Of a stretch of 64,000 bases of DNA, positions 1 through 64,000 are shown one piece after another. Every line of letters begins with the position of its first letter. The stretch's first letter is position 1. This stretch comes from Bradyrhizobium oligotrophicum S58 (GTDB lineage Bacteria; Pseudomonadota; Alphaproteobacteria; Rhizobiales; Xanthobacteraceae). Made by a program: the position numbers and the translations under genes. Location: contig NC_020453.1 in the NCBI RefSeq assembly GCF_000344805.1, positions 3,443,001-3,507,000 of the forward strand, in the 5' to 3' direction. Under the pieces are notes generated by a model. That model searched no databases, was not told the origin of the DNA, and saw nothing but the letters and a program-made list of their open reading frames with translations.

Positions 1-269
1 CTGGTGTGGTTGACATAGGGCAGAATCAGAAAATCCGGTTCGTTGGTCGCGAACAGGCCGTCGGCCAGGCCGTTGTAGAGCAGAACCTTGTCCGGCCAGC
101 TGGCGTCTCGATTGTTGTTGTAGTCGCGGCTGCCCTCGATCAACGTGACTTTCCTCCCCGCCTTTTGCAGGCAATAGGCCGCGGTGATGCCCGCGGGGCC
201 GGATCCGATAATGCAAACCTCGGTGGAGACGACGCTTCCGTTGGGAATATCTTTGCCGTTTCTAATCAT
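1..269 (-). CDS. FAD-dependent (GMC-like) oxidoreductase, N-terminal part
   Basis: The gene reads leftward and is cut by the left edge, so only about the first 89 residues are visible. They show a Rossmann beta-alpha-beta start with the dinucleotide motif GSGPAG at residues 22-27 and the acidic end of the second strand (VTLIEG, residues 41-46), which bind the ADP part of FAD. There is no signal peptide. The layout (short leader, then CIIGSGPAGITAAYCL) resembles GMC-type sugar or alcohol dehydrogenases, but the catalytic half lies outside the window, so substrate and exact family cannot be fixed. ATG at 267-269 is the only good start. Confidence 0.7.
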   Translation of the reverse strand, partial: MIRNGKDIPNGSVVSTEVCIIGSGPAGITAAYCLQKAGRKVTLIEGSRDYNNNRDASWPDKVLLYNGLADGLFATNEPDFLILPYVNHT

Positions 270-796
270 GGGAGTGCCTATCAATGCTGGTGGTTGAAAA
301 ATCGCTTGCGGCAGAACGTTGCGCATGAGGCATTCATCGCCGGCAAGCGATGGCCAGCGGCGGACGACATCCAGGAATGCGGGCGTACTGCAGCTAACGG
401 CTAGGGATCGAAATGACTTCCTGCCTCGAAATGCCTCGGGCGAAATGCCTCGAGCCAACTACTTCAAATGCGACGCTTCAAGAAACCAGAGGCGATAATA
501 CCACTGGTTGATGAGATCATATGATATCACGCAGAGCGTGTCGAATTTTTTCCTCCTGATTCGCGCTCAAATGGAGTTGATCGGACCTTCGATCCCGCCT
601 GCTGGTCGTCAGGGGTCGAGGCCCGTGGACGGTGAACGGCAGTGATGCTGCAGCCGCAGTTCGTGATGCGCTGGATTTTCGCCGCCGAGCGACTGGCGGA
701 CGAGGCGCAGATCACGACCGGCTGCATCGGCGTGTTCAGGCCATCGCCCCGACGGCAGCAAAGCGCTGCGCATCCTCCGCGTCTGGGCGGATATGG
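270..796. other. Intergenic stretch without a convincing gene
   Basis: No reading frame here looks coding. The only structure seen is a short direct repeat: the 12-mer CGAAATGCCTCG occurs at 427-438 and again at 441-452. The stretch carries the upstream region of the leftward oxidoreductase gene and the downstream end of the leftward hydrolase gene. Confidence 0.5.
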
Positions 797-1744
797 CTAT
801 TTGCGGCTGACCACAAATTCGAGAATCTCCCGCGTCAGCCGGTCGTCGTCGGTGTTGATCGAATACGCCTCCGACATGTGACTGTGCTGCGGCAGCATCA
901 CCGCGCGGGCGCAGCCCGCAGGACGCTTGCAGGCGGCCTGCTTCAGCAGATCGAACTGCTCGACGAAGCGCGGCGGGTCGAGTTCGGCGGAGGCGATCAT
1001 CAGCGGCAGGGTCGAGGCCTGCAGGCCCGACAGCGACGAGCGCTCCTTGAAGCGCGAGGGATCGGTGCCGAAATAGGCCATCTCCTGATCGCCGAGCGGC
1101 GTCGCCGTGAGGTCGTAGACCCCTGAGGCCATGATCGCACCCGCCAGCCCGCCGCCGCCGACCTTGTGGAATTCGGGATGGGCGACGTAAGTCGCGACGT
1201 GCACGGCGCCGGCCGAATGGCCCATCAGATAGATGCGGGCGGGATCGCCGCCGTTCTCGGCGGCGTGAGCGGCCACCCATTGCACGGCGCTGGCGACGTC
1301 CTCGACGCCGGCGGGCCAGGGGAATTTCGGCGCCAGGCGGTAGGTGATGTTGACGCCGACGAAGCCGCTTTTCACCGCCCATAGCATGACGTTGTCGTAG
1401 AACGGGCTGTCGGGCGTGGTGCGCTTGTTGCCGCCGATGAAGGCGCCGCCATGCACGAAGATCAGCACGGGGCGCGGCGCGGCGGCTGCCTCGGGCGTGA
1501 AGACATCGAGCAGATTGCGTTCGGCCGTGCCGTACCTGACATCGCGCTGGATCGTGACGCCTGCGTAGGGTTCCTTGGCCTGCAGCGGCGCGTAGATCGC
1601 GGCGGTCTTGGGCGGGTCGATCGTCCGGCCGATCTCGATCAGTTTCCAGGCGATGTCGTCGGGCATTGGGCTCTGCTGAGCCTGCGCGGCGGTCGCCGCC
1701 AGCGTGGTTGCCACGATCGCCAGGGCCAGTCGTGTCAGCGCCAT
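797..1744 (-). CDS. Exported alpha/beta hydrolase (carboxylesterase, HSL-like)
   Basis: A 315-residue serine hydrolase with an N-terminal signal peptide (hydrophobic core residues 5-20, cleavage likely after QAQ), so probably periplasmic. The oxyanion-hole motif HGGAF lies at residues 98-102 and the nucleophile elbow GHSAG at 175-179 (Ser177). Asp256 (in AELDPP) and His287 or His289 can complete the triad. HGGAF plus GxSxG is typical of the hormone-sensitive-lipase/carboxylesterase group, which hydrolyses short acyl esters; the actual substrate is unknown. It is divergent from the pseudouridine synthase gene, with about 100 bp of shared upstream DNA. Confidence 0.85.
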   Translation of the reverse strand: MALTRLALAIVATTLAATAAQAQQSPMPDDIAWKLIEIGRTIDPPKTAAIYAPLQAKEPYAGVTIQRDVRYGTAERNLLDVFTPEAAAAPRPVLIFVHGGAFIGGNKRTTPDSPFYDNVMLWAVKSGFVGVNITYRLAPKFPWPAGVEDVASAVQWVAAHAAENGGDPARIYLMGHSAGAVHVATYVAHPEFHKVGGGGLAGAIMASGVYDLTATPLGDQEMAYFGTDPSRFKERSSLSGLQASTLPLMIASAELDPPRFVEQFDLLKQAACKRPAGCARAVMLPQHSHMSEAYSINTDDDRLTREILEFVVSRK

Positions 1745-1846
1745 TGGATTGAGCTCCGATCAGTACCGATTCTGCACAACACTCGCCGGCCGCCTTTATC
1801 GCGAATTCGCCGTGACTGGCAGTGGCTTTTGGGATACGCAGCACGC

Positions 1847-3253
1847 ATGAGCCGCCGCATCAAGCGAACCCAGACCAGATCCGACCGCCCGACCGAACGC
1901 CGCAAGGGCGATCGGCCGAAAGCCGAGGCTGTCCGCAGCACAGGCGCGCCGGCCAAGCGTGAGACTGCGAAGCGTGATCCAGCGACGCGCCCTGATGGCG
2001 ATCGTCCGCGGCGCGACCGCTTTGCTGGGGAGCGCGAGGCGGCCCCGCGCGGCGAGTTCGGGCGGGGCAAAGCCGAGCGCAGCCGCAGCTCTCGGCCCGA
2101 GCGCGACGATCGCCGCGACAGCTTCGAGCCGCGCGAGCGGCCGCCGGCCAAGCGCGCTGCTGCCGGCAAGCCCGCGCGTTTTGGCTCGGAGCGTGCCGAG
2201 CGCAAGCCGCCGGTTGCCGCGCCGCCGCCGAAGAAGCCGGAGCCGGAAACGCCGCTGCTGCCGACCAAGGTGCAGACCGTCGTCGTCAGCGCGGACGAGA
2301 ACAACATGCGCGTCGACCGCTTCCTCGAGGCGCGCTTTCCCGGCCTGTCGTTCTCCCACATCCAGCGCATCGTCCGCAAAGGCGAGCTGCGGGTCAACGG
2401 CAAGCGCGCCGACTCCAAGGACCGCCTGGAAGAAGGCCAGACCGTCCGTATTCCGCCGCTCAAGCTCGACGCCCCGAAGGTCTCGGGCGTGCTGTCGGAG
2501 GCCGAGCAGAAGACCCTCGACAGCCTGAAGGCGATGACGCTGTACGAGGACGACGACGTGCTCGTTCTTAACAAGCCGGTCGGACTCGCAGTGCAGGGCG
2601 GCTCTGGCATGACGCGCCACATCGACCAGATGCTGGAGGTGATGCGCGACGCCAAGGGACAGAAGCCGCGGCTCGTGCACCGTATCGATCGCGAGACCTC
2701 GGGCTGTTTGTTGATCGCCAAGACCCGCTTCGCGGCGACGCATCTGACCGGCGCGTTCCGCAGCCGCTCGGCGCGCAAGATCTACTGGGCGCTGGTGGCC
2801 GGCGTGCCGAAGCCGAAGCAGGGCCGGATCTCGACCTATCTCGCCAAGGAGGAGAGCGAGGACGACACCATCATGCGCGTCGCCGCGCATGGCGACGAGG
2901 GCGCCAGCCACGCCGTGACCTACTATGCCGTGGTCGAGGCCTCCGCCAGCAAGCTAGCCTGGGTGTCGCTGAAGCCGGTGACCGGCCGTACTCATCAGCT
3001 CCGCGCCCACATGGCCCATATCGGCCATCCCATCGTCGGCGATCCCAAATATTTCAACATCGAGAACTGGGCGCTGCCGGGCGGCCTGCAGAACCGGCTG
3101 CATCTGCTGGCCCGCCGCATCGTCATCCCGCATCCGCGCGGCGGCTTCATCGATGCCACCGCGCCGCTGCCGCCGCACATGCTGCAGTCGTGGAACCTGC
3201 TCGGCCTCGAGCACGACCGCTTCGACCCGATCGAGAACGCGCCGGAGGAGTGA
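1847..3253 (+). CDS. RluA-family 23S rRNA pseudouridine synthase with long basic N-terminus
   Basis: A 468-residue protein that converts uridine to pseudouridine, most likely in 23S rRNA (RluC-like). An S4 RNA-binding domain starts near residue 154 (MRVDRFLEARFPGLS). The catalytic motif HRIDRETSG lies at 278-286, with Asp281 as the essential aspartate. Family members are usually about 320 residues. Here roughly 130 extra N-terminal residues are rich in Arg, Lys, Glu and Pro and look disordered, and may add RNA affinity. The frame stays open further upstream, but that part overlaps the antisense hydrolase gene and is not protein-like, so ATG 1847 is chosen. RluC versus a related member cannot be decided. 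Confidence 0.9.
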   Translation: MSRRIKRTQTRSDRPTERRKGDRPKAEAVRSTGAPAKRETAKRDPATRPDGDRPRRDRFAGEREAAPRGEFGRGKAERSRSSRPERDDRRDSFEPRERPPAKRAAAGKPARFGSERAERKPPVAAPPPKKPEPETPLLPTKVQTVVVSADENNMRVDRFLEARFPGLSFSHIQRIVRKGELRVNGKRADSKDRLEEGQTVRIPPLKLDAPKVSGVLSEAEQKTLDSLKAMTLYEDDDVLVLNKPVGLAVQGGSGMTRHIDQMLEVMRDAKGQKPRLVHRIDRETSGCLLIAKTRFAATHLTGAFRSRSARKIYWALVAGVPKPKQGRISTYLAKEESEDDTIMRVAAHGDEGASHAVTYYAVVEASASKLAWVSLKPVTGRTHQLRAHMAHIGHPIVGDPKYFNIENWALPGGLQNRLHLLARRIVIPHPRGGFIDATAPLPPHMLQSWNLLGLEHDRFDPIENAPEE

Positions 3254-3303
3254 GCCGGCCTGCCTCCCGCTCGCGTTGCTACTGATGGCCGACGCTTTCA
3301 CCG

Positions 3304-3378
3304 CGTCATTGCGAGCGCAGTGAAGCAATCCAGAGTCCTCGCGCTGCCCTGGATTGCTTCGCTGCGCTCGCAATGACG
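3304..3378. repeat. Palindromic intergenic repeat, family A
   Basis: A long imperfect inverted repeat whose arms begin CGTCATTGCGAGCG and end with the complementary CGCTCGCAATGACG. The inner part reads GAAGCAATCCAG and its complement. The same element recurs at 7882, 12635, 12798, 23839 and 29238. It can fold into one long hairpin and lies between convergent genes, so it may also act as a terminator. Confidence 0.85.
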
Positions 3379-3417
3379 GCAGGAAGTGTCGGACTTCATT
3401 TGAGCAGCACGTGAGAA

Positions 3418-3443
3418 CCCGGATGTCGCTTCGCTCATCCGGG
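3418..3443. repeat. Short palindromic hairpin, family B
   Basis: CCCGGATG and CATCCGGG flank a GC-rich centre, forming a perfect short hairpin. A doubled version occurs at 7705-7785. It lies just downstream of the leftward gene ending at 3456 and could terminate it. Confidence 0.6.
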
Positions 3444-3455
3444 CTACGCAGCGGC

Positions 3456-3896
3456 TCAATTCCGGAACTGCTCCAAAAACTGCCGCAGCGAATCGTGCGG
3501 GGTCTCGACGTCGAGGATGACCCAGCCGTCGGGCCCCTTCACGACGATGAAGTTCATGGTGACGCGACGGCCCTGATTGTCGAAGGCGGCGGCGACATAG
3601 GTCTTGTCGAACTGCCTGCGCAGAATCGAGATCGCGACCGGGCCGAGCTTCCAGCGCGGGCTCTGCACCAGGAAGTCGTAGGGTTCGCGCCGCGGTGCGC
3701 TCCAGGCTCGCGCGAGGCTCGGATCGAAGAACTGTCGCGCGATCTCCGGCGTCCGCGGCAGCCCGGCGGAGAGTTCCGGCGCGCCCCGGCCGTAATGCGC
3801 ATAGACGTTGCGGACCAGCGATTCCGGCGTGCCGAAGCCGGCCAGGGCGCCCGAGACGCTGCCGAGCAGGACGAGGACGGAAAGCAGGGGACGCAT
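3456..3896 (-). CDS. Small exported protein of unknown function (DUF3828-like)
   Basis: A 146-residue protein with a clear signal peptide (MRPLLSVLVLLGSVSGALA, cleavage after residue 19), so probably periplasmic. The mature part, with a VRNVYAHYG motif near its start and an alternating strand pattern towards the C-terminus (MNFIVVKGPDGWVILDVE), resembles DUF3828-type domains, which have a cystatin/NTF2-like fold. No catalytic residues can be assigned. It is divergent from the ATP12 gene, with 89 bp between the two starts. Confidence 0.75.
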   Translation of the reverse strand: MRPLLSVLVLLGSVSGALAGFGTPESLVRNVYAHYGRGAPELSAGLPRTPEIARQFFDPSLARAWSAPRREPYDFLVQSPRWKLGPVAISILRRQFDKTYVAAAFDNQGRRVTMNFIVVKGPDGWVILDVETPHDSLRQFLEQFRN

Positions 3897-3985
3897 CGGC
3901 AGCTCGCATTTCGGGCGGACAGGGTCTATCTACCGCGAAAACAACGGATCCCGTGTGATCATCCCGCGAGAGGGCTGGAATTCCG

Positions 3986-4768
3986 ATGCGCGAACTCTTT
4001 GACGAAGTGGCCGGCCGGTCGCCGCTCGATCCGCAGGAATCGGCGCGCCAGGCGATGCGGAAGCCGCTGCGCAAGCGCTTCTACAAGGACGCAGGCATCG
4101 CCGCCGCCGAGGGCGGCTTCAACGTGACCCTCGACGGCCGCCCGATCCGCACCCCGTCGGGGCGCGTTGTGGTCATTCCCGCCAGGGAGCTCGCCGAGGC
4201 GGCCGCCGCCGAGTGGCAGGCCCAGGGCGACAGCATCGATCCCGCCACGATGCCGCTGACGCGGTTCGCCAACAGCGTCGTGCAGTCGGTGGTCGATCGC
4301 ACCGACGACGTCCGCGAGGACATCGCCAAATACCTGCAATCGGACCTGCTGTTCTACCGCGCCGGCCATCCCGAGGGTCTGGTCTCGCGTGAAGCCGAGC
4401 ATTGGGACCCGGTGCTGGACTGGGCGCGCGACGCTCTCGGCGCGCATTTCATCCTGTCCGAGGGCATCCTGCATGTGACCCAGCCGGAAGCCGCGGTGCA
4501 GGCGGCGCGCAGCGCGCTGCCGACCGGCCCGTGGACGGTGGCGGCGGCGCATGTCGTCACCACCTTGACCGGCTCGGCGCTGCTGGCGCTGGCGCTGCTG
4601 CATGGGGTGCGCGACGCCGACCGGGTCTGGGCGGCCGCCCATGTCGATGAGGACTGGAACGCCGCGCAATGGGGGGCCGACGAGGAGGCGATGAGCCGGC
4701 GCGCCGCCAAGCAGATCGACTACCAGGCCGCCGTCCGCATCCTCCGGGCGGTCGACGCCGCCAGCTGA
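3986..4768 (+). CDS. ATP12-family chaperone for F1-ATPase assembly
   Basis: A 260-residue protein of the ATP12 family, which in mitochondria and alphaproteobacteria binds free F1 alpha subunit during assembly of ATP synthase. Seen here: the conserved N-terminal stretch around KRFYKDA (residues about 31-37), DGRPIRTPSG, the segment LTRFANSVVQSVVDR and the family motif YLQSDLLFYRA. It has no signal peptide, so acts in the cytoplasm. ATP synthase genes are not in the window. Length and motifs fit a complete family member. Confidence 0.93.
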   Translation: MRELFDEVAGRSPLDPQESARQAMRKPLRKRFYKDAGIAAAEGGFNVTLDGRPIRTPSGRVVVIPARELAEAAAAEWQAQGDSIDPATMPLTRFANSVVQSVVDRTDDVREDIAKYLQSDLLFYRAGHPEGLVSREAEHWDPVLDWARDALGAHFILSEGILHVTQPEAAVQAARSALPTGPWTVAAAHVVTTLTGSALLALALLHGVRDADRVWAAAHVDEDWNAAQWGADEEAMSRRAAKQIDYQAAVRILRAVDAAS

Positions 4769-4829
4769 GGCCGGTTAACGCCGGGTTTAGGGCCACCCGC
4801 TAGGCTCTGCGCGTAACCCGAGTACGCGC

Positions 4830-6476
4830 ATGGTCCAGAGTGTCACCCCGTCGCCTTCCGTGAGCGCTCCCCGCGCCGTCGGCGGCTCGTCGGCCGGACC
4901 CACGACGCAGGCTGCGACCACGCTGCAGGTCGGTGCGCTGGTCAGCGCCAGGGTGCAGCAGGTGCTCGCCGAGAATCTGGTCCAGGTCGCGATCGGAAAC
5001 CTGTCGATGGAGCTCGCCAGCGAGCTGCCGCTGCAGGCGGGCCAGACCGTGCAGGTCGCGGTGTCGCAGACCCCGCAGGGGCTGCAGCTCGCCATCGTCG
5101 GCCAGGGTGGCGGCGCTGCGGCTGGCACCAGTGGCACCCCGACGCCTGCCGCCACCGTCGTCGACGTCACCGGCCGGCTGGCACCGACCTTGGCCCCGCC
5201 GCCTGATCCCCTGACCGGGCTGGAGCGCCTCGCGCTGTCGATCGCCAGCGAGGAGGCCGCGACCCGCCAGGGCAGCCAGGGCCAATTGTTCGCCGATCTC
5301 CAGGCCGTCGCCGACTCCCCGAATCTGCCGCCCGCGTTGCGCGCGGCCGTGGCCCAGGTGCTGGCGCAGCAGACCCAGCTGTCGCCGACGTTGACCGCCG
5401 AGGATGTTCAGAGCGCAGTGCAGAACTCCGGCCTGTTCCTGGAGTCGTCGCTCGCAAATGGCAGTGCCGGCGCCGGTGTGCCGGACCTGAAGGCGGCGTT
5501 GATCGTGCTGCGCCAGACGTTGACCGCGGTGCTGCAGAGCGTCGATCCCGGCATGACGGCATCGACCGTGCCCGCCGCCGGCACCTCCTACGCCACCGTG
5601 CTGTCCGAGGCGGGCCGCGCTGTCGCCGCGCAACAGAACGCCGCGCCCTCGCTGGTGCCGGACATCGAGATCGAGCTGCCGCCACAGCCCTGGGCGACCG
5701 GGATGGGGCGGCCCGACCTCGCATCGAGCGGTGTGACCGGCTCGGTCCTGATGGAGACACTGGCCGGAGCAAAGGCGCAGTCTTTGACCCCCGGCACGGT
5801 GCTGGCCGTGCTGCAGGAAGCCCAGCAGCAGATTCCTCGCGCCGCCGGGCTCGTTCCCGGACGCAACGCCAATGGCCGCGGCGACGCGGTCGTCCGCACC
5901 AACACGCCGCCGCCACCATTCCGCGGGGCTGCGCCGATGCCGCAATCGGTGGCGACGCCGACGCTCGGTCCGGATACGCCGTTGCCGGCGATCGCTCACC
6001 GGCTGCTGGATGAGACCGACCAGGCGCTGTCGCGCCAGACCTTGCTGCAGGTCGCTTCGCTGCCGGATCGCCCGGATGCCTCGACCGCGCGGACCGATCC
6101 GGCGCTGCCGCGCTGGAACTTCGAGATTCCCTTCGCCACCCCGCAGGGCACCGCGATGGCGCAGTTCGAGATCTCGCGCGATGGCGGCACGCAGTCGCCG
6201 GACGCCGCCAAGCGGATCTGGCGGGCGCGCTTTTCGCTCGACGTCGAGCCGGCCGGTCCCGTGCATGCGATGATCTCTTTCAGCGCCGAGCGCACCTCGG
6301 TGCGGATGTGGGCCGAGCGTCCGGTCACCGCAGCTCGGCTGCGCGCCGGGCTCTCCGAGCTGAGCCAGGCGCTCAGCCGCGCCGAGCTGTCGCCGGGCGA
6401 TCTCGTGGTCCAGGACGGCGCACCGCCCGCGGTGATGCCGCCCAAGGCCGGCCATTTCCTGGATCGCGCGCTATGA
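4830..6476 (+). CDS. FliK-like hook-length control domain protein
   Basis: A 548-residue protein with a long Ala/Gln/Pro/Thr-rich, probably flexible N-terminal three quarters. A conserved C-terminal block (residues about 425-535) contains WNFEIPF, an amphipathic strand pattern and a WAERPVTAARLRAGLSELSQ helix, typical of the C-terminal domain of flagellar hook-length control proteins (FliK). Its stop codon overlaps the start of an FlhB-C-like gene, and FliK and FlhB-C are partners in flagellar export switching. No other flagellar genes are visible, so this may be a stand-alone pair with a different or regulatory role. Confidence 0.75.
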   Translation: MVQSVTPSPSVSAPRAVGGSSAGPTTQAATTLQVGALVSARVQQVLAENLVQVAIGNLSMELASELPLQAGQTVQVAVSQTPQGLQLAIVGQGGGAAAGTSGTPTPAATVVDVTGRLAPTLAPPPDPLTGLERLALSIASEEAATRQGSQGQLFADLQAVADSPNLPPALRAAVAQVLAQQTQLSPTLTAEDVQSAVQNSGLFLESSLANGSAGAGVPDLKAALIVLRQTLTAVLQSVDPGMTASTVPAAGTSYATVLSEAGRAVAAQQNAAPSLVPDIEIELPPQPWATGMGRPDLASSGVTGSVLMETLAGAKAQSLTPGTVLAVLQEAQQQIPRAAGLVPGRNANGRGDAVVRTNTPPPPFRGAAPMPQSVATPTLGPDTPLPAIAHRLLDETDQALSRQTLLQVASLPDRPDASTARTDPALPRWNFEIPFATPQGTAMAQFEISRDGGTQSPDAAKRIWRARFSLDVEPAGPVHAMISFSAERTSVRMWAERPVTAARLRAGLSELSQALSRAELSPGDLVVQDGAPPAVMPPKAGHFLDRAL

Positions 6477-6778
6477 GCATCGACGTGAAGGCCACCGCGA
6501 AGCCTCAGGCCAAGGTCCAGCCCAAGACGCAGCTCGCCGTCGCGCTGCATTACGACAAGGGCCAGGGCGCGCCGCGCGTCGTCGCCAAGGGCAAGGGCAC
6601 GATCGGCGCCAAGATCATCGAGGTGGCGAAGGCGCACGACATCCCGATCGAGGAGAACGAGGTGCTGGCCGGCGCGCTCTCCAATGTCGAGATCGGCGAC
6701 GAGATCCCGGAGGAGCTTTACAAGGCGGTCGCCGAGGTCCTGGTGTTCGTGCTCAATCTGTCGCGGCCGGCGCGGTAG
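6473..6778 (+). CDS. FlhB C-terminal-domain-like protein (FlhB2 type)
   Basis: A 101-residue protein matching only the cytoplasmic C-terminal domain of FlhB/YscU export-apparatus proteins: VALHYDKGQGAPRVVAKGKG, then IIEVAKAHDIPIEEN and a hydrophobic C-terminal helix (ELYKAVAEVLVFVL). The membrane part is absent. The NPTH autocleavage motif of true FlhB is also absent, as expected if the gene starts after it. It overlaps the FliK-like gene by four bases (ATGA), so the two are translationally coupled. It probably interacts with the FliK-like partner; an export role is inference. Confidence 0.85.
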   Translation: MSIDVKATAKPQAKVQPKTQLAVALHYDKGQGAPRVVAKGKGTIGAKIIEVAKAHDIPIEENEVLAGALSNVEIGDEIPEELYKAVAEVLVFVLNLSRPAR

Positions 6779-6863
6779 CGCGCAGCCTTTGTGATCTCCG
6801 TCCCGCTTCGATCGCGGTCGCCCTGTGATAGGGAGGGGCGGATTTTCGACGGAGAGACCTGCG

Positions 6864-7682
6864 ATGCCCCCGATCAGCCGCCGCCATGCGCTTGCCCTGA
6901 TGGCCGGCGCCAGCCTGGTGCCCGCACGCGTAGCAGCGCATGTCGCCCCGCCACGCAACGAGGTCCGTGGCGATCTCGTCAAGCGCTTCACCGACGAGGG
7001 CACCAACGGCACGTTCCTCGCCTACAAGGTCGAGGAGTATCTGATCATCGCGAGCGACACCGAGCGCTCCGGCGAGGGCCGGCTGCCGGCCTCGACCTTC
7101 AAGATCGCGAACTCGCTGATCGCGCTGGAGACCGGCGTCGTCCAGGATCCCGACAAGGACGTCTTCAAGTGGGACGGCGTCACGAGGTCGATCGAGGCCT
7201 GGAACAAGGATCACACCTTGCGCAGTGCGATCGCAGTGTCGGCCGTGCCGGTCTATCAGGAGATCGCGCGCCGCATCGGGCCTGAGCGCATGCAGAGATA
7301 TCTCGAGGAGCTCGATTACGGCAATCACGACATCGGCGGCGGCATCGACCAGTTCTGGCTCACCGGCGCGCTTCGCATCGATCCGGTGGAGCAGGTCGAT
7401 TTCATCGACCGTCTCAGGCGCGGCGCGCTGCCGGTGTCGAAGCGCAGCCAGGATCTGACGCGCGACATCATTCCGGTGACCAAGGTCGGCGACGCCGTCA
7501 TTCATGCGAAATCGGGATTGCTCGGCAAGGAGCAGGGCTCGCTCGGCTGGATGGTCGGCTGGGTCGACAAAGCAGATCAGCCGACCGTGTTCGCGCTCAA
7601 CATGGATTGCCCGGAGCCGCGTCACGTGGAGGACCGCATGACGCTGACACAAGCGTGCTTGAAAGACATCGGCGCGTTATAA
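6864..7682 (+). CDS. Class D (OXA-type) beta-lactamase family protein
   Basis: A 272-residue exported protein with all class D serine beta-lactamase motifs: STFK at residues 77-80 (nucleophile Ser77, Lys80), SAV at 126-128, YGN at 152-154, FWL at 164-166, KSG at 216-218, followed by GWMVGW. The leader contains SRRHALALMAGASLVPA, a twin-arginine-like start, so export by Tat or Sec is possible. ATG 6864 is preferred because GGAG sits about 10 bases upstream. No regulator of the AmpR or BlaR type is adjacent. Beta-lactam hydrolysis is likely by family; spectrum unknown. Confidence 0.93.
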   Translation: MPPISRRHALALMAGASLVPARVAAHVAPPRNEVRGDLVKRFTDEGTNGTFLAYKVEEYLIIASDTERSGEGRLPASTFKIANSLIALETGVVQDPDKDVFKWDGVTRSIEAWNKDHTLRSAIAVSAVPVYQEIARRIGPERMQRYLEELDYGNHDIGGGIDQFWLTGALRIDPVEQVDFIDRLRRGALPVSKRSQDLTRDIIPVTKVGDAVIHAKSGLLGKEQGSLGWMVGWVDKADQPTVFALNMDCPEPRHVEDRMTLTQACLKDIGAL

Positions 7683-7704
7683 ATCGAGCTGCGGTTGTGT
7701 CGTT

Positions 7705-7785
7705 GCCCGGATGAGCGGAGCGATATCCGGGTTCGCGCACCCTGTGCATGAGGCCCCGGATGTCGCTTCGCTCATCCGGGCTACG
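7705..7785. repeat. Palindromic intergenic repeat, family B (doubled)
   Basis: Two opposed copies of the GCCCGGATGAGCG element (arms at about 7705-7731 and 7754-7785) form a large stem around a CACCCTGTGCATGAGG centre. Related to the short hairpin at 3418-3443. It lies directly after the beta-lactamase stop codon. Confidence 0.75.
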
Positions 7786-7881
7786 ATGGCGCGGCACGCC
7801 GGGCCGGCTCGGCCCACATGATCACGCCAACATCGGTGGACGTGAGCTCCTAGACTTCCGCAAACACCAACACTCTATCGG

Positions 7882-7956
7882 CATTGCGAGGAGCGAAGCG
7901 ACGAAGCAATCCAGAGTCCCGATCTGGTCCTGGATTGCTTCGCTTTGCTCGCAATG
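7882..7956. repeat. Palindromic intergenic repeat, family A
   Basis: Arms CATTGCGAGGAGCGAAGCG and the complementary CGCTTTGCTCGCAATG, with GAAGCAATCCAG inside. Same family as 3304-3378. It sits between the convergent beta-lactamase gene and the leftward gene ending at 7978. Confidence 0.85.
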
Positions 7957-7977
7957 ACGCAGAAAAACCTTGCTGAC

Positions 7978-8478
7978 TTACCTTCGCGACAGCTCCAGAT
8001 TCACCCCCGTGATCTCGGTGCCCGCGGGGCGGATCGACACCGTCTGGCGGCGTCCCTGCGTGGTCAGCGACAGCCCGGCCGAGAACGTCTGGCCGCGCGC
8101 CTGCGCCTCGATGCGGTTGCCGACGGCGCGGCCTTCGATGGTGCCGGACGCGTTGTGGCTGGCCTCGCTCCATTGCCCGGAAATCTCGCCGCCGCGATAG
8201 GCGACGTCGCTGGACAGATCGATGTTGTAGCTGTCGCTGGCGCAACGGATGTTGAGCCGCAGCTGCTCGCCGGCGCCGCCGACGTCGTAAGCCGCGCGGC
8301 AGCGCAGCCGCTCCTGGTTGCCGTCGGAGGTGCTCAGCACGCCGCCACCGGTCCAGGAGCCCTCCAGCCCCCGGAACGGCGAGGCCGGCGCGGCATGGGC
8401 GGCGCCGGCCAGAGCGAGGGCGGTCAGCAAAGTCGGGATCGCAAGGCGAGAGGCGCGCATCATCGGGCTCCATTTCAT
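7978..8478 (-). CDS. Exported protein of unknown function
   Basis: A 166-residue protein with a signal peptide (hydrophobic core LLTALALAGAAHA, cleavage near residue 29). The mature part begins FRGLEGSWTGGGVLSTSDG and continues with alternating short strands and two Cys residues, a pattern like small periplasmic beta-barrel or lipocalin-type proteins. No catalytic motif is visible. Start is uncertain between 8478 and the internal ATG at 8463. I do not recognise a characterised relative. Confidence 0.75.
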   Translation of the reverse strand: MKWSPMMRASRLAIPTLLTALALAGAAHAAPASPFRGLEGSWTGGGVLSTSDGNQERLRCRAAYDVGGAGEQLRLNIRCASDSYNIDLSSDVAYRGGEISGQWSEASHNASGTIEGRAVGNRIEAQARGQTFSAGLSLTTQGRRQTVSIRPAGTEITGVNLELSRR

Positions 8479-8563
8479 CGTCGAAATTCGTGCGACAACG
8501 CAGGAACACCCGATGCGTTCGATCTGTCACCTCAAAAATTGATCCAAAGCGTTCTGTTTCTGC

Positions 8564-9646
8564 TCACGACAACTTGAGCAGCGTGCGCAGGAAATCCGTT
8601 ACAGCCTGGCGCGCAGCTTCGGCCGTCGCCGGATTGCCGCCGACATGCGGGTCGAGCTCGACGCACGCATCCTGATAGGTGAAGGGCTGCTGCGTATCGG
8701 CATTCACCAGCACACCGCCGTCAGCTTCCTTGATGCGGCAGTTGCGCACGGTCTGCGCCTTGGTCGCCACCGCAACCATGTTGGCGCCCAGCAGGCCGAG
8801 ATCGAAGCCGTGCGGCGAGTCCGGATATTCGGTCAGCTCGACATCGCGTCCCACAGCCTTCAGCCGCTCGACGAAGCCCTTGCAGGTCCGCACCGGATTG
8901 TAGTCGTCCGGACCGCCGTGGAAGATCCGGATCGGACGCGCGACGACATCGGTGTCGCCGACATAGGTCGTGGCGCAGTCCGGATAGAACGGGATGTAGG
9001 CGGCGAACTGCAACCCGGAATGATTCCAGCGCTTGTGGAAGCGCTCGAGGCTCGCATACAGCGCCGCCTGTCCGCCGCGCGAAAACCCCATCAGCACGAT
9101 GCGGTCGGGGTCGACCCGCGGGTGCTTCGCCAGCACGTCGAGCGAATGGTAGATGTCCAGGATCAGATTGAGCCGGCCGAGCTGCGCCTGGTTGGTGCTG
9201 GTCGCGGTGATGCCGCGCCCGGTGAAGCCGTCGATCACGAAGGTCGAGATGCCCATCGCGTTGAACGTCCGCGTCCACGCCGCGATGTTGGCGCCGACGC
9301 CGCCCGAGCCGTGCATCAGCACCACCACCGGCAGCCTGCCGCTGCCCTGTGCGACGCGCAGCTCGCCGGCGACTGTGACCGGCTTGCCATTGTCGTCACC
9401 TGACAGGAATTGCCGATCGGACAAAGTGAGCGAGGGGATCGGATACATCTCGACCCGGGCCGGCACGTCCTTCGGGATGCCCTGCGCTTGGGCGGTGCTG
9501 CCGAGGCCGGCGCCGAATGCAGCAAGCATCGCCAGCGCTGCAATCACGCGGCGTCGCGTCCGGCCGACGGCCAACGCTTGATCGTCGTGGCGAGAACTGG
9601 CGCACGCGGCAAACGCCATCGGCGCGGCAACAACGCGTCGCTCCAT
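8564..9646 (-). CDS. Exported dienelactone-hydrolase-like alpha/beta hydrolase
   Basis: A 360-residue hydrolase with an unusually long leader (hydrophobic segment about residues 33-55 ending AQAQ), so probably exported. The nucleophile elbow GFSRGG places Ser189 as nucleophile; the oxyanion region is VVVLMHGSGG (about 107-116); a late acidic residue in GGPDDYNP and the histidine in DSPHGFD can complete the triad. AGGAGG lies just upstream of ATG 9646, supporting that start. The order resembles dienelactone hydrolases; substrate unknown. Four Cys in the C-terminal third may form disulfides, consistent with a periplasmic location. Confidence 0.85.
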   Translation of the reverse strand: MERRVVAAPMAFAACASSRHDDQALAVGRTRRRVIAALAMLAAFGAGLGSTAQAQGIPKDVPARVEMYPIPSLTLSDRQFLSGDDNGKPVTVAGELRVAQGSGRLPVVVLMHGSGGVGANIAAWTRTFNAMGISTFVIDGFTGRGITATSTNQAQLGRLNLILDIYHSLDVLAKHPRVDPDRIVLMGFSRGGQAALYASLERFHKRWNHSGLQFAAYIPFYPDCATTYVGDTDVVARPIRIFHGGPDDYNPVRTCKGFVERLKAVGRDVELTEYPDSPHGFDLGLLGANMVAVATKAQTVRNCRIKEADGGVLVNADTQQPFTYQDACVELDPHVGGNPATAEAARQAVTDFLRTLLKLS

Positions 9647-9982
9647 GACCGTCCTCCTGGCTCGCCGCTTGTGGCGCGGCGTTGCGGCCGAGTAGAACGA
9701 GCGACGACGACGCTGTCAAACGGGCTCGGGAGCGACGCTGGCGAACAGCGGTGGACAAGGTGGAGCATGGTGCGCCGCAGAAGTGAAGGGCGCGCCACCT
9801 CGTCGAGAACCTGCACACCGATCGCGCCACCTTCACGAGGGTCCTGCGGTCAGCCTGATTTTAGGCCCGAGGTGGTCGCGGTCCCGCTCAGCTGTGCTCT
9901 GCTTCAGCGAGCAGCCGAAGGCCCGTTTGAAGGCGTGGGCCGAAGGCGCTCTGAGGGAGGTACCCAAACTCGGGGGCACCGG
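9647..9982. other. Intergenic stretch, nothing recognised
   Basis: About 336 bases between two leftward genes. Frames here are shadows without protein-like composition. I see no strong hairpin, repeat or promoter motif. Confidence 0.4.
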
Positions 9983-10288
9983 TCAGCCGCGATCGTGTTC
10001 CTGAACGCCGTCGTGAACGTTATAGACGATGTTGCCCTGGCGCCAGGCGAACGGGCCGTTCGGGTTGCGGCAGGCAATGCCGGATTCGGGAATCAGTTTG
10101 TCGCACAGCATGACGATGATGTCTTCCAGCGGGGCGCTGGTGTCGTTGTCTTCCGTCATCCGGTCGATCGAGATCTCGCCGCCTTCGACACCGTCCTCGA
10201 TGTGAGTGATGAAGATCTCTTCATGGCCGTGGATGCCGTGCGCCGTCACCCGAAACACTTCCCCCTTGTACTCGAATTCTCGAACCAT
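9983..10288 (-). CDS. Small cytoplasmic protein of unknown function
   Basis: A 101-residue acidic protein beginning MVREFEYKGEVFRVTAHG. It has no signal peptide or membrane segment. Strand-like N-terminal half, then an acidic EDNDTSAPLEDIIVML helix. An in-frame TTG at 10327 would add 13 residues, but the ATG at 10288 opens directly into the conserved-looking domain and is preferred. Function not recognised. Confidence 0.6.
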   Translation of the reverse strand: MVREFEYKGEVFRVTAHGIHGHEEIFITHIEDGVEGGEISIDRMTEDNDTSAPLEDIIVMLCDKLIPESGIACRNPNGPFAWRQGNIVYNVHDGVQEHDRG

Positions 10289-10523
10289 CGCGTCCGCCCA
10301 TGATGAGTTTGTTGATTGTTGCTTCAAGCGGCAGGGAAACTAGGAGCGCGCCGCGCGAGGGTCAAGAAAAGGTGGTGTGGGGAATCCGACAAAATGCAGG
10401 GACCGTGAGGCCCTGTTTGCAAGCGCCGCATCAGCGAGCCTGACTGATGGGCCACGGAGCGGCCGCCCCATCGCGCGCCGTTCGATCACGGCGGCACCGG
10501 CATCGAACAGCGAGCGCGGCCGA

Positions 10524-10958
10524 TCACCGCGCCGCGTCGCGCCCGATCCGGCCGAGATGGGTGAAGCCGAAGCCGTCGACGTATTTCAGGCCGTAGCCGG
10601 CCAGCCGGTCGACGCCGATGTGGGCGAGCCAGATCGTGGCGATCTCGACGACGAGCGGCTGTCCGGCCGCAAGCCCGATCGCCAGTAGGGCGGCGGGCGC
10701 GAGCGTGCTGTGGACGGCGTTGTAGACCACGGCGCCGAGGCGCGGTCCGGCGAGATAGGCGGCGAAGCTGACGTCCGGGGCCAGGAACAGCGCCGCGAAC
10801 AGCCACCACGAGCCGCCCTGGTGGGCGTAGAAGGCGACGGCTGCGGCCGCCAGAACCAGCCCTTCGAGCCGCAACAGCAGGCGCACGCCACCCATGACGG
10901 CGCCTCGGGATGCGCCCAAGGGCTCAGTGACCAGATCCGGTTGAGCGGCCATATCCAT
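10524..10958 (-). CDS. DUF4260-family integral membrane protein
   Basis: A 144-residue inner-membrane protein with four hydrophobic segments (about residues 25-45, 48-68, 82-100 and 103-118) and the family signature [20 protein letters not shown] followed by [17 protein letters not shown] and [14 protein letters not shown]. These fit DUF4260, a family of unknown function. GGAAG about seven bases before ATG 10958 supports the start. It is divergent from pccB with 126 bp between. Confidence 0.85.
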
Positions 10959-11084
10959 GATTCTGCTTCCAATTCCGAACTGTGGGAGGACGCCTTGTCA
11001 TTGCCGAAAGCGTCTTTCCGGCTCCGAAATAGCCGTGATAGAAGGCCGCCAACACTCACGACATCGGGAACGGGCGGGAAGCGC

Positions 11085-12617
11085 ATGAAGGACATCCTGG
11101 ACACCCTCGAAGAGCGGCGCGCGGGCGCCAAGCTCGGCGGCGGCGAGAAGCGCATCGAGGCGCAGCACGCCCGCGGCAAGCTGACCGCCCGCGAGCGCAT
11201 CGAGCTGCTGCTCGACAAGGGCTCTTTCGAGGAGTTCGACATGTTCGTCGAGCACCGCTCCACCGAGTTCGGGATGGAGAAGACCAAGGTCCCCGGCGAC
11301 GGCGTCGTCACCGGCTGGGGTACCGTCAACGGCCGCAAGACTTTTGTGTTCGCCAAGGATTTTACGGTGTTCGGCGGCTCGCTGTCGGAGACGCACGCGC
11401 TGAAGATCACCAAGCTGCAGGACATGGCGATGAAGGCGCGCGCGCCGATCATCGGCCTCTATGATGCCGGCGGCGCCCGCATCCAGGAGGGCGTCGCGGC
11501 GCTCGCCGGCTATTCCTACGTCTTCCGCCGCAACGTGCTGGCGTCCGGCGTGATCCCGCAGATCTCCGTTATCATGGGCCCCTGCGCCGGCGGCGACGTC
11601 TATTCGCCGGCCATGACCGACTTCATCTTCATGGTGAAGAACACCAGCTACATGTTCGTGACCGGTCCCGACGTGGTGAAGACCGTCACCAACGAGGTCG
11701 TCACCGCCGAGGAGCTCGGCGGCGCCTCGGTGCATGCGACGCGCTCCTCGATCGCCGACGGCGCCTTCGACAACGACGTCGAGACCTTGCTGCAGATGCG
11801 CCGTCTGATCGACTTCCTGCCGGCGAACAATTCCGATGGCGTGCCGGAATGGCCGAGCTTCGACGACATCGAGCGCGTCGACATGTCCTTGGACACGCTC
11901 ATCCCCGACAATCCGAACAAGCCCTACGACATGAAGGAGCTGATCCTGAAGGTCGTCGACGAGGGCGACTTCTTCGAGATCGCGGACCTGTTTGCCAAGA
12001 ACATCGTCACCGGCTTCGGCCGCATTGCGGGGCGCACCGTCGGCTTCGTCGCCAACCAGCCGATGGTACTGGCCGGCGTGCTCGACAGCGACGCCTCGCG
12101 CAAGGCGGCGCGTTTCGTCCGCTTCTGCGACGCCTTCAACATCCCGATCGTCACCTTTGTCGACGTGCCGGGCTTCCTGCCGGGCACCGCGCAGGAATAT
12201 GGCGGCCTGATCAAGCACGGCGCGAAGCTGCTGTTCGCGTACTCGCAATGCACCGTGCCGCTGGTGACGGTGATCACGCGCAAGGCCTATGGCGGCGCCT
12301 TCGACGTCATGGCCTCCAAGGAGATCGGCGCCGACATGAACTACGCCTGGCCGACGGCGCAAATCGCGGTCATGGGCGCCAAGGGCGCGGTCGAGATCAT
12401 CTTCCGCGCCGACCTGGCGGACCCCGACAAGATCGCCGCGCGCACGAAGGAATACGAGGACCGCTTCCTGTCGCCGTTCATCGCCGCCGAGCGCGGCTAT
12501 ATCGACGACGTCATCATGCCGCACTCCACCCGCCGCCGCATCGCCCGTGCGCTGGCGATGCTCAGGGACAAGAAGATGGAGATGCCGGCGAAGAAGCACG
12601 ACAATCTGCCATTGTAG
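11085..12617 (+). CDS. pccB: Propionyl-CoA carboxylase beta (carboxyltransferase) subunit
   Basis: A 510-residue carboxyltransferase subunit that moves CO2 from carboxybiotin to propionyl-CoA, giving methylmalonyl-CoA. It has the two crotonase-like halves. Family motifs seen: the N-terminal [20 protein letters not shown], the first oxyanion region GAALAGYS-like [10 protein letters not shown] and [18 protein letters not shown], and in the second half [13 protein letters not shown] and [15 protein letters not shown] 11085 matches the usual start; upstream in-frame sequence is not protein-like. The biotin-carrying alpha subunit is not in the window. Confidence 0.95.
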
Positions 12618-12634
12618 ACATCCACACAGCCCAT

Positions 12635-12723
12635 CGTCATTGCGGGGAGCGGCGACAAAGTCATTCCGGAGCCGTGGGTGCGGCGCTGGATTGCTTCGCT
12701 GCGCCGCTGCGCTCGCAATGACG
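12635..12723. repeat. Palindromic intergenic repeat, family A (diverged)
   Basis: Arms CGTCATTGCGGGGAGCG and CGCTGCGCTCGCAATGACG, with the inner GGATTGCTTCG preserved only on the right side. It follows the pccB stop codon by about 20 bases. Confidence 0.8.
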
Positions 12724-12797
12724 GAGAATGCGGCGCGTGCGCAGGGCGCCATTGCCGTACCCTGCGTCCGCTTGGGATGAAAGCGCGCCACACCCGT

Positions 12798-12873
12798 CGT
12801 CATTGCGAGGAGCGCAGCGACGAAGCAATCCGGGGGCCTCGGCTGCGGGCCTGCATTGCTGCGCTCGCATCAC
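12798..12873. repeat. Palindromic intergenic repeat, family A (degenerate right arm)
   Basis: The left arm CGTCATTGCGAGGAGCGCAG is intact, while the right arm has decayed to GCATTGCTGCGCTCGCATCAC. It is the second family A copy between pccB and the gene at 13013. Confidence 0.75.
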
Positions 12874-13012
12874 AGAAAATGCGGCAATCTGCGCCGTCTC
12901 CGGCCCTGGCGTTAAGCCTATGTCTTAACTAACCTTTAACGATGGGTTTGCGGGAACTGGGCCTCTGGCCTAGCTTCGATGGTCAGCAGGCAAGTGAGTA
13001 GGGTCGCGTATC

Positions 13013-13483
13013 ATGGCTGACAGAACATCGGCATTTCGGAATTCAGGCGTTTTCGTCGTCTGCGCGGCGGCCGCTGCGTTGATCTTCTCGACCGAGGCTG
13101 CATCGGCCCGGTCTGGCGCCGCCGTGGCTGCGCCCGTCGCTGCCGGTCCTGTTGGATCGAGCCAAGTCGCCCGGCCGGCACCTGGGATCGGGCCCGGCAT
13201 GCGTCATCACCATCATCGCGGCGCCCGCGCCTATCTGCCGGCCGCCGGCGCGTTCGCCTATGGCGGTTATGACGAGCCCGCGCCGCAGCAGGTCCCGGAG
13301 CGGACCTCGGCCGATGTGCGTTACACCTATACCTATGACGTTCCGTGGGACTGGGCGCACCGCTTTCCGCCCAACGTCGTGCCGTCGGATCGGCCGTATG
13401 TGTCGAGCTGCCCGATGCAGACCGTGACGGTGCCGGGACGCCGTGGCGGCGATCACACCGTCACGATCACGCGCTGCTACTGA
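13013..13483 (+). CDS. Exported protein of unknown function
   Basis: A 156-residue protein with a signal peptide (hydrophobic core VFVVCAAAAALIF, cleavage near residue 33), then an Ala/Pro/Gly-rich stretch with a HHHH cluster (residues 64-67). The C-terminal part has many Tyr (YTYTYDVPWDW) and two Cys (SSCPMQTVTVPG, TITRCY) that may form a disulfide. No known domain recognised; likely periplasmic or surface exposed. Confidence 0.75.
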   Translation: MADRTSAFRNSGVFVVCAAAAALIFSTEAASARSGAAVAAPVAAGPVGSSQVARPAPGIGPGMRHHHHRGARAYLPAAGAFAYGGYDEPAPQQVPERTSADVRYTYTYDVPWDWAHRFPPNVVPSDRPYVSSCPMQTVTVPGRRGGDHTVTITRCY

Positions 13484-13573
13484 CGTGTTGAGCCAGCTCA
13501 ATGCGAGGCCTGTGATCAGGCGCTAGTCGTTCAGGAATACCGACCGGCTTCGCTCGCGCGAGGTCGCGAGGTG

Positions 13574-13608
13574 ACGAGGCCCGGACTCCTAGGCACTCCG
13601 GGCCTCGT
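13574..13608 (+). terminator. Strong hairpin, possible terminator
   Basis: An 11-bp perfect stem (13574-13584 with 13598-13608, ACGAGGCCCGG and its complement) around a 13-base loop, about 90 bases after the stop at 13483. The T-run is weak (TGATTTC), so it may instead be a palindromic element. Confidence 0.5.
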
Positions 13609-13659
13609 TGATTTCTGCTAGTCTCCCAGCGTCGCACGAGTCGGCGCGGGGAGGGACTA

Positions 13660-14379
13660 ATGATCAGACCGGCGAAATGGTCGTGTCGCGTAGTGATGCG
13701 CATCTGTCTGGCCTTGATGGTGTCGGCTGTCGCAGCCCAAGCCGCCTTTGCCGATGAGACCGTGACGGTCGGCGGCTCGCGCGTGGCGCTGATCAGGCCG
13801 AAGGCCGTACGCGCCAGCGTGATCCTGCTGCCGGGCGGCGACGGCGCCATCAATGTCGGCGATCGCGGCGACATTCACGGCCTGCTCGGCAACCAGCTGG
13901 TGCGCACGCGTAACGCCTATGCCGCGCGCGGGCTCGCGGTGATGGTGGCGGACGCCAACACCGACCTGAAGGCGGCGGTCGATTACATGGCCGCGATCAG
14001 GCGGCCGGTGACGGTGATCGGCACCAGCCGCGGCACGCTGCGTGCCGCCGAGGGGATCGCGCGCGGCGCCCGGCCGGATGCGCTGGTGTTGACCTCGGGC
14101 TTCCTCAGCCCGGAATCCGGCAGCTCGTCGAACGTGATGTCGATCCTCGGCTCGTCGTCGGCCCTGCCGCGCACGCTCGTCATTCACCACACCAGTGACG
14201 GCTGCAAATTCACGCTGCCGGCGGGCGTCGATCCGTTCATCAAATGGTCGGGCGGCCGCGCGCGCGTGAAGTGGCTGTCGGGTGGCGCGGAAGAGGGAGA
14301 TCCCTGTCAGGCACGCGGCCACCATGGCTTCAACGGGCTCGACGGCCAGGTCGTCGGTCTGGCCGCAGGCTTTCGCTGA
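13660..14379 (+). CDS. Exported alpha/beta hydrolase-fold protein
   Basis: A 239-residue protein with a signal peptide (core ICLALMVSAVAAQAAFA). After a SVILLPGGDGAIN strand-loop comes a nucleophile elbow GTSRGT near residue 127 and a late His pair in RGHHGFNG that can supply the catalytic histidine. This is the compact layout of small periplasmic hydrolases. The usual GxSxG is present as GTSRG. Substrate unknown. Confidence 0.75.
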   Translation: MIRPAKWSCRVVMRICLALMVSAVAAQAAFADETVTVGGSRVALIRPKAVRASVILLPGGDGAINVGDRGDIHGLLGNQLVRTRNAYAARGLAVMVADANTDLKAAVDYMAAIRRPVTVIGTSRGTLRAAEGIARGARPDALVLTSGFLSPESGSSSNVMSILGSSSALPRTLVIHHTSDGCKFTLPAGVDPFIKWSGGRARVKWLSGGAEEGDPCQARGHHGFNGLDGQVVGLAAGFR

Positions 14380-14400
14380 GCGGCGGATTCCAGCTAGGCG

Positions 14401-14547
14401 GTGTATCAGTTCGACGATGTCGCCGCGAGGGAGCGCGCGGTCGGCGGCGACGAGACGAAGCGGCTGATCGCGGATTTCAACCGCGATTGGCCTGACATGA
14501 CGCGGACGCGCGAGAGCTTCGTGCTGGTGCAGACGGTCGATGGCTGA
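14401..14547 (+). pseudogene. Short reading frame, possible gene remnant
   Basis: A 48-codon frame from GTG 14401 to TGA 14547, closed upstream by a TAG four bases before. The peptide (DETKRLIADFNRDWPDMTRT, then ESFVLVQTVDG) has the composition and helix-strand pattern of a genuine C-terminal domain, which suggests the tail of a gene whose front part is gone. It follows the hydrolase gene by 21 bases. A real small gene or chance is also possible. Confidence 0.25.
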
Positions 14548-14606
14548 GCTCGCCGTGCACCGACAACGACAAAAGCGACACTGCGCCATCACGGTGCCGC
14601 GCCCGG

Positions 14607-14622
14607 TTCAGCTCACGTTCAG
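14607..14622 (+). promoter_or_regulatory. TTCAG direct repeat, 11-bp period
   Basis: TTCAG occurs at 14607-14611 and 14618-14622, exactly one helical turn apart, about 56 bases before the start of the His-rich protein gene. OmpR/PhoB-family response regulators bind direct repeats with this period. A stronger version of the same pattern lies at 55408-55427, upstream of the giant cytochrome gene. Confidence 0.35.
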
Positions 14623-14677
14623 GTGATCGGCCGAATACTCCCTCCATGCGCTGGCTCGTTGATCATGGAGGCGTCCG

Positions 14678-15007
14678 ATGGAACGACGGAATTTCCTCAA
14701 GCTCGCATTGGGGCTTGGCTGTGCGGCGGCGGCAGGTGCGGTGCTCCGCACCACCGATTCGATCGCTGCTCCACTCTCGCCGTCGCCGCTGACCGAAGCG
14801 GCGCCTTCGGCTGCAGATCAGCCGGTCGATCGCGTGGTCACCTCGCAGGACGAGGCCGATCGGCTCGCCCCGGAGCAGGTGCGGTGGGGGCATCACGGGC
14901 ATCATCACGGCCACGGCCACCACTGGGGCTGGCGCCGCCGCCATTGGGGCTGGCGTCACCATCATCGCCACTGGCATCGGCATTGGCATCGCCGTCACTA
15001 CTGGTGA
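14678..15007 (+). CDS. Small His-rich protein with Tat-like signal
   Basis: A 109-residue protein. It starts MERRNFLKLALGLGCAAAAG, a twin-arginine-type leader (RRNFLK). The C-terminal 40 residues are almost only His, Gly, Trp and Arg, with clusters such as HHGHHHGHGHHWGW. GGAGG lies about 9 bases before ATG 14678. Such tails bind transition metals, so metal storage or buffering in the periplasm is plausible, but nothing proves it. A TTCAG direct repeat upstream suggests control by an OmpR-type regulator. Confidence 0.75.
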   Translation: MERRNFLKLALGLGCAAAAGAVLRTTDSIAAPLSPSPLTEAAPSAADQPVDRVVTSQDEADRLAPEQVRWGHHGHHHGHGHHWGWRRRHWGWRHHHRHWHRHWHRRHYW

Positions 15008-15066
15008 CGTCGGCACGGCCACCTTGCGGCAAAGCACTCTTTCAGGCTGGTGAGTTTGACACAGAC

Positions 15067-15096
15067 GGCAGGGATCGGCGCCGCGCGATCCCTGCC
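15067..15096. terminator. Bidirectional terminator candidate
   Basis: An 11-bp perfect stem, GGCAGGGATCG at 15067-15077 with its complement at 15086-15096, and an 8-base loop, placed between convergent genes ending at 15007 and 15114. The + side is followed by a T-rich stretch (CTGTTCGTTT). Confidence 0.65.
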
Positions 15097-15113
15097 GCTC
15101 CTGTTCGTTTGAC

Positions 15114-16118
15114 TTACCTGCCGAGGAAGCCCAGCAGCAGCGCGTTGTATTTGTCCGGCGCGTCGAGGAAGACGAGGTGGCCCGCATTGGCGATCACCTC
15201 GGCGCGCGCCTCGCGCATTCGGCTGGCGAGGCTCGTCGCCAGCTCGGCATTCTGGCCCATCTTCGCCCTCACGGCCTCCGGCGCGTTCGGCCGTCCCGGC
15301 GCGTTGTGATCGTCGGCGCCCATGATGAACAGCGTCGGCTGCGTCAGCAGCGGAATCTCGTGCACCACCGGCTCGCGATAGATCATCTGATAGGAGCTGA
15401 CGAAGCTCTTCAGCCAGCGCGAATAGTCGGCGCTGCCCTTGAGGTTGAAGCGCGCATCGATGAAGGGCGTGACCTGGTCGGGCGGCAGTTTCAGCGCGTA
15501 GTTGGTCTCCAGCTGCTTCCGATAGCCGTCCGCGGTGAGCCGCTCCTCGCTCTCCATGATCTTCTCGGACGGGATCGGCGGCACGTAGAGCCTGTAGTCC
15601 TCGAGCCCGATCGGAGCGGTCAGCACGAGATGGGCGATGCGATCGGGGTAGGCGCGGGCGATGCGCACGGCGAGCATGCCGCCCATCGAATGCGCAACGA
15701 TCTCCGCCTTGGCGATGCCGAGGTGATCGAGCAGCGCCATCGTGTTGCGCGCCAGCGTGTCGAAATGCAGCTCGCCCGTGGGCTTGGATGATTTGCCGAA
15801 GCCGATCTGATCGGGCACCACGACGCGGAAGCCGGCGTCGGTGAGTGTCTTGATCACAGGCGCCCAGTAGCTCGACGGAAAGTTGCGGCCGTGCAGCAGC
15901 AGCACAGTGCGGCCGTTCGGCTGCGTCGGCGCGACATCCATATAGGCCATGCGCAGCTGCTCGCCGTCATTGACCAGGGGCAGCAGGCTGACCGGATAGG
16001 GATAGGCAAAACCCTCGAGATTGATGCCATAGGGCTCGCGCGGCGCCTCCGTCGCCGGAGCGACAATCGGCGCGAAAGCGAGCAGGGCGGCACAGAGGGC
16101 GGCAGCGAAACGGGACAT
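15114..16118 (-). CDS. Exported alpha/beta hydrolase
   Basis: A 334-residue hydrolase with a signal peptide (MSRFAAALCAALLAFAPIVA). The HG oxyanion region is VLLLHGRNFPSSYW, the nucleophile elbow is AHSMGG near residue 143, FIMGADDHNAPG carries the likely acid, and the late NAGHLVFLDAP carries the catalytic His. These are classical features of the AB-hydrolase-1 family. GGAG five bases before ATG 16118 supports the start. Substrate unknown. Confidence 0.88.
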   Translation of the reverse strand: MSRFAAALCAALLAFAPIVAPATEAPREPYGINLEGFAYPYPVSLLPLVNDGEQLRMAYMDVAPTQPNGRTVLLLHGRNFPSSYWAPVIKTLTDAGFRVVVPDQIGFGKSSKPTGELHFDTLARNTMALLDHLGIAKAEIVAHSMGGMLAVRIARAYPDRIAHLVLTAPIGLEDYRLYVPPIPSEKIMESEERLTADGYRKQLETNYALKLPPDQVTPFIDARFNLKGSADYSRWLKSFVSSYQMIYREPVVHEIPLLTQPTLFIMGADDHNAPGRPNAPEAVRAKMGQNAELATSLASRMREARAEVIANAGHLVFLDAPDKYNALLLGFLGR

Positions 16119-16229
16119 GAAGACTCCACGACGGACGGTGATGAGATATCGTCAACCGTCACGCCGTGCCCCGCGTTCGCTTGGGGCGCAAGGCAGCAGA
16201 GCGCCGCTGCGATAAAGAGCGCGTGATCG

Positions 16230-16928
16230 TCAGTCGCCCGCCGGCCCGAACAGCGCGGCGAAATGCTTCTCGCCGGCGCGGCTGAAATTCACCACGCGGC
16301 TGCCTGGCGTGGCATCGCGCGCCGCCCATTTCAGCTCGGTGAAGCGCTTCATCAAGGTCGCGCCCAGCGTGCCGGCGAGATGGTGCCGCCGCGCGCTCCA
16401 GTCGAGACAGGCCTTGCAGACCGGACGGCGGGGATGCGCCAGCATTTCCGGCGAAATCCGCAGGTGCCGCGCCAGGAAGTGCTCGCCGTCCTGGGTGAGC
16501 ACGATCTCCTGCTTGCGCCGGCGGACCAGCTTCTGGCTGACCATGCTGTCAAGCATCTGCACGCCGAGATCACCGGCGAGGTGGTCGTAGCAGATGCGCG
16601 CGCGGCGCAGCTCCGGCTCCTTCGGCCCGGTGCGCACCCGCATGTGGCCGGCGCGCGCCGCGAGTCCGGCGAGCTTCTCCAGCACGTCGGCGACATCGGG
16701 ATCGGCGAGCCGGTAGTAGCGGTGACGGCCCTGCTTCTCCGGCTCGACCAGGCCGCCGCCTTCGAGCTTGGAAAGGTGCGAGCTTGCGGTCTGCGGCGTC
16801 ACGCCGGCCTCCTGCGCGAGCTCGGTCGCGGTCAGCGCACGGCCCGAGAGCAGGGCGGTCAGCATGTTGGCGCGGGCGGGATCGCCGACCAGCGCGGCGA
16901 CCATCGCGATGTCTGGGCCAGATTTCAT
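16230..16928 (-). CDS. ArsR-family winged-helix transcription regulator
   Basis: A 232-residue regulator. Residues 1-85 form a winged-helix domain: a [14 protein letters not shown] helix, the helix-turn-helix [20 protein letters not shown] with recognition helix, and a wing ending GRHRYYRL, as in ArsR/SmtB regulators. The remaining ~140 residues are an added domain with a Cys pair (CKAC) and several His. The gene is divergent from a NIPSNAP-type gene and a PEP-mutase-family gene, and an inverted repeat overlaps its own start codon, so it probably represses itself and the divergent genes. Confidence 0.88.
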
Positions 16929-16950
16929 ACTTCGATGCTAGACGAAGCAT
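16927..16950. promoter_or_regulatory. Inverted repeat, candidate ArsR operator
   Basis: ATACTTCG (16927-16934) and CGAAGCAT (16943-16950) match in 7 of 8 positions as an inverted repeat with an 8-base spacer. It overlaps the regulator's start codon and lies about 55 bases before the divergent NIPSNAP-type gene, the usual place for an ArsR-type operator. Confidence 0.5.
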
Positions 16951-17003
16951 TCTCGCCGGGCAAGCGGATAGTGTCGAGGATGTCGAAACAACCCGAGGCT
17001 GTC

Positions 17004-17318
17004 ATGACCATCACCGTCTTCATCCGCTATCGCATCGATCCGCATCAGCGCGACGTGTTCGAAGCCTACGCCAAGCGCTGGCTGTCGATCATTCCGCGCT
17101 GTGGCGGCGACCTGATCGGCTATTTCATGCCCCACGAAGGCACCAACGACGTCGCCTACGGCCTGATTTCCTTCGACAGTCTTGCCGCTTACGAGCGTTA
17201 TCGCGCGATCCTGCGCGGCGATGCCGAGGGCCGGGCGAACTTCGCGCTGGCCGAGGAACACAAGCTCATCCTGGGCGAAGAGCGAACATTTTTGCGTAAC
17301 GTCGTGGCGGCGCAATGA
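17004..17318 (+). CDS. NIPSNAP-family protein
   Basis: A 104-residue dimeric alpha/beta-barrel (ferredoxin-like) type protein: [20 protein letters not shown], then [19 protein letters not shown] and [13 protein letters not shown], the pattern of NIPSNAP proteins. GAGG lies about 6 bases before ATG 17004. An ATG at 16980 would add eight residues. It is followed after 45 bases by the PEP-mutase-family gene in the same direction and is divergent from the ArsR-type regulator, its probable controller. Biochemical role unknown. Confidence 0.82.
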
Positions 17319-17363
17319 TTGCGGCCCTATGCTGAGGCAACCACGAACGCATGGGAGGATGAC

Positions 17364-18179
17364 ATGACGGTGACGATTGCGGACAAGCGCGCGGCCTTTC
17401 GCAAGTTGCACGAAGCCGGCTGCTTCGTGCTGCCGAATCCGTTCGACGTCGGCACGGCGAAGATGCTGCAGCATGCAGGCTTCAAGGCGATCGCCTCGAC
17501 CAGCGCCGGCTTCGCCTGGTCGGTCGGCAAGGCAGACACCAAGGTCGAACTGGATGAGGTGCTCGCCCATCTGACGGCGCTCAGCGCCGCCGTCGATATT
17601 CCCTTGAATGCCGATTTCGAAGGCGGCTTCGCGGATGCGCCGGAGGGCGTGGCGGCCAACGTCACGCGCGCGGTCGCGACCGGCGTCGCCGGTCTGTCGA
17701 TCGAGGACTCAACGGGCGACAAGGCTGATCCGCTCTATGAACGCGAACTTGCCATCGCGCGTATCCGCGCTGCGCGCCATGCGATCGATGCGAGCGGCGG
17801 CGACGTGCTGCTGACCGGCCGCTGCGAGGCGTTTCTCTGGGGCAAGCCCGACCTCAATCTCGTGACCGACCGCCTCGCAGCCTATGCCGACGCCGGTGCG
17901 GATTGTCTCTACGCGCCCGGGATCAAGTCGATCGAGGAGATCACGGCCGTGGTCAAAGCCGTCGCGCCGAAGCCGGTCAACCTGCTGATCGGTGCGTCCG
18001 GTCTCTCGCTGAGCCAGGCCACGGAGCTCGGCGTGCGCCGCATCAGCGTCGGCGGTTCGCTGGCGCGGATGGCATGGGCGGGTTTCATGCGGGCAGCCAA
18101 GGAAATGGCCGAGCAGGGCACCTTCAGCGAGTTGGCCAACGGCTATCCCGGCGGCGAACTGAACAAGATCTTCGGGTGA
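17364..18179 (+). CDS. Isocitrate lyase/PEP mutase superfamily enzyme
   Basis: A 271-residue TIM-barrel enzyme of the PEP mutase/isocitrate lyase superfamily, which makes or breaks C-C or P-C bonds next to a carboxylate using Mg2+. Seen: LPNPFDVGTAKMLQHAG, STSAGFAWSVG, metal-site acids in NADFEGGF (Asp84, Glu86), LSIEDSTGD and TGRCEAFLWG. The KKCGH-type catalytic loop of true isocitrate lyase is absent, so a 2-methylisocitrate-lyase-like or oxaloacetate-decarboxylase-like role is more likely. GGAGG six bases before ATG 17364 fixes the start. Probably co-transcribed with the NIPSNAP-type gene. Confidence 0.88.
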   Translation: MTVTIADKRAAFRKLHEAGCFVLPNPFDVGTAKMLQHAGFKAIASTSAGFAWSVGKADTKVELDEVLAHLTALSAAVDIPLNADFEGGFADAPEGVAANVTRAVATGVAGLSIEDSTGDKADPLYERELAIARIRAARHAIDASGGDVLLTGRCEAFLWGKPDLNLVTDRLAAYADAGADCLYAPGIKSIEEITAVVKAVAPKPVNLLIGASGLSLSQATELGVRRISVGGSLARMAWAGFMRAAKEMAEQGTFSELANGYPGGELNKIFG

Positions 18180-18199
18180 GATCAGCCCCTTGAATGCAG

Positions 18200-18227
18200 A
18201 AAGGCCGCGGACATTGCCGCGGCCTTT
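18200..18227. terminator. Bidirectional rho-independent terminator
   Basis: A perfect 11-bp stem (AAAGGCCGCGG, 18200-18210, with its complement 18217-18227) and 6-base loop ACATTG, between the convergent genes ending at 18179 and 18250. The A/T ends provide T-runs on both strands. Confidence 0.85.
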
Positions 18228-18249
18228 CCATCTGACCAGGTCCGAGCGC

Positions 18250-18567
18250 TTAGTAGCGGTCGGTTCCGATGCCGACGCTCACGCCCGGGGCACGGAAGCC
18301 GATGCCGCCGCGGTCTTCATAGCCGCGCCGCTCGATATAGCGCTCGCGCGGAGCGTACGCGTAGGAATCGCGGTCTTCGCCTTGAATGATGACGCGGCGC
18401 TCGCTGCGCTCGCGCCAACAGCGGCCGTCCTCGTTACAGACCATCCGGACGTTCTGGATGTCTCGTTGCGGGACCGCCGAGGCTGCGGGAGAGATCGGCG
18501 CCGCCGAAGCGGCGGTCACGGCCAGCGTGCTTGCTACGGCCACGAGAGCTATCGAGAGAGCTTTCAT
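18250..18567 (-). CDS. Small exported protein of unknown function
   Basis: A 105-residue protein with a signal peptide (MKALSIALVAVASTLAVTAASA). The mature part is short, with a Cys pair in VRMVCNEDGRCWRER and an Arg/Tyr/Gly-rich tail. Small Cys-pair proteins of this form are frequent in Bradyrhizobium-type genomes. No function recognised. Confidence 0.72.
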   Translation of the reverse strand: MKALSIALVAVASTLAVTAASAAPISPAASAVPQRDIQNVRMVCNEDGRCWRERSERRVIIQGEDRDSYAYAPRERYIERRGYEDRGGIGFRAPGVSVGIGTDRY

Positions 18568-18676
18568 TGCGTATCTCCTGGGGTGAGAGTGTCAATGAGC
18601 CAATCGGTTCGCGCGGCTATGGTTCCATGGCGGCCCTCGCGCGCTTCGCGTTATTGTTGGACGACAGCCAAAGAAA

Positions 18677-18706
18677 GGGCGGCGGATGATTGCTCACCCG
18701 CCGCCC
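18677..18706 (-). terminator. Rho-independent terminator for the membrane protein gene
   Basis: A 9-bp perfect GC stem (GGGCGGCGG, 18677-18685, with 18698-18706) followed on the minus strand by TTTCTTT. It lies 32 bases downstream of the leftward gene ending at 18739. Confidence 0.8.
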
Positions 18707-18738
18707 AGGAGTGGGACTGCTGATTGCCGTCCGCGAGA

Positions 18739-19152
18739 TTACTTGACGGCGTTGGGCTTGCCGCTCGGGGCCGCCGGCGGCGGCGTGGTGCGATCTCCTG
18801 CGGCGCCGGTCGTTACGCCGGGCGAGCCGGTCGAGGTGTTATCTTTGGTGGTCGAGGCGGATTGCGAGGCCGGCGTGGTACTCGCATTGTCGTTACGCAT
18901 CGACATGTTGTTCAGCCCGTAGAACACGGCGCCGAGCAGGAGCGCGATGCCCAGGGCATAGGCGGCGATGCGGCCGGTCGAGCTCGGGGCGTTCGTCGGC
19001 TCGATTTCGGGCTGCAGCCGGCTGTCCACTGGCGGCGTGCGCTCATAGTCCGTGCCCGTCATTCCGGCCCCAGTGATGTCGGGACGTGTGGACATGTCGG
19101 GACGGTTCATGCCGTCGGGATAACGTTCGTTGGGAAGCCGTTCGTTGGCCAT
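18739..19152 (-). CDS. Single-pass membrane protein of unknown function
   Basis: A 137-residue protein: an acidic, Asn/Pro-rich N-terminus, one membrane helix (IAAYALGIALLLGAVFYGL, near residues 62-80) and a Thr/Ser/Pro-rich low-complexity tail. A strong GAGGAGG lies just upstream of ATG 19152; the frame is open 90 bases further, but that extension lacks a ribosome site. Function unknown. Confidence 0.75.
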   Translation of the reverse strand: MANERLPNERYPDGMNRPDMSTRPDITGAGMTGTDYERTPPVDSRLQPEIEPTNAPSSTGRIAAYALGIALLLGAVFYGLNNMSMRNDNASTTPASQSASTTKDNTSTGSPGVTTGAAGDRTTPPPAAPSGKPNAVK

Positions 19153-19308
19153 CTCATCCTCCTCGTGATTGTCACCTGACAACCAGGGTAGCTCCGGGCC
19201 GTTCCGCGAAACCTTTGCAAATCCCCATCTGTACCGCTGCACGGCGCGCTAAGGTTCCTCGCGAGCATTGCGATTCTCGGTCTCGTTGGAACTTCTGGAG
19301 CTCTCCTC

Positions 19309-19953
19309 ATGTGGAACCTGCCGCCGGGTGACAGCGTGTTGCATCTGTTGTCGTGGGTGGCGTTGGCGGCGCAGGCCATGACCGCGGCACTTGCGGCCGG
19401 ACGCCGCAGCATGGACTGGATGGGCGTCTGCCTGCTCGGCGCGATCACGGCGCTTGGCGGCGGCACCCTGCGCGACGTCTTGCTCGGTCACTATCCGCTG
19501 GCCTGGGTCGAGCGTCCGTCTTACCTGCTGCTCACCGTGCTGGCGCCGTTCGTCACCATCGCGATGGCGCGCTGGGTTCACAGGCTGACGACGGCATTCC
19601 TGGTCCTCGATGCCGTTGGCCTGGTCGTGTTCACGATGACGGGCTGTGACATCGCCGGGCAGATGAATGTGCCGTTCGGGATCGTCATCGTCGCCGGGAT
19701 GATCACGGGCTGCGCCGGGGGCGTGCTGCGCGACATCCTCTGCAACGACGTGCCGCTGCTGTTTCGTGCCGAGCTCTACGCCAGCGTGTCGCTCCTGACC
19801 GGCCTGATCTATGCGAGCGGCCCCTTGCTCGGCCTGGGCAGCGAATTGTGGACAGCGCTGACCTTCGCGCTCGGGCTGTCGTTCCGGCTGCTCGCCATCC
19901 GTTACAAGTGGAATATGCCGCGCTTCGTCTTCACCGGCGAGGAGCGGGGTTGA
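19309..19953 (+). CDS. TRIC-family (UPF0126) cation channel
   Basis: A 214-residue inner-membrane protein with about seven hydrophobic segments and the two-fold repeat of bacterial TRIC channels. Each half has the GG-x-LRD signature: GGGTLRD at residues 50-56 and GGVLRD at 137-142. Homologues form trimeric monovalent-cation channels. GGAG lies about 10 bases before ATG 19309. No obvious partner gene is adjacent. Confidence 0.92.
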   Translation: MWNLPPGDSVLHLLSWVALAAQAMTAALAAGRRSMDWMGVCLLGAITALGGGTLRDVLLGHYPLAWVERPSYLLLTVLAPFVTIAMARWVHRLTTAFLVLDAVGLVVFTMTGCDIAGQMNVPFGIVIVAGMITGCAGGVLRDILCNDVPLLFRAELYASVSLLTGLIYASGPLLGLGSELWTALTFALGLSFRLLAIRYKWNMPRFVFTGEERG

Positions 19954-20262
19954 GCGCATCGCACTGCACAACGCGTCTGATGCCGGATTCGCGCCGGCCG
20001 CAAGGGTTCAGTAGCCGTCAGCCGGGCGGGCAGAAGCCATGGCGGACATCATGCCATTTCGCGGCGGCCGTCGTTTTCGACACAAACCGCAAAAGCGCCC
20101 GCCGGCTGCCGCCATGAAATTGCGATTTCGGGGGGCTGCCCTGCGCGCGCGAGATTTGTGATGCGCAATCTTCAAAAGCAGACATAGATAATTGCCAGAA
20201 CGCGTGCTTCCGCCGGCGGGCGGGCGCACGCGCACCCCGATAAAGCACGGCAAGAGGGCGGA
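19954..20262. other. Intergenic stretch, nothing recognised
   Basis: About 309 bases between two rightward genes. No protein-like frame, strong hairpin or repeat seen; it presumably holds the promoter of the indolepyruvate oxidoreductase gene. Confidence 0.4.
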
Positions 20263-23200
20263 ATGGGCATCAACGAGAGCGAGATCAATCTCGACCAGAA
20301 GTACACCGCAAGCTCCGGCCACATCTTCCTGACCGGCATCCAGGCGCTGGTGCGGCTGCCGATGGCCCAGATCCGGCGCGACCGCGCCGCGGGCCTCAAC
20401 ACCGCGGGCTTCATCTCCGGCTATCGCGGATCGCCGCTCGGCGGCTACGACCAGCAGCTGTTCTCGGCCCGCAAGCATCTCGAGCAGTACAACATCAAAT
20501 TCCAGCCCGGCGTGAACGAGGACCTCGCGGCGACCGCGGTCTGGGGCTCGCAGCAGCTCGCATTGTCGCCCGGCGGCAAGTACGACGGTGTCGTCGGCAT
20601 CTGGTACGGCAAGGGTCCCGGCGTCGACCGCTGCGGTGACGTGTTCCGCCACGGCAATGCCGCCGGCTCGGCCAAGAACGGCGGCGTGCTCTGTCTGGCA
20701 GGCGACGACCACGGCGCCAAATCCTCGACCGTGCCGCATCAGTCCGACCACGCCTTCATGTCGGCGCTGATGCCCTATCTCTATCCGTCCTCGATCCACG
20801 AGATGATCGAGATGGGCCTGCTCGGCATCGCGATGTCGCGCTATTCCGGCTGCTGGGTCGGCATGAAGGTGATCACGGAGACGGTGGAGACCACCGCCGA
20901 GATCAACCTCAACGACGAGATGACGCCGTTCGTCATCCCCTCCGATTTCGAGATGCCGCCGGGCGGCCTCAATCTGCGCTGGCCCGACGACCGCTTCGAG
21001 CAGGACCGCCGGCTGCAGGACTACAAGGGCTTTGCCGCGATCGCCTTTGCCCGCGCCAACCGGGTCAACCGCATCACGATGGATTCGCCGAACGCCCGCT
21101 ACGGCATCATGGCGTCCGGCAAGAGCTACGAGGACATCCGCCAGGCGCTGCGCGAGCTGGGGATTACCGAGGAGGTCGCCGCCAAGATTGGCCTCAGGCT
21201 CTACAAGATCGGCATGCCCTGGCCGCTGGAGCCGGAAGGCGTGCGCCAGTTCGCGGTCGGCCTCGAGGAGATCTTCATCATCGAAGAGCGCCGCGAGATC
21301 GTCGAGAACCAGGTCAAGCAGGAGCTGTTCAACTGGCGCGACGACGTCCGCCCGCGCATCGTCGGCAAGATGGACGACCACGACAAGCGCTTCCTGCCCT
21401 TCGCCACCGAGCTGTCGGTCGCCTCGCTCGCGAGCTCCCTCACCGAGCGACTTCTCCGCCTCGACCTCAATCCCGAGATCAAGGCGATGCTGCGCGCCAA
21501 GGCCGACTGGTTCAACGGCCGCGACGCCTCGCAGATGCAGCTGGTGTCGCCGGTGGCGCGCACGCCGTATTTCTGCTCGGGCTGTCCGCACAACACCTCG
21601 ACCAAGGTGCCCGAGGGCAGCCGCGCGCTGGCCGGCATCGGCTGCCACTTCATGTCGCTGTGGATGAACCGCAATACCGAGACCTTCACGCATATGGGCG
21701 GCGAGGGCGTACCGTGGGTCGGCATCGCGCCGTTCACCGATGAGAAGCACATCTTTGCCAATCTCGGCGACGGCACCTATTTCCATTCCGGCAGCCTCGC
21801 GATCCGCCAGTCGATCGCCTCCAAGGCCAACATCACCTACAAGATCCTCTACAACGACGCGGTCGCGATGACCGGCGGCCAGCGCCATGACGGCGATCTG
21901 TCGCCGCAGCAGATCACCTTCCAGCTGCACGCCGAGGGCATCCGCGAGATCTATTTGGTCTCGGAAAATCCGGACTCCTATCCGGCCGACAGCATCGCGC
22001 CCGGCGTCAAGCTGGCGCATCGCGACGAGCTCGACAACGTCATGAAGACGCTGCGCGAGACCAAGGGCGCGTCGGCGATCGTGTTCGTGCAGACCTGCGC
22101 CGCCGAGAAGCGCCGCCGCCGCAAGCGCGGCACGATGGAGGATCCGCAGCGCCGCGTCTTCATCAACCCGGCCGTCTGCGAAGGCTGCGGCGACTGCTCG
22201 GTGCAGTCGAACTGCATCTCGGTCGAGCCGCTGGAGACCGAGCTCGGCCGCAAGCGCGTCATCAACCAGTCCTCCTGCAACAAGGACTATTCCTGCGTGA
22301 AGGGCTTCTGCCCGTCCTTCGTCACGGTCGACGGCGGCAAGCCGCGCAGCCGTGCGCCGGCCGAGCTCGGCGACATCGGCGTGATGCCGGAGCCGCTCAC
22401 CAAGCCGTCGCTGGCGCGGCCCTACAACATCGCGGTCGGCGGCGTCGGCGGCACCGGCGTGCTGACGATCGGCGCGCTGCTCGGCATGGCCGCCCATATC
22501 GAGGGCAGGGCCTCGATGATCCTCGACATGTCCGGCCTCGCGCAGAAGGGCGGCGCCGTGCTCAGCCACGTCCGCCTGTCCGAGAACACGGCGGATGTGA
22601 CCTGCTCGCGCATCGTGACCGGCACCGCTGATCTGGTGATCGCGGCCGACGAGGTCGTGGCCGGCGCCAAGGAGACGATCACGCTGTGCGACAGCGAGCG
22701 GACCCATGGCGTCATCAACAGCCATCTGATTCCGACCGCCGATTTCGTGCTCAACCGCGACTTCAACTTCCAGAACCGCAAGGTGACGAGCCTGCTGGAA
22801 ACCGCGCTGCGCAAGGACTCCACCTTCTTCGACTTCACCAAGCCGGCCGAAGCGCTGCTCGGCGATTCCATCGCCACCAACATGATGATGATGGGCTACG
22901 CCTATCAGAAGGGCCTGCTGCCGCTCTCGGCGGAGGCGATCGAGAAGGCGATCGCAATCAACGGCGTCGCGGTCAAGATGAACACCGAGGCGTTCCGGCT
23001 CGGCCGCCTGGTGGTGGTCAATCCGGAGCGCGTTGCCGCGATGATGTCAGGCCAGGACGAGACCGTGCCGCCGAAATCGCTCGATGCGATGTCGCTCGAC
23101 GAGATCGTCGCCCACCGCTCGGCGTTCCTCACCGCCTACCAGAACGCGCGCCTCGCCAAGCGCTACGGCAAGCTGGTCGATCAGGTCCGCGAGGCCGCCG

Positions 23201-23754
23201 ACAAGGGCGGTTATGGCGAGGCACTGCCCCGCGCGGTTGCCATCAACTACGCCAAACTGCTGGCCTACAAGGACGAGTACGAGGTGGCACGGCTGTTCGC
23301 CGACGGCACCTTCGAGAAGCAGATCCACGACGCCTTCGAGGGCGACTACAAGATCAGCTTCAACCTGGCGCCGCCGATCCTGAATTCCAGCCGCGATCCG
23401 CAAGGGAGGCCGAAGAAGCGCAGCTTCGGTCCCGGCATGATGAAGGTGTTCCGGCTGCTGGCGAAGCTTAAGGGCCTGCGCGGCACGCCGCTCGACATCT
23501 TCGGCTATGCGGCCGAGCGCAAGATGGAGCGCGACCTGATCGCCGGCTACGAGAAGGACGTCGCGACGGTGCTGAGCTTGTTGTCGCCGGCCAATGTCGA
23601 GATCGCCGTCGAGCTGCTGTCGCTGCCCGACCAGATCCGCGGCTACGGCCCCGTCAAGGAGAAGGCGGTGAACGACGCGAAAGTGCGCTATGCGCAACTC
23701 GCCGCCGACCTCGCCAGCCCGCCGCCGGCGCCACGGCAGATGGCGGCGGAGTAG
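20263..23754 (+). CDS. Indolepyruvate ferredoxin oxidoreductase, fused alpha-beta
   Basis: A 1,163-residue fused enzyme that oxidatively decarboxylates aryl-pyruvates (from Trp, Phe, Tyr) to aryl-acetyl-CoA with ferredoxin as electron acceptor. Domain order: pyrimidine-binding region (GFISGYRGSPLGGYDQQL), TPP-binding region with LGDGTYFHSG and a following YNDAVAMTGGQ, an Fe-S segment CEGCGDCSVQSNC starting near residue 639 plus a second Cys group (SCNKDYSCVKGFC), then the gamma domain (VGGVGGTGVLTIGALLG) and a C-terminal extension. AGAGGGCGGA precedes ATG 20263. It appears monocistronic. Fused forms of this size are typical of Proteobacteria. Confidence 0.93.
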   Translation: MGINESEINLDQKYTASSGHIFLTGIQALVRLPMAQIRRDRAAGLNTAGFISGYRGSPLGGYDQQLFSARKHLEQYNIKFQPGVNEDLAATAVWGSQQLALSPGGKYDGVVGIWYGKGPGVDRCGDVFRHGNAAGSAKNGGVLCLAGDDHGAKSSTVPHQSDHAFMSALMPYLYPSSIHEMIEMGLLGIAMSRYSGCWVGMKVITETVETTAEINLNDEMTPFVIPSDFEMPPGGLNLRWPDDRFEQDRRLQDYKGFAAIAFARANRVNRITMDSPNARYGIMASGKSYEDIRQALRELGITEEVAAKIGLRLYKIGMPWPLEPEGVRQFAVGLEEIFIIEERREIVENQVKQELFNWRDDVRPRIVGKMDDHDKRFLPFATELSVASLASSLTERLLRLDLNPEIKAMLRAKADWFNGRDASQMQLVSPVARTPYFCSGCPHNTSTKVPEGSRALAGIGCHFMSLWMNRNTETFTHMGGEGVPWVGIAPFTDEKHIFANLGDGTYFHSGSLAIRQSIASKANITYKILYNDAVAMTGGQRHDGDLSPQQITFQLHAEGIREIYLVSENPDSYPADSIAPGVKLAHRDELDNVMKTLRETKGASAIVFVQTCAAEKRRRRKRGTMEDPQRRVFINPAVCEGCGDCSVQSNCISVEPLETELGRKRVINQSSCNKDYSCVKGFCPSFVTVDGGKPRSRAPAELGDIGVMPEPLTKPSLARPYNIAVGGVGGTGVLTIGALLGMAAHIEGRASMILDMSGLAQKGGAVLSHVRLSENTADVTCSRIVTGTADLVIAADEVVAGAKETITLCDSERTHGVINSHLIPTADFVLNRDFNFQNRKVTSLLETALRKDSTFFDFTKPAEALLGDSIATNMMMMGYAYQKGLLPLSAEAIEKAIAINGVAVKMNTEAFRLGRLVVVNPERVAAMMSGQDETVPPKSLDAMSLDEIVAHRSAFLTAYQNARLAKRYGKLVDQVREAADKGGYGEALPRAVAINYAKLLAYKDEYEVARLFADGTFEKQIHDAFEGDYKISFNLAPPILNSSRDPQGRPKKRSFGPGMMKVFRLLAKLKGLRGTPLDIFGYAAERKMERDLIAGYEKDVATVLSLLSPANVEIAVELLSLPDQIRGYGPVKEKAVNDAKVRYAQLAADLASPPPAPRQMAAE

Positions 23755-23773
23755 GCACTCCAGGCGACGTGCC

Positions 23774-23810
23774 GTAGGGTGGGCAAAGGCGCGCGATCGC
23801 CGTGCCCACC
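23774..23810. repeat. Partial intergenic repeat, family C
   Basis: GTAGGGTGGGCAAAGGCGC, followed by CCGTGCCCACC. It is the left half of the element found complete at 29390-29472. Confidence 0.65.
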
Positions 23811-23838
23811 ATCACGCGATCGCTTTATCACCTAGCCC

Positions 23839-23918
23839 CGTCATTGCGAGCGAAGCGAAGCAATCCAGGCTGCCTCCGCGGAGGGATTCTGGATTGCTTC
23901 GCTTCGCTCGCAATGACG
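23839..23918. repeat. Palindromic intergenic repeat, family A
   Basis: Long near-perfect arms: CGTCATTGCGAGCGAAGCG and its complement ending CGCTCGCAATGACG, with GAAGCAATCCAG inside. It lies between the convergent indolepyruvate oxidoreductase and HWE-kinase genes. Confidence 0.9.
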
Positions 23919-24018
23919 ACCTCGCCCTGATCGGCGATACCCGCCTCTTGATCAATCCGGTGTGATCGGTGACGGGTACATCAGACTCGCCTCGCTCCCA
24001 GCTTTCTCCTCCGGCGCG

Positions 24019-25017
24019 TCAATTCGCCATCCGCTCCCGGCTCATGCGCAGCGTCACGGCCAGGCCTTCGTCGGACCAGTCGTACGCGATGGTGCCGCCG
24101 AGCTGGGCGTTCATGCTGCGATGGATCAGTTTGCTGCCGAAGCCTTCGGGGGAATCGGCCGATTTCGGCGGCCCACCGCGCTCGGTCCACATGATCACGA
24201 CTTCGTCGTCATGCGCGTTGCTTGACACGTCCAACGTGCCGCTCGAAACCGACAGCGAGCCGTATTTCGCCGAGTTGGTTGCGAGCTCGTGGATGACCAG
24301 CGCCAATGTCGTGCTGGAGCGCTCTCCGACATTCATCTTCGGCACCGACACACGTATGCGGACGCTGGCGCCTTTCTCGTCGTAGGGGGCAAGCAGCACG
24401 GAGACGAGATCGCCGAGCAGGGCTGCTTCATTCGTCCGGCCCGGGCGCGGACGTATCAGGTCCTGGGCTCGGCCCAGCGCGATCAGCCGGCTGGCGAGCT
24501 CGTGGGCCATGTCCTCCTTCGTCGCCGCCGTCCGCGACGTCATCTGCGTCAGCGCGGTCGCGATCGTCAGCAGGTTCTTGACCCGATGGCTCATCTCGCC
24601 CGCCAGCAGCTCGTTGGCTTCTTCGGCCTGCTTGCGCTGGGTCACGTCGAGGAAGATGCCGAACATCAGCCGCTCGGCGATGTCGGCATCGTCGCCTTGG
24701 CCGCGGGCGGAAATCCAGCGGATCTCGCCATCCGCGAGAATGCGAAAATCGATCTCATACGCGCCGACGATCGCCCGCGTCGCCGAAAACGCCGATCTCA
24801 CCCGCTCGAGGTCGGCCGGGTGAATGTTCCGGGACAGCACTTCGAATGTGATCCTGCCGTTGGTCTTGGGCACCTCCCACAGCTCATAGGCGCGCTCGTC
24901 CATCGTGATCGCGTCGGTGTCGACATTCCACGACCACAAGGCGACGCCGGCAGCTTTGGTGGCAGCGCGCAGATGCTTTTCGTGCCAGATCGGCATGCAC
25001 GCGTCCTCGGCCGGCAT
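24019..25017 (-). CDS. PAS-domain HWE/HisKA_2 sensor histidine kinase
   Basis: A 332-residue soluble sensor kinase. Residues 15-128 form a PAS domain (WSWNVDTDAITMDERAYELW, ending FGIFLDVTQRKQAEE). The H-box GEMSHRVKNLL has phospho-acceptor His144. The N-box HELATNSAKYGSL begins at 243, and WTERGGP at 277-283 is the WxE-type motif of HWE kinases. No membrane segment, so it senses a cytoplasmic signal. No response regulator is adjacent. An ATG at 24996 is an alternative start. Confidence 0.9.
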   Translation of the reverse strand: MPAEDACMPIWHEKHLRAATKAAGVALWSWNVDTDAITMDERAYELWEVPKTNGRITFEVLSRNIHPADLERVRSAFSATRAIVGAYEIDFRILADGEIRWISARGQGDDADIAERLMFGIFLDVTQRKQAEEANELLAGEMSHRVKNLLTIATALTQMTSRTAATKEDMAHELASRLIALGRAQDLIRPRPGRTNEAALLGDLVSVLLAPYDEKGASVRIRVSVPKMNVGERSSTTLALVIHELATNSAKYGSLSVSSGTLDVSSNAHDDEVVIMWTERGGPPKSADSPEGFGSKLIHRSMNAQLGGTIAYDWSDEGLAVTLRMSRERMAN

Positions 25018-25098
25018 GAGTTCGATCCCCCAATTCGTCGCCGCTCTGCAAGCTGCGGATCCCGCGATCCCGCAGCGACAGCCAAGTCTGCACTTCGA

Positions 25099-26151
25099 CT
25101 ACGCCGCGGCGGCAACTTCGTCGATCGAGGACATGATGGCCTCAGTCGAGGTCTGATGCACCATGTGGCCGGCGCCGCGCACGCGGTGAAAGGTGCTCTG
25201 GCTGACGTCGTTATGAAGCCGTCTGGACTGCGCATTGATGTCGATCAGGCGATCCTGATCGCCGGCAACGATCACGACGGGCATCTTCAGCTCACTGTAC
25301 GCTCTCCTGAAGCGGAAAGCATCGGGAATCATGAGCGCGGCTTCCGCGGCAGAGGCGCGGATCTGCGACGGGCGAACCGCCATTTCCTTGGGGAAGCCGG
25401 CAAACTTCGCCGGCACCGACCGCGGGCCGAACAGCTTGGCCATCAGCAGCGGCCACATCATCCGGCTGATCAAGGGTGAGATCGTGTAGCGCAGAATATC
25501 ACCCACCAATGGAATTGCGGGAGCCGATCCGGCCACCACGTCGGACCGGAAAGTCGGATAATAATAGCCGGAGGCGAGCACCATGCCCTTGACCATGGCC
25601 GGATGTTCGAGAGCGAGCGCGACGGCAACTGACGCTCCCCAGGAGTGGCCCAGCACGAAGGCCTCCGATACGCCCAGGCGATCGAGTGCGCTCTTGATCA
25701 GCCCGGCCTGCGCCGTCGGCGTCCAGACGACGTTGCGCGGCCGGTCGCTGTGACCGAAGCCGGGCCGGTCGAACGCGATCACACGGTAGTTCTGCGCAGC
25801 CAGATCGATCAGGCCGCTGGAGGCGAAGTCCTGGATCATGCTGCCGTTGCCATGCAGCAGCACCAGCGGCACGCCCGTGCCGCGTTCGACATAGTGCAGG
25901 CGGACGCCGTCGACGTCCATGAACTGGCCGGCAGGGGGATTGGCCCGCTCGGCAGACTTGGCGAGCCGGCGATTGACGAGCGCCGTGATGGTCAGGACGG
26001 CCGTGGCCGCCGCTGCCGCCAGAAGAAAAGGATGCGTCTTCGCCAACGACCGGCCGCGTCGCGCCACGGGCTCGAGGGACGGTGTCAGGCTGGTCGGGCG
26101 GTTGGGCGTTGAGGCGGCGAGCGCGCGCGCTGCGGTCCGGGTTGCGGTCAT
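25099..26151 (-). CDS. Membrane-anchored alpha/beta hydrolase
   Basis: A hydrolase of about 350 residues from ATG 26151. A hydrophobic segment near the N-terminus (FLLAAAAATAVLTITALV) acts as anchor or uncleaved signal. Catalytic features: VPLVLLHGNGS (oxyanion region), nucleophile elbow GHSWGA, the acid in VAGDQDRLID and the His in RGAGHMVHQ, as in haloperoxidase/epoxide-hydrolase-like AB-hydrolase-1 proteins. GAGG six bases before ATG 26151 favours this start; the frame continues upstream to 26313. Substrate unknown. Confidence 0.85.
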   Translation of the reverse strand: MTATRTAARALAASTPNRPTSLTPSLEPVARRGRSLAKTHPFLLAAAAATAVLTITALVNRRLAKSAERANPPAGQFMDVDGVRLHYVERGTGVPLVLLHGNGSMIQDFASSGLIDLAAQNYRVIAFDRPGFGHSDRPRNVVWTPTAQAGLIKSALDRLGVSEAFVLGHSWGASVAVALALEHPAMVKGMVLASGYYYPTFRSDVVAGSAPAIPLVGDILRYTISPLISRMMWPLLMAKLFGPRSVPAKFAGFPKEMAVRPSQIRASAAEAALMIPDAFRFRRAYSELKMPVVIVAGDQDRLIDINAQSRRLHNDVSQSTFHRVRGAGHMVHQTSTEAIMSSIDEVAAAA

Positions 26152-26296
26152 CATCTGCCTCATGGAAGGCGTGCACGAAACCCGGAGGATCCGAGAAATG
26201 ATGCAGCGCAGGGGCAACGGCCGGTCACGCGCTTCGTTCCGTTGCGCGCGCCGACCCGTGACCACGATCGTGCTTACAATGGCTCGACGCCGTGTT

Positions 26297-26821
26297 TCAG
26301 CGAGCGCTTTCACCGCCGCATGTTGGAAAATGCTTCGCCGTCAGATCAGGGAGCAGATCGGAATGGTCTTCGATCACCTCGCAGAACGACAGGAACCAAT
26401 AGCTTGTCTCGGACAGGTCGAGACGAGGTGGCTCGCGCATGAGGCAACACAGAACGGCGCGATAGGCGCAGTTGGTCTTGTCCTGGAAGTCGCGCGGGTC
26501 ATCGAGTGCATCGATCGCTTGCCAGCAACGGCTGCGCGCATCGTCAAGCTCGGCCGAATTCACGAGCGTCGTCCGATCGCCGCAAGCGATTGAGAACAAC
26601 GGCGGCACGGTAGGAGGTAGGGCCATGATCATGGAGTTCAGGAATTCGACTGCAAAGGTCATGAACTGCCGCAACGCCGTATCGTGGCCATTCGCGCGTT
26701 CGAACCGCTGGAGGCGCTCGATGACGAGATCCATATTCGCTTCGCTGTTCGACCCGAGGTTCAAATCGTACTCCGTACTGGTCGCGAGGTCGTTCGGCGG
26801 TCTCACCGACTCGTGCTGCAT
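26297..26821 (-). CDS. Protein of unknown function
   Basis: A 174-residue mainly helical, acidic protein with six Cys spread over the C-terminal two thirds (for example CAYRAVLCCLMRE). No signal peptide or membrane helix. An internal ATG at 26734 is an alternative start. The upstream neighbourhood is a long non-coding stretch. I do not recognise it. Confidence 0.55.
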   Translation of the reverse strand: MQHESVRPPNDLATSTEYDLNLGSNSEANMDLVIERLQRFERANGHDTALRQFMTFAVEFLNSMIMALPPTVPPLFSIACGDRTTLVNSAELDDARSRCWQAIDALDDPRDFQDKTNCAYRAVLCCLMREPPRLDLSETSYWFLSFCEVIEDHSDLLPDLTAKHFPTCGGESAR

Positions 26822-27202
26822 GCCGGCCGGTCTTGAGAGGCGTGAGGAGCCCCAATACTACGACGCACGATCGCTTCGTGTCATGCCGCACAAACTGCCC
26901 GTCGGGCAGATTTCACTTTACGAATATCAGAAATCATGCTTTATTGCACGCATCCCGCCTCACTCGAAGGGGCGTTGCGCGCGATCGTCACGACACGGGA
27001 GGCGGGAGGCGGTGGCCGCGAGAGATCGCAGCGTCCTCTTGCGAGGGCGCGGACGAACGATCGCTTGCGGACGGTCAAGTCGCGTGGTCCTGGCCTCCCG
27101 AAGCTGAGGTCAAGTTCGCGCTGGTGCTGATGCATCACGTGGATGACGGTGGCCAACAAGCCCGGCGCACCGGGGAGATCGCGAAGCAGCCGTAAACCCA
27201 TC

Positions 27203-27308
27203 GCGCAGGGAAGGCCGGGTGTTTCCGGCTGCACCTGTGGTACCTGCCGCCTGCATTTTTTTCGCAGGCGGGCCGCAGGCGTCAGCCGACGCCTGGCCTT
27301 CCCTGCGC
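27203..27308. repeat. Inverted repeat with 14-bp perfect arms
   Basis: GCGCAGGGAAGGCC at 27203-27216 is perfectly complementary to 27295-27308. The 78-base interior contains its own small inverted repeats (CCTGCCGCCTGC, then GCAGGCGGGC). It looks like a structured dispersed element; no second copy is in this window. Confidence 0.6.
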
Positions 27309-27420
27309 CCTCCGATTTGATGAGGGTGAACGAGACGAGCATGACCCGGGCAGAAGTTGTCGCGGGATCGCGATCGTGTGACTTGGGCGCGTGCGAGAGA
27401 TGCCGACCACCCACTCGGAT

Positions 27421-27523
27421 GTCATCGCCCGGCTTGACCGGGCGATCCAGTACGCCGCGGCGTCTCGGTTCAATCGCTACGGTCTCTGGAATACTGGATC
27501 GCCCGGTCAAGCCGGGCGATGAC
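27421..27523. repeat. Palindromic intergenic repeat, family D
   Basis: Arms of about 32 bp: GTCATCGCCCGGCTTGACCG continuing to CCAGTA, and the complementary right arm ending GCCGGGCGATGAC, around a ~40-base centre. A related element lies at 30393-30476. Confidence 0.85.
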
Positions 27524-27675
27524 AGCAGGGCGCTATCGCGTGCAACGTTGAACGATGTGGCTACATTGCAGGTCATCTCCACCCCACGGAATATTTTCAT
27601 CGCTTGCCAAGCCTCCTGCAACGGTCCAAAAAATCTCCAACACCTGGGACGAAACGACGACAAGCGGAGACGGAA

Positions 27676-28824
27676 TTGACCATCAAGGGCAAGGCCTACA
27701 TTGCCGGGATCTATGAGCATCCGACCCGGCATGCACCCGACAAATCGACCGCGCAGTTGCATGCCGAGGTCGCGAAGGGTGCGCTGGAGGATGCCGGACT
27801 GAGCGCGAAAGACGTCGATGGCTATTTCTGCGCCGGCGATGCGCCGGGTGGGGCGTGGCCGATGGTCGACTATCTCGGCCTCAAGGTGCGCCACATCGAT
27901 TCCACCGAGACCGGCGGCTGCTCCTATCTCATCCATGTCGGCCACGCGGCCGAGGCAATCGCCGCGGGCAAATGCTCGATTGCGCTGATCACCCTGGCCG
28001 GCAAGCCGCGCACCGGCCCGATGCCGCCGCGCGCCGCCGGCGCCGAGGCCGATTTCGAGATGGCCTATGGCGCCACCACGCACAACGCCTACGGCATGTG
28101 CGCGATGCGCCACATGCACGATTACGGCACCACGTCGGAGCAACTCGCCTGGATCAAAGTCGCGGCCTCGCATCACGCGCAGTACAATCCGCACGCGATG
28201 CTGAAGGAGGTCGTCACGGTCGAAGACGTCATCAACTCGCCGATGATCTCCGATCCCTTGCATCGCATGGATTGCTGTGTCGTCACCGACGGCGGCGGCG
28301 CGCTGATCGTGACGACGCCGGAGATTGCCAAGAGCCTGAAGAAGCCGTTGGTGCGGCTGATCGGTCATGGCGAGGCGATGAAGGGGCCGCGCGGCGGCAA
28401 GGATCTCGATCTCACCTATTCCGCCGGCGTGTGGTCGGGCCCGCGCGCCTTCGAAGAAGCGGGGATCACGCCCAAGGATATCAAATACGCCTCGATCTAT
28501 GACAGCTTCACCATCACGGTGTTGATGCAGCTCGAGGACCTCGGCTTCTGCAGGAAAGGCGAGGGCGGCAAGTTCGTCGCCGACGGCAATCTCATCTCCG
28601 GCGTCGGCAAGCTGCCGTTCAACACCGATGGCGGCGGACTCTGCAGCAACCATCCGGTCAACCGCGGCGGCATGACCAAGGTGATCGAGGCCGTGCGCCA
28701 GCTGCGCGGGCAGGCCCATCCCAAGGTGCAGGTGCCAAACTGCGATCTCGCCATCGCCCATGGTACCGGCGGACTACTCGGCGTGCGCCACGCCGCCTCG
28801 ACCTGCATTCTGGAGCGCGTGTGA
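27676..28824 (+). CDS. Thiolase-family acetyl-CoA acetyltransferase-like protein
   Basis: A 382-residue thiolase of the SCP-x/Ltp2-like branch. TTG 27676 is chosen because GGAG lies 6 bases upstream and the protein then opens with the usual TIKGKAYIAGIYEH. Cys82 in TGGCSYL is at the nucleophile position; C-terminal motifs include NTDGGGLCSNHPVN and AHGTGG. The gene overlaps the following DUF35 gene by one base (TGATG). Such thiolase-DUF35 pairs form complexes acting on acyl-CoA intermediates of sterol or branched-chain degradation. Thiolysis versus retro-aldol activity cannot be decided. Confidence 0.88.
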   Translation: MTIKGKAYIAGIYEHPTRHAPDKSTAQLHAEVAKGALEDAGLSAKDVDGYFCAGDAPGGAWPMVDYLGLKVRHIDSTETGGCSYLIHVGHAAEAIAAGKCSIALITLAGKPRTGPMPPRAAGAEADFEMAYGATTHNAYGMCAMRHMHDYGTTSEQLAWIKVAASHHAQYNPHAMLKEVVTVEDVINSPMISDPLHRMDCCVVTDGGGALIVTTPEIAKSLKKPLVRLIGHGEAMKGPRGGKDLDLTYSAGVWSGPRAFEEAGITPKDIKYASIYDSFTITVLMQLEDLGFCRKGEGGKFVADGNLISGVGKLPFNTDGGGLCSNHPVNRGGMTKVIEAVRQLRGQAHPKVQVPNCDLAIAHGTGGLLGVRHAASTCILERV

Positions 28825-29213
28825 TGTCTGAACCGAAGAAGCTGCCGGCCCCCGTCACCAATCCCGAGACCAAGGCGTTCTGGGATGCCGCCACGGAAGG
28901 CAGGTTCATGATCAAGCGCTGCACGGCGTGCGGCGAGGCGCATTACTTCCCGCGCTCGATCTGCCCGTTCTGCTTCTCCGACCAGACGGTGTGGGAGCAG
29001 AGCGCGGGCGAGGGCGAGATCTACACGTTCTCGATCATGCGGAAGTCGCCGACCGGGCCTTATGCGATCGGCTACGTGACCTTGAAGGAGGGCCCGTCGC
29101 TGCAGACCAATTTCGTCGATTGCGACTTCGACGCGTTGAAGATCGGCCAGAAGGTGAAGGTGGTGTTCAAGCCGACGGACGGCGCGCCACTGCCGTTCTT
29201 CACGCCGGTGTAG
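28824..29213 (+). CDS. Zn-ribbon/OB-fold DUF35 (ChsH2-like) protein
   Basis: A 129-residue partner protein. The N-terminal rubredoxin-like zinc ribbon has CTAC and CPFC (Cys pairs near residues 33-36 and 48-51). The OB-fold follows (GEIYTFSIMRKSPTGPYAIG, ending KVKVVFKPTDG). DUF35 proteins bind SCP-x-like thiolases or MaoC-type hydratases and shape their acyl-CoA sites. ATG 28824 overlaps the thiolase stop codon, so translation is coupled. Confidence 0.92.
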   Translation: MSEPKKLPAPVTNPETKAFWDAATEGRFMIKRCTACGEAHYFPRSICPFCFSDQTVWEQSAGEGEIYTFSIMRKSPTGPYAIGYVTLKEGPSLQTNFVDCDFDALKIGQKVKVVFKPTDGAPLPFFTPV

Positions 29214-29237
29214 TTGGGCACAAATGCTGTCACCGCG

Positions 29238-29352
29238 CGTCATTGCGAGGAGCGAAGCGACGAAGCAATCCGGAGTGTCTTGCGAGGCCCTGGATTGCTT
29301 CCGCCGTCGCCCTTCGGGCTATGGCGGACAAGTCGCTTCGCTCGCAATGACG
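29238..29352. repeat. Palindromic intergenic repeat, family A with insertion
   Basis: The left arm CGTCATTGCGAGGAGCGAAG and the right end CGCTTCGCTCGCAATGACG are intact, but about 35 extra bases interrupt the right arm after GGATTGCTTC. Longest family A copy in the window. Confidence 0.8.
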
Positions 29353-29389
29353 ATTGGAGATCGAGCTGTGTGCCCAACGACGAGTGCGC

Positions 29390-29472
29390 AGGGTGGGCAA
29401 AGGCGCGGAGAGCCGTGCCCACCGTGGTCGTTGCGAGAAAAATGGTGGGCACGCTTCGCTTTGCCCACCCTA
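29390..29472. repeat. Palindromic intergenic repeat, family C (complete)
   Basis: AGGGTGGGCAAAGGCGC at the left and GCTTTGCCCACCCT at the right are complementary; internal GCCGTGCCCACC and GGTGGGCACGC add a second stem. A half copy lies at 23774-23810. It ends 26 bases before the MaoC-type gene. Confidence 0.8.
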
Positions 29473-29498
29473 CAAGGAATGAGTTCTAGGGAGGCGAC

Positions 29499-30359
29499 AT
29501 GCCGATCAACTACGATGAGCTGATGGCGATGAAGGCGATCGGGCAGCCCTATGGCTATGGCGATCGCGAGGTGATGCTGTATGCCTACGGCATCGGCATG
29601 GGCGCCGATCCGATGGACGAAAGAGAGCTCGCCTTCGTCAACGAGGCCACCGCCGAGCCGCGGCCGCTGAAGGTGGTGCCGACCTTCGCGTCCGTCGCCG
29701 CATGGGGCGCGGGTCCCGGCGACATGAAGCTCAACCGCGTGCTTGTCGTCGACGGCGAGCGCGACATCACCTTTCACAAGCCGCTGGCGACCGCGGCGAA
29801 GATCACCGCCGACTCCTCCGTGCTCGCGGTGTCCGACAAGGGCAAGGACAAGGGCGCCGTGATCCGGCATCAGACGGTCCTGCGCGACGAGGGCGGTGCG
29901 CCGCTCGCGACGCTCGTTGCCTCGCGCTTCGCCCGCGGGGACGGTGGCTTCGGCGGTCTATCCGGCGGCATTCCCGAGCCGCATCCGGTGCCGTCGCGCG
30001 CGCCCGACCGCAGCGTCGATATTTCCTCGCGGCCGGACCAGGCGCTGATCTACCGCCTGTGCGGCGACCGCAATCCGTTGCACTCGGACCCCGAATTCGC
30101 GCGCCGCGCCGGTTTTCCGCGGCCGATCCTTCACGGCATGTGCACCTACGGCCTCACCTGCCGCGCCGTGCTGCAGACCTATGCCGACTACGATGCGTCA
30201 GCCTTCCGCCAGCACGCCGCACGATTCTCCTCGCCGGTGTTTCCCGGCGAGACCGTGACGGTCGATCTGTGGAAGGACGGCGATGTGATCTCGTTCGAGG
30301 CGCGCGTGAAGTCGCGCAACGTCACCGTGATCAAGAATGGCAAGACGGTGCTGGGTTGA
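29499..30359 (+). CDS. MaoC-family enoyl-CoA hydratase (double hot-dog)
   Basis: A 286-residue 2-enoyl-CoA hydratase of the MaoC type. The N-terminal half is a degenerate hot-dog domain. The C-terminal half carries the hydratase-2 signature YRLCGDRNPLHSDPEFARRA, with catalytic Asp and His (GDRNPLH), followed by PRPILHGMCTYG. This is the size and order of peroxisomal-type hydratase 2. Neighbours (thiolase, DUF35, SDR) support a place in acyl-CoA degradation. Start ATG 29499 has AGGGAGG close upstream. Confidence 0.92.
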   Translation: MPINYDELMAMKAIGQPYGYGDREVMLYAYGIGMGADPMDERELAFVNEATAEPRPLKVVPTFASVAAWGAGPGDMKLNRVLVVDGERDITFHKPLATAAKITADSSVLAVSDKGKDKGAVIRHQTVLRDEGGAPLATLVASRFARGDGGFGGLSGGIPEPHPVPSRAPDRSVDISSRPDQALIYRLCGDRNPLHSDPEFARRAGFPRPILHGMCTYGLTCRAVLQTYADYDASAFRQHAARFSSPVFPGETVTVDLWKDGDVISFEARVKSRNVTVIKNGKTVLG

Positions 30360-30392
30360 TGTTTGCTGTGTGGGGCACACCTGTTTGTTGTT

Positions 30393-30476
30393 GTCATGCC
30401 CGGGCTTGACCCGGGCATCCACGCGGGTGCCTCAAAAGGAAAGACGTGGATGGCCGGGACAAGCCCGGCCATGATG
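30393..30476. repeat. Palindromic intergenic repeat, family D (variant)
   Basis: GTCATGCCCGGGCTTGACCC and GGGACAAGCCCGGCCATGAT form the outer arms with CATCCACG/CGTGGATG inside. Related to 27421-27523. Between the MaoC-type and SDR genes. Confidence 0.8.
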
Positions 30477-30507
30477 GAGAAAGACAAACAACACCGCGGA
30501 GGGACCT

Positions 30508-31386
30508 ATGGGACTGCTCGACGGCAAGGTGGCGCTGATCACGGGCGCGGGCGGTGGGCTCGGTGAGGCCTATGCAAAATTGTTCGCGCGCGAGGGCGCG
30601 GCGGTCGTGGTCAACGATCGCGGCGGCCCGCGCGACGGCTCCGGCTCCGACCTGTCGATGGCCGAGCAGGTGGTTGCGGCGATCACTGCCGAGGGCGGCC
30701 GCGCAGTCGCCAACGCCGCCGACATCTCGACCATGGCCGGCGGGCAGTCGGTGTTCGCCGACGCCATCCGCCATTTCGGCCGCGCCGACATCCTGGTCAA
30801 CAATGCCGGCATCCTGCGCGACCAGACCTTTGCCAAATCTAATGAGGCCGATTGGGACAAGGTCATCCAGGTCCACCTCAAGGGCACCTTCTGCTGCACC
30901 TTGCCGGTGTTCCGCTGGATGCGCGAGAACGGCGGCGGCGTCATCGTCAACACCTCGTCGACTTCGGGCCTGATCGGCAATTTCGGCCAGTCCAATTACG
31001 GCGCGGCCAAGGGTGGTATCTGGGGCCTGTCCAACGTGCTGGCGATCGAGGGCAGCAAGTACAACATCCGGGTGTGGACCCTGGCGCCGGGCGCGCTGAC
31101 CCGGATGACTGCGGACCTGCCGCGCTACAAGGAGAATCCGGGTGCGGCGCTGACGCCCGAGGGCATCGCGCCGGCCGTGCTCTACATGGTCAGCGACCTC
31201 TCGGGTGACCAGACCGGCAAGGTGCTCGGCGTCTCCGGGGCGCGCGGCGTGCGGGAGATGCGCATGATGGAGATGGAGGGCTGGAAGCCGCCATCGTCGG
31301 CCTGGAGGCCTGAGGACATCGCCGCCCATGCAGGGGAGATATTCTTTTCGGAGGCCGACATAACGAAGTCCGCGCGGCGGTTTTGA
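30508..31386 (+). CDS. Short-chain dehydrogenase (3-hydroxyacyl-CoA dehydrogenase-like)
   Basis: A 292-residue SDR. The nucleotide-binding motif TGAGGGLG starts at residue 12; VNDRGGPRDGSGSD after the second strand is the pattern of peroxisomal multifunctional-enzyme-type hydroxyacyl-CoA dehydrogenases; NNAG at 98-101. The catalytic set is Ser151 region, Tyr164 and Lys168 (SNYGAAKGG). Together with the MaoC-type hydratase upstream it matches the two activities fused in MFE-2, here as separate genes. GGAGG lies about 6 bases before ATG 30508. Confidence 0.92.
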   Translation: MGLLDGKVALITGAGGGLGEAYAKLFAREGAAVVVNDRGGPRDGSGSDLSMAEQVVAAITAEGGRAVANAADISTMAGGQSVFADAIRHFGRADILVNNAGILRDQTFAKSNEADWDKVIQVHLKGTFCCTLPVFRWMRENGGGVIVNTSSTSGLIGNFGQSNYGAAKGGIWGLSNVLAIEGSKYNIRVWTLAPGALTRMTADLPRYKENPGAALTPEGIAPAVLYMVSDLSGDQTGKVLGVSGARGVREMRMMEMEGWKPPSSAWRPEDIAAHAGEIFFSEADITKSARRF

Positions 31387-31398
31387 TGTATTGAGGTT

Positions 31399-31494
31399 GT
31401 CATTCCGGGGCGCGGCGACGTCGCAAGCCCGGAATCCATAACCACCATCGTGAGTATGGATTCCGGGTTCGCCCTGCGGGCGCTCTGGAATGAC
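31399..31494. repeat. Palindromic intergenic repeat, family E
   Basis: GTCATTCCGGGGCGC at the left, CGCTCTGGAATGAC at the right, and an inner perfect stem CCCGGAATCCATA with TATGGATTCCGGG. Single copy in the window. Confidence 0.8.
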
Positions 31495-31515
31495 GGAGCA
31501 AGTGGAGATAGAACG

Positions 31516-32469
31516 ATGAAACTCACCGCCGCTGCCAAGGGCACCTTCGCGATTGCGCCGACCCCGTTCCATGATGACGGCCGCATCGACGAGGCCTCGA
31601 TCGACCGGCTGGTCGATTTCTATGCCGAGGCCGGCTGCGACGGCATCACCGTGCTGGGCATCATGGGCGAGGCGCCGAAGCTGGACGCCGCTGAATCCGA
31701 GCAGGTCGCGGTGCGCTTTGCCAAGCGCGCCAAGAACCTGCAGATCATCGTCGGCGTGTCCGCGCCGGGTTTTGCGACCATGCGCTCGCTGGCGCTGAAG
31801 TCGATGGATGCCGGCGCTGCCGGCGTGATGATCGCGCCGCCGCCGAGCCTGCGCACCGATGATCAGATCACCGGCTATTTCAAGCAGGCCCAGGAGGCGA
31901 TCGGCACTGATATTCCGTGGGTGCTGCAGGATTATCCGCTGACGCTGAGCGTCCAGTTCACGCCAGCGGTGATCCGCAAGATCGTCATGGACAGCCCGTC
32001 CTGCGTGATGCTGAAGCACGAGGATTGGCCGGGCCTCGAGAAGATCTCAGGCTTGCGCGGCTTCCAGAAGGACGGCTCGCTGCGGCCTTTGTCGATCCTG
32101 TGCGGCAATGGCGGCCTGTTCCTCGACTTCGAGATGGAACGCGGCGCCGACGGCGCCATGACCGGTTACGCCTTCCCGGAAATGCTGGTCGACGTCGTCA
32201 AGCTGTCGCAGGCCGGCAAGCGCGACGCCGCCCATGATCTGTTCGACGCGCATCTGCCGCTGGTGCGTTACGAGCAGCAGCCGGGGGCAGGGCTCGCCGT
32301 GCGCAAATACGTGCTGCAGAAGCGCGGCGCGATCGCCTCCAGCGCACAACGCAAGCCGGCCTCCGGCATCAGCGGGGCCGCAAAGGCAGAAGTCGACTAT
32401 TTGCTGTCGCGCGTGGCGCGCTACGACGCTCGCGCCAATCTGCAACCTCGTGCGACCGCCGCGGAGTGA
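31516..32469 (+). CDS. Dihydrodipicolinate synthase-family aldolase
   Basis: A 317-residue TIM-barrel class I aldolase of the DHDPS/N-acetylneuraminate-lyase family. Lys167 (VMLKHED) is the Schiff-base lysine and Tyr140 (LQDYPLT) the catalytic tyrosine. The loop GIMGEAPKL replaces the usual G-T-T-GE, so the substrate is probably not that of true DapA. ATG 31516 opens with a typical KGTFAIAPTPFHDDG. The stop codon is two bases before the NUDIX start, indicating one transcript. Confidence 0.88.
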   Translation: MKLTAAAKGTFAIAPTPFHDDGRIDEASIDRLVDFYAEAGCDGITVLGIMGEAPKLDAAESEQVAVRFAKRAKNLQIIVGVSAPGFATMRSLALKSMDAGAAGVMIAPPPSLRTDDQITGYFKQAQEAIGTDIPWVLQDYPLTLSVQFTPAVIRKIVMDSPSCVMLKHEDWPGLEKISGLRGFQKDGSLRPLSILCGNGGLFLDFEMERGADGAMTGYAFPEMLVDVVKLSQAGKRDAAHDLFDAHLPLVRYEQQPGAGLAVRKYVLQKRGAIASSAQRKPASGISGAAKAEVDYLLSRVARYDARANLQPRATAAE

Positions 32470-32471
32470 CC

Positions 32472-33275
32472 ATGGCTGACGCTGCCGCCGTCCGTCCCGC
32501 TTCGACCGTGCTGCTGCTGCGCGATAGCGCAACCGCACGCGAGATCGAGGTGTTCATGATGGTGCGTCACCATCAGATCGAGTTCAACTCGGGCGCCCTG
32601 GTATTTCCGGGTGGCAGCGTCGACAAAGGCGATCAGGAGATCGCCGGCAAGCCGGAGCTCTACGCCGGCGACGAAGGGCTCGCGGCCGAGGCGCTCGGCT
32701 TTCGCATCGCCGGGGTGCGTGAGACGTTCGAGGAGAGCGGCATCCTGCTGGCGCGGCCGCGCCGCTCGGAGACGCTGATCGATGCTGCCGCTGCGCGCGA
32801 GATCGAGGCGGCGCATCGCCTCGCGCTGTGCGAGGGCAAGGTCAGCTTCCTCGAGGTCCTCGAGGCACATGGCCTGGTGCTGGCGCTCGATACGCTGGTG
32901 GCCTATGCGCATTGGATCACGCCCGAGGGCATGCCGAAGCGCTTCGACACCTGGTTCTTTCTGGCGGCGGCCCCGCCGGACCAGCTCGGTGCCCATGATG
33001 GCCGGGAATCGACCGACTCCGTCTGGGTCTCGCCGCGCGAGGCGCTGGCCGGCGGAGAGGACGGCCGTTTCAAGCTGCCGTTCCCGACCACCCGTAACCT
33101 GATCCGCCTAGGCAAGCAGCCGGCGGTGGCAGACGCCCTGGCGGGAGCGCGGGGCATGGACATCGTGACGGTGATGCCGGTCATGACCAAGACCGCCGAC
33201 GGCGGCCGTCAGCTGCGCATTCCGCGCGAGGCGGGCTATGATGGGGAGGTGTTCGAGTTTGGTGCTGCAGGTTAA
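32472..33275 (+). CDS. NUDIX hydrolase
   Basis: A 267-residue protein with the NUDIX signature: FPGGSVDKGD before it and GVRETFEESGIL (residues 81-92), where the Glu residues bind Mg2+. Length and the extra helical region after the box (EAHGLVLALDTLVAYAHW) resemble the NUDT7/NUDT19-like CoA diphosphatase group. That would fit a neighbourhood of acyl-CoA enzymes, but is inference. A GTG at 32466 would overlap the upstream stop; ATG 32472 is preferred. Confidence 0.88.
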   Translation: MADAAAVRPASTVLLLRDSATAREIEVFMMVRHHQIEFNSGALVFPGGSVDKGDQEIAGKPELYAGDEGLAAEALGFRIAGVRETFEESGILLARPRRSETLIDAAAAREIEAAHRLALCEGKVSFLEVLEAHGLVLALDTLVAYAHWITPEGMPKRFDTWFFLAAAPPDQLGAHDGRESTDSVWVSPREALAGGEDGRFKLPFPTTRNLIRLGKQPAVADALAGARGMDIVTVMPVMTKTADGGRQLRIPREAGYDGEVFEFGAAG

Positions 33276-33322
33276 CCGCACAGACCATTTTTCGTCCGGC
33301 GGATGATGCGCGGACGGTATTT

Positions 33323-33337
33323 GTTCGCTATTTGTTC
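33323..33337 (+). promoter_or_regulatory. LexA (SOS) box GTTC-N7-GTTC
   Basis: GTTC at 33323-33326 and GTTC at 33334-33337 with exactly seven bases between, inside a longer 9-mer direct repeat (TATTTGTTC at 33318 and 33329). This is the established LexA recognition pattern of alphaproteobacteria. It lies about 52 bases before the start of the large PAS kinase, with a TATATAGT stretch (33359-33366) downstream that could be a -10 region. Confidence 0.7.
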
Positions 33338-33388
33338 ATTTGGCCGCGCGACGGCTCGTATATAGTGCGGTTCCGACCATCGGATCCC

Positions 33389-36070
33389 ATGAGTAAATTA
33401 CCGGACCTCGACACGGCCTGCAGCAGCCTCCGATCCATGACGATCGGACGGATGATCTTTGGCAGCTTTCTGCTGCTGCTCGCCGTGATCACCGCGACCA
33501 GCATGGCGAGCGTGATCGCCATCCGTCACATCGATTCGACCTTTGCCGAACTGCAGCGGCTCCAAGGTGTCGGCGATCTCGCCGAGGAGATCGACCAGCG
33601 CATGAACGAGCTGCGGCTCGCGGCGCGCGATTTCGTCACCGACCCCGGCTCGCGCTCCGACCGCGTCATGGAGGCGGCCACCGAACTGAACGCGCTCTTG
33701 AAGAAGACGCGCCTGCAACTGGCGCCGGAGCAGCAGGCGACCATCGACGGCGTCTCCCAGCGGCTTGCGAACTACCGCGAAGGCATCGACCGGATCAGCG
33801 CGCTGATCGGCCACCGCGCCGAGCTGCTGTCCGGACTGCCGGCGGCGCGCGAGGGTTTCGAGGAGGCGATCGCGGGCCTGACCGAGCGTGGGACCGCGCG
33901 GGCGCTGTTCCAGGTGCAGAACCAGATCGGCGCCGCTCTCCTGGCGCGGGATCCAGCCGGCGCCGAGCAGGCGGCCCGCAGCATGCGCGCGCTGCCGATC
34001 GAGGACAGCGCGCTGCGCGCCGCAGCCGACCGCTACGCCGAGGTCATCATCGCCATTGCCGGTACCGAGGACGAGATCGCTCGGCTCGACAAGGAGGTTC
34101 TGGGTATCGAGGGGCGGCTGATCGGGCGCGTCACCGAGTTGCTGCGGGCCTTGAGCGCCAGCCAGGGCAAGGTGCTGTCGCGCGACTTCGCCCGCACCTT
34201 GGCCGAGACCAAATGGCAGAGCATCATCTTCGGAACGGCGGGTGTTCTGATCGGCATCTTCGCTGCGTCATTCGTGGTGCGTCGGACTGTGCGGCCGCTG
34301 ACTTCGATCGCGCGCTCGATCCGGGCGCTGGCGGCGGGTGAGAAGGCGACGTCGATCCCGCAGACCGACGTCCAGAACGAGATCGGCGATATCGCGCGGG
34401 CCGCGGAAGTGTTCCGGCAGACGCTGCAGGATGCCGATGCGGCACGCGAAGCGGCGGTGCGCGCTTTGGCCGAGCAGCGGCTGGCGGAGGAGAGCTATCG
34501 CAAGCTGTTCGAGGCCTCGATTGACGGCATCTATGTGACCACCCCGAGCGGCCTCGTTCTCAATGCCAACCCGGCGCTCGCCCGCATCATGGGCTACGAG
34601 TCGACGAGCGACCTGATCCAGAGTGTCAACGACATCGCCGACACCATCTATGTCCATCCGCTGGCGCGGGAACGCTATCAACGGCTGATGCGGCGCGATG
34701 GCATGGTGCGTGAGTTCGAATACCAGGTGCGGCGGCGCAATGGCGAGATCCGCTGGCTGTCGGACAGCGCCACGGTCGTGCGCGACGAGAGCGGCGAGGT
34801 GGTCCGCTACGAAGGCGTCGTTCGCGACATCACCGATCAGAGGCGCGCCGAGGACGCGATCGCCGAAGGCCGCCGGCTGCTGCAGCAGGTCATCGACACC
34901 GTGCCGGCGGTGATCAACGTCAAGGATCGCGAGCTGCGCTACGTCCTGATGAACCGCTACATGGCCGGCATTTTCAACGTCGAGCCCGAGGATGCGCTGG
35001 GACGCACCACGGGCGAGCTGATGTCGCGCTATGGCGCGAGCAAGACCGACTCCAACGACAAGCGCGTGCTGATGACGAAGGCCGGCCTCGGCTTCTACGA
35101 GGAGGAGTACCTGGACTCGTGCAGCGTCATGCGGCAATGGCTGGTCAACAAGCTGCCGCTGCTGGACGCCGACGGCGAGGTCGACAAGATCGTGACGGTG
35201 GCGCTCGACATCGGCGAGCGCAAGAAGAGCGAGCAGGAGATGCGCAAGGCCAAGGAGGCCGCCGAGACCGCGCTCCGGAACCTGCGCGAGACCCAGGCCT
35301 CGCTGATCGAGGCCGAGAAGCTTGCCGCGCTCGGGCGCATGGTCGCCGGCGTCGCCCACGAGGTCAACAATCCCGTCGGCATCAGCCTGACCGTAGCTTC
35401 CGCGCTCGAGCGCAAGACCGACCGCTTCAGCGAGGAGGTCAAGCGTGGCGAGCTCAGGCGTTCGAGCCTCAACGAGTTTATCGAGACCAGCCGCAGCGCT
35501 GCCGGCCAGCTCGTCGCCAATCTCAACCGCGCCGCCGAACTGATCCAGTCGTTCAAGCAGGTCGCGGCGGATCGCAACTACTCCGACCAGCGCACCTTCG
35601 ATCTGGCCGATCTCACCGAGCAGGTGGTGATGAGTCTGCGCCCGGGCGTGCGCAGACAGAACCTGACCGTCAACGTCAACTGCCAGCCCGACCTGGTCAT
35701 GAACAGCTATCCCGGCCCCTACGGCCAGGTGCTGACCAACCTGTTTCTCAATGCCGTTGCGCACGCCTTTCCTGACGGAAGGAGCGGTGTGATCGAGATC
35801 CAGGCGCGCGAGTCCGGGCGCGACAATGTCGAGATCATCTTTTCCGACAATGGCTGCGGCATGTCGCTCGATGTCCGCCGTCGTGCCTTTGATCCGTTCT
35901 TCACGACGCGCCGCGATCAGGGCGGCACCGGCCTCGGCTTGCACATCGTCTACAACATCGTGACCAACCGGCTCGGCGGCCGGCTCGATCTCGATTCCGA
36001 GCCCGGCAGCGGAACGCGTGTCCGGATCCTTCTCCCGCGGGTCGCTCCGCTGGAGCAGGCGGCGGAGTAG
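33389..36070 (+). CDS. Membrane-bound PAS sensor histidine kinase
   Basis: An 893-residue hybrid-free sensor kinase. Two membrane helices (about residues 25-50 and 275-295) flank a helical periplasmic sensor. Then come HAMP (to about 345), two PAS domains (from about 368 and 500), a coiled-coil link, the HisKA domain with H-box VAGVAHEVNNP (phospho-acceptor His657) and a HATPase domain with FSDNGCGM and GGTGLGLHIVY. Architecture resembles DctB-like kinases. ATG 33389 is placed downstream of the LexA box. No response regulator is adjacent, so its partner must be elsewhere. Confidence 0.9.
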   Translation: MSKLPDLDTACSSLRSMTIGRMIFGSFLLLLAVITATSMASVIAIRHIDSTFAELQRLQGVGDLAEEIDQRMNELRLAARDFVTDPGSRSDRVMEAATELNALLKKTRLQLAPEQQATIDGVSQRLANYREGIDRISALIGHRAELLSGLPAAREGFEEAIAGLTERGTARALFQVQNQIGAALLARDPAGAEQAARSMRALPIEDSALRAAADRYAEVIIAIAGTEDEIARLDKEVLGIEGRLIGRVTELLRALSASQGKVLSRDFARTLAETKWQSIIFGTAGVLIGIFAASFVVRRTVRPLTSIARSIRALAAGEKATSIPQTDVQNEIGDIARAAEVFRQTLQDADAAREAAVRALAEQRLAEESYRKLFEASIDGIYVTTPSGLVLNANPALARIMGYESTSDLIQSVNDIADTIYVHPLARERYQRLMRRDGMVREFEYQVRRRNGEIRWLSDSATVVRDESGEVVRYEGVVRDITDQRRAEDAIAEGRRLLQQVIDTVPAVINVKDRELRYVLMNRYMAGIFNVEPEDALGRTTGELMSRYGASKTDSNDKRVLMTKAGLGFYEEEYLDSCSVMRQWLVNKLPLLDADGEVDKIVTVALDIGERKKSEQEMRKAKEAAETALRNLRETQASLIEAEKLAALGRMVAGVAHEVNNPVGISLTVASALERKTDRFSEEVKRGELRRSSLNEFIETSRSAAGQLVANLNRAAELIQSFKQVAADRNYSDQRTFDLADLTEQVVMSLRPGVRRQNLTVNVNCQPDLVMNSYPGPYGQVLTNLFLNAVAHAFPDGRSGVIEIQARESGRDNVEIIFSDNGCGMSLDVRRRAFDPFFTTRRDQGGTGLGLHIVYNIVTNRLGGRLDLDSEPGSGTRVRILLPRVAPLEQAAE

Positions 36071-36337
36071 GGGCGTCCGCCGGGGTCTGCGAGGTGTTTC
36101 GTCACTACGTTGGACTCCGGATTGACTCTCACGAAGCCGCGATCGAATCGAATTTTGGCCCGGTTGATGCATTACCATCGGCGCACCCTGGGGTGGTGCA
36201 GGAGCCAGATGGACCAGATGGACATGAGCAAATGGATCGTGTGCGGCGGCCATGAGCCGCATCGAGTTGAACGTGCCGTTCTTAGCAACAGCGGTTCAAG
36301 GCGGCAGGTGGCCGGACGATGGAAACCGCCCATCCAG

Positions 36338-36679
36338 ATGACTGGCGCAGCGCTCCTGCTCGCGCTGGCCGCTCCGCCGTCATTGGCGCGCGACCGCGGC
36401 CAGTACGCGAACTCATCGCCGGAGATGAAGGCGTGGTTCGACGGCCTGCGCAGCGGCAAGGGCCCGTGCTGCTCGGATGCTGACGGCAGCGCCGTCAGCG
36501 ACGTCGATTGGGAGAGCCGGAATGGTCACTATCGCGTCCGTCTCGAGGGCGAATGGTTCGATGTTCCGGACGATGCCGTGATCACCGAGCCCAATCGGGT
36601 CGGGCGCACCATGGTCTGGCCGATGCGCGGCTATCAGGGCCTCTCGATCCGCTGCTTCATGCCTGGCAGCATGACGTAG
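36338..36679 (+). CDS. Small exported protein of unknown function
   Basis: A 113-residue protein from ATG 36338 with a short signal peptide (MTGAALLLALAAPPSLA). The mature part has a Cys pair (GPCCSDADG), conserved-looking aromatic positions (DWESRNGHYRVRLEGEWFDV) and a third Cys near the end (SIRCFMPG). The frame is open upstream to 36110, so the start could be earlier. Function unknown. Confidence 0.7.
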   Translation: MTGAALLLALAAPPSLARDRGQYANSSPEMKAWFDGLRSGKGPCCSDADGSAVSDVDWESRNGHYRVRLEGEWFDVPDDAVITEPNRVGRTMVWPMRGYQGLSIRCFMPGSMT

Positions 36680-36694
36680 TGGGCGCGCGGAGGT

Positions 36695-37078
36695 TCAGGC
36701 GTATTTCTTGTCGCGCTCCAGCAGCTCGATCGAGATGCCCTCGGGGCCGCGGATGAAGCAGATGCGAACACCGGGGCGGATCGTGGTCGGCTCGGTCGTG
36801 AAGGTGACGCCCTTGGTCTTGAGCTCGGCGGCAACAGCGTCGATATCCTTCACGGTGAGGCCGAAATGATCGAGGCCCTGGTAGGGCGTCAGCGGCGGCG
36901 CATTGACGCCGTCGCCCGGCTCGACCTTGGCAATGAAAACGCTCGCGCCACCGAGCTTGACGTCGATACGGCCGGCATTGCGGACGATCTCACCGCCGAG
37001 AACGTCATGGAGCCAGTTGGCGGTCGCTTCCGGGTCCGGGCTGCGGAGATGGATGTGGTCCCACGTGACATTCAACAT
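36695..37078 (-). CDS. VOC-superfamily (glyoxalase-like) protein
   Basis: A 127-residue vicinal-oxygen-chelate fold protein with two beta-alpha-beta-beta-beta halves: VTWDHIHLRSPDPEATANWL (metal-ligand His at WDHIHL) and LDHFGLTVKDIDAVAAEL, then FIRGPEGISIELLE, whose Glu is a second metal ligand. The family includes glyoxalase I, dioxygenases and resistance proteins; the reaction cannot be chosen here. The start ATG 37078 is natural, although the frame stays open much further upstream. Confidence 0.88.
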   Translation of the reverse strand: MLNVTWDHIHLRSPDPEATANWLHDVLGGEIVRNAGRIDVKLGGASVFIAKVEPGDGVNAPPLTPYQGLDHFGLTVKDIDAVAAELKTKGVTFTTEPTTIRPGVRICFIRGPEGISIELLERDKKYA

Positions 37079-37298
37079 CGTCGAGAGCTTTCGAGAGAGT
37101 GAACCGCCCGCGGAGCGGCGGCGTTTCTGATGGGTCGGAAAACGACGCGATTGTTTACCGGCTCGTCCTCCGCAACGCCAGTCCGGGAGACGGCCGGTAT
37201 CCAGGACTGCCCTCCAATTGTCGGCTTTGCATGCAACCATCTCGATGTTTGCCGATTGAACGTTCCAGATGCCCGGCCGGGCAGCCGATGGTGCAGAC

Positions 37299-38015
37299 AT
37301 GAGCGCGGGTCTCTCTCGTTTGCTAAGGGGCAAGCCCGGCGCTTCGGCGTCGCCGGCCGAACGTCGGCGCGACGTGTCGCATATCCCTTTGGGGTCTGCG
37401 CTGATCGGGCTTGCTGTGCTGGCGATCCTGATCTGCGGTGCGCTTGGTTGGCTGGCTATGTCGATGGATGAGGGCGAGACGACCGACGCCAGCCTTGCGC
37501 AGCTCACATCGACCAATTCGAGCAGCCAGTACGGAAGCGACGAAGATGGGACGGAGCCGTCGCGCGGGTTCCCTTCCGTGGTCCCCGGCATGGCAGAGCA
37601 GTCCAACGCCGTCATTGACGCCGCATCTTCATCGTCGGGCGGCCCGGGCTCCAACCTCATGGACGCCAATGCGAGCCTGACGCCGACGCAGCCACCGGCG
37701 CCATCGACAGCGCTGGACCCGGCCGTTCTGTCCGGCCTGCGGATCAGCTCCCAGTCCTGGCGGCGCGGCGGTCTCGGATCGAAGGCGTTGGTGACCTTCA
37801 CCCTGCGGAACGCCAACAAATTCGCGATCAAGGATGTCGAGATCAGCTGCGCCTTCAGCCGGCGGGACGGCAGCCACGTCACCGACCGCCGCCGGCTCGT
37901 GCCGGGAGAAATAGCGTCACGGAGCCGCAAGACCTTCGCCGCCGTCCACGTTGGATTTGTCAACGTTAATGTCAGCACGGCAAAATGCGCGCTGGTTGCA
38001 GCGACAAAAATCTAA
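37299..38015 (+). CDS. Single-pass membrane protein with FxLyD-like C-terminal domain
   Basis: A 238-residue protein: a basic N-terminus, one membrane helix (SALIGLAVLAILICGALGWL), a Ser/Thr/Pro-rich linker and a C-terminal beta-sandwich-like domain (GSKALVTFTLRNANKFAIKD, then ISCAFSRRDG). The domain resembles FxLyD-type modules. An in-frame ATG at 37269 would add ten residues. Function unknown. Confidence 0.65.
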   Translation: MSAGLSRLLRGKPGASASPAERRRDVSHIPLGSALIGLAVLAILICGALGWLAMSMDEGETTDASLAQLTSTNSSSQYGSDEDGTEPSRGFPSVVPGMAEQSNAVIDAASSSSGGPGSNLMDANASLTPTQPPAPSTALDPAVLSGLRISSQSWRRGGLGSKALVTFTLRNANKFAIKDVEISCAFSRRDGSHVTDRRRLVPGEIASRSRKTFAAVHVGFVNVNVSTAKCALVAATKI

Positions 38016-38131
38016 TTATGTCGCGCTAGTTTCCGACGGTCTTTGAACCTGAGCGGTTTGACCGGGAACATACTGTCATGATCCTCCGTTAGGTGGATGG
38101 TCGGCGCAGGTGCCGACGGAGCGGTAAACTT

Positions 38132-38620
38132 ATGCCCATTTTGCGTTACTTTCTTTTCGTCGGGGGAACCCTGCTCGCCCTGCTGGTCCTGGCTGACTCC
38201 GTGCTTCCCAGCGTACCGCTGCCTGCGAGCCTGACGTCTGCGTCGGACCTGCCTCCGGTGCGCATCCAGTCCACGCGCAAATGGCCCGAGCGGATCGTGA
38301 TGGACACGTCGATCGCAACGCCGGCTCCAGTCAAGCTTGCGAAGGTGGAGCAGCCGGTGCGACCCGCGCCTGTGGCGGCCGCAGAGCCGGCCAAGAACAG
38401 TGCCCGCGATGCCTATGCGCAGATGACTGCCGCCGTCGACGCCAGCCAGAGCAGTGCAGTCGCCAAAGCCGGCGAGAAGCCTCACGTCACCAAACTTTCC
38501 GACACGGCCAAGCCTGTCGACGCCAAGAAGCGGAAGACCGCGAAAGTGCATCCTCCCGGAAAACCGATGCTTCTGGTCGCGCAGCAGCCGCATTTCGGCC
38601 TGTTCGATTCGACTTGGTAG
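38132..38620 (+). CDS. Membrane-anchored protein of unknown function
   Basis: A 162-residue protein with an N-terminal hydrophobic anchor (LRYFLFVGGTLLALLVLADS) and an Ala/Pro/Lys-rich, probably extended periplasmic remainder, ending QQPHFGLFDSTW. The form is common among Bradyrhizobium-type hypothetical proteins. No domain recognised. Confidence 0.65.
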   Translation: MPILRYFLFVGGTLLALLVLADSVLPSVPLPASLTSASDLPPVRIQSTRKWPERIVMDTSIATPAPVKLAKVEQPVRPAPVAAAEPAKNSARDAYAQMTAAVDASQSSAVAKAGEKPHVTKLSDTAKPVDAKKRKTAKVHPPGKPMLLVAQQPHFGLFDSTW

Positions 38621-38816
38621 CATCACGTCGTCGGCTGTTCCCTGCCGAGTGTGCTCCGCCTGAGGGTACCGCCCGTGGATGCGACGAACTGGGCGTGCCC
38701 GAGGTTTTGCGCCGCCAGACTGCCTTGATCTTGCGCAAAGTGCGCTCCCTCCGGAGCGCCTAGCGTCACCTCAATGGGGCCTGGACGCGTTGTCCGGGTA
38801 CCCACGGAGACGCTGC

Positions 38817-39227
38817 ATGACCACCACGCCCAACCTCTCGATCTCGCCGGAGAAGGTCGCCTTCGTGGTAACCAAGGCGCATCAGTATGAAATGGAAGCG
38901 GCCGAACCCGAGCTGCTGGCAGATCTGGCGGATGACGACTCGGCCCCGGGGACGGGTGGGCGCGGCGCGAATACCGATCGGTCCGAACTCGTCAGCTTCA
39001 TCAGGGGCCTCAATGTCGACGAGCAGATTGACCTGGTCGCGCTGACCTGGCTCGGCCGGGGAGACGGCTCGCTTGAGAATTGGGACGAGCTTCGCGCGCA
39101 AGCCGCGCAGGCGCACAACAATCGCACGGCAACCTATCTGATCGAAACGCCGATGCTCGGCGATTATCTGGAGGAGGCGCTGTCGGAGTTCGGGCTCTCC
39201 CTGGAAGATTTCGAAGGCAACATCTAA
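38817..39227 (+). CDS. DUF3775-family protein
   Basis: A 136-residue acidic, mostly helical protein beginning MTTTPNLSISPEKVAFVVTK. The core LVSFIRGLNVDEQIDLVALT and LGDYLEEALSEFGLSLEDFE fit DUF3775, a family of unknown function found mainly in Alphaproteobacteria. No signal peptide. The following gene (39371) in the same direction is a host-attachment-family protein. Confidence 0.85.
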   Translation: MTTTPNLSISPEKVAFVVTKAHQYEMEAAEPELLADLADDDSAPGTGGRGANTDRSELVSFIRGLNVDEQIDLVALTWLGRGDGSLENWDELRAQAAQAHNNRTATYLIETPMLGDYLEEALSEFGLSLEDFEGNI

Positions 39228-39370
39228 TGCGAACGCGCGGCTGGCATTGCATCTCGTGCAAAGGTCCATGCTTCCGCGCTGGATGGACGAATTGAAGTCT
39301 TCGCCAATCGATGGCGGGGCTCAAATCCGACCCTGGATCGGGGTCGCGAAGCGAAGATGGAGTAGGGCTC

Positions 39371-39817
39371 ATGGACAAGATGAAGGTCGGGACCGGCGAC
39401 TGGGTCGTCGTTTGCGATGGTCGCAAAGCGCTGATCCTCGAGAACATCGGCGACAGCATGTTTCCCAACCTGCATACGAAGGAGGTTCACGAGCATGAGA
39501 ACGAGCGCACCAGCGCTCAAGGCGCCGACGCACCCGGGTCTGTACAGCAGTCGTTCGGTCAGGCGCGGAGTTCGGTAGAGCAGACCGATTGGCACGATCA
39601 GGCCGAAAGAGCCTTTCTCAAGCAGATCGCCGACCGCCTGCATCACGCCGTCCTGTCAGGCGAAACCAAAGCCGTGACGATGGTAGCGTCGCCGCGGGCG
39701 CTGGGAATGATCCGCGCCGACTATTCCGACGCGGTGCGCAAGGTGCTGCATGGCGAGGTTCACAAGGACCTGGTCAAGCTGCCGGTCTACGAAATCGAGA
39801 AGCAGCTGCTCGCCTGA
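39371..39817 (+). CDS. Host-attachment-family protein
   Basis: A 148-residue cytoplasmic protein with the family pattern: GDWVVVCDGRKALILENIGD at the N-terminus, an acidic His/Gln-rich middle, then FLKQIADRLHHAV and TMVASPRALGMIRADYS, ending KLPVYEIEKQL. Named from a plant-attachment phenotype in an Agrobacterium relative, these proteins resemble archaeal/bacterial release-factor (eRF1-like) folds. ATG 39371 is preferred over an upstream in-frame ATG. Confidence 0.85.
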   Translation: MDKMKVGTGDWVVVCDGRKALILENIGDSMFPNLHTKEVHEHENERTSAQGADAPGSVQQSFGQARSSVEQTDWHDQAERAFLKQIADRLHHAVLSGETKAVTMVASPRALGMIRADYSDAVRKVLHGEVHKDLVKLPVYEIEKQLLA

Positions 39818-39893
39818 GCAGTCTGCTCGACGCGCGCTGACACAGTCAGAAGATGCCGGGTCTCGCCGGCATTCGCTATAGGCGACAGCGTAA

Positions 39894-40088
39894 TCAATGC
39901 GTGCTGTCGAGCGAGGGTACGGACTCCGGAGCGGCCGGTACCAGGCTTGCATCCGGATGCGTGGCGCCTTTTTCCACGATCTCGTATCCGCAATCTTCCA
40001 GCCAGGCGATGACACGGTCGGCCATGGCGTAATCCCAGGTGGGATAGGAGCGGGCGATGACTTGGCGCGGCGTGAGCTTGCGAGACAT
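39894..40088 (-). CDS. Small protein, tandem paralogue 1
   Basis: A 64-residue protein sharing most of its first 40 residues with the product of 40251-40436 (IARSYPTWDYAMADRVIAWL, then CGYEIVEK). The shared core looks like two helices around a WDYAMAD centre. No signal peptide or membrane helix. Function unknown. Confidence 0.7.
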   Translation of the reverse strand: MSRKLTPRQVIARSYPTWDYAMADRVIAWLEDCGYEIVEKGATHPDASLVPAAPESVPSLDSTH

Positions 40089-40250
40089 TCGTGATCCCTT
40101 ATGACCTGATCTCGTGACGTTTAATGACGTTCGACGTCTGATGCTGCTGTTTGAACCCCAGAACGAGCGTCCGGTTCCTGGGACAACCGTGCGCCCGCGA
40201 CTTTGCGGCTTCGAAATCTAACGCGTGCCTCGCGAGGCGAACGCTGTATT

Positions 40251-40436
40251 TCAGCAGGCGCTGATCATGGGCTCCAGCTGGTCCGCTGGTGACGCTGCGG
40301 CATCATGCTCCTGCTTCTTCTCCACGATCTCATATCCGCAATGATCGAGCCATGCGATCAGGCGGTCGGCCATGGCGTAGTCCCAGCTGGGATACGATCT
40401 GGCGATGACTTCGCGTGCCGTAAATTTTCGAGCCAT
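40251..40436 (-). CDS. Small protein, tandem paralogue 2
   Basis: A 61-residue protein beginning MARKFTAREVIARSYPSWDY, paralogous to the protein encoded just downstream at 39894-40088; the C-terminal tails differ. Strong conservation over the first 40 residues between two adjacent copies shows both are real genes. Function unknown. Confidence 0.7.
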   Translation of the reverse strand: MARKFTAREVIARSYPSWDYAMADRLIAWLDHCGYEIVEKKQEHDAAASPADQLEPMISAC

Positions 40437-40961
40437 GATGTTGACCTGTCGCTCCCTGAGTTCTCCATGAGCCGCTCGCGATCGGGCTGTTCATGGGGGC
40501 GCCGGCAGTCTGTGCTGCGGCGGTTGTCTTCTTTGCGTCGCCGATATTCCTCTGACCGCTTCGCCTCAATGTCTCCGAAGCTGTCGCTCGTTTGCGGTGG
40601 AAATCGGTTCTTTTCGTTACGTTTGATGTGAAGAGATGACTTTTGCCTTTCGGCGGTCCCCCGGCGTTCGCAGTCGTTCCCGAATATGGTGAAAATCTTC
40701 AGGCCGCGGTCGGCTTCATCATTTCGATGGCCGCCTGTGGCGTAGTCGTGCACACAGCAAGGCCGGCTTGTGGCTGGCGGCGCGATGTTTCGTCACAGGC
40801 AGACGACGATTGCTGAAAATGCGATCTTCACTTGGCCTCAGTCGGAGCGGCGTATTGCGCCTGAGGCTGGAACGGAGCGAGCCGTTCAAGGTTTTCAGCC
40901 GAGGGTGCAGCACCGTGTGCCGACGTTCGACGGCTGGCTCGGGCACGAATGGAGCGAAGCC
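40437..40961. other. Intergenic stretch without a convincing gene
   Basis: About 525 bases. A leftward frame (40358-40753) is open but very Arg/Ser/Glu-rich and overlaps the real gene at 40251-40436, so it is not called. I see no strong hairpin or repeat. Confidence 0.45.
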
Positions 40962-41201
40962 ATGAAGCTGGTGTTCTTGACCATTCTGCTGACGGGCCTC
41001 GTGGCGGAAGCCGAGGTTTCGGTTGCCAACGAGTCCTGCGGACCAGGATGCCACGTTGCCCCCAACGGCGGCTGCGTGGTCGACGGCTGGGAGGCGGGCG
41101 CACCGGTCTGGAACGAATGCCCCGCGGGCGCGCGGCCACGGCCGCCATGCGGCGCGGCATTCAAATGGAGCAGGCAGGCAAAGGCCTGCATCATCAGGTG
41201 A
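40962..41201 (+). CDS. Small exported Cys-rich protein
   Basis: A 79-residue protein with a signal peptide (MKLVFLTILLTGLVAEAEV) and a ~60-residue mature part containing six Cys (ESCGPGCHVAPNGGCVVDGW and four further on), enough for three disulfides. The start resembles GCG-type Cys/Gly motifs of small secreted rhizobial proteins. GGAG lies 7 bases before ATG 40962. Function unknown. Confidence 0.7.
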   Translation: MKLVFLTILLTGLVAEAEVSVANESCGPGCHVAPNGGCVVDGWEAGAPVWNECPAGARPRPPCGAAFKWSRQAKACIIR

Positions 41202-41271
41202 ACGTCCGACACCTCGCCACACCCGTCCGTGACGCAGCGCTTCGAGGCCGCGAATTCACACGCACTCGAAG

Positions 41272-41484
41272 TCAGGTGAGCGACGGAGGGGCGGTTGTGG
41301 GAGAAACGGTTTCGATGTCCAGCGTGAACAGCCGTTGATCGTCGACGTTTTCCGAATGAGCCAGCACCTGCTCGAGCAACGCGATCACGGCCGTTGCCCG
41401 CGCCTGCTGGTTGGTATCATCGTAGCTCGTAGCGGCCAGGATCGAGCCGTTGGTTTCGCACTTCGCCTTGATCTGAACAATCAT
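41272..41484 (-). CDS. Small protein of unknown function
   Basis: A 70-residue protein from ATG 41484 (MIVQIKAKCETNGSILAAT) with a helix ARATAVIALLEQVLAH and a Thr/Pro-rich end. The frame extends to 41547. Nothing recognised. Confidence 0.45.
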   Translation of the reverse strand: MIVQIKAKCETNGSILAATSYDDTNQQARATAVIALLEQVLAHSENVDDQRLFTLDIETVSPTTAPPSLT

Positions 41485-41607
41485 CGTCGCATCCCATGAC
41501 GTGGTCGGATGCACGAGACTCGCGGCAATCTTGTTAAATTGGCGCAAAATGCTCTGGATAAATGCGCGGTATTAATGCACCGGATATCCTGAGTGGCGGG
41601 CGGTGCC

Positions 41608-42795
41608 TCAGCTCGCCCGGGCATGGATCACCTCGCGTGGTGCGCTGGAGCCGAAGGCACGCCGTATCCAGCTTCGCGCAGGGGCCTCGATGAGCATGTA
41701 GGTGACCCAGGCCGCGGCGGTTGCAATTGCGACGAACAGGCCGAGCCGAAGCCCGAATTCGAGGACACCGGGCTCGTCGGGCTTGCCGATCATCGCGAGC
41801 CGGATGAGGAAGGGATGCAGCAGGTAGATCGAATAGCTGCATTCGCCGCCGACGATGACGGCGCGCGACGACAGCCAGCGGGCATGGCCATAACGGCTCG
41901 CGGCCACGAAGACGATCGAAAACCCGGTGATCTCGATGAGACGCACGGCGACCTCGATCGAGAACGACCAGCCGGGCAGGCGGGGCTGCAGGAAGAGCAG
42001 CATGGGGGCGCAGGCCAGCGCAGCCAGCGACAGCCAGAACAGGACCGTCACGCATCTGCGCTCCGCCCGGTCGGGCTGCGCTTGCGCGCGATTCTGGTAG
42101 ATCATGGCGGCAAAGCATCCGGCCAGGAACTGGGCCACATGCAGGTAGGGCGCGTAGTAGGTGAGCCATTGCATGCCGTTGTGCTGGAGGCTCGGCGCGA
42201 GCTCCCGCAGCACGGCGTCGCCGAAGGTGAAGAAAGCTGCGATCGTGAGCGCGAATGCCAGGATGTTCGCGACTGCGAGCCAGATCATCGTCGACAGCCG
42301 GACGACGCCGGCCAGCAGGAAGCAGACGAATGGAAACAGCAGGTAGAAGAACAGCTCGACGCTGATCGACCAGAGGTGCTGGAGCGACGGCACGACAGCC
42401 ACCAGCATCGTGCCGTTCTGCACCGGAACCCAAGCCTGCGTCATGGTGAGAATGAAGCCGAGCGAGGGTGCGGGAAGCCCTCGCGCAATCATGAGGTAGG
42501 TGACGATCGCAAGGACCACCACGGCGTACATGGGATACAGCCGCGCGAAGCGCGCGATCGCGAATTCACGAAGCGCGGGGCCGACCTGCTGCGCCTGGAA
42601 GCGACCGGCATAATTGAGCCAGAGGACGAACCCGCTCAACACGAAAAACATCGTCATGCCGATGCTGCTGACCTGCGCGATCAGCTCCGCCGGCCAGCCG
42701 TGTGCCAATGATGGTGCGCCGTGTCCAATTGCAACCGTTGCGGCCGCAACGAAACGCAACCCGGTCAGCGAGCCGATGAAACGTTGATCATTCAC
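41608..42795 (-). CDS. Acyltransferase family 3 (OafA/YrhL-like) membrane protein
   Basis: A protein of about 395 residues with ten or more membrane helices. Family features: FIGSLTGLRFVAAATVAIGH with the conserved His, FFVLSGFVLWL, a RFARLYPMY arginine motif, LQHLWSISVELFFYLLFP and ECSYSIYLLHPF. Such enzymes transfer acetyl or other acyl groups to exported polysaccharides, O-antigen or lipids. GTG 42795 is chosen because it opens directly into the family N-terminus; an in-frame TTG at 42885 would add 30 residues. Confidence 0.88.
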   Translation of the reverse strand: MNDQRFIGSLTGLRFVAAATVAIGHGAPSLAHGWPAELIAQVSSIGMTMFFVLSGFVLWLNYAGRFQAQQVGPALREFAIARFARLYPMYAVVVLAIVTYLMIARGLPAPSLGFILTMTQAWVPVQNGTMLVAVVPSLQHLWSISVELFFYLLFPFVCFLLAGVVRLSTMIWLAVANILAFALTIAAFFTFGDAVLRELAPSLQHNGMQWLTYYAPYLHVAQFLAGCFAAMIYQNRAQAQPDRAERRCVTVLFWLSLAALACAPMLLFLQPRLPGWSFSIEVAVRLIEITGFSIVFVAASRYGHARWLSSRAVIVGGECSYSIYLLHPFLIRLAMIGKPDEPGVLEFGLRLGLFVAIATAAAWVTYMLIEAPARSWIRRAFGSSAPREVIHARAS

Positions 42796-42963
42796 GTCGA
42801 GATATTGTCCCCGCTTCGAAGCCGGATCAGGCTGCTTTCGTCGCGTCCGTTGTAGAAACGGTGGCAGCCGCAGGCAATCCCGCAATCATGCGACGTCTTG
42901 CGGAGGGGGCATTTCGGGCCGTTCTCCGCAGTCTATCGAGGTGGCTCGTTGACAAAGCAAGAC

Positions 42964-42995
42964 CGTTCGAATGGCTGACTGGCGCGTTCGAATGG
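42964..42995. promoter_or_regulatory. 11-bp direct repeat two helical turns apart
   Basis: CGTTCGAATGG at 42964-42974 and again at 42985-42995, period 21 bp. It lies upstream of the leftward acyltransferase gene and just downstream of the sensor-kinase stop. Identical 11-mers with this spacing suggest binding of a dimeric regulator. Confidence 0.4.
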
Positions 42996-43088
42996 ATCAG
43001 CGCTTCGCAGGTAACATATTGATTAATCTCCTAATTTATCTCTGCAGATTTTCCAGGGGAAGAAGCGAGGGCCGTCGAAGCCATGCTG

Positions 43089-44468
43089 CTACGATTCACT
43101 CGGAGCGATCTTCTTTCGGAGCGTGAGCTTCAGGGCGGCGCCTCCGATTCGGGAGTCATCGATCCACAATCGGCCATCGTAGAGGCTGGTCAGGTCGCGG
43201 GCGATGGCCAGGCCGAGCCCGGTGCCCGGCTTTGTTTCGTCGAGTCTGGTGCCCACGTCGAACACGCGCGCGCGCTGCTCGATTGGAATGCCGGGCCCGT
43301 CGTCCTCCACCGTGATCGACACCGTATTCTCGTCGAAATCCTCGATCGAGATCACGACGCGGTCGCGCGCCCATTTTGCCGCATTGTCGAGAAGATTCCC
43401 GATCAGCTCGGTGAGATCGTTGGTATCGCAGGCGACGACGACGTCGGTTGCCCCTTCGACTTCGAACCGCCGGTCATGCCCTGGGCCAAATCGCGAATAG
43501 GTATTGATGACGCTCCTCAATACGTCCGCCACGACCGAACACGCGCCCGCATTCGCGATTGCGGACGCCTTCGCGCGAGCTGTCTGGTAGTCGATCAGCA
43601 GCGCCATTCGAGCGCATTGCTCGGAGAGAATCCGAGCGTGGCTCTCCTGGCCGGATGCTCCCAGCCGCGTTGCTTCCTCGTCGAGGATGGCCAGGGGCGT
43701 CTTCAGCGCATGCGCAAAATTTCCGGCGAGCACGCGCGCGCGATCGACCATTGTGAGATTGGCCGTGATCATTCCGTTCAACTCGGTCACAAGCGGCATG
43801 ATCTCCTCCGGCAGATCCTCCGGCAGGCGCATGGTCTTGCCGCTGCGCACGTCGACGATGGCGCGGCTCATGCGCTGGAGCGGCCGCAGACCGTAGACGA
43901 CCTGAGCGTAGGCGGTGCCGACCATGGCGAGAGCCAAGATACCGAGCATCGCCATCAGCGTCAGATTGAGGTGCTGCATCTCGTCGCTGATCAGTCGCTC
44001 ATCGGCGCCGATGCGGACCTCGACGGTTTGTCCGAGACGGGACGGCTCGCTGATGTTTCGGATCATGCGCATTGGCCCGGTCGGTCCCTCCACATTCGTA
44101 AGCACCGTGGAGGGGCTCGGGGAACCGTCGCGAATCTGGTCAGGCGTGAGTGAAAGAAAAAGATCATCGTCCAGCGAAGGCGAACGCGCGCTTTCGCCGT
44201 TCTGAAGAACGACCTGCCAATACATTCCGGAGCGGGCGGGAGAAAATCGCGGGTCGCTCAGATTGCGGGCGATGAATGGCCGCTGCGTTTGGTCGAGCTC
44301 CACGAGATCGACGAGCTCGCGGGCGTGATCCAGCAGGTCATGATCGAAGTGGGCTTCGACGACACGGCGAATGATGATCGAAAGCCCGAGCCCGCTGGCG
44401 AACAAGACGATCGAGATCCAGATCGCGGCGACCGCGATCATGCGGGCTCGGAAGTTGCGGCTGAGCAT
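43089..44468 (-). CDS. Sensor histidine kinase of the redox island (PhoQ-like)
   Basis: A 459-residue membrane sensor kinase. Two membrane helices (about residues 10-34 and 170-190) flank a ~130-residue periplasmic sensor. A HAMP-like linker (YGLRPLQRMSRAIVDVRSG) is followed by the H-box AGNFAHALKTPLA with His253, N-box LTELIGNLLDNAAKW, and VEDDGPGIP and GTGLGLAIA of the ATPase domain. It starts four bases after the response-regulator stop, so the two form a transcriptional pair. The pair follows ccmFGHI on the same strand and is therefore a likely controller of the island. Confidence 0.93.
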   Translation of the reverse strand: MLSRNFRARMIAVAAIWISIVLFASGLGLSIIIRRVVEAHFDHDLLDHARELVDLVELDQTQRPFIARNLSDPRFSPARSGMYWQVVLQNGESARSPSLDDDLFLSLTPDQIRDGSPSPSTVLTNVEGPTGPMRMIRNISEPSRLGQTVEVRIGADERLISDEMQHLNLTLMAMLGILALAMVGTAYAQVVYGLRPLQRMSRAIVDVRSGKTMRLPEDLPEEIMPLVTELNGMITANLTMVDRARVLAGNFAHALKTPLAILDEEATRLGASGQESHARILSEQCARMALLIDYQTARAKASAIANAGACSVVADVLRSVINTYSRFGPGHDRRFEVEGATDVVVACDTNDLTELIGNLLDNAAKWARDRVVISIEDFDENTVSITVEDDGPGIPIEQRARVFDVGTRLDETKPGTGLGLAIARDLTSLYDGRLWIDDSRIGGAALKLTLRKKIAPSES

Positions 44469-44472
44469 TTTT

Positions 44473-45126
44473 CTATCCGAATCGATACCCCATGCCTCTG
44501 ATGGTGCGAATGCAATCGCGCCCGAGCTTTCTCCTGAGCCGGGCAATGTAGACTTCGACGGTATTGGAGTCGCGATGGTCGCTGCCCGGATAGATGTGGT
44601 CCAGCAGCTCGGTCTGCGACACGATATGATCGGCGCGGCGCATGAGAAGCTCGAGGACACGCAACTCGCTTGCGGTCAGATCGACGATCTCGCCATCCTT
44701 CTTGACCAAGCCAGCCGCCGCGTTGAACTCGATCTGCCGGAGTCGGAGCACGGCGTCCGGTCTGTTGGCAACCCGCCGGAGCAGCGATCTGACCCGCGCG
44801 ACCAGCTCCTGCGCCTTGAAGGGCTTTTCGAGATAGTCGTCCGCACCTGCATTGAGTCCGTTGACGCGCTCGGCCCAGCCGCTGCGCGCGGACAGGATGA
44901 GCACCGGCAGCGTGTGTCCCGTATGACGCCAGCGTTGCAGGACGTCGAGACCCGAAAGGCACGGCAGGCCAAGATCGAGGACCGCAGCATCGTAGGGCTG
45001 GCTGTTTCCCAGCATCCAACCCTGCTTGCCATCGGTGGCGAGATCCGCCTCGAAGCCGGCGTCGGCCAGACTTTCCCGGATGCGCGCCGCGTAAACGGGC
45101 TCGTCCTCTATGAGCAGAATGCGCAT
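44473..45126 (-). CDS. OmpR/PhoB-family response regulator of the redox island
   Basis: A 217-residue regulator. The receiver domain has acidic EDE near residues 7-9, phospho-acceptor Asp51 (AAVLDLGLP) and conserved Lys in LEKPF. The C-terminal winged-helix DNA-binding domain includes LTASELRVLELLMRRADHIV, a recognition segment NTVEVYIARLRRKLG and the RTIRGMGYRF end. OmpR-family proteins bind direct repeats with about 11-bp period; a matching site lies upstream of the giant cytochrome gene. Located 66 bases after ccmI, so it may be read through from ccmF. Confidence 0.93.
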   Translation of the reverse strand: MRILLIEDEPVYAARIRESLADAGFEADLATDGKQGWMLGNSQPYDAAVLDLGLPCLSGLDVLQRWRHTGHTLPVLILSARSGWAERVNGLNAGADDYLEKPFKAQELVARVRSLLRRVANRPDAVLRLRQIEFNAAAGLVKKDGEIVDLTASELRVLELLMRRADHIVSQTELLDHIYPGSDHRDSNTVEVYIARLRRKLGRDCIRTIRGMGYRFG

Positions 45127-45148
45127 GGCCGTTACTCCGGTTGCCGAA

Positions 45149-45161
45149 CGGAACGGTTCCG
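45149..45161. promoter_or_regulatory. Small palindrome between ccmI and the response regulator
   Basis: CGGAAC-G-GTTCCG, a perfect 6-bp inverted repeat, about 23 bases before the response-regulator start. It could be an operator or a weak processing hairpin. Confidence 0.25.
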
Positions 45162-45192
45162 ACGATGCGGAGCCGCTGATCGGCCTCGAACG

Positions 45193-46509
45193 CTATGGAT
45201 TGATCCCGAGCTGCTTGGCGGCGTCAGCTATCCGCGTGCGCTCCGGCACGTCCTCCGCGAAGACTGACAATGCGCGTTGCAGCGACTGCTTCGCCGCGTC
45301 CACCTCGCCCAGCACGACCCGCGAGCGGATCAGCTTGATCCAGCCTTCCGCGTCGCGCGGTGATTGTTCAAGCCGGCTCGCAAGGCTATCCACCATGCCC
45401 CGGATCATCAGGTTGCGGTCCTGTGCGGGCATGCTTTCGGCCTTCCGGATGTCCTCGGCGCGGGGGCCGCGCGGCTCCGCCGGCTCGGTCGCGGCCGTCT
45501 TGCCGGAGCGCAGGAGCTCCTGCATGCGCTCGGCGGACAGGTCGGGCTTGGCAGGCGAGGGCGAGCGGTCATCCTCTCCAAGCTCGCGACGAAGCGCACC
45601 AAGCCGCTGCTTGAGATCGGGCAGCCATGGCTCATTCGGATCGGCCTCCGAGACGATGGCCGTCCAGTCGGCCAGCGCACCGCGTTTGTCTCCCTCCTGT
45701 TCTTTCACCCCGCCGATGAAGAAGCGGGCCCGCGCATCCTTGGGGTCCAGCCTGAGGGCTTCGTCGAAATCCGCGCGGGCGTCAGGCGTGACGGTGCCAT
45801 CTGCGGCCCGCACCAGCGCTTCGCCTCGCGCGCTGCGATATTCGGCCGAGCCCGGCCGCAGCTCCACGGCACGCGCATACGCTTGCGCCGCCTCGGAAAA
45901 GCGCTCGATGTTGAACAAGGACCAGCCCAGCAGCCGCCAGCCGTCGGGATCCCGAGGATTCCGCTCCAGTCGCGTCTGCACACGCTGGATCATCTCTTCG
46001 ACCGGCGGCAGTCCGCTGCCCTGCTGCGGTCGGTCGCGACCGTCCTGGCTGGTCATCTGTTCCAACGACGCGATGGCCTGGTTGCCGGCGTCGGATCGCG
46101 CCTCGCCAACTGATTTGGCCGTCGTGCTGCTTACGGTCTGGCCCGGCCCGCCCGCAGGGACATCCGGGTTACCGATGAGCGCGTACAAAGCGACGGAGCC
46201 GAACACGACCATTCCCGTGACGACGGTGAGCGCAAATTTTCGCTCGGAGCTGGTGAGGGGGGGCGCCGGCGGTTGTTCTGCGGCGGCTGCGGCGAGGATG
46301 CGCCGTTTGATCTCGCTGGCCGCGTTCTCGCCATCCGATCTGTCGATCAGGCCACGTGCGGTGTCGTTCTCGATCTCACGGAGCTGGTCGTGGTGAACGG
46401 CAATTCCCTGAGCCGACGCCAACTGCCTCCGCTCGTAATTGCGGATGAACGGCGTCGATATGAGCACGGCGGCCACGGAAATCATCGCCGTCAGGATCAG
46501 CCACAGCAT
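45193..46509 (-). CDS. ccmI: Cytochrome c maturation protein CcmI (TPR)
   Basis: A 438-residue apocytochrome c chaperone. The N-terminal part has two membrane helices (about residues 1-18 and 92-112) around a cytoplasmic region with leucine-rich helices. The periplasmic C-terminal part contains TPR-like units (DPDGWRLLGWSLFNIERFSE, then YRSARGEALVRA). CcmI delivers apocytochrome c to the CcmF/CcmH ligase. Its start overlaps the ccmH stop by one base. The order here (F-G-H-I) differs from the housekeeping I-E-F-H order known in Bradyrhizobium. Confidence 0.92.
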   Translation of the reverse strand: MLWLILTAMISVAAVLISTPFIRNYERRQLASAQGIAVHHDQLREIENDTARGLIDRSDGENAASEIKRRILAAAAAEQPPAPPLTSSERKFALTVVTGMVVFGSVALYALIGNPDVPAGGPGQTVSSTTAKSVGEARSDAGNQAIASLEQMTSQDGRDRPQQGSGLPPVEEMIQRVQTRLERNPRDPDGWRLLGWSLFNIERFSEAAQAYARAVELRPGSAEYRSARGEALVRAADGTVTPDARADFDEALRLDPKDARARFFIGGVKEQEGDKRGALADWTAIVSEADPNEPWLPDLKQRLGALRRELGEDDRSPSPAKPDLSAERMQELLRSGKTAATEPAEPRGPRAEDIRKAESMPAQDRNLMIRGMVDSLASRLEQSPRDAEGWIKLIRSRVVLGEVDAAKQSLQRALSVFAEDVPERTRIADAAKQLGINP

Positions 46510-47021
46510 TATGAAAGGCTCCGTCGATCGAGGATGGCCTCGATGGCTTTGAGTTCGTCGTCATTGAGCGGAGCAACGTGTTCCGCCTCGGGCGCTGCTG
46601 CATTGGCCGCCGCCCGGCGCACATAGCGGCCGAAGGCGAGGATGGCGGTGAGCAGCGCGAGCAGTGGCCCGATCCACAGCGGGATCGTATTCCACTGCAA
46701 CGGCGGCTTGAGCAGAACGAAATTGCCGTAGCGTGCGACCAGGAAGTCCACCGCCTGCCGGTCGCTGTCGCCAGCCTGCAGGCGGTCACGCAGCAGCACC
46801 CTCAGATCATGCGCCAATGGAGCGTTGGAGTCGTCGATGCTTTGATTTTGGCAGACGACGCAGCGGAGCTCCCGGCCCAGCGCGCGAGCGCGAGCCTCAA
46901 GTCCCTCATCCCGCAACATTTCGTCCGGAAGCACCGCACGGGACGGTGACAAACTCGCTGTCAGCGCCAGCGAGGCGACGAGCAGCGCTCCGGCCAGGCG
47001 CTTGATCCGCCGGTCGTTCAT
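46509..47021 (-). CDS. ccmH: Cytochrome c maturation protein CcmH
   Basis: A 170-residue periplasmic thiol-disulfide protein with a signal peptide, the diagnostic LRCVVCQNQS (Cys54, Cys57) that reduces apocytochrome CxxCH cysteines, and one C-terminal membrane helix (IPLWIGPLLALLTAILAFG). It works with CcmF in haem ligation. It overlaps ccmG by four bases (ATGA) and ccmI by one, indicating tight co-translation. Confidence 0.95.
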   Translation of the reverse strand: MNDRRIKRLAGALLVASLALTASLSPSRAVLPDEMLRDEGLEARARALGRELRCVVCQNQSIDDSNAPLAHDLRVLLRDRLQAGDSDRQAVDFLVARYGNFVLLKPPLQWNTIPLWIGPLLALLTAILAFGRYVRRAAANAAAPEAEHVAPLNDDELKAIEAILDRRSLS

Positions 47022-47554
47022 GACTCGCTCCTGAGTGCCTTCAGGAGCGGCTCGAAATCATCACGCCACACTTCCTCGGTCAGCGGGCCCGGATAGCGGA
47101 AGCGGATCCGCCCGGCCCGGTCGATCACGAAGGTCTCGGGAACACCGGTCACGCCGAGATCGATGCCGGTCCGGCCGGACTCGTCTGAGCCGACACGGGC
47201 ATAGGGACTGCCATGCTTGGCAAGCCAGCGCTTGCCGTCGTTCCGTTCGTCCTTCCAGTTCAGCCCGTAGATCGGAATCGCGGAGCTCTCCGCGAGCTTG
47301 AGCAGCATCGGATGCTCGACGCGGCATCCGGGACACCAGGATGCGAACACGTTGAGCAGCAGGACGTCGCCCTGCAGGTCGGTATTGGCGAGACCGGCAC
47401 CCTTGCCGTCGAGCGATGCGAGCTGGAAGCGCGGCGTCGGCTTGTCGATCAGGGTCGACGGCATTCGCCGTGGGTCGTTGGTCAGACTGAAGGCCAATCC
47501 AGCGGCCAGTGCGGCGAAGGCAACGACGGGTATGAGATAAGGAAGGCGCGGCAT
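47018..47554 (-). CDS. ccmG: CcmG/DsbE thioredoxin-like protein
   Basis: A 178-residue membrane-anchored thioredoxin-fold protein: N-terminal helix (LIPVVAFAALAAGLAFSL), active site ASWCPGC (Cys74, Cys77) and the CcmG-specific LNWKDERNDGKRWL and GVTGVPETFVIDRAG. It keeps CcmH and apocytochrome thiols reduced. The WCPGC site differs slightly from the more usual WCPTC or WCPVC. Starts eight bases after the ccmF stop. Confidence 0.95.
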   Translation of the reverse strand: MPRLPYLIPVVAFAALAAGLAFSLTNDPRRMPSTLIDKPTPRFQLASLDGKGAGLANTDLQGDVLLLNVFASWCPGCRVEHPMLLKLAESSAIPIYGLNWKDERNDGKRWLAKHGSPYARVGSDESGRTGIDLGVTGVPETFVIDRAGRIRFRYPGPLTEEVWRDDFEPLLKALRSES

Positions 47555-47562
47555 GTCTCGTC

Positions 47563-49551
47563 CTATTCAGCTGGAACGGCAATCGGCACAGCCTGCATTG
47601 CCCGTCGCGGTGCACCGATGCGAAATCTCCGATCGGCGAGCGAGATGAAGCCACCGCAAGCCATCATCAGCGCGCCGATCCAGACCAGCGGCACCAGGGG
47701 ATGATAGTAGCAGCGCACCGCCCAGCCGCCCTTGTCGTCGGGATCGCCGAGCGTCACGTAGACGTTCCAGATCAGGTTGGTGCGAATACCCGCCGCGGTG
47801 GTCAGCTGCTGTCTGACGGGATAGAAGCGGCGCTCGCTGGAGAGTTGCGTAAACGGCTTGCCGTTCCGCGTGATGTCGAACGTACCTCGTTCGGCTTCGT
47901 AGTTGGGGCCCGGAAACTTTCCGATCGCGCGCAGCTTTATGTCGTAGCCCGCAAGCTGCAGGCTCTGCCCCGGCCGCAGCATCTCGACCTTTTCGCTGGC
48001 CCACGCAGTCATTCCGGTTATGCCGGCCACGGTGACACCCATACCCGCATGAGCCAGCACCAAGCCGTAGACCGCGAACGGAGTGGTGCGCGCGAGGTTG
48101 AGCGAGGTTGCCAGCGGCGTTGTGGTGCCGAGGCGCACGCGATGAGCAAGTATCATCAGCGAGCCGACGACGAGCCAGACGGCGATGCCGAAGAAGAACG
48201 CGACCAGGACATGGTGCCCGAACGTCGCGATCAGGATGGCGACGACGGCGAATACCGCCAGCCCGCCGGCGAGCCGAACTCGTTGCAGCGCCGCTGCGAG
48301 CAGATCGCGCTTCCATTTCAGGACCGGGCCAATCACCATGGCGAGCAGCAGCGGAACCATGATGGGAATGAACGTCATGTTGTAGTAGGGCGGCCCGACG
48401 GAGATTTTGTCGTTCCCCATCATGTCGACGAGCAGCGGATAGAACGTGCCGAGAAAGACCGTGGCCACCGCTGTCGTCAGCAGCACGTTGTTGAGCACGA
48501 GGCCGCTCTCGCGGCTGACGACTCCGAACAACGCACCGTGCTTCAGGCCTGGGGCCCGGACCGCATACAGCGTCAGCGCCCCGCCGGTTGCCACCAGGAT
48601 CAGCGCCAGGATGAATGCGCCGCGCGATGGATCCTGTGCGAAGGCGTGAACGCTGGTGAGCACCCCGGACCTCACCAGGAAGGTCCCGATCAGGCTCAAC
48701 GAGAACGTCACGATCCCGAGCAGAATCGTCCAGCTTTGGAGGGCGCTGCGACGCTCGACCACCAGGGCGGAATGCAGCAGCGCAGTCCCCGCGAGCCACG
48801 GCATGAAGGACGCGTTCTCGACGGGGTCCCAGAACCACCAGCCACCCCAACCGAGCGTGTAGTAGGCCCACGCGCTGCCGAGCGTGATTCCAATGGTGAG
48901 AAAGCACCATGCCGCCAGCACCCACGGTCGAACCCACCGGGCCCAGGCTGCATCGACCTTTCCCTCGATCAGCGCGGCAACCGAGAACGAGAACGCCATC
49001 GAGAAGCCGACGTAGCCCAGGTACAGAAACGGCGGATGAAAGGCGAGGCCGGGATCCTGCAGAATGGGATTGAGCCCATTGCCTTCAAGAGGCGCTTCGG
49101 TCAGTCGCGCGAACGGATTCGACGTCGAGACGATGAAGGCCAGAAAGCCGAGGCCGATCATGCCGTGCACGCCGAGCACGTTGCTCTGCAGCCGGTCGGG
49201 AAGGTTCGTTCCGAACAGCGCGACGGCCGCGCCGAACACCGAGAGAATCAGGACCCACAACAGCATGGATCCCTCATGGTTCCCCCAGACGCCGGAGACC
49301 TTGTAGAGCAGCGGCTTCAGCGTGTGCGAATTCGCTGCGACGACCTGGACTGAGAAGTCGGAGTGGACGAAGAGCGACGTCAAGCAGGCGAATGCGGTTG
49401 CGACGAAGAGAAACTGAGCCAGGGCAGCGTGACGAACGAAGCCGGCGATCACCGCGGATTGACGACGCAGCGCAGCGAATGGAACGATCGACTGCATCAG
49501 GGATACGAGAAGCGCGAGAATTAGTGCAAAGGATCCGGCCTCCGCTGTCAT
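47563..49551 (-). CDS. ccmF: Haem lyase subunit CcmF
   Basis: A 662-residue multi-pass membrane protein, the core of the cytochrome c synthetase. It has the WWD haem-handling motif WGGWWFWDPVENASFMPW at about residues 232-249, and about 14 membrane helices. Conserved segments include GSHEGSM-like GNHEGSMLLW and RSGVLTSVHAFAQDP. It is first of the ccmFGHI set with GGAGA before ATG 49551. No ccmE or ccmABCD is present here, so it must use haem handed over by CcmE from elsewhere. Proximity to two multihaem cytochromes suggests a dedicated lyase, as NrfE is for NrfA. Confidence 0.95.
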   Translation of the reverse strand: MTAEAGSFALILALLVSLMQSIVPFAALRRQSAVIAGFVRHAALAQFLFVATAFACLTSLFVHSDFSVQVVAANSHTLKPLLYKVSGVWGNHEGSMLLWVLILSVFGAAVALFGTNLPDRLQSNVLGVHGMIGLGFLAFIVSTSNPFARLTEAPLEGNGLNPILQDPGLAFHPPFLYLGYVGFSMAFSFSVAALIEGKVDAAWARWVRPWVLAAWCFLTIGITLGSAWAYYTLGWGGWWFWDPVENASFMPWLAGTALLHSALVVERRSALQSWTILLGIVTFSLSLIGTFLVRSGVLTSVHAFAQDPSRGAFILALILVATGGALTLYAVRAPGLKHGALFGVVSRESGLVLNNVLLTTAVATVFLGTFYPLLVDMMGNDKISVGPPYYNMTFIPIMVPLLLAMVIGPVLKWKRDLLAAALQRVRLAGGLAVFAVVAILIATFGHHVLVAFFFGIAVWLVVGSLMILAHRVRLGTTTPLATSLNLARTTPFAVYGLVLAHAGMGVTVAGITGMTAWASEKVEMLRPGQSLQLAGYDIKLRAIGKFPGPNYEAERGTFDITRNGKPFTQLSSERRFYPVRQQLTTAAGIRTNLIWNVYVTLGDPDDKGGWAVRCYYHPLVPLVWIGALMMACGGFISLADRRFRIGAPRRAMQAVPIAVPAE

Positions 49552-49853
49552 TTTGGCTCTCCGACCCGCAGCGAATATTCCTGCAGCTAACTATCAAGTG
49601 TCTGTGATGCGCCGACACTCAATGCGCCGAATGAGGCATCATTCGTACGGAATGATGATGATCCATCGACGCGCATCGAAGTGTAAATGCAACTCAATCG
49701 CATCGACTATTAAGATCGCGAAGATGATCGAGGGCGGCGATGGAGAGCGTTGTGTTGGTGGAGAATCGACGCGCTCGATCGTCCGCCGCGCAGTCGAACA
49801 GCCGATGCAGCATCATAGGTGCGATAGACAAGGAGCTGCGAGGAGGTCGTCTG
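49552..49853. promoter_or_regulatory. Upstream region of ccmFGHI with an inverted repeat
   Basis: This 302-base gap holds the likely ccmF promoter. A perfect 8-bp inverted repeat, CATCATTC (49637-49644) and GAATGATG (49650-49657) with spacer GTACG, lies 86 bases before the ccmF start and may be an operator. No gene seen. Confidence 0.45.
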
Positions 49854-51359
49854 CTATTCCAGAAGCTTGGCGAGGTCGTTGTGACCGCTGGCGATGGCGA
49901 TGTCCGTGGCACGTTCATGCCGCTTGTTCTTCAATTGCTTCTCGGCGCCGGCGGCAAGCAGGTTCTGCGCGATGTCGATGTGCCCTTCATGGGCCGCCAT
50001 CATCAACGCGCTCATGCCCTGACCGTTGCGCAGGTTCGGATCAGCCTTGCGCCGGAGTAGCTCAGCGACGACATCGGCAAGCCCGGCGCGTGCGGCAAGG
50101 ATCAGGGCGGTATTTCCGCTTCCGGTCGCGCGTTTCGGATCGGCGCCGTGGTCCAGCAGAAGCAGCGCGGCCGCGGCGCTGCGGCCTTCGATGGCATTCA
50201 GCAATGGCGTCCTTCCGTCGAGGTCGGCGCGGTTGACGTCGGCGCCTGCGCGGATCAGTTGCTCGAGCGCGCGCGTATTGCCAGTGCTGGCCGCGTGCCA
50301 GAGGGCGGTGTGGCCTTGCCCATCGGCGGCGTTGAGATCCGACCTTTGAACGAGTTGCCGATCGAGCCCGCCATCGGTGCATGATGCGACTGCGATCATG
50401 AGCGGGGTCCGGCCGTCGGCCGGCGTTGGAAGGTTGCCCGAGGCGCCATCGAGCAGCGCGGCAATGGCGGCGCCATTGCAGCGGCCGAGGGCGATCAGCA
50501 GCGCGGTCGAGCCATCCGCTCGCGCCGCGGATGGGTCGGCGGACTTCGTCAGCAGCAATTTGACGACGTCCCCGTGGTCCTTGTCCGCTGCCAGCATCAA
50601 CGGCGTGTCGCCGCGCCGGTTGCCGATGTTCGGGTTGGCTCCCGAGGCAAGCAGCAGCTCCACCAGCCGAAGATGCCCGGCGGCGGCGGCGATCGCCAGC
50701 GGCGTATCGCCGTCCTCGTTGACTGCGTTGACGTCGGCCTTTGCTGTGATCAACTGCCGCATCGGATCGAGCTGACCGCGCAGGGCCGCATCGATGATGG
50801 CCGGATGGCCATTTCGTATCGCGGCCTGCGCATCGAGCGTCGGGACAGGCTTGCGCATAGTCTCGCGCTCCACCTCTCGGGCGCGCGGGTGCGAGGCTCG
50901 GTTGGCGATGTCGGCCAGCAACTGCTCGGCGGGCTGATAGCCGGCCGCGGCCGATTTGCGCAGCCAATCCCGTGCCCGCTCGGGATCGGCCGACGTTCCT
51001 CGTCCTGCGAGCCACATCGCAGCGACATTGTATTGCGCTTTGGCGTGCCCCTTCTTCGCACTTGCCTCCATCCATTTGAACGCCAGCGTGTCGTCGGATC
51101 GGGTGCCGAGACCTGAGCGATAGAGCGATGCAAGCCGGTACTGCGCCTCTGGATCGCCGGCGATTGCGGCGCGCTCGAGCAGCTTCAGTGCCTCCTCGGG
51201 ACGTCCGGCCCGGATTGCCGCATCCGCAGCCTGGCGCGCGCCGGATATTTCGGAGCTCGCGCCCGCCGGCGCATCGCCGGCCGGGGCGACCGACGGTAGG
51301 GCCGAGCCGAGGAGACAGATCAGCGGGATGATGACGTGAGAGGACTTATGCCGTGCCAT
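49854..51359 (-). CDS. Exported Sel1-repeat and ankyrin-repeat protein
   Basis: A 501-residue protein with a signal peptide (IPLICLLGSALPSVAPA). Two Sel1-type repeats follow (AQYRLASLYRSGLGTRSDDT, then YNVAAMWLAGRGT), and after about residue 170 some nine ankyrin repeats with the GDTPLAIAAAAGH and GRTPLLNAIEGRS pattern. Ankyrin arrays bind proteins, so a periplasmic scaffold or chaperone for the cytochromes is plausible. Its start overlaps the flavoprotein gene by 14 bases, so the two are co-translated. Confidence 0.9.
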   Translation of the reverse strand: MARHKSSHVIIPLICLLGSALPSVAPAGDAPAGASSEISGARQAADAAIRAGRPEEALKLLERAAIAGDPEAQYRLASLYRSGLGTRSDDTLAFKWMEASAKKGHAKAQYNVAAMWLAGRGTSADPERARDWLRKSAAAGYQPAEQLLADIANRASHPRAREVERETMRKPVPTLDAQAAIRNGHPAIIDAALRGQLDPMRQLITAKADVNAVNEDGDTPLAIAAAAGHLRLVELLLASGANPNIGNRRGDTPLMLAADKDHGDVVKLLLTKSADPSAARADGSTALLIALGRCNGAAIAALLDGASGNLPTPADGRTPLMIAVASCTDGGLDRQLVQRSDLNAADGQGHTALWHAASTGNTRALEQLIRAGADVNRADLDGRTPLLNAIEGRSAAAALLLLDHGADPKRATGSGNTALILAARAGLADVVAELLRRKADPNLRNGQGMSALMMAAHEGHIDIAQNLLAAGAEKQLKNKRHERATDIAIASGHNDLAKLLE

Positions 51360-52647
51360 ACTTCGTCTCGACCTCGATACCCATGCTCTTCAGGAATCCG
51401 GTGGGCAGAATGCCGCCGACGCAGACAATGACGGCATCGTTTCGGATGGTGCTCGTGTCACCATCAGCATCGATGTCGACGTCGTCCTGGCCGATTCGTT
51501 TCACCGACGAATTGTAGATGACGCGGAGCCGTCCCGATCGAGTGGTGTCCTCCACCCGTTGGCGGTTCTTCAGTTTGGCGCGACTGAACGACTCGCTGCG
51601 ATGAGACAGGGTCACCGTCGTTCCGGGTTCGTCCGCGATGGAGCACGCGGCTTCCAATGCGGCGTCGCCGCCGCCGACCACGAGCACATGCTGGCCGCGA
51701 TATTGTTCGGGGTCGATCAGTCGATAGACGACCTTGGTCTGCTCTTCGCCCGGAACCTCCAGCTTGCGCGGCGTTCCGCGCCGCCCGATCGCCAAGAGGA
51801 CTGAATGCGTTCTGTGGCTGCCGCGGTTCGTCCTGACATCAAATCGATCTCCGACACGCGTGACCGCTTCGACGCGCTCGCCGACGTTCACCCTGAGACG
51901 GGCTTTGCGCACGATGCTCATGAAGAAGGCGATCAGCTGTTCCTTGCTGAGCTCCCTGAAGTTGAACTTTCCCGCGAGCGGAAGCGTGAAGGGAGCGGTC
52001 ATCACCAGTTTGCCGCGCGGGAAGTGCGCGACCGTGCCGCCGAGCGAGTCCTGTTCGAGGGTGACGAAACGCAGCCGATGCTGAAGACACGCGAGACTCG
52101 CCGAGAGACCGGCCGGACCGCAGCCGACGATCACGACGTCGAGCATGTCCGACTTGCCGACATTCTTGATCCTGCGGACGGAGTCGATCGCCTGGCGCCC
52201 TTGCTCGATAGCGTTGCGGACGAGGCCCATTCCTCCGAGCTCTCCCGCGATGAAGATGCCGGGCACGTTGGTCTGGAACGCCTCGTCCACGTTCGGAATG
52301 TCGATGCCGCGCGTCTCGGTGCCGAAAACCAGCGTGATGGCGTTCACAGGGCAGACCGCTTTGCAGGCGCCGTGCCCGATGCAGTGCGAGGGCTCGACGA
52401 GCGAAGCCTTGCCGCCGATCAGGCCGAGAATGTCGCCCTCCGGGCAAGCCCTGACACATGAGCCGCAGCCGATGCACAGGGCATGATCGATGATGGGATG
52501 GAGCGATGCCGGTTCGAGAAGACCGGCGTCCTTGGCGGCCGAGAGCTTCGCGACGCTCTTTATCTCTTTGCGTTTGCGTACGGCCATGTAGGTCGCCCAG
52601 ACGCCGAGCATTGGGGCGGCGTAGACCATCAGGAGATTGAGCGCCAT
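51346..52647 (-). CDS. Membrane-anchored ferredoxin-flavoprotein oxidoreductase
   Basis: A 433-residue redox protein. An N-terminal membrane helix (residues 1-22) is followed by a ferredoxin-like domain: CIGCGSCVRACP (Cys58, 61, 64, 68) and CIGHGACKAVCP, in which the second ligand position (92) is His, not Cys. Next is VPGIFIAGELGGMGLVRNAI, normally the C-terminal end of a thioredoxin-reductase-like domain, and only then the FAD motif GCGPAG (175-180) and the NAD(P) motif VVGGGDAALE. The TrxR-like domain thus appears circularly permuted. It probably passes NAD(P)H or ferredoxin electrons to the membrane. Divergent from the cytochrome b gene. Confidence 0.9.
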   Translation of the reverse strand: MALNLLMVYAAPMLGVWATYMAVRKRKEIKSVAKLSAAKDAGLLEPASLHPIIDHALCIGCGSCVRACPEGDILGLIGGKASLVEPSHCIGHGACKAVCPVNAITLVFGTETRGIDIPNVDEAFQTNVPGIFIAGELGGMGLVRNAIEQGRQAIDSVRRIKNVGKSDMLDVVIVGCGPAGLSASLACLQHRLRFVTLEQDSLGGTVAHFPRGKLVMTAPFTLPLAGKFNFRELSKEQLIAFFMSIVRKARLRVNVGERVEAVTRVGDRFDVRTNRGSHRTHSVLLAIGRRGTPRKLEVPGEEQTKVVYRLIDPEQYRGQHVLVVGGGDAALEAACSIADEPGTTVTLSHRSESFSRAKLKNRQRVEDTTRSGRLRVIYNSSVKRIGQDDVDIDADGDTSTIRNDAVIVCVGGILPTGFLKSMGIEVETKYGTA

Positions 52648-53002
52648 GTCCTCTCTCTCATCTTCTCTTACGAACTGGCGGCGGAGGAGAGCAGCCGCTG
52701 CAAGCCACGCAAGAAGTCCGGTCGCGTAGCTAGATGCAAACTCCTCTCAACAGATGACGACATAGAAATTCCTGATTGATCTGTAGACCTGCGGACAAAG
52801 ATGAGATCGATCGTTGAACAGATGCCGTCGGCGGAAATATGGCTCGTACTGATCGCGGACTAATAACGTCGTTGTCGAATGACGCATGGAGCTATTGCAA
52901 GTGGTTATCAGGAAGCACTCTCTCGACTGAGATCCGGAGATCCGCGGGCGAGCCGGACATCCTCCGACCCGGTATCCGGGATTTGCAGGAAGCGTCGACG
53001 AT
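52648..53002. promoter_or_regulatory. Divergent promoter region of the redox island
   Basis: About 355 bases between the divergent flavoprotein and cytochrome b genes. It should hold promoters for both. Seen: a small hairpin CCCGGTATCCGGG near 52970. No FixK-, Fur- or TTCAG-type repeat was found by eye. Confidence 0.45.
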
Positions 53003-53881
53003 ATGAGCAGGGCAGCGGTCGCGCGCGCGAGTGGCAATCCTCTTCGAGGAACCCTTCCGGTCGTCATCACGGTCGTCGTCATCGGAGCGATCGGCACCGG
53101 GTGGCTGCAGAAGGAGGAAGAATATATTACGCCAGGATCGGGAACCGGGTACTGGCTCGGAATATACGGCAGCGTCGCGATGTTATCGTTGCTGGCCTAT
53201 TCGATGCGCAAGCGCTTCAAGTCGCTGCGCGGGATGGGCTCGGTGCCGTTCTGGTTCAGGACGCACATGCTGCTGGGTGTCGTCGGTCCGGTGCTCATCC
53301 TGTTCCATGCAAATTTCAAGCTGGGAGCGCTCAACAGCAACGTCGCGTTCTTCGCCATGCTGATCGTTGCGATCAGCGGCGTGATCGGCCGGTACATCTA
53401 CGGCAAGATCCACATGGGTCTCCATGGCGGAAGGGCGCGCGTCAAAGAGCTGCTCGTGGAGGCCGAGACGATGCGGACGGAGCTCGGTCAGGAGATGCAG
53501 GCCGCGTCGTTCGTGTCGCGCGAGTTGGCCACCTTCAGCAAGGGTCTCGACAAAAGGGTGCCGCGAACCGCGTTGGGCAGCCTGCGGACCGGGGCGATCA
53601 TCGCCGCGCGCACGCGGCGGCTGCGTGTCAACGTGACTGCGGAAGCGCGCCGGCTCATTCGCGCCGAGGCGAAGCGGGCGCGATGGTCATGGTCCGAGCG
53701 GCGTCGCCGCGAGAAGCGGGTCGAAGAAGTCGTACGGCGGTATGCCGCTGCAGTGCGGAAGGCCGCCGAGCTGACATTCTTCGAGCGGCTGTTCTCGCTG
53801 TGGCACGTTCTCCATCTGCCGCTGTTTTTTCTCATGTTGCTGGCGGGTCTCGTTCATGTCTGGGCCGTCCACCATTATTGA
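53003..53881 (+). CDS. Di-haem b membrane protein
   Basis: A 292-residue protein with five membrane helices (about residues 18-35, 50-68, 84-105, 112-131 and 264-289). His88 and His102 in helix 3 and His271 and His285 in helix 5 are each 14 residues apart, the spacing of bis-His-ligated b-haem pairs, as in ferric-reductase-like and quinol-oxidising cytochromes b. Between helices 4 and 5 is a ~120-residue basic, coiled-coil-like insertion. First gene of the rightward cytochrome operon, 12 bases before the 18-haem gene. Probably links a quinol or flavoprotein donor to the periplasmic cytochromes. Confidence 0.85.
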   Translation: MSRAAVARASGNPLRGTLPVVITVVVIGAIGTGWLQKEEEYITPGSGTGYWLGIYGSVAMLSLLAYSMRKRFKSLRGMGSVPFWFRTHMLLGVVGPVLILFHANFKLGALNSNVAFFAMLIVAISGVIGRYIYGKIHMGLHGGRARVKELLVEAETMRTELGQEMQAASFVSRELATFSKGLDKRVPRTALGSLRTGAIIAARTRRLRVNVTAEARRLIRAEAKRARWSWSERRRREKRVEEVVRRYAAAVRKAAELTFFERLFSLWHVLHLPLFFLMLLAGLVHVWAVHHY

Positions 53882-53893
53882 CGGAGCTTCGTG

Positions 53894-55252
53894 ATGAGGT
53901 GGCGCCTTGCGGCAGTTATTGCCGTCATCATCGGTGTTGTGGCGCTGCCGGCCGGGCTTCGCGCGCAGACGTTGCTGGAAAAGCTGGTGATGCCGGGGCC
54001 GCTGGTCGAGAACCATGCCAAGCTCGAGAGCGAATGCGGAAAGTGCCATGAAGCCTTCACGCGGAAGGCGCAGTCGGGTCTCTGCCTCGATTGCCACAAG
54101 GAGATCGCAGTCGATCGCAGGCAGCATGAACGGCTGCATGGACGTGAGCAGGCGGCGCTGACCCAGGAGTGCAGGCAGTGTCACACCGATCACAAGGGAC
54201 GTGGAACCGACATCGTTCAACTCGACAAGGAAACCTTCAATCACGACATGACGAACTACAGGCTGGTCGATTCGCACAAGAGTGTCCCTTGTGCTGGATG
54301 CCATGTCGCGAAGGTGAAGTTCCGCAACGCGCCATCGACCTGCTTCGAGTGTCACAAGGCGCTCGATCCGCATCGCGGCCGGCTCGGCGAGCGCTGCGAC
54401 AACTGCCACACGGCGGTGAAATGGCGCGCGACCAAGGAATTCGACCATACGAAGACCCGGTTTCCCCTCGTTGGCGCGCACAAGTCGGTCGCTTGTGCAA
54501 CGTGCCATTCCGGCCAGCAATACAAGGATCTGCAGACCTCGTGCGGTTCATGCCACCGTCTTCAGGACGTCCATGCCGGCCGCTTCGGCGACAAATGCGA
54601 GACGTGTCACGATCAGGAGAAGTGGAAGACGGTCCGCTTCAACCATGACAAGACCCGTTTCCCGTTGCGAAATGGGCATGCCAAGGTGAAGTGCGAGAGC
54701 TGCCATACCGGCGACCTCTACCGGGACAAGCTCGCGACGTCATGCGTCGCCTGTCACCGCAAGCAGGATCCTCATCAGGGCAAGCTCGGCGAACGCTGCG
54801 AGACGTGCCATAGCGATGCGGGCTGGCGGAAGAAGCTCTCCTTCGATCATGAGATTACGCGCTTTCCGTTGATAGGTCTGCACAGGTCGGTGCCCTGTGA
54901 GGAGTGCCACCGCACGCCGACCTACAAGAACACGCCGATGGCCTGTGAGAGCTGCCACAAGGATTTCCACCAGGGACGGCTCGGGGGACGGTGCGCGACT
55001 TGTCACAATCCGAACGGCTGGCGGCTGTGGCGCTTCGATCACGGGCGGCAGACACGGTTCCCGCTGGTTGGGGTCCACCAGACAATCACATGCGAAGCCT
55101 GTCATAAGGCCAAGTCGCCGACGGATCTGAAATTGCCGATGGATTGCTTCAGCTGCCATCGCAGCTCGGACGTGCACAACGGCACGTTTGGCCAGACGTG
55201 CGAGCGCTGCCATGTCGCAACGGGATGGCGCAACGTTCAGATCAGGAACTGA
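53894..55252 (+). CDS. Exported 18-haem cytochrome c
   Basis: A 452-residue protein with a signal peptide (RLAAVIAVIIGVVALPAGLRA) and 18 CxxCH motifs, first at residue 48, last at 436. Three N-terminal haems are followed by five tri-haem modules of about 65-68 residues, each with three CxxCH and three further His (for example DPHRGRLGERCDNCH, FDHTKTRFPLVGAH), consistent with bis-His coordination. The FDH...FPLVGxH link also opens the giant cytochrome, so the two are related. ATG 53894 has GGAG 8 bases upstream. A likely periplasmic relay between the b-haem protein and the giant cytochrome. Confidence 0.95.
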   Translation: MRWRLAAVIAVIIGVVALPAGLRAQTLLEKLVMPGPLVENHAKLESECGKCHEAFTRKAQSGLCLDCHKEIAVDRRQHERLHGREQAALTQECRQCHTDHKGRGTDIVQLDKETFNHDMTNYRLVDSHKSVPCAGCHVAKVKFRNAPSTCFECHKALDPHRGRLGERCDNCHTAVKWRATKEFDHTKTRFPLVGAHKSVACATCHSGQQYKDLQTSCGSCHRLQDVHAGRFGDKCETCHDQEKWKTVRFNHDKTRFPLRNGHAKVKCESCHTGDLYRDKLATSCVACHRKQDPHQGKLGERCETCHSDAGWRKKLSFDHEITRFPLIGLHRSVPCEECHRTPTYKNTPMACESCHKDFHQGRLGGRCATCHNPNGWRLWRFDHGRQTRFPLVGVHQTITCEACHKAKSPTDLKLPMDCFSCHRSSDVHNGTFGQTCERCHVATGWRNVQIRN

Positions 55253-55736
55253 TTCGACGGGCCGCTTTGATCGCACCCGATGTCCGATATCCTGGGGTCG
55301 AGCTGAGATGAGCTCGCATCAGCTGTGAACGTGCACGCAGAACAATGACTTGAGCGCTGCTCTGCGAGAACCTCGCGCGCGAAGGACGCCGTAATCCTTA
55401 CGAGCCATTCAGCTTGAGTTCAGCTTGGCCCAGTTTTGGGCCAGCTTTGCGCGTCTCTGGAAGCCCTGTCGTAGGCGTACCATACGCTGCCTGATCGAGC
55501 TGATGACGTAGTCGCCGCTCGATCAACGTAGCGCTGGATGAAGGAGCAGGGGCGTTCGGAGTATTCGGTGGCTGGGGAGATATGCCGCCGAGCCGTACAG
55601 AAAATCTGCAAGAACTGACTGGGTTTGTCACGGCGATCGTCGATCAGCGAGGCCCTGGAGGTCTCTGATCGATGAGTCCGATCGCCGTTGCATGTCCGGA
55701 TGGCGATCGAGTCGAGAGTGAAGATCGGAGTTTGAG
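55253..55736. other. Upstream region of the giant cytochrome gene
   Basis: About 484 bases without a gene. It contains the TTCAGCTTG direct repeats and the overlapping palindrome described separately (55408-55449). The length suggests the giant cytochrome gene has its own promoter rather than only read-through from 53003. Confidence 0.5.
55408..55449 (+). promoter_or_regulatory. TTCAGCTTG direct repeats, candidate OmpR-type operator
   Basis: TTCAGCTTG at 55408-55416 and 55419-55427 (11-bp period), with a third CAGCTT at 55442-55447, 21 bp after the second. The second copy overlaps a palindrome TGGCCCA (55426-55432) / TGGGCCA (55437-55443). Direct repeats one helical turn apart are the binding pattern of OmpR/PhoB-family regulators, and such a regulator is encoded in this island (44473-45126). 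Confidence 0.5.
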
Positions 55737-58700
55737 TTGGGCAGCTGCTACAGCAAGCGGGGGCTGTTGGCGCGAGCATCGCACCGTCTGGTGCGGTGGC
55801 TGCTCGCTGGTGTGCTGCTCGCCTTCGCGTTTGCAGGGCAGGCTGCTGCGCAGAGCTCGTTCGACCATCTCTCGACCGGGTTTCCGCTGACTGGAAGTCA
55901 TGTCGGCGTGGAGTGCTCGTCCTGCCACGTCGGCGGGCGGTTCAAGGGCACGCAGACGCAGTGCGCCAGTTGCCACAACGGCGCACAGACGGCGGGCATG
56001 TCGGTCAACCACCCGATGACCACGCGGCGATGTGAGAGCTGCCATCAGACCTCGACATGGAAGGACGTTCGCGCGATCGACCATACCCAGGCAAAGGCTT
56101 CGTGTACGACCTGCCACAACGGCGTCATGGCCCTGGGGAAGCCGAAGAACCACATCACGACGGCGGCGCAGTGCGATGTCTGTCACAGGTCGACCGCCAG
56201 CTTTCGCGTCAGGATGAAGATGGATCACGCCGGCATCGTCGCCGGGTGTGCGAATTGCCACGACGGCGCGACGGCGCGCGGCAAGTCGGGCAACCATCTT
56301 CAGACCAATCTGCCGTGCGAGTCCTGTCACACCAGCACCGCCAGCTTCGCTGGCGCGGGCTTCAAGCATGCGGCCACCGATACCAGCTGCGCGACCTGTC
56401 ACAACGGCAAGACGGCGCTCGGGATGACCACGCCGCCGCACATTCCGACCGGCACCCTGCAGTGCTCGAACTGCCATACCAACACCGCGGCAAGCTTCAC
56501 GTCCTACACGATGAACCACACGGCTGTGGCGACGGCGCGGTGCGACAGCTGCCACAACGGCTCGTTCACCGGCCAGGGCAGCAAGGGCGCGCTGGGCACG
56601 GCGTCGTACCCGAACCACGTCGCGACCGGCGGCGCCGACTGCGTCAGCTGTCATGCCAAGGCGGCGAGCGGCTTCACCAGCTGGGGCGGCGCGGCCTTCA
56701 AGCATGCGGCGACCGACACCAATTGTTCCTCGTGCCACAACGGCAAGACGGCGCTCGGCATGACCACGCCGCCGCACATCCCCGTGACAGGGATCCAGTG
56801 CTCGAATTGCCATAGCAACACGGCGGCGGCGTTCGACGTCTACACGATGAGCCATGCGGCAGTGAGCGCGAGCCGCTGCGACAGCTGCCACAACGGCGGC
56901 TACACCGACCAGGGCAACACCGGCGCACTCGGCACCAAGTCTTACCCGAACCACGTCGCCACCAACGGCCAGGACTGCATCACCTGCCACGCGACCGCGG
57001 CCAGCGGCGGCTTCAAGAGCTGGGGCGGCGCCGGCTACAAGCACGCCGCGACCGACACCAATTGCGCGACCTGCCACAACGGCAAGACCGCGCTGGGCAT
57101 GACCACGCCGCCGCATATCCCGACCGGGACGCTGCAATGCTCGAACTGCCATACCAACACCGCGGCGAGCTTCACCACCTACACCATGAACCATGCCGCG
57201 GTAGCGACGGCACGCTGCGACAGTTGCCACAACGGCTCGTTCACCGGCCAAGGCACCAAGGGCGCGCTGGGCACGGCGTCGTATCCGAACCACGTCGCCA
57301 CCGGCGGCGCCGACTGCGTCAGCTGCCATGCCAAGGCCGCGAGCGGCTTCACCAGCTGGGGCGGGGCTGCCTTCAAGCATGCCGCCACCGACACCAATTG
57401 CGCGACCTGCCACAACGGCAAGACGGCGCAGGGCATGACCACGCCGCCGCATATCCCGACCGGGACGCTGCAATGCTCGAACTGCCATAGCAACACCGCG
57501 GCGAGTTTCACCACCTACACCATGAACCATGCCGCGGTATCGACGGCGCGCTGTGACAGCTGCCACAACGGCTCCTTCACCGGCCAGGGCACCAAGGGCG
57601 CGATGGGCACCGCGTCCTACCCGAACCACGTTGCGACCGGCGGGGCGGACTGCGTCAGCTGCCACGCCAAGGCCGCGAGCGGCTTCACCAGCTGGGGCGG
57701 GGCTGCGTTCAAGCATGCCGCCACCGACACCAATTGCGCGACCTGCCACAACGGCAAGACGGCGCTGGGCATGACCACGCCGCCGCACATTCCGACCGGG
57801 GCGCTGCAATGCTCGAACTGCCATACCAACACCGCGGCAAGCTTCACGTCCTACACGATGAACCACGCTGCGGTAGCGACGGCGCGCTGTGACAGCTGCC
57901 ACAATGGCTCGTTCACCGGCCAGGGCACCAAGGGCGCGATGGGCACCGCGTCCTACCCGAACCACGTCGCCACCGGCGGGGCGGACTGCGTCAGCTGCCA
58001 CGCCAAGGCGGCCTCGGGCGGCTTCACCAGCTGGGGCGGGGCTGCCTTCAAGCATGCCGCCACCGACACCAATTGCGCGACCTGCCACAACGGCAAGACG
58101 GCGCAGGGCATGACCACGCCGCCGCACATTCCGACCGGGGCGCTGCAATGCTCGAACTGCCATACCAACACCGCGGCAAGCTTCACGTCCTACACGATGA
58201 ACCACGCTGCGGTAGCGACGGCGCGCTGTGACAGCTGCCACAACGGCTCCTTCACCGGCCAGGGCACCAAGGGCGCGTTGGGCACCGCGTCCTACCCGAA
58301 CCACGTCGCCACCGGTGGAGCCGACTGCGTCAGCTGCCACGCCAAGGCCGCGAGCGGCTTCACCAGCTGGGGCGGTGCGGCGTTCAAACATGCCGCAACC
58401 GACACCAACTGCGCGACCTGTCACAACGGCAAGTCGGCGCTGGGCATGACCACGCCGCCGCACATCCCGACCGGGACGCTGCAGTGCTCGAACTGCCATA
58501 CCAACACCGCGGCGAGCTTCACCACCTACACCATGAACCACGCCGCGGTATCGACGGCGCGCTGCGACAGTTGCCACAACGGCTCGTTCACCGGCCAGGG
58601 CACCAAGGGTGCGCTGGGCACCGCGTCCTACCCGAACCACGTCGCCACCGGTGGAGCCGACTGCGTCAGCTGCCACGCCAAGGCCGCGAGCGGCGGCTTC

Positions 58701-61700
58701 ATCAGCTGGGGCGGGGCTGCGTTCAAGCATGCCGCCACCGACACCAACTGCGCGACCTGTCACAACGGCAGGACCGCGCTGGGCATGACGACGCCGCCGC
58801 ACATCCCGACCGGGACGCTGCAATGCTCGAACTGCCATACCAACACGGCAGCGAGCTTCACCACCTACACGATGAACCACGCGGCGGTAGCGACGGCGCG
58901 CTGTGACAGCTGCCACAATGGCTCGTTCACCGGCCAAGGCACTAAGGGTGCGATGGGTACGGCGTCGTACCCGAACCATGTTGCGACCGGCGGGGCGGAC
59001 TGCGTCAGCTGCCACGCCAAGGCGGCCTCAGGCGGCTTCACCAGCTGGGGCGGGGCTGCCTTCAAGCATGCCGCCACCGACACCAATTGCGCGACCTGCC
59101 ACAACGGCAAGACGGCGCAGGGCATGACCACGCCGCCGCATATCCCGACCGGGACGCTGCAGTGCTCGAACTGCCATACCAATACGGCGGCGAGCTTCAC
59201 GACCTACACGATGAACCACGCGGCGGTAGCGACGGCGCGCTGTGACAGCTGCCACAATGGCTCGTTCACCGGCCAAGGCAGCAAGGGCGCGTTGGGTACG
59301 GCGTCGTACCCGAACCATGTTGCGACCGGCGGGGCGGACTGCGTCAGCTGCCACGCCAAGGCGGCCTCAGGCGGCTTCACCAGCTGGGGCGGGGCTGCCT
59401 TCAAGCATGCCGCCACCGACACCAATTGCGCGACCTGCCACAACGGCAAGACGGCGCAGGGCATGACCACGCCGCCGCATATCCCGACCGGCACGCTGCA
59501 GTGCTCGAACTGCCATGCCAACACCGCAGCGAGCTTCACCACCTACACCATGAACCACGCCGCGGTATCGACGGCACGCTGCGATAGCTGCCACAACGGC
59601 TCGTTCACCGGCCAAGGCACCAAGGGTGCGATGGGCACCGCGTCCTACCCGAATCACGTCGCCACCGGCGGAGCGGACTGCGTCAGCTGCCACGCCAAGG
59701 CCGCGAGCGGTGGTTTTACCAGCTGGGGCGGCGCTGCCTTCAAGCATGCCGCCACCGACACCAACTGCGCGACCTGCCATAACGGCAAGTCGGCGCAGGG
59801 CATGACCACGCCGCCGCACATCCCGACCGGCACGCTGCAGTGCTCGAACTGCCACAGCAACACCGCGGCGAGTTTCACCACCTACACCATGAACCATGCC
59901 GCGGTATCGACGGCGCGCTGTGACAGCTGCCACAACGGCTCCTTCACCGGCCAGGGCACCAAGGGCGCGATGGGCACCGCGTCCTACCCGAACCACGTTG
60001 CGACCGGCGGAGCGGACTGCGTCAGCTGCCACGCCAAGGCCGCGAGCGGCTTCACCAGCTGGGGCGGGGCTGCGTTCAAGCATGCCGCCACCGACACCAA
60101 TTGCGCGACCTGCCACAACGGCAAGACGGCGCTGGGCATGACCACGCCGCCGCACATCCCGACTGGCGCGCTGCAATGCTCGAACTGCCACAGCAACACC
60201 GCGGCGAGTTTCACCACCTACACCATGAACCATGCCGCGGTATCGACGGCGCGCTGTGACAGCTGCCACAACGGCTCCTTCACCGGCCAGGGCACCAAGG
60301 GCGCGATGGGCACCGCGTCCTACCCGAACCACGTTGCGACCGGCGGAGCGGACTGCGTCAGCTGCCACGCCAAGGCCGCGAGCGGCTTCACCAGCTGGGG
60401 CGGGGCTGCGTTCAAGCATGCCGCCACCGACACCAATTGCGCGACCTGCCACAACGGCAAGACGGCGCTGGGCATGACCACGCCGCCGCACATTCCGACC
60501 GGGGCGCTGCAATGCTCGAACTGCCATACCAACACCGCGGCAAGCTTCACGTCCTACACGATGAACCACGCTGCGGTAGCGACGGCGCGCTGTGACAGCT
60601 GCCACAATGGCTCGTTCACCGGCCAGGGCACCAAGGGCGCGATGGGCACCGCGTCCTACCCGAACCACGTCGCCACCGGTGGAGCCGACTGCGTCAGCTG
60701 CCACGCCAAGGCCGCGAGCGGCTTCACCAGCTGGGGCGGTGCGGCGTTCAAACATGCCGCAACCGACACCAACTGCGCGACCTGTCACAACGGCAAGTCG
60801 GCGCAGGGCATGACCACGCCGCCGCATATCCCGACCGGCACGCTGCAGTGCTCGAACTGCCATACCAATACGGCGGCGAGCTTCACCACCTACACCATGA
60901 ACCACGCTGCGGTAGCGACGGCGCGCTGTGACAGCTGCCACAACGGCTCGTTCACCGGCCAGGGCACCAAGGGTGCGCTGGGTACGGCGTCGTACCCGAA
61001 CCATGTTGCGACCGGCGGGGCGGACTGTGTCAGTTGCCACGCCAAGGCCGCGAGCGGCGGCTTCACCAGCTGGGGCGGCGCGGCGTTCAAGCATGCCGCA
61101 ACGGACACCAACTGCGCGACCTGCCATAACGGCAAGACGGCGCTGGGCATGACCACGCCGCCGCACATCCCGACCGGCACGCTGCAGTGCTCGAACTGCC
61201 ATACCAATACGGCGGCGAGCTTCACCACCTACACCATGAACCACGCGGCGGTAGCGACGGCGCGCTGTGACAGCTGCCACAACGGCTCCTTCACCGGCCA
61301 GGGCACCAAGGGCGCGATGGGTACGGCGTCATTCCCGAATCACGTCGCCACCGGCGGGGCCGATTGCGTCAGCTGTCATAGCAAGGCCGCCAGTGGTGGC
61401 TATGTCAGCTGGGGCGGCGCCGCGTTCACCCACTCCGCGGCCAATACCAATTGCTCCACCTGCCACAACGGCTCGAGCGCCAAGGGCTTGACGACGCCGC
61501 CGCACATTCCGGTGACGGGCGTCCAGTGCTCGAATTGCCACAGCAACACGGCGGCGAGCTTTGCGACCTACACGATGAGCCATGCCGCCGTGCACGCCAC
61601 GCGCTGCGACAGCTGTCACAACGGCTCGTATCGCGGCCAGGGCCGTAAGGGTGCGCAGGGGCCGGATCATAGCGCCAAGGCGCAGGATTGCGGCTGCTGC

Positions 61701-63467
61701 CACGTGCGCGCCGCCGCCAACTTCTCGACCTGGGACGACGACCCGCAGAAGCCGGCAGCCGGTTGCGCCACCACGGCCAGGTCGGTGGTTCCCGCTCAGG
61801 CTCCGGTCGTCAAGGCTGTGACGCCGGCCTCGACCGCCAACCGGACCATGACCGCGGCAACGGCAGCTGGTGCTGCAGCGGGTACGAGCGCTGCGCCGGC
61901 CACATCTCAGGCGCCAGCTGCGGCGGGTGCTGCGGCCAAGCCTGCGGCGACGAGCAGTTCGACTTTGTTGTTCAGCAGTAAGCCGCTGGCAAATACAGCT
62001 GGGACGTCGATGACCACCACAGCGGGGTCCGAAGCAGGGACGGCCACCGTTGCGCCGGGGTCCGCCAAACCCGACAGCTCAGCGACAGCTGCTGGCGCGG
62101 CGGCATCCGTGCAGCTGTCGCCGGGCACGTCGCCTCGAATGAGCTTGACGGCACCGCTTGCGCCGAACGATCCGCGCAGCAAGCTCTTGCCTCCGATCGA
62201 TACGACCAGCACTGACACAGCTGAGGCTCAGAACGCAGGCCGGCTTCCGTCGCTGTTGCCGACTATCAATCCAAGGGCAGGGCTTGCAGGGTCGAGCGCC
62301 GGGGAAGCCGGCTCCAGATTCAGCCACTCGATGGCGCAGGGGCCGTGTGCATCGTGCCACAACGGAACGAGCGCGCCTGGCAAGCCGCCGAAGCACATTG
62401 CGACGGCTGCGCCGTGCGAGACCTGCCATAAGAGCACGACGACGTTCAGCGGAGCCCGCTTCAGCCACACCGGAGCGGCGGCAGCCTGCGCGAGCTGTCA
62501 CAACGGCATGACTGCGACCGGCAAGCCGCAGAAGCACGTTGCGACGAACGCGCCGTGCGAGACCTGCCACAAGAGCACGACGACGTTCAGCGGAGCGCGC
62601 TTCAGTCACACCGCGACGACGGCGGCTTGTGCGAGCTGCCATAACGGCATGGCCGCGAGCGGCAAGCCGCAGAAGCACGTCGCGACCAATGCGCCGTGCG
62701 AGACCTGCCACAAGAGCACGACGACGTTCAGCGGAGCGCGCTTCAGTCACACCGCGACGACGGCGGCCTGTGCGAGCTGCCATAACGGCATGGCAGCGAG
62801 CGGCAAGCCGCAGAAGCACGTCGCGACCAACGCGCCATGCGAGACCTGCCACAAGAGCACGACGACGTTCAGCGGCGCCCGCTTCAGCCACTCCGGCACG
62901 ATGGCGGCCTGCTCCAGCTGCCACAACGGATCATCGGCCGGCGGCAAGCCGCCGCGTCACGTGGTCACCAGCGCGCCATGCGAAAGCTGCCACAAGAACA
63001 CCGTGTCGTTCTCGGGCGCGCGGATGGATCACACCAGCCTGACCGCGCCATGCGTCAGCTGTCACAATGGCTCGAATGCGACCGGCAAGTCGCCGAAGCA
63101 CTTCGTGACCAACGTCCCCTGCGAGAGCTGCCACCGGACGGTCAGCTGGAGCTCGATCAACTACCGGCATATGTCGACGAGCTATCCGAATCACAGTGCC
63201 GCCATCGGCTGCACGGCCTGTCACAGCGGCAACTCGCAAGCCGTCTTGTTCAAGTTCGCGGCCTACAAGCCCGACTGCGCCGCCTGTCACGCCAGTGATT
63301 TCCGGCCGCAGCAGCACGCCAAGCTCGTGAAGCCGGCGCCGATGGACTACACCGTCGCCGAGCTCAAGGACTGCACCGGCGCGTGCCATATCTATGCTGA
63401 CAAGTCGCAGACCACCATCGTCACCCGCCGCCAGCGGCAGCATCGGGTCAATGGAGGTGGCTGGTGA
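55737..63467 (+). CDS. Giant repeat-built multihaem cytochrome c (85 CxxCH + 1 CX3CH)
   Basis: A 2,576-residue exported protein. TTG 55737 has GGAG six bases upstream, and the product opens with a signal peptide (core WLLAGVLLAFAFAGQAAA). Counted by eye: 7 CxxCH in an N-terminal cap (residues about 59-205), 60 in fifteen tetra-haem repeats (218-1905), 4 in a diverged sixteenth unit, then an Ala/Thr/Ser/Pro-rich linker (about 2005-2200), then 14 CxxCH in a C-terminal cap from 2204 and a final CX3CH at 2546. Each tetra-haem unit has four further His (PPH, MNH, PNH, FKH), one per haem. I know no characterised protein of this form; a haem wire for long-range or extracellular electron transfer is the likely role. 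Confidence 0.93.
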   Translation: MGSCYSKRGLLARASHRLVRWLLAGVLLAFAFAGQAAAQSSFDHLSTGFPLTGSHVGVECSSCHVGGRFKGTQTQCASCHNGAQTAGMSVNHPMTTRRCESCHQTSTWKDVRAIDHTQAKASCTTCHNGVMALGKPKNHITTAAQCDVCHRSTASFRVRMKMDHAGIVAGCANCHDGATARGKSGNHLQTNLPCESCHTSTASFAGAGFKHAATDTSCATCHNGKTALGMTTPPHIPTGTLQCSNCHTNTAASFTSYTMNHTAVATARCDSCHNGSFTGQGSKGALGTASYPNHVATGGADCVSCHAKAASGFTSWGGAAFKHAATDTNCSSCHNGKTALGMTTPPHIPVTGIQCSNCHSNTAAAFDVYTMSHAAVSASRCDSCHNGGYTDQGNTGALGTKSYPNHVATNGQDCITCHATAASGGFKSWGGAGYKHAATDTNCATCHNGKTALGMTTPPHIPTGTLQCSNCHTNTAASFTTYTMNHAAVATARCDSCHNGSFTGQGTKGALGTASYPNHVATGGADCVSCHAKAASGFTSWGGAAFKHAATDTNCATCHNGKTAQGMTTPPHIPTGTLQCSNCHSNTAASFTTYTMNHAAVSTARCDSCHNGSFTGQGTKGAMGTASYPNHVATGGADCVSCHAKAASGFTSWGGAAFKHAATDTNCATCHNGKTALGMTTPPHIPTGALQCSNCHTNTAASFTSYTMNHAAVATARCDSCHNGSFTGQGTKGAMGTASYPNHVATGGADCVSCHAKAASGGFTSWGGAAFKHAATDTNCATCHNGKTAQGMTTPPHIPTGALQCSNCHTNTAASFTSYTMNHAAVATARCDSCHNGSFTGQGTKGALGTASYPNHVATGGADCVSCHAKAASGFTSWGGAAFKHAATDTNCATCHNGKSALGMTTPPHIPTGTLQCSNCHTNTAASFTTYTMNHAAVSTARCDSCHNGSFTGQGTKGALGTASYPNHVATGGADCVSCHAKAASGGFISWGGAAFKHAATDTNCATCHNGRTALGMTTPPHIPTGTLQCSNCHTNTAASFTTYTMNHAAVATARCDSCHNGSFTGQGTKGAMGTASYPNHVATGGADCVSCHAKAASGGFTSWGGAAFKHAATDTNCATCHNGKTAQGMTTPPHIPTGTLQCSNCHTNTAASFTTYTMNHAAVATARCDSCHNGSFTGQGSKGALGTASYPNHVATGGADCVSCHAKAASGGFTSWGGAAFKHAATDTNCATCHNGKTAQGMTTPPHIPTGTLQCSNCHANTAASFTTYTMNHAAVSTARCDSCHNGSFTGQGTKGAMGTASYPNHVATGGADCVSCHAKAASGGFTSWGGAAFKHAATDTNCATCHNGKSAQGMTTPPHIPTGTLQCSNCHSNTAASFTTYTMNHAAVSTARCDSCHNGSFTGQGTKGAMGTASYPNHVATGGADCVSCHAKAASGFTSWGGAAFKHAATDTNCATCHNGKTALGMTTPPHIPTGALQCSNCHSNTAASFTTYTMNHAAVSTARCDSCHNGSFTGQGTKGAMGTASYPNHVATGGADCVSCHAKAASGFTSWGGAAFKHAATDTNCATCHNGKTALGMTTPPHIPTGALQCSNCHTNTAASFTSYTMNHAAVATARCDSCHNGSFTGQGTKGAMGTASYPNHVATGGADCVSCHAKAASGFTSWGGAAFKHAATDTNCATCHNGKSAQGMTTPPHIPTGTLQCSNCHTNTAASFTTYTMNHAAVATARCDSCHNGSFTGQGTKGALGTASYPNHVATGGADCVSCHAKAASGGFTSWGGAAFKHAATDTNCATCHNGKTALGMTTPPHIPTGTLQCSNCHTNTAASFTTYTMNHAAVATARCDSCHNGSFTGQGTKGAMGTASFPNHVATGGADCVSCHSKAASGGYVSWGGAAFTHSAANTNCSTCHNGSSAKGLTTPPHIPVTGVQCSNCHSNTAASFATYTMSHAAVHATRCDSCHNGSYRGQGRKGAQGPDHSAKAQDCGCCHVRAAANFSTWDDDPQKPAAGCATTARSVVPAQAPVVKAVTPASTANRTMTAATAAGAAAGTSAAPATSQAPAAAGAAAKPAATSSSTLLFSSKPLANTAGTSMTTTAGSEAGTATVAPGSAKPDSSATAAGAAASVQLSPGTSPRMSLTAPLAPNDPRSKLLPPIDTTSTDTAEAQNAGRLPSLLPTINPRAGLAGSSAGEAGSRFSHSMAQGPCASCHNGTSAPGKPPKHIATAAPCETCHKSTTTFSGARFSHTGAAAACASCHNGMTATGKPQKHVATNAPCETCHKSTTTFSGARFSHTATTAACASCHNGMAASGKPQKHVATNAPCETCHKSTTTFSGARFSHTATTAACASCHNGMAASGKPQKHVATNAPCETCHKSTTTFSGARFSHSGTMAACSSCHNGSSAGGKPPRHVVTSAPCESCHKNTVSFSGARMDHTSLTAPCVSCHNGSNATGKSPKHFVTNVPCESCHRTVSWSSINYRHMSTSYPNHSAAIGCTACHSGNSQAVLFKFAAYKPDCAACHASDFRPQQHAKLVKPAPMDYTVAELKDCTGACHIYADKSQTTIVTRRQRQHRVNGGGW
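56388..61451 (+). repeat. Fifteen head-to-tail coding repeats of 336/339 bp
   Basis: Fifteen units of 112 or 113 codons (seven of 112, eight of 113, total exactly 5,064 bp) run in frame from CATCH codons at 56388 to CSTCH codons at 61452. Units differ by few residues, for example Thr/Ser/Ala after CSNCH, Ala/Ser in VATAR/VSTAR, TKGAL/TKGAM, and one extra Gly (AASGF/AASGGF). Near identity at DNA level points to recent unequal crossing-over or gene conversion; copy number may vary between strains. Confidence 0.95.
62415..63119 (+). repeat. Five coding repeats of exactly 141 bp (di-haem module)
   Basis: CETCH/CESCH codons recur at 62415, 62556, 62697, 62838, 62979 and 63120, each 141 bp apart. 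Each 47-residue unit has two CxxCH and two further His (FSH, QKH). The N-terminal cap has the same module, with CxxCH codons at 56031, 56172 and 56316 (141 and 144 bp). Confidence 0.92.
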
Positions 63468-64000
63468 TGCGCGGCCGCTCCGGACAAGTCGCGGCTGCGA
63501 GGTCGGCGGGATGGCGGATCAGTCTGCTGTCCGTCTTTCTTGCACTCCTGCTCGATGGCGGCTTCGGCGTCGCACCGGCCCAGCCGGTCATCGATCAGTT
63601 CGTCGCCGGCGCGAACGCCACCACGGTCGGAAACTGCAGCCTCCTGCGCGTCAATTTTCACGTCCGTGTCCGCTACACCGGGCATTTTCCGCTTGATCAG
63701 GGCAGCCAGCTCAGCGTCTCGCTGCAACTGGTGGATCGGGACGCCATCATGGCGCGGCGCCTGGTCAGGCGCGAAGGCGTGCGTGTCGACAATGCCCAGG
63801 GCTCCGGCATCCAGGACGTCTATCTGACGCTCGATCAGAACAGGGGACCGATCCTCGTCGTCCAGCTTGCCGGCGAGTTCGCCTACCAGATCGTGCAGTC
63901 CGGCAGCTTCGAGCAGGTGGCGATCGTGATTGCCCGAAAGGGCCCGGTGTCGGCTTGCAAGGTGAAAGCCCTGGTGCCGAACGTGGCCGCTCCGGATGCG
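63467..64000 (+). CDS. Exported protein following the giant cytochrome (runs off window)
   Basis: ATG 63467 overlaps the giant cytochrome stop codon by one base (TGATG), so the two are co-translated. The visible 178 residues begin with a basic leader and hydrophobic segment (ISLLSVFLALLLDGGFGVAP), a signal peptide. A strand-rich domain follows: NCSLLRVNFHVRVRYTGHFP, then SQLSVSLQLVDRD and GPILVVQLAGEFAYQIVQSG. It has two Cys but no CxxCH. It may be an outer-membrane or surface partner of the cytochrome; the visible part does not match a family I can name. Confidence 0.85.
   Translation, partial: MRGRSGQVAAARSAGWRISLLSVFLALLLDGGFGVAPAQPVIDQFVAGANATTVGNCSLLRVNFHVRVRYTGHFPLDQGSQLSVSLQLVDRDAIMARRLVRREGVRVDNAQGSGIQDVYLTLDQNRGPILVVQLAGEFAYQIVQSGSFEQVAIVIARKGPVSACKVKALVPNVAAPDA

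Follow-up and report, generated by a model that had tools for sequence, protein, structure and literature searches.

What does a single, putatively exported chain with 85 CxxCH motifs do in Bradyrhizobium oligotrophicum S58, a bacterium of soil and plants, and how is such a chain built and varied? The gene in question lies in a window of 64,000 nucleotides, the whole stretch of DNA analysed, within a genome that is a single contig of 8,264,165 bp. Judged from sequence comparison, the protein is quite probably the extracellular, length-variable arm of a porin-cytochrome conduit of the PCC3 type. This reading is developed below from the chain itself, its gene neighbourhood and its relatives.

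The giant cytochrome and its published record

The giant cytochrome is encoded by one open frame with a TTG start and 2,576 codons (Table 1; genome positions 3498737-3506467). A motif count on the translation gives 85 CxxCH and one CX3CH, with the CxxCH motifs split exactly as 7 + 15 × 4 + 4 + 14. This agrees in full with the original prediction, which had described a single chain of 2,576 residues with 7 + 60 + 4 + 14 CxxCH motifs and one CX3CH; the repeat span of 5,064 bp given there is likewise borne out by seven units of 112 and eight of 113 residues, together 1,688 residues. In 200 shuffled sequences of the same composition, the mean number of CxxCH motifs was 0.92 and the maximum 4. The chain contains 90 histidines outside CxxCH, one of them within CX3CH, and its mature mass was computed as 255.2 kDa. 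The TTG start with GGAG six bases upstream is common to S58, G222, G085 and G159, while the orthologue in G166 has a different start.

A minus-strand open reading frame (55644-59015, 1,123 aa) was rejected as a gene by judgement, being the opposite strand of a GC-rich repeat. The family model of the DmsE/MtrA decahaem cytochromes (TIGR03508, 258 positions) gave 386 bits over cut-off, but through 18 matched stretches of the 85-site repeat, where a true ten-haem member would match once. Assignments to DmsE, MtrC and the type VI secretion protein Hcp (T6SS Hcp) were all rejected; the DmsE and MtrC hits come together with an over-cut-off T6SS Hcp match and most likely reflect CxxCH repetition. CxxCH-rich repeats can give high-scoring, unreliable family hits over cut-offs, as DmsE and T6SS Hcp illustrate, and automatic annotation can be misled by them.

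The giant cytochrome is already published and not new. It had been called unexpected in Bradyrhizobium, a wording that no longer holds, since the S58 protein has been in print with the same count since 2017 (PMC5566968). He et al. reported 85 haem-binding sites for this extracellular multihaem cytochrome (MHC), the largest number in one protein known to them, and named the cluster type PCC3 (PMC5566968). Edwards et al. described a cytochrome of Agromonas oligotrophica with 86 haems, encoded in an operon with a porin, as a 255 kDa peptide with a chain of approximately 630 Å (PMC7096707). In taxonomy, A. oligotrophica is B. oligotrophicum; it is the same protein, with a mass matching the one computed here. 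Roles as wire and as capacitor have also been proposed for such cytochromes in earlier print. Regarding size, an ANME-2c fosmid encodes 86 sites (PMC9012536), and the earlier record has since been passed by an Acidobacteriota metagenome-assembled genome (MAG; Paludibaculum) reported with 112 (PMC11495043). The S58 protein is not the largest, as relatives with 101 and 123 CxxCH were found here. The comparative pieces added by the present analysis, namely length variation, linker, array evolution and the Fe-S/FAD partner, are new and worth follow-up.

Gene neighbourhood of the PCC3 cluster

Table 1. Features of the giant cytochrome and its neighbourhood, in window positions.
Feature	Position	Strand	Remarks
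Two-component sensor kinase and response regulator	43089..45126	-	Adjacent to the cluster at 5 of the 6 orthologous loci
CcmI/CycH-like TPR protein	45193..46509	-	
CcmH	46509..47021	-	
Redoxin-family protein	47018..47554	-	CcmG by gene context
CcmF/NrfE-type haem lyase	47563..49551	-	CcmF/NrfE family model over cut-off
Sel1 and ankyrin-repeat protein	49854..51359	-	501 aa; exported-looking by eye
4Fe-4S and FAD pyridine-nucleotide oxidoreductase	51346..52647	-	433 aa
Inner-membrane protein (IMP), PCC3 type	53003..53881	+	292 aa; two WX3HX13H and SGVIG; motif definition from the literature
Second multihaem cytochrome, assigned to the periplasm by the PCC3 model	53891..55252	+	453 aa; 18 CxxCH, as in 7 of 7 complete same-genus loci
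Extracellular multihaem cytochrome of the PCC3 cluster	55737..63467	+	2,576 aa; 85 CxxCH and 1 CX3CH; assignment published for S58
Signal-peptide-like start, Sec-type	55737..55853	+	39 aa, to AAAQ/SS, before the first haem site; from sequence, by eye
N-terminal header, haem sites 1-7	55914..56387	+	First spacing 16, shared by 21 of 26 printed sequences from distant relatives
Array of 15 tetrahaem units of 112/113 aa	56388..61451	+	60 CxxCH, spacing 25-26-33-28/29; unit analysis and TRF
Degenerate last unit, haem sites 68-71	61452..61703	+	
Haem-free linker	61704..62345	+	214 aa; Ala/Thr/Ser/Pro-rich; between sites 71 and 72
C-terminal module	62346..63464	+	14 CxxCH (mostly 23/24-aa spacing) and CX3CH; spacing as in the usual extracellular cytochrome of PCC3
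CX3CH (CTGACH)	63372..63389	+	Residues 2546-2551; in 11 of 11 same-genus sequences found via the porin
Porin-like protein, start	63464..64000	+	1,087 aa; GTG or ATG at the cytochrome stop codon; ends past the window at genome position 3509727

The published definition of PCC3 describes an IMP of about 300 aa with two WX3HX13H motifs and SGXXG, an adjacent gene for a periplasmic MHC and an extracellular MHC with 22-39 residues per haem. It also includes a neighbouring gene for a large β-barrel porin, for which the 1,087-aa porin-like protein is the candidate in S58. The S58 IMP has the described size and motifs, its neighbour carries 18 CxxCH in 453 aa (with the periplasmic location being predicted), and the giant protein has 30.0 residues per haem, its extracellular location likewise predicted. 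The likeness to the cluster of He et al. (PMC5566968) thus extends from the same strain and its 85-site extracellular MHC to the IMP motifs, the second MHC and the porin-like gene found here; the S58 periplasmic partner differs in having 18 sites, below their median of 21. The IMP is a predicted dihaem cytochrome b in the literature (PMC5566968) and had no Pfam or NCBIfam match. Since the giant gene lies between the 18-site cytochrome and the porin-like gene in a PCC3-type cluster, the earlier suggestion of a surface conduit fits.

The start of the porin-like gene overlaps the stop codon of the giant cytochrome, and a gene for 5-aminolevulinate (ALA) synthase follows the porin gene. The porin-like protein gave weak Pfam TPR matches below cut-off, and 49 of 59 distant loci contain a sequence similar to it. 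The CcmF-G-H-I set (45193-49551), on the opposite flank of the cluster, is possibly a dedicated haem lyase for the cluster or its CX3CH site. CcmA-E are absent among the neighbours looked at around this set. The S58 genome has two copies of CcmF, one beside the cluster and one elsewhere, and four other copies of ALA synthase above the family cut-off. A parallel to NrfEFG, a dedicated haem lyase acting on an atypical haem site, would be hypothetical: the S58 locus has one of the two CcmF/NrfE copies and a CX3CH site, with a putative link between them.

This island is kept in all six complete orthologous loci, with protein identities of 43-100%. The exceptions are CcmG, which is unmatched in G159, and the two-component pair, which is missing in G166. 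In G166, CcmFGHI and ALA synthase are likewise linked to the cluster, but at the opposite flank of the porin. CcmFGHI and ALA synthase accompany the Bradyrhizobium loci; among 59 non-Bradyrhizobium loci, many of them on short stretches, Sel1/ankyrin was found in at least 22, CcmF in at least nine and ALA synthase in at least one, making ALA synthase a Bradyrhizobium feature as far as seen.

Array, linker and length variation

TRF analysis of the array returned 15.7 copies of 339 bp. Units 3-14 of S58 share 88-99% mutual identity; greater divergence is seen in unit 2 (73-77%) and in unit 15 (86-88%, leaving unit 2 aside), a pattern that unequal exchange would be expected to produce. In a tree of 96 units, the nearest neighbour comes from the same genome for 88. 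The units of S58, SSBR45G and A19 are partly mixed, with largest pure clades of 12/15, 3/12 and 5/19, respectively. The pooled pN/pS within the array is 0.15 in S58 and ranges from 0.14 to 0.34 across seven genomes. These sequence patterns indicate that units are duplicated and homogenised as the array evolves, with purifying selection acting on them.

The same data bear on whether the number of repeats could stem from misassembly or from an unstable, functionless expansion. In four of the eleven same-genus genomes the contig ends inside the giant cytochrome gene, and in the G166 array one unit pair of 45 is identical. In S58, however, none of the 105 unit pairs is identical in DNA, which argues against a simple assembly error, with the copy number not proved thereby. 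Synonymous change far exceeds replacement change in all seven genomes and long arrays also occur in several other assemblies, so that an artefact or functionless expansion is very improbable.

Exactly four histidines outside the motifs are found in 87 of the 96 units, five or six in the other nine, and never fewer. Across 34 partly overlapping rows of three units each, all 12 distal histidines are conserved without exception. This conservation fits bis-His haems throughout. CxxCH by itself is no proof of haem, and the repeat could in principle bind another metal; we consider this hardly credible in view of at least one further histidine per CxxCH in 96 of 96 units, the co-conserved cytochrome c maturation and ALA synthase genes, and the cytochrome neighbour.

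OmcS, OmcE and OmcZ are extracellular multihaem wires, polymers of small subunits. A profile of the array, compared with 177,635 PDB sequences, gave no match at E <= 0.001, and the array thus showed no homology to these filaments.

The giant protein had also been proposed to act as a single-chain nanowire. The single chain stands, but it is split by a conserved haem-free linker, which measures 171-250 residues from haem to haem in all nine same-genus sequences that span it. The S58 linker consists of 26% Ala, 14% Thr, 12% Ser and 11% Pro. Because of this linker, the notion of one unbroken wire needs to be corrected to that of a two-module tethered arm. Conduction across the 214-residue gap would require contact between the two modules, and the length estimate of Edwards et al. 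(PMC7096707), which treats the protein as one haem chain, differs from the two modules for which the linker argues. PgcA of Geobacter sulfurreducens, in which haem domains sit on flexible Pro/Thr linkers and act by tethered diffusion (PMC11520253), offers a working model for the S58 linker by analogy, although PgcA has three haems and (PT)x linkers.

The CX3CH site in all eleven same-genus sequences is independent evidence, as their retrieval went through the porin. Its presence in 66 of 66 loci of a distant scan is not, because one of the two search patterns contained CX3CH. In the C-terminal module of B. aeschynomenes 83002, one haem site reads CASCQ instead of CASCH and has thus lost its histidine.

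Outer cytochromes of distant loci mostly proceed in single-haem steps of 23 or 24 residues, with the CX3CH tail at the end; among 26 sequences printed, the steps are longer or irregular in L080, L124 and L127. A gap of more than 45 residues occurs in two of 59 non-Bradyrhizobium frames, many of which are cut, namely L127 (89 residues) and L080 (85 residues). Judged by haem spacing rather than by a reconstructed history, the Bradyrhizobium protein resembles a standard PCC3 cytochrome with about 21 haems (7 + 14), into which a tetrahaem array and a linker have been inserted. The gammaproteobacterial MAG sequence L127, with 74 sites, follows a similar plan with a different unit. L127 and L080 (at least 52 sites) have different long units, with the 85-89-residue gap placed before the C-terminal module, and are possibly an independent case of array plus linker.

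For same-genus comparisons, 265 genomes were searched with the porin, 128 of which gave some match; among the matches listed, the similarity mostly covers some 280 C-terminal residues, with identities of 33-47%. Porin orthologues are present in only 11 of the 265 genomes (ten full-length, S58 included, and a partial one in G166), from which it follows that the cluster is dispensable. Ten loci besides that of S58 were retrieved, and seven of the eleven, S58 among them, contain both cytochromes in full. The outer cytochrome has 43 CxxCH in AUGA SZCCT0283, 53 in a groundwater MAG, 61 in G166, 73 in SSBR45G, 85 in S58, 101 in B. ontarionense A19 (G085) and 123 in Bradyrhizobium sp. BR13661. In each of the seven, the protein is composed of a header (5-9), 4n + 4 sites and a C-terminal module (10-14), with n being 5, 8, 10, 12, 15, 19 and 25 in the same order. 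The inner cytochrome, in contrast, has exactly 18 CxxCH in all seven. Variable PCC3 counts are already in print, and the sharp contrast between outer and inner cytochrome within one genus is the addition made here. The BR13661 gene (3447-14612 in locus L039 of genome G217) encodes 123 CxxCH and one CX3CH in an open frame of 3,721 codons from stop to stop, a count that exceeds every one we found in the literature.

A distant scan, for which two short peptide patterns were taken from the C-terminus of the Bradyrhizobium protein, yielded 66 loci, a biased PCC3 sample consisting mostly of MAGs from Alpha-, Gamma- and Deltaproteobacteria, Myxococcales, Acidobacteria and Nitrospirae, with no Gallionellaceae record. 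The outer frame is open in 44 of them, three being Bradyrhizobium (L065, L068, L129), which leaves 41 others. An open frame is a mechanical call; L110, L112, L119 and L126 have no usual header, L119 lies beside a 33-site frame, and some header-less frames may be broken or misassembled genes. Thirty of the 41 loci were usable. Seven were dropped as having no second frame of at least eight sites (L079, L088, L097, L110, L112, L114, L127), as were L082 (outer 7, other 9), L126 (outer 26, other 8), L092 (inner frame cut by the end) and L119 (two inner candidates, 18 and 33); in L076, the 24-site frame was taken over an 8-site one. In the 30 loci, the outer count ranges from 9 to 65 (CV 0.45) and the inner count from 18 to 25, with a CV of 0.08 that is too favourable, since keeping only inner frames of at least 18 sites narrows the spread by construction. 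The inner count is 21 in 21 loci, 24 in five, 18 in three and 25 in one, and is uncorrelated with the outer count (Spearman 0.04).

Variable outer and constant inner cytochromes also bear on the idea that the array is chiefly an electron store, at the cell surface or outside the cell, that evens out supply, with reach being secondary. Such a capacitor would suit 86 sites on one chain and a freely varying unit number, and storage has been suggested in print for PCC3 and other very large cytochromes. Geometry, however, explains a constant periplasmic and a variable outer partner more simply, and storage alone would need no extended repeat. We regard storage as the main role as rather unlikely.

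A proposed length-variable arm in a porin-cytochrome conduit

The preferred reading of the giant protein as an extracellular arm allows a path to be drawn through the cluster. Electrons would be exchanged between a cytosolic reductant, the Fe-S/FAD oxidoreductase and the dihaem-b IMP, then between the IMP and the 18-site periplasmic cytochrome, whose fixed length would fit the fixed gap of the periplasm. From there, they would pass through the porin to or from the C-terminal 15-site module of the giant protein, whose docking at the porin is a guess from the conservation of this module. The tethered 71-site array could reach tens of nanometres out to a mineral, a humic substance, an electrode or another cell. 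Gain or loss of units would tune the reach of the arm with the membrane parts untouched, while dedicated CcmFGHI and ALA synthase would supply and attach haem. The path draws on gene order, motif counts, distal histidines, architecture, conserved neighbours and purifying selection; haem loading, localisation, docking and the direction of electron flow are steps that we infer.

MtrCAB and MtoAB combine a periplasmic cytochrome, a porin and an outer cytochrome, and the S58 cluster would work alike, although the parts of those systems are ten-haem cytochromes. By the ratio of Edwards et al., the 71 haems of the array would span about 520 Å and the 124 of BR13661 about 900 Å, if arranged as one chain. 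About 27 haems have been estimated to cross 200 Å (PMC7096707). By this estimate, 18 haems fall short of a 200 Å periplasm; the actual gap would have to be smaller, or partners would have to extend the chain.

The Fe-S/FAD oxidoreductase recurs well beyond Bradyrhizobium. Of the 31 distant loci with an IMP and no less than 2 kb of sequence past it, 28 encode the oxidoreductase, with matches at E < 1e-30 and 50-60% identity; L086 and L124 gave no match, and the match in L082 is weak. Its gene is placed across the cluster, on the opposite side, in L106, L108, L119 and L121. The closest other match within S58 has 32% identity. The PCC3 section of PMC5566968 names no Fe-S/FAD or ankyrin partner, ALA synthase or haem-free linker, and the terms "FAD", "ankyrin" and "aminolevulinate" are absent from its main text.

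The direction of electron flow is where the published model enters. He et al. modelled PCC3 as an inward conduit, in which electrons from Fe(II), minerals or other donors pass to the quinone pool through a cytochrome-b-like IMP (PMC5566968). In Sideroxydans sp. CL21, both PCC3 copies exceed the mean, and iron-oxidising cells show significant upregulation of the copy 2 IMP (PMC12442390), in favour of this model. In Sideroxydans lithotrophicus ES-1, on the other hand, both PCC3 clusters are downregulated on Fe(II) (PMC8788666), which does not support a role in Fe(II) oxidation in that strain. The oxidoreductase beside the IMP further hints at NAD(P)H or ferredoxin as exchange partners, and not at quinone alone, and direction is not readable from sequence. 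An inward conduit is a real possibility, towards which we nonetheless do not incline. According to PMC12442390, PCC3 is functionally unverified.

Beyond the arm itself, the conserved neighbours may indicate that PCC3 comprises not four parts but six or more. Its inner pair, the Fe-S/FAD oxidoreductase and the dihaem-b protein, would resemble a split NADPH oxidase and exchange electrons with NAD(P)H or ferredoxin. In Bradyrhizobium, the array and linker would have been inserted into a cytochrome of about 21 haems served by its own haem lyase and ALA synthase, so that the outer end would be a tethered, length-tunable arm with up to 123 CxxCH and one CX3CH in BR13661. We put forward this six-part reading, taken as a whole, only tentatively.

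The S58 protein is a published former record holder, which, together with relatives of 43-123 sites and a constant 18-site partner, constitutes a set of natural length variants. Such variants in soil bacteria let one ask whether haem number sets reach, rate or storage, while the recurrent flavin/Fe-S partner offers a route to the source of PCC3 electrons. The occurrence of the same protein at very different lengths in relatives suggests that how far it extends beyond the cell is readily altered.
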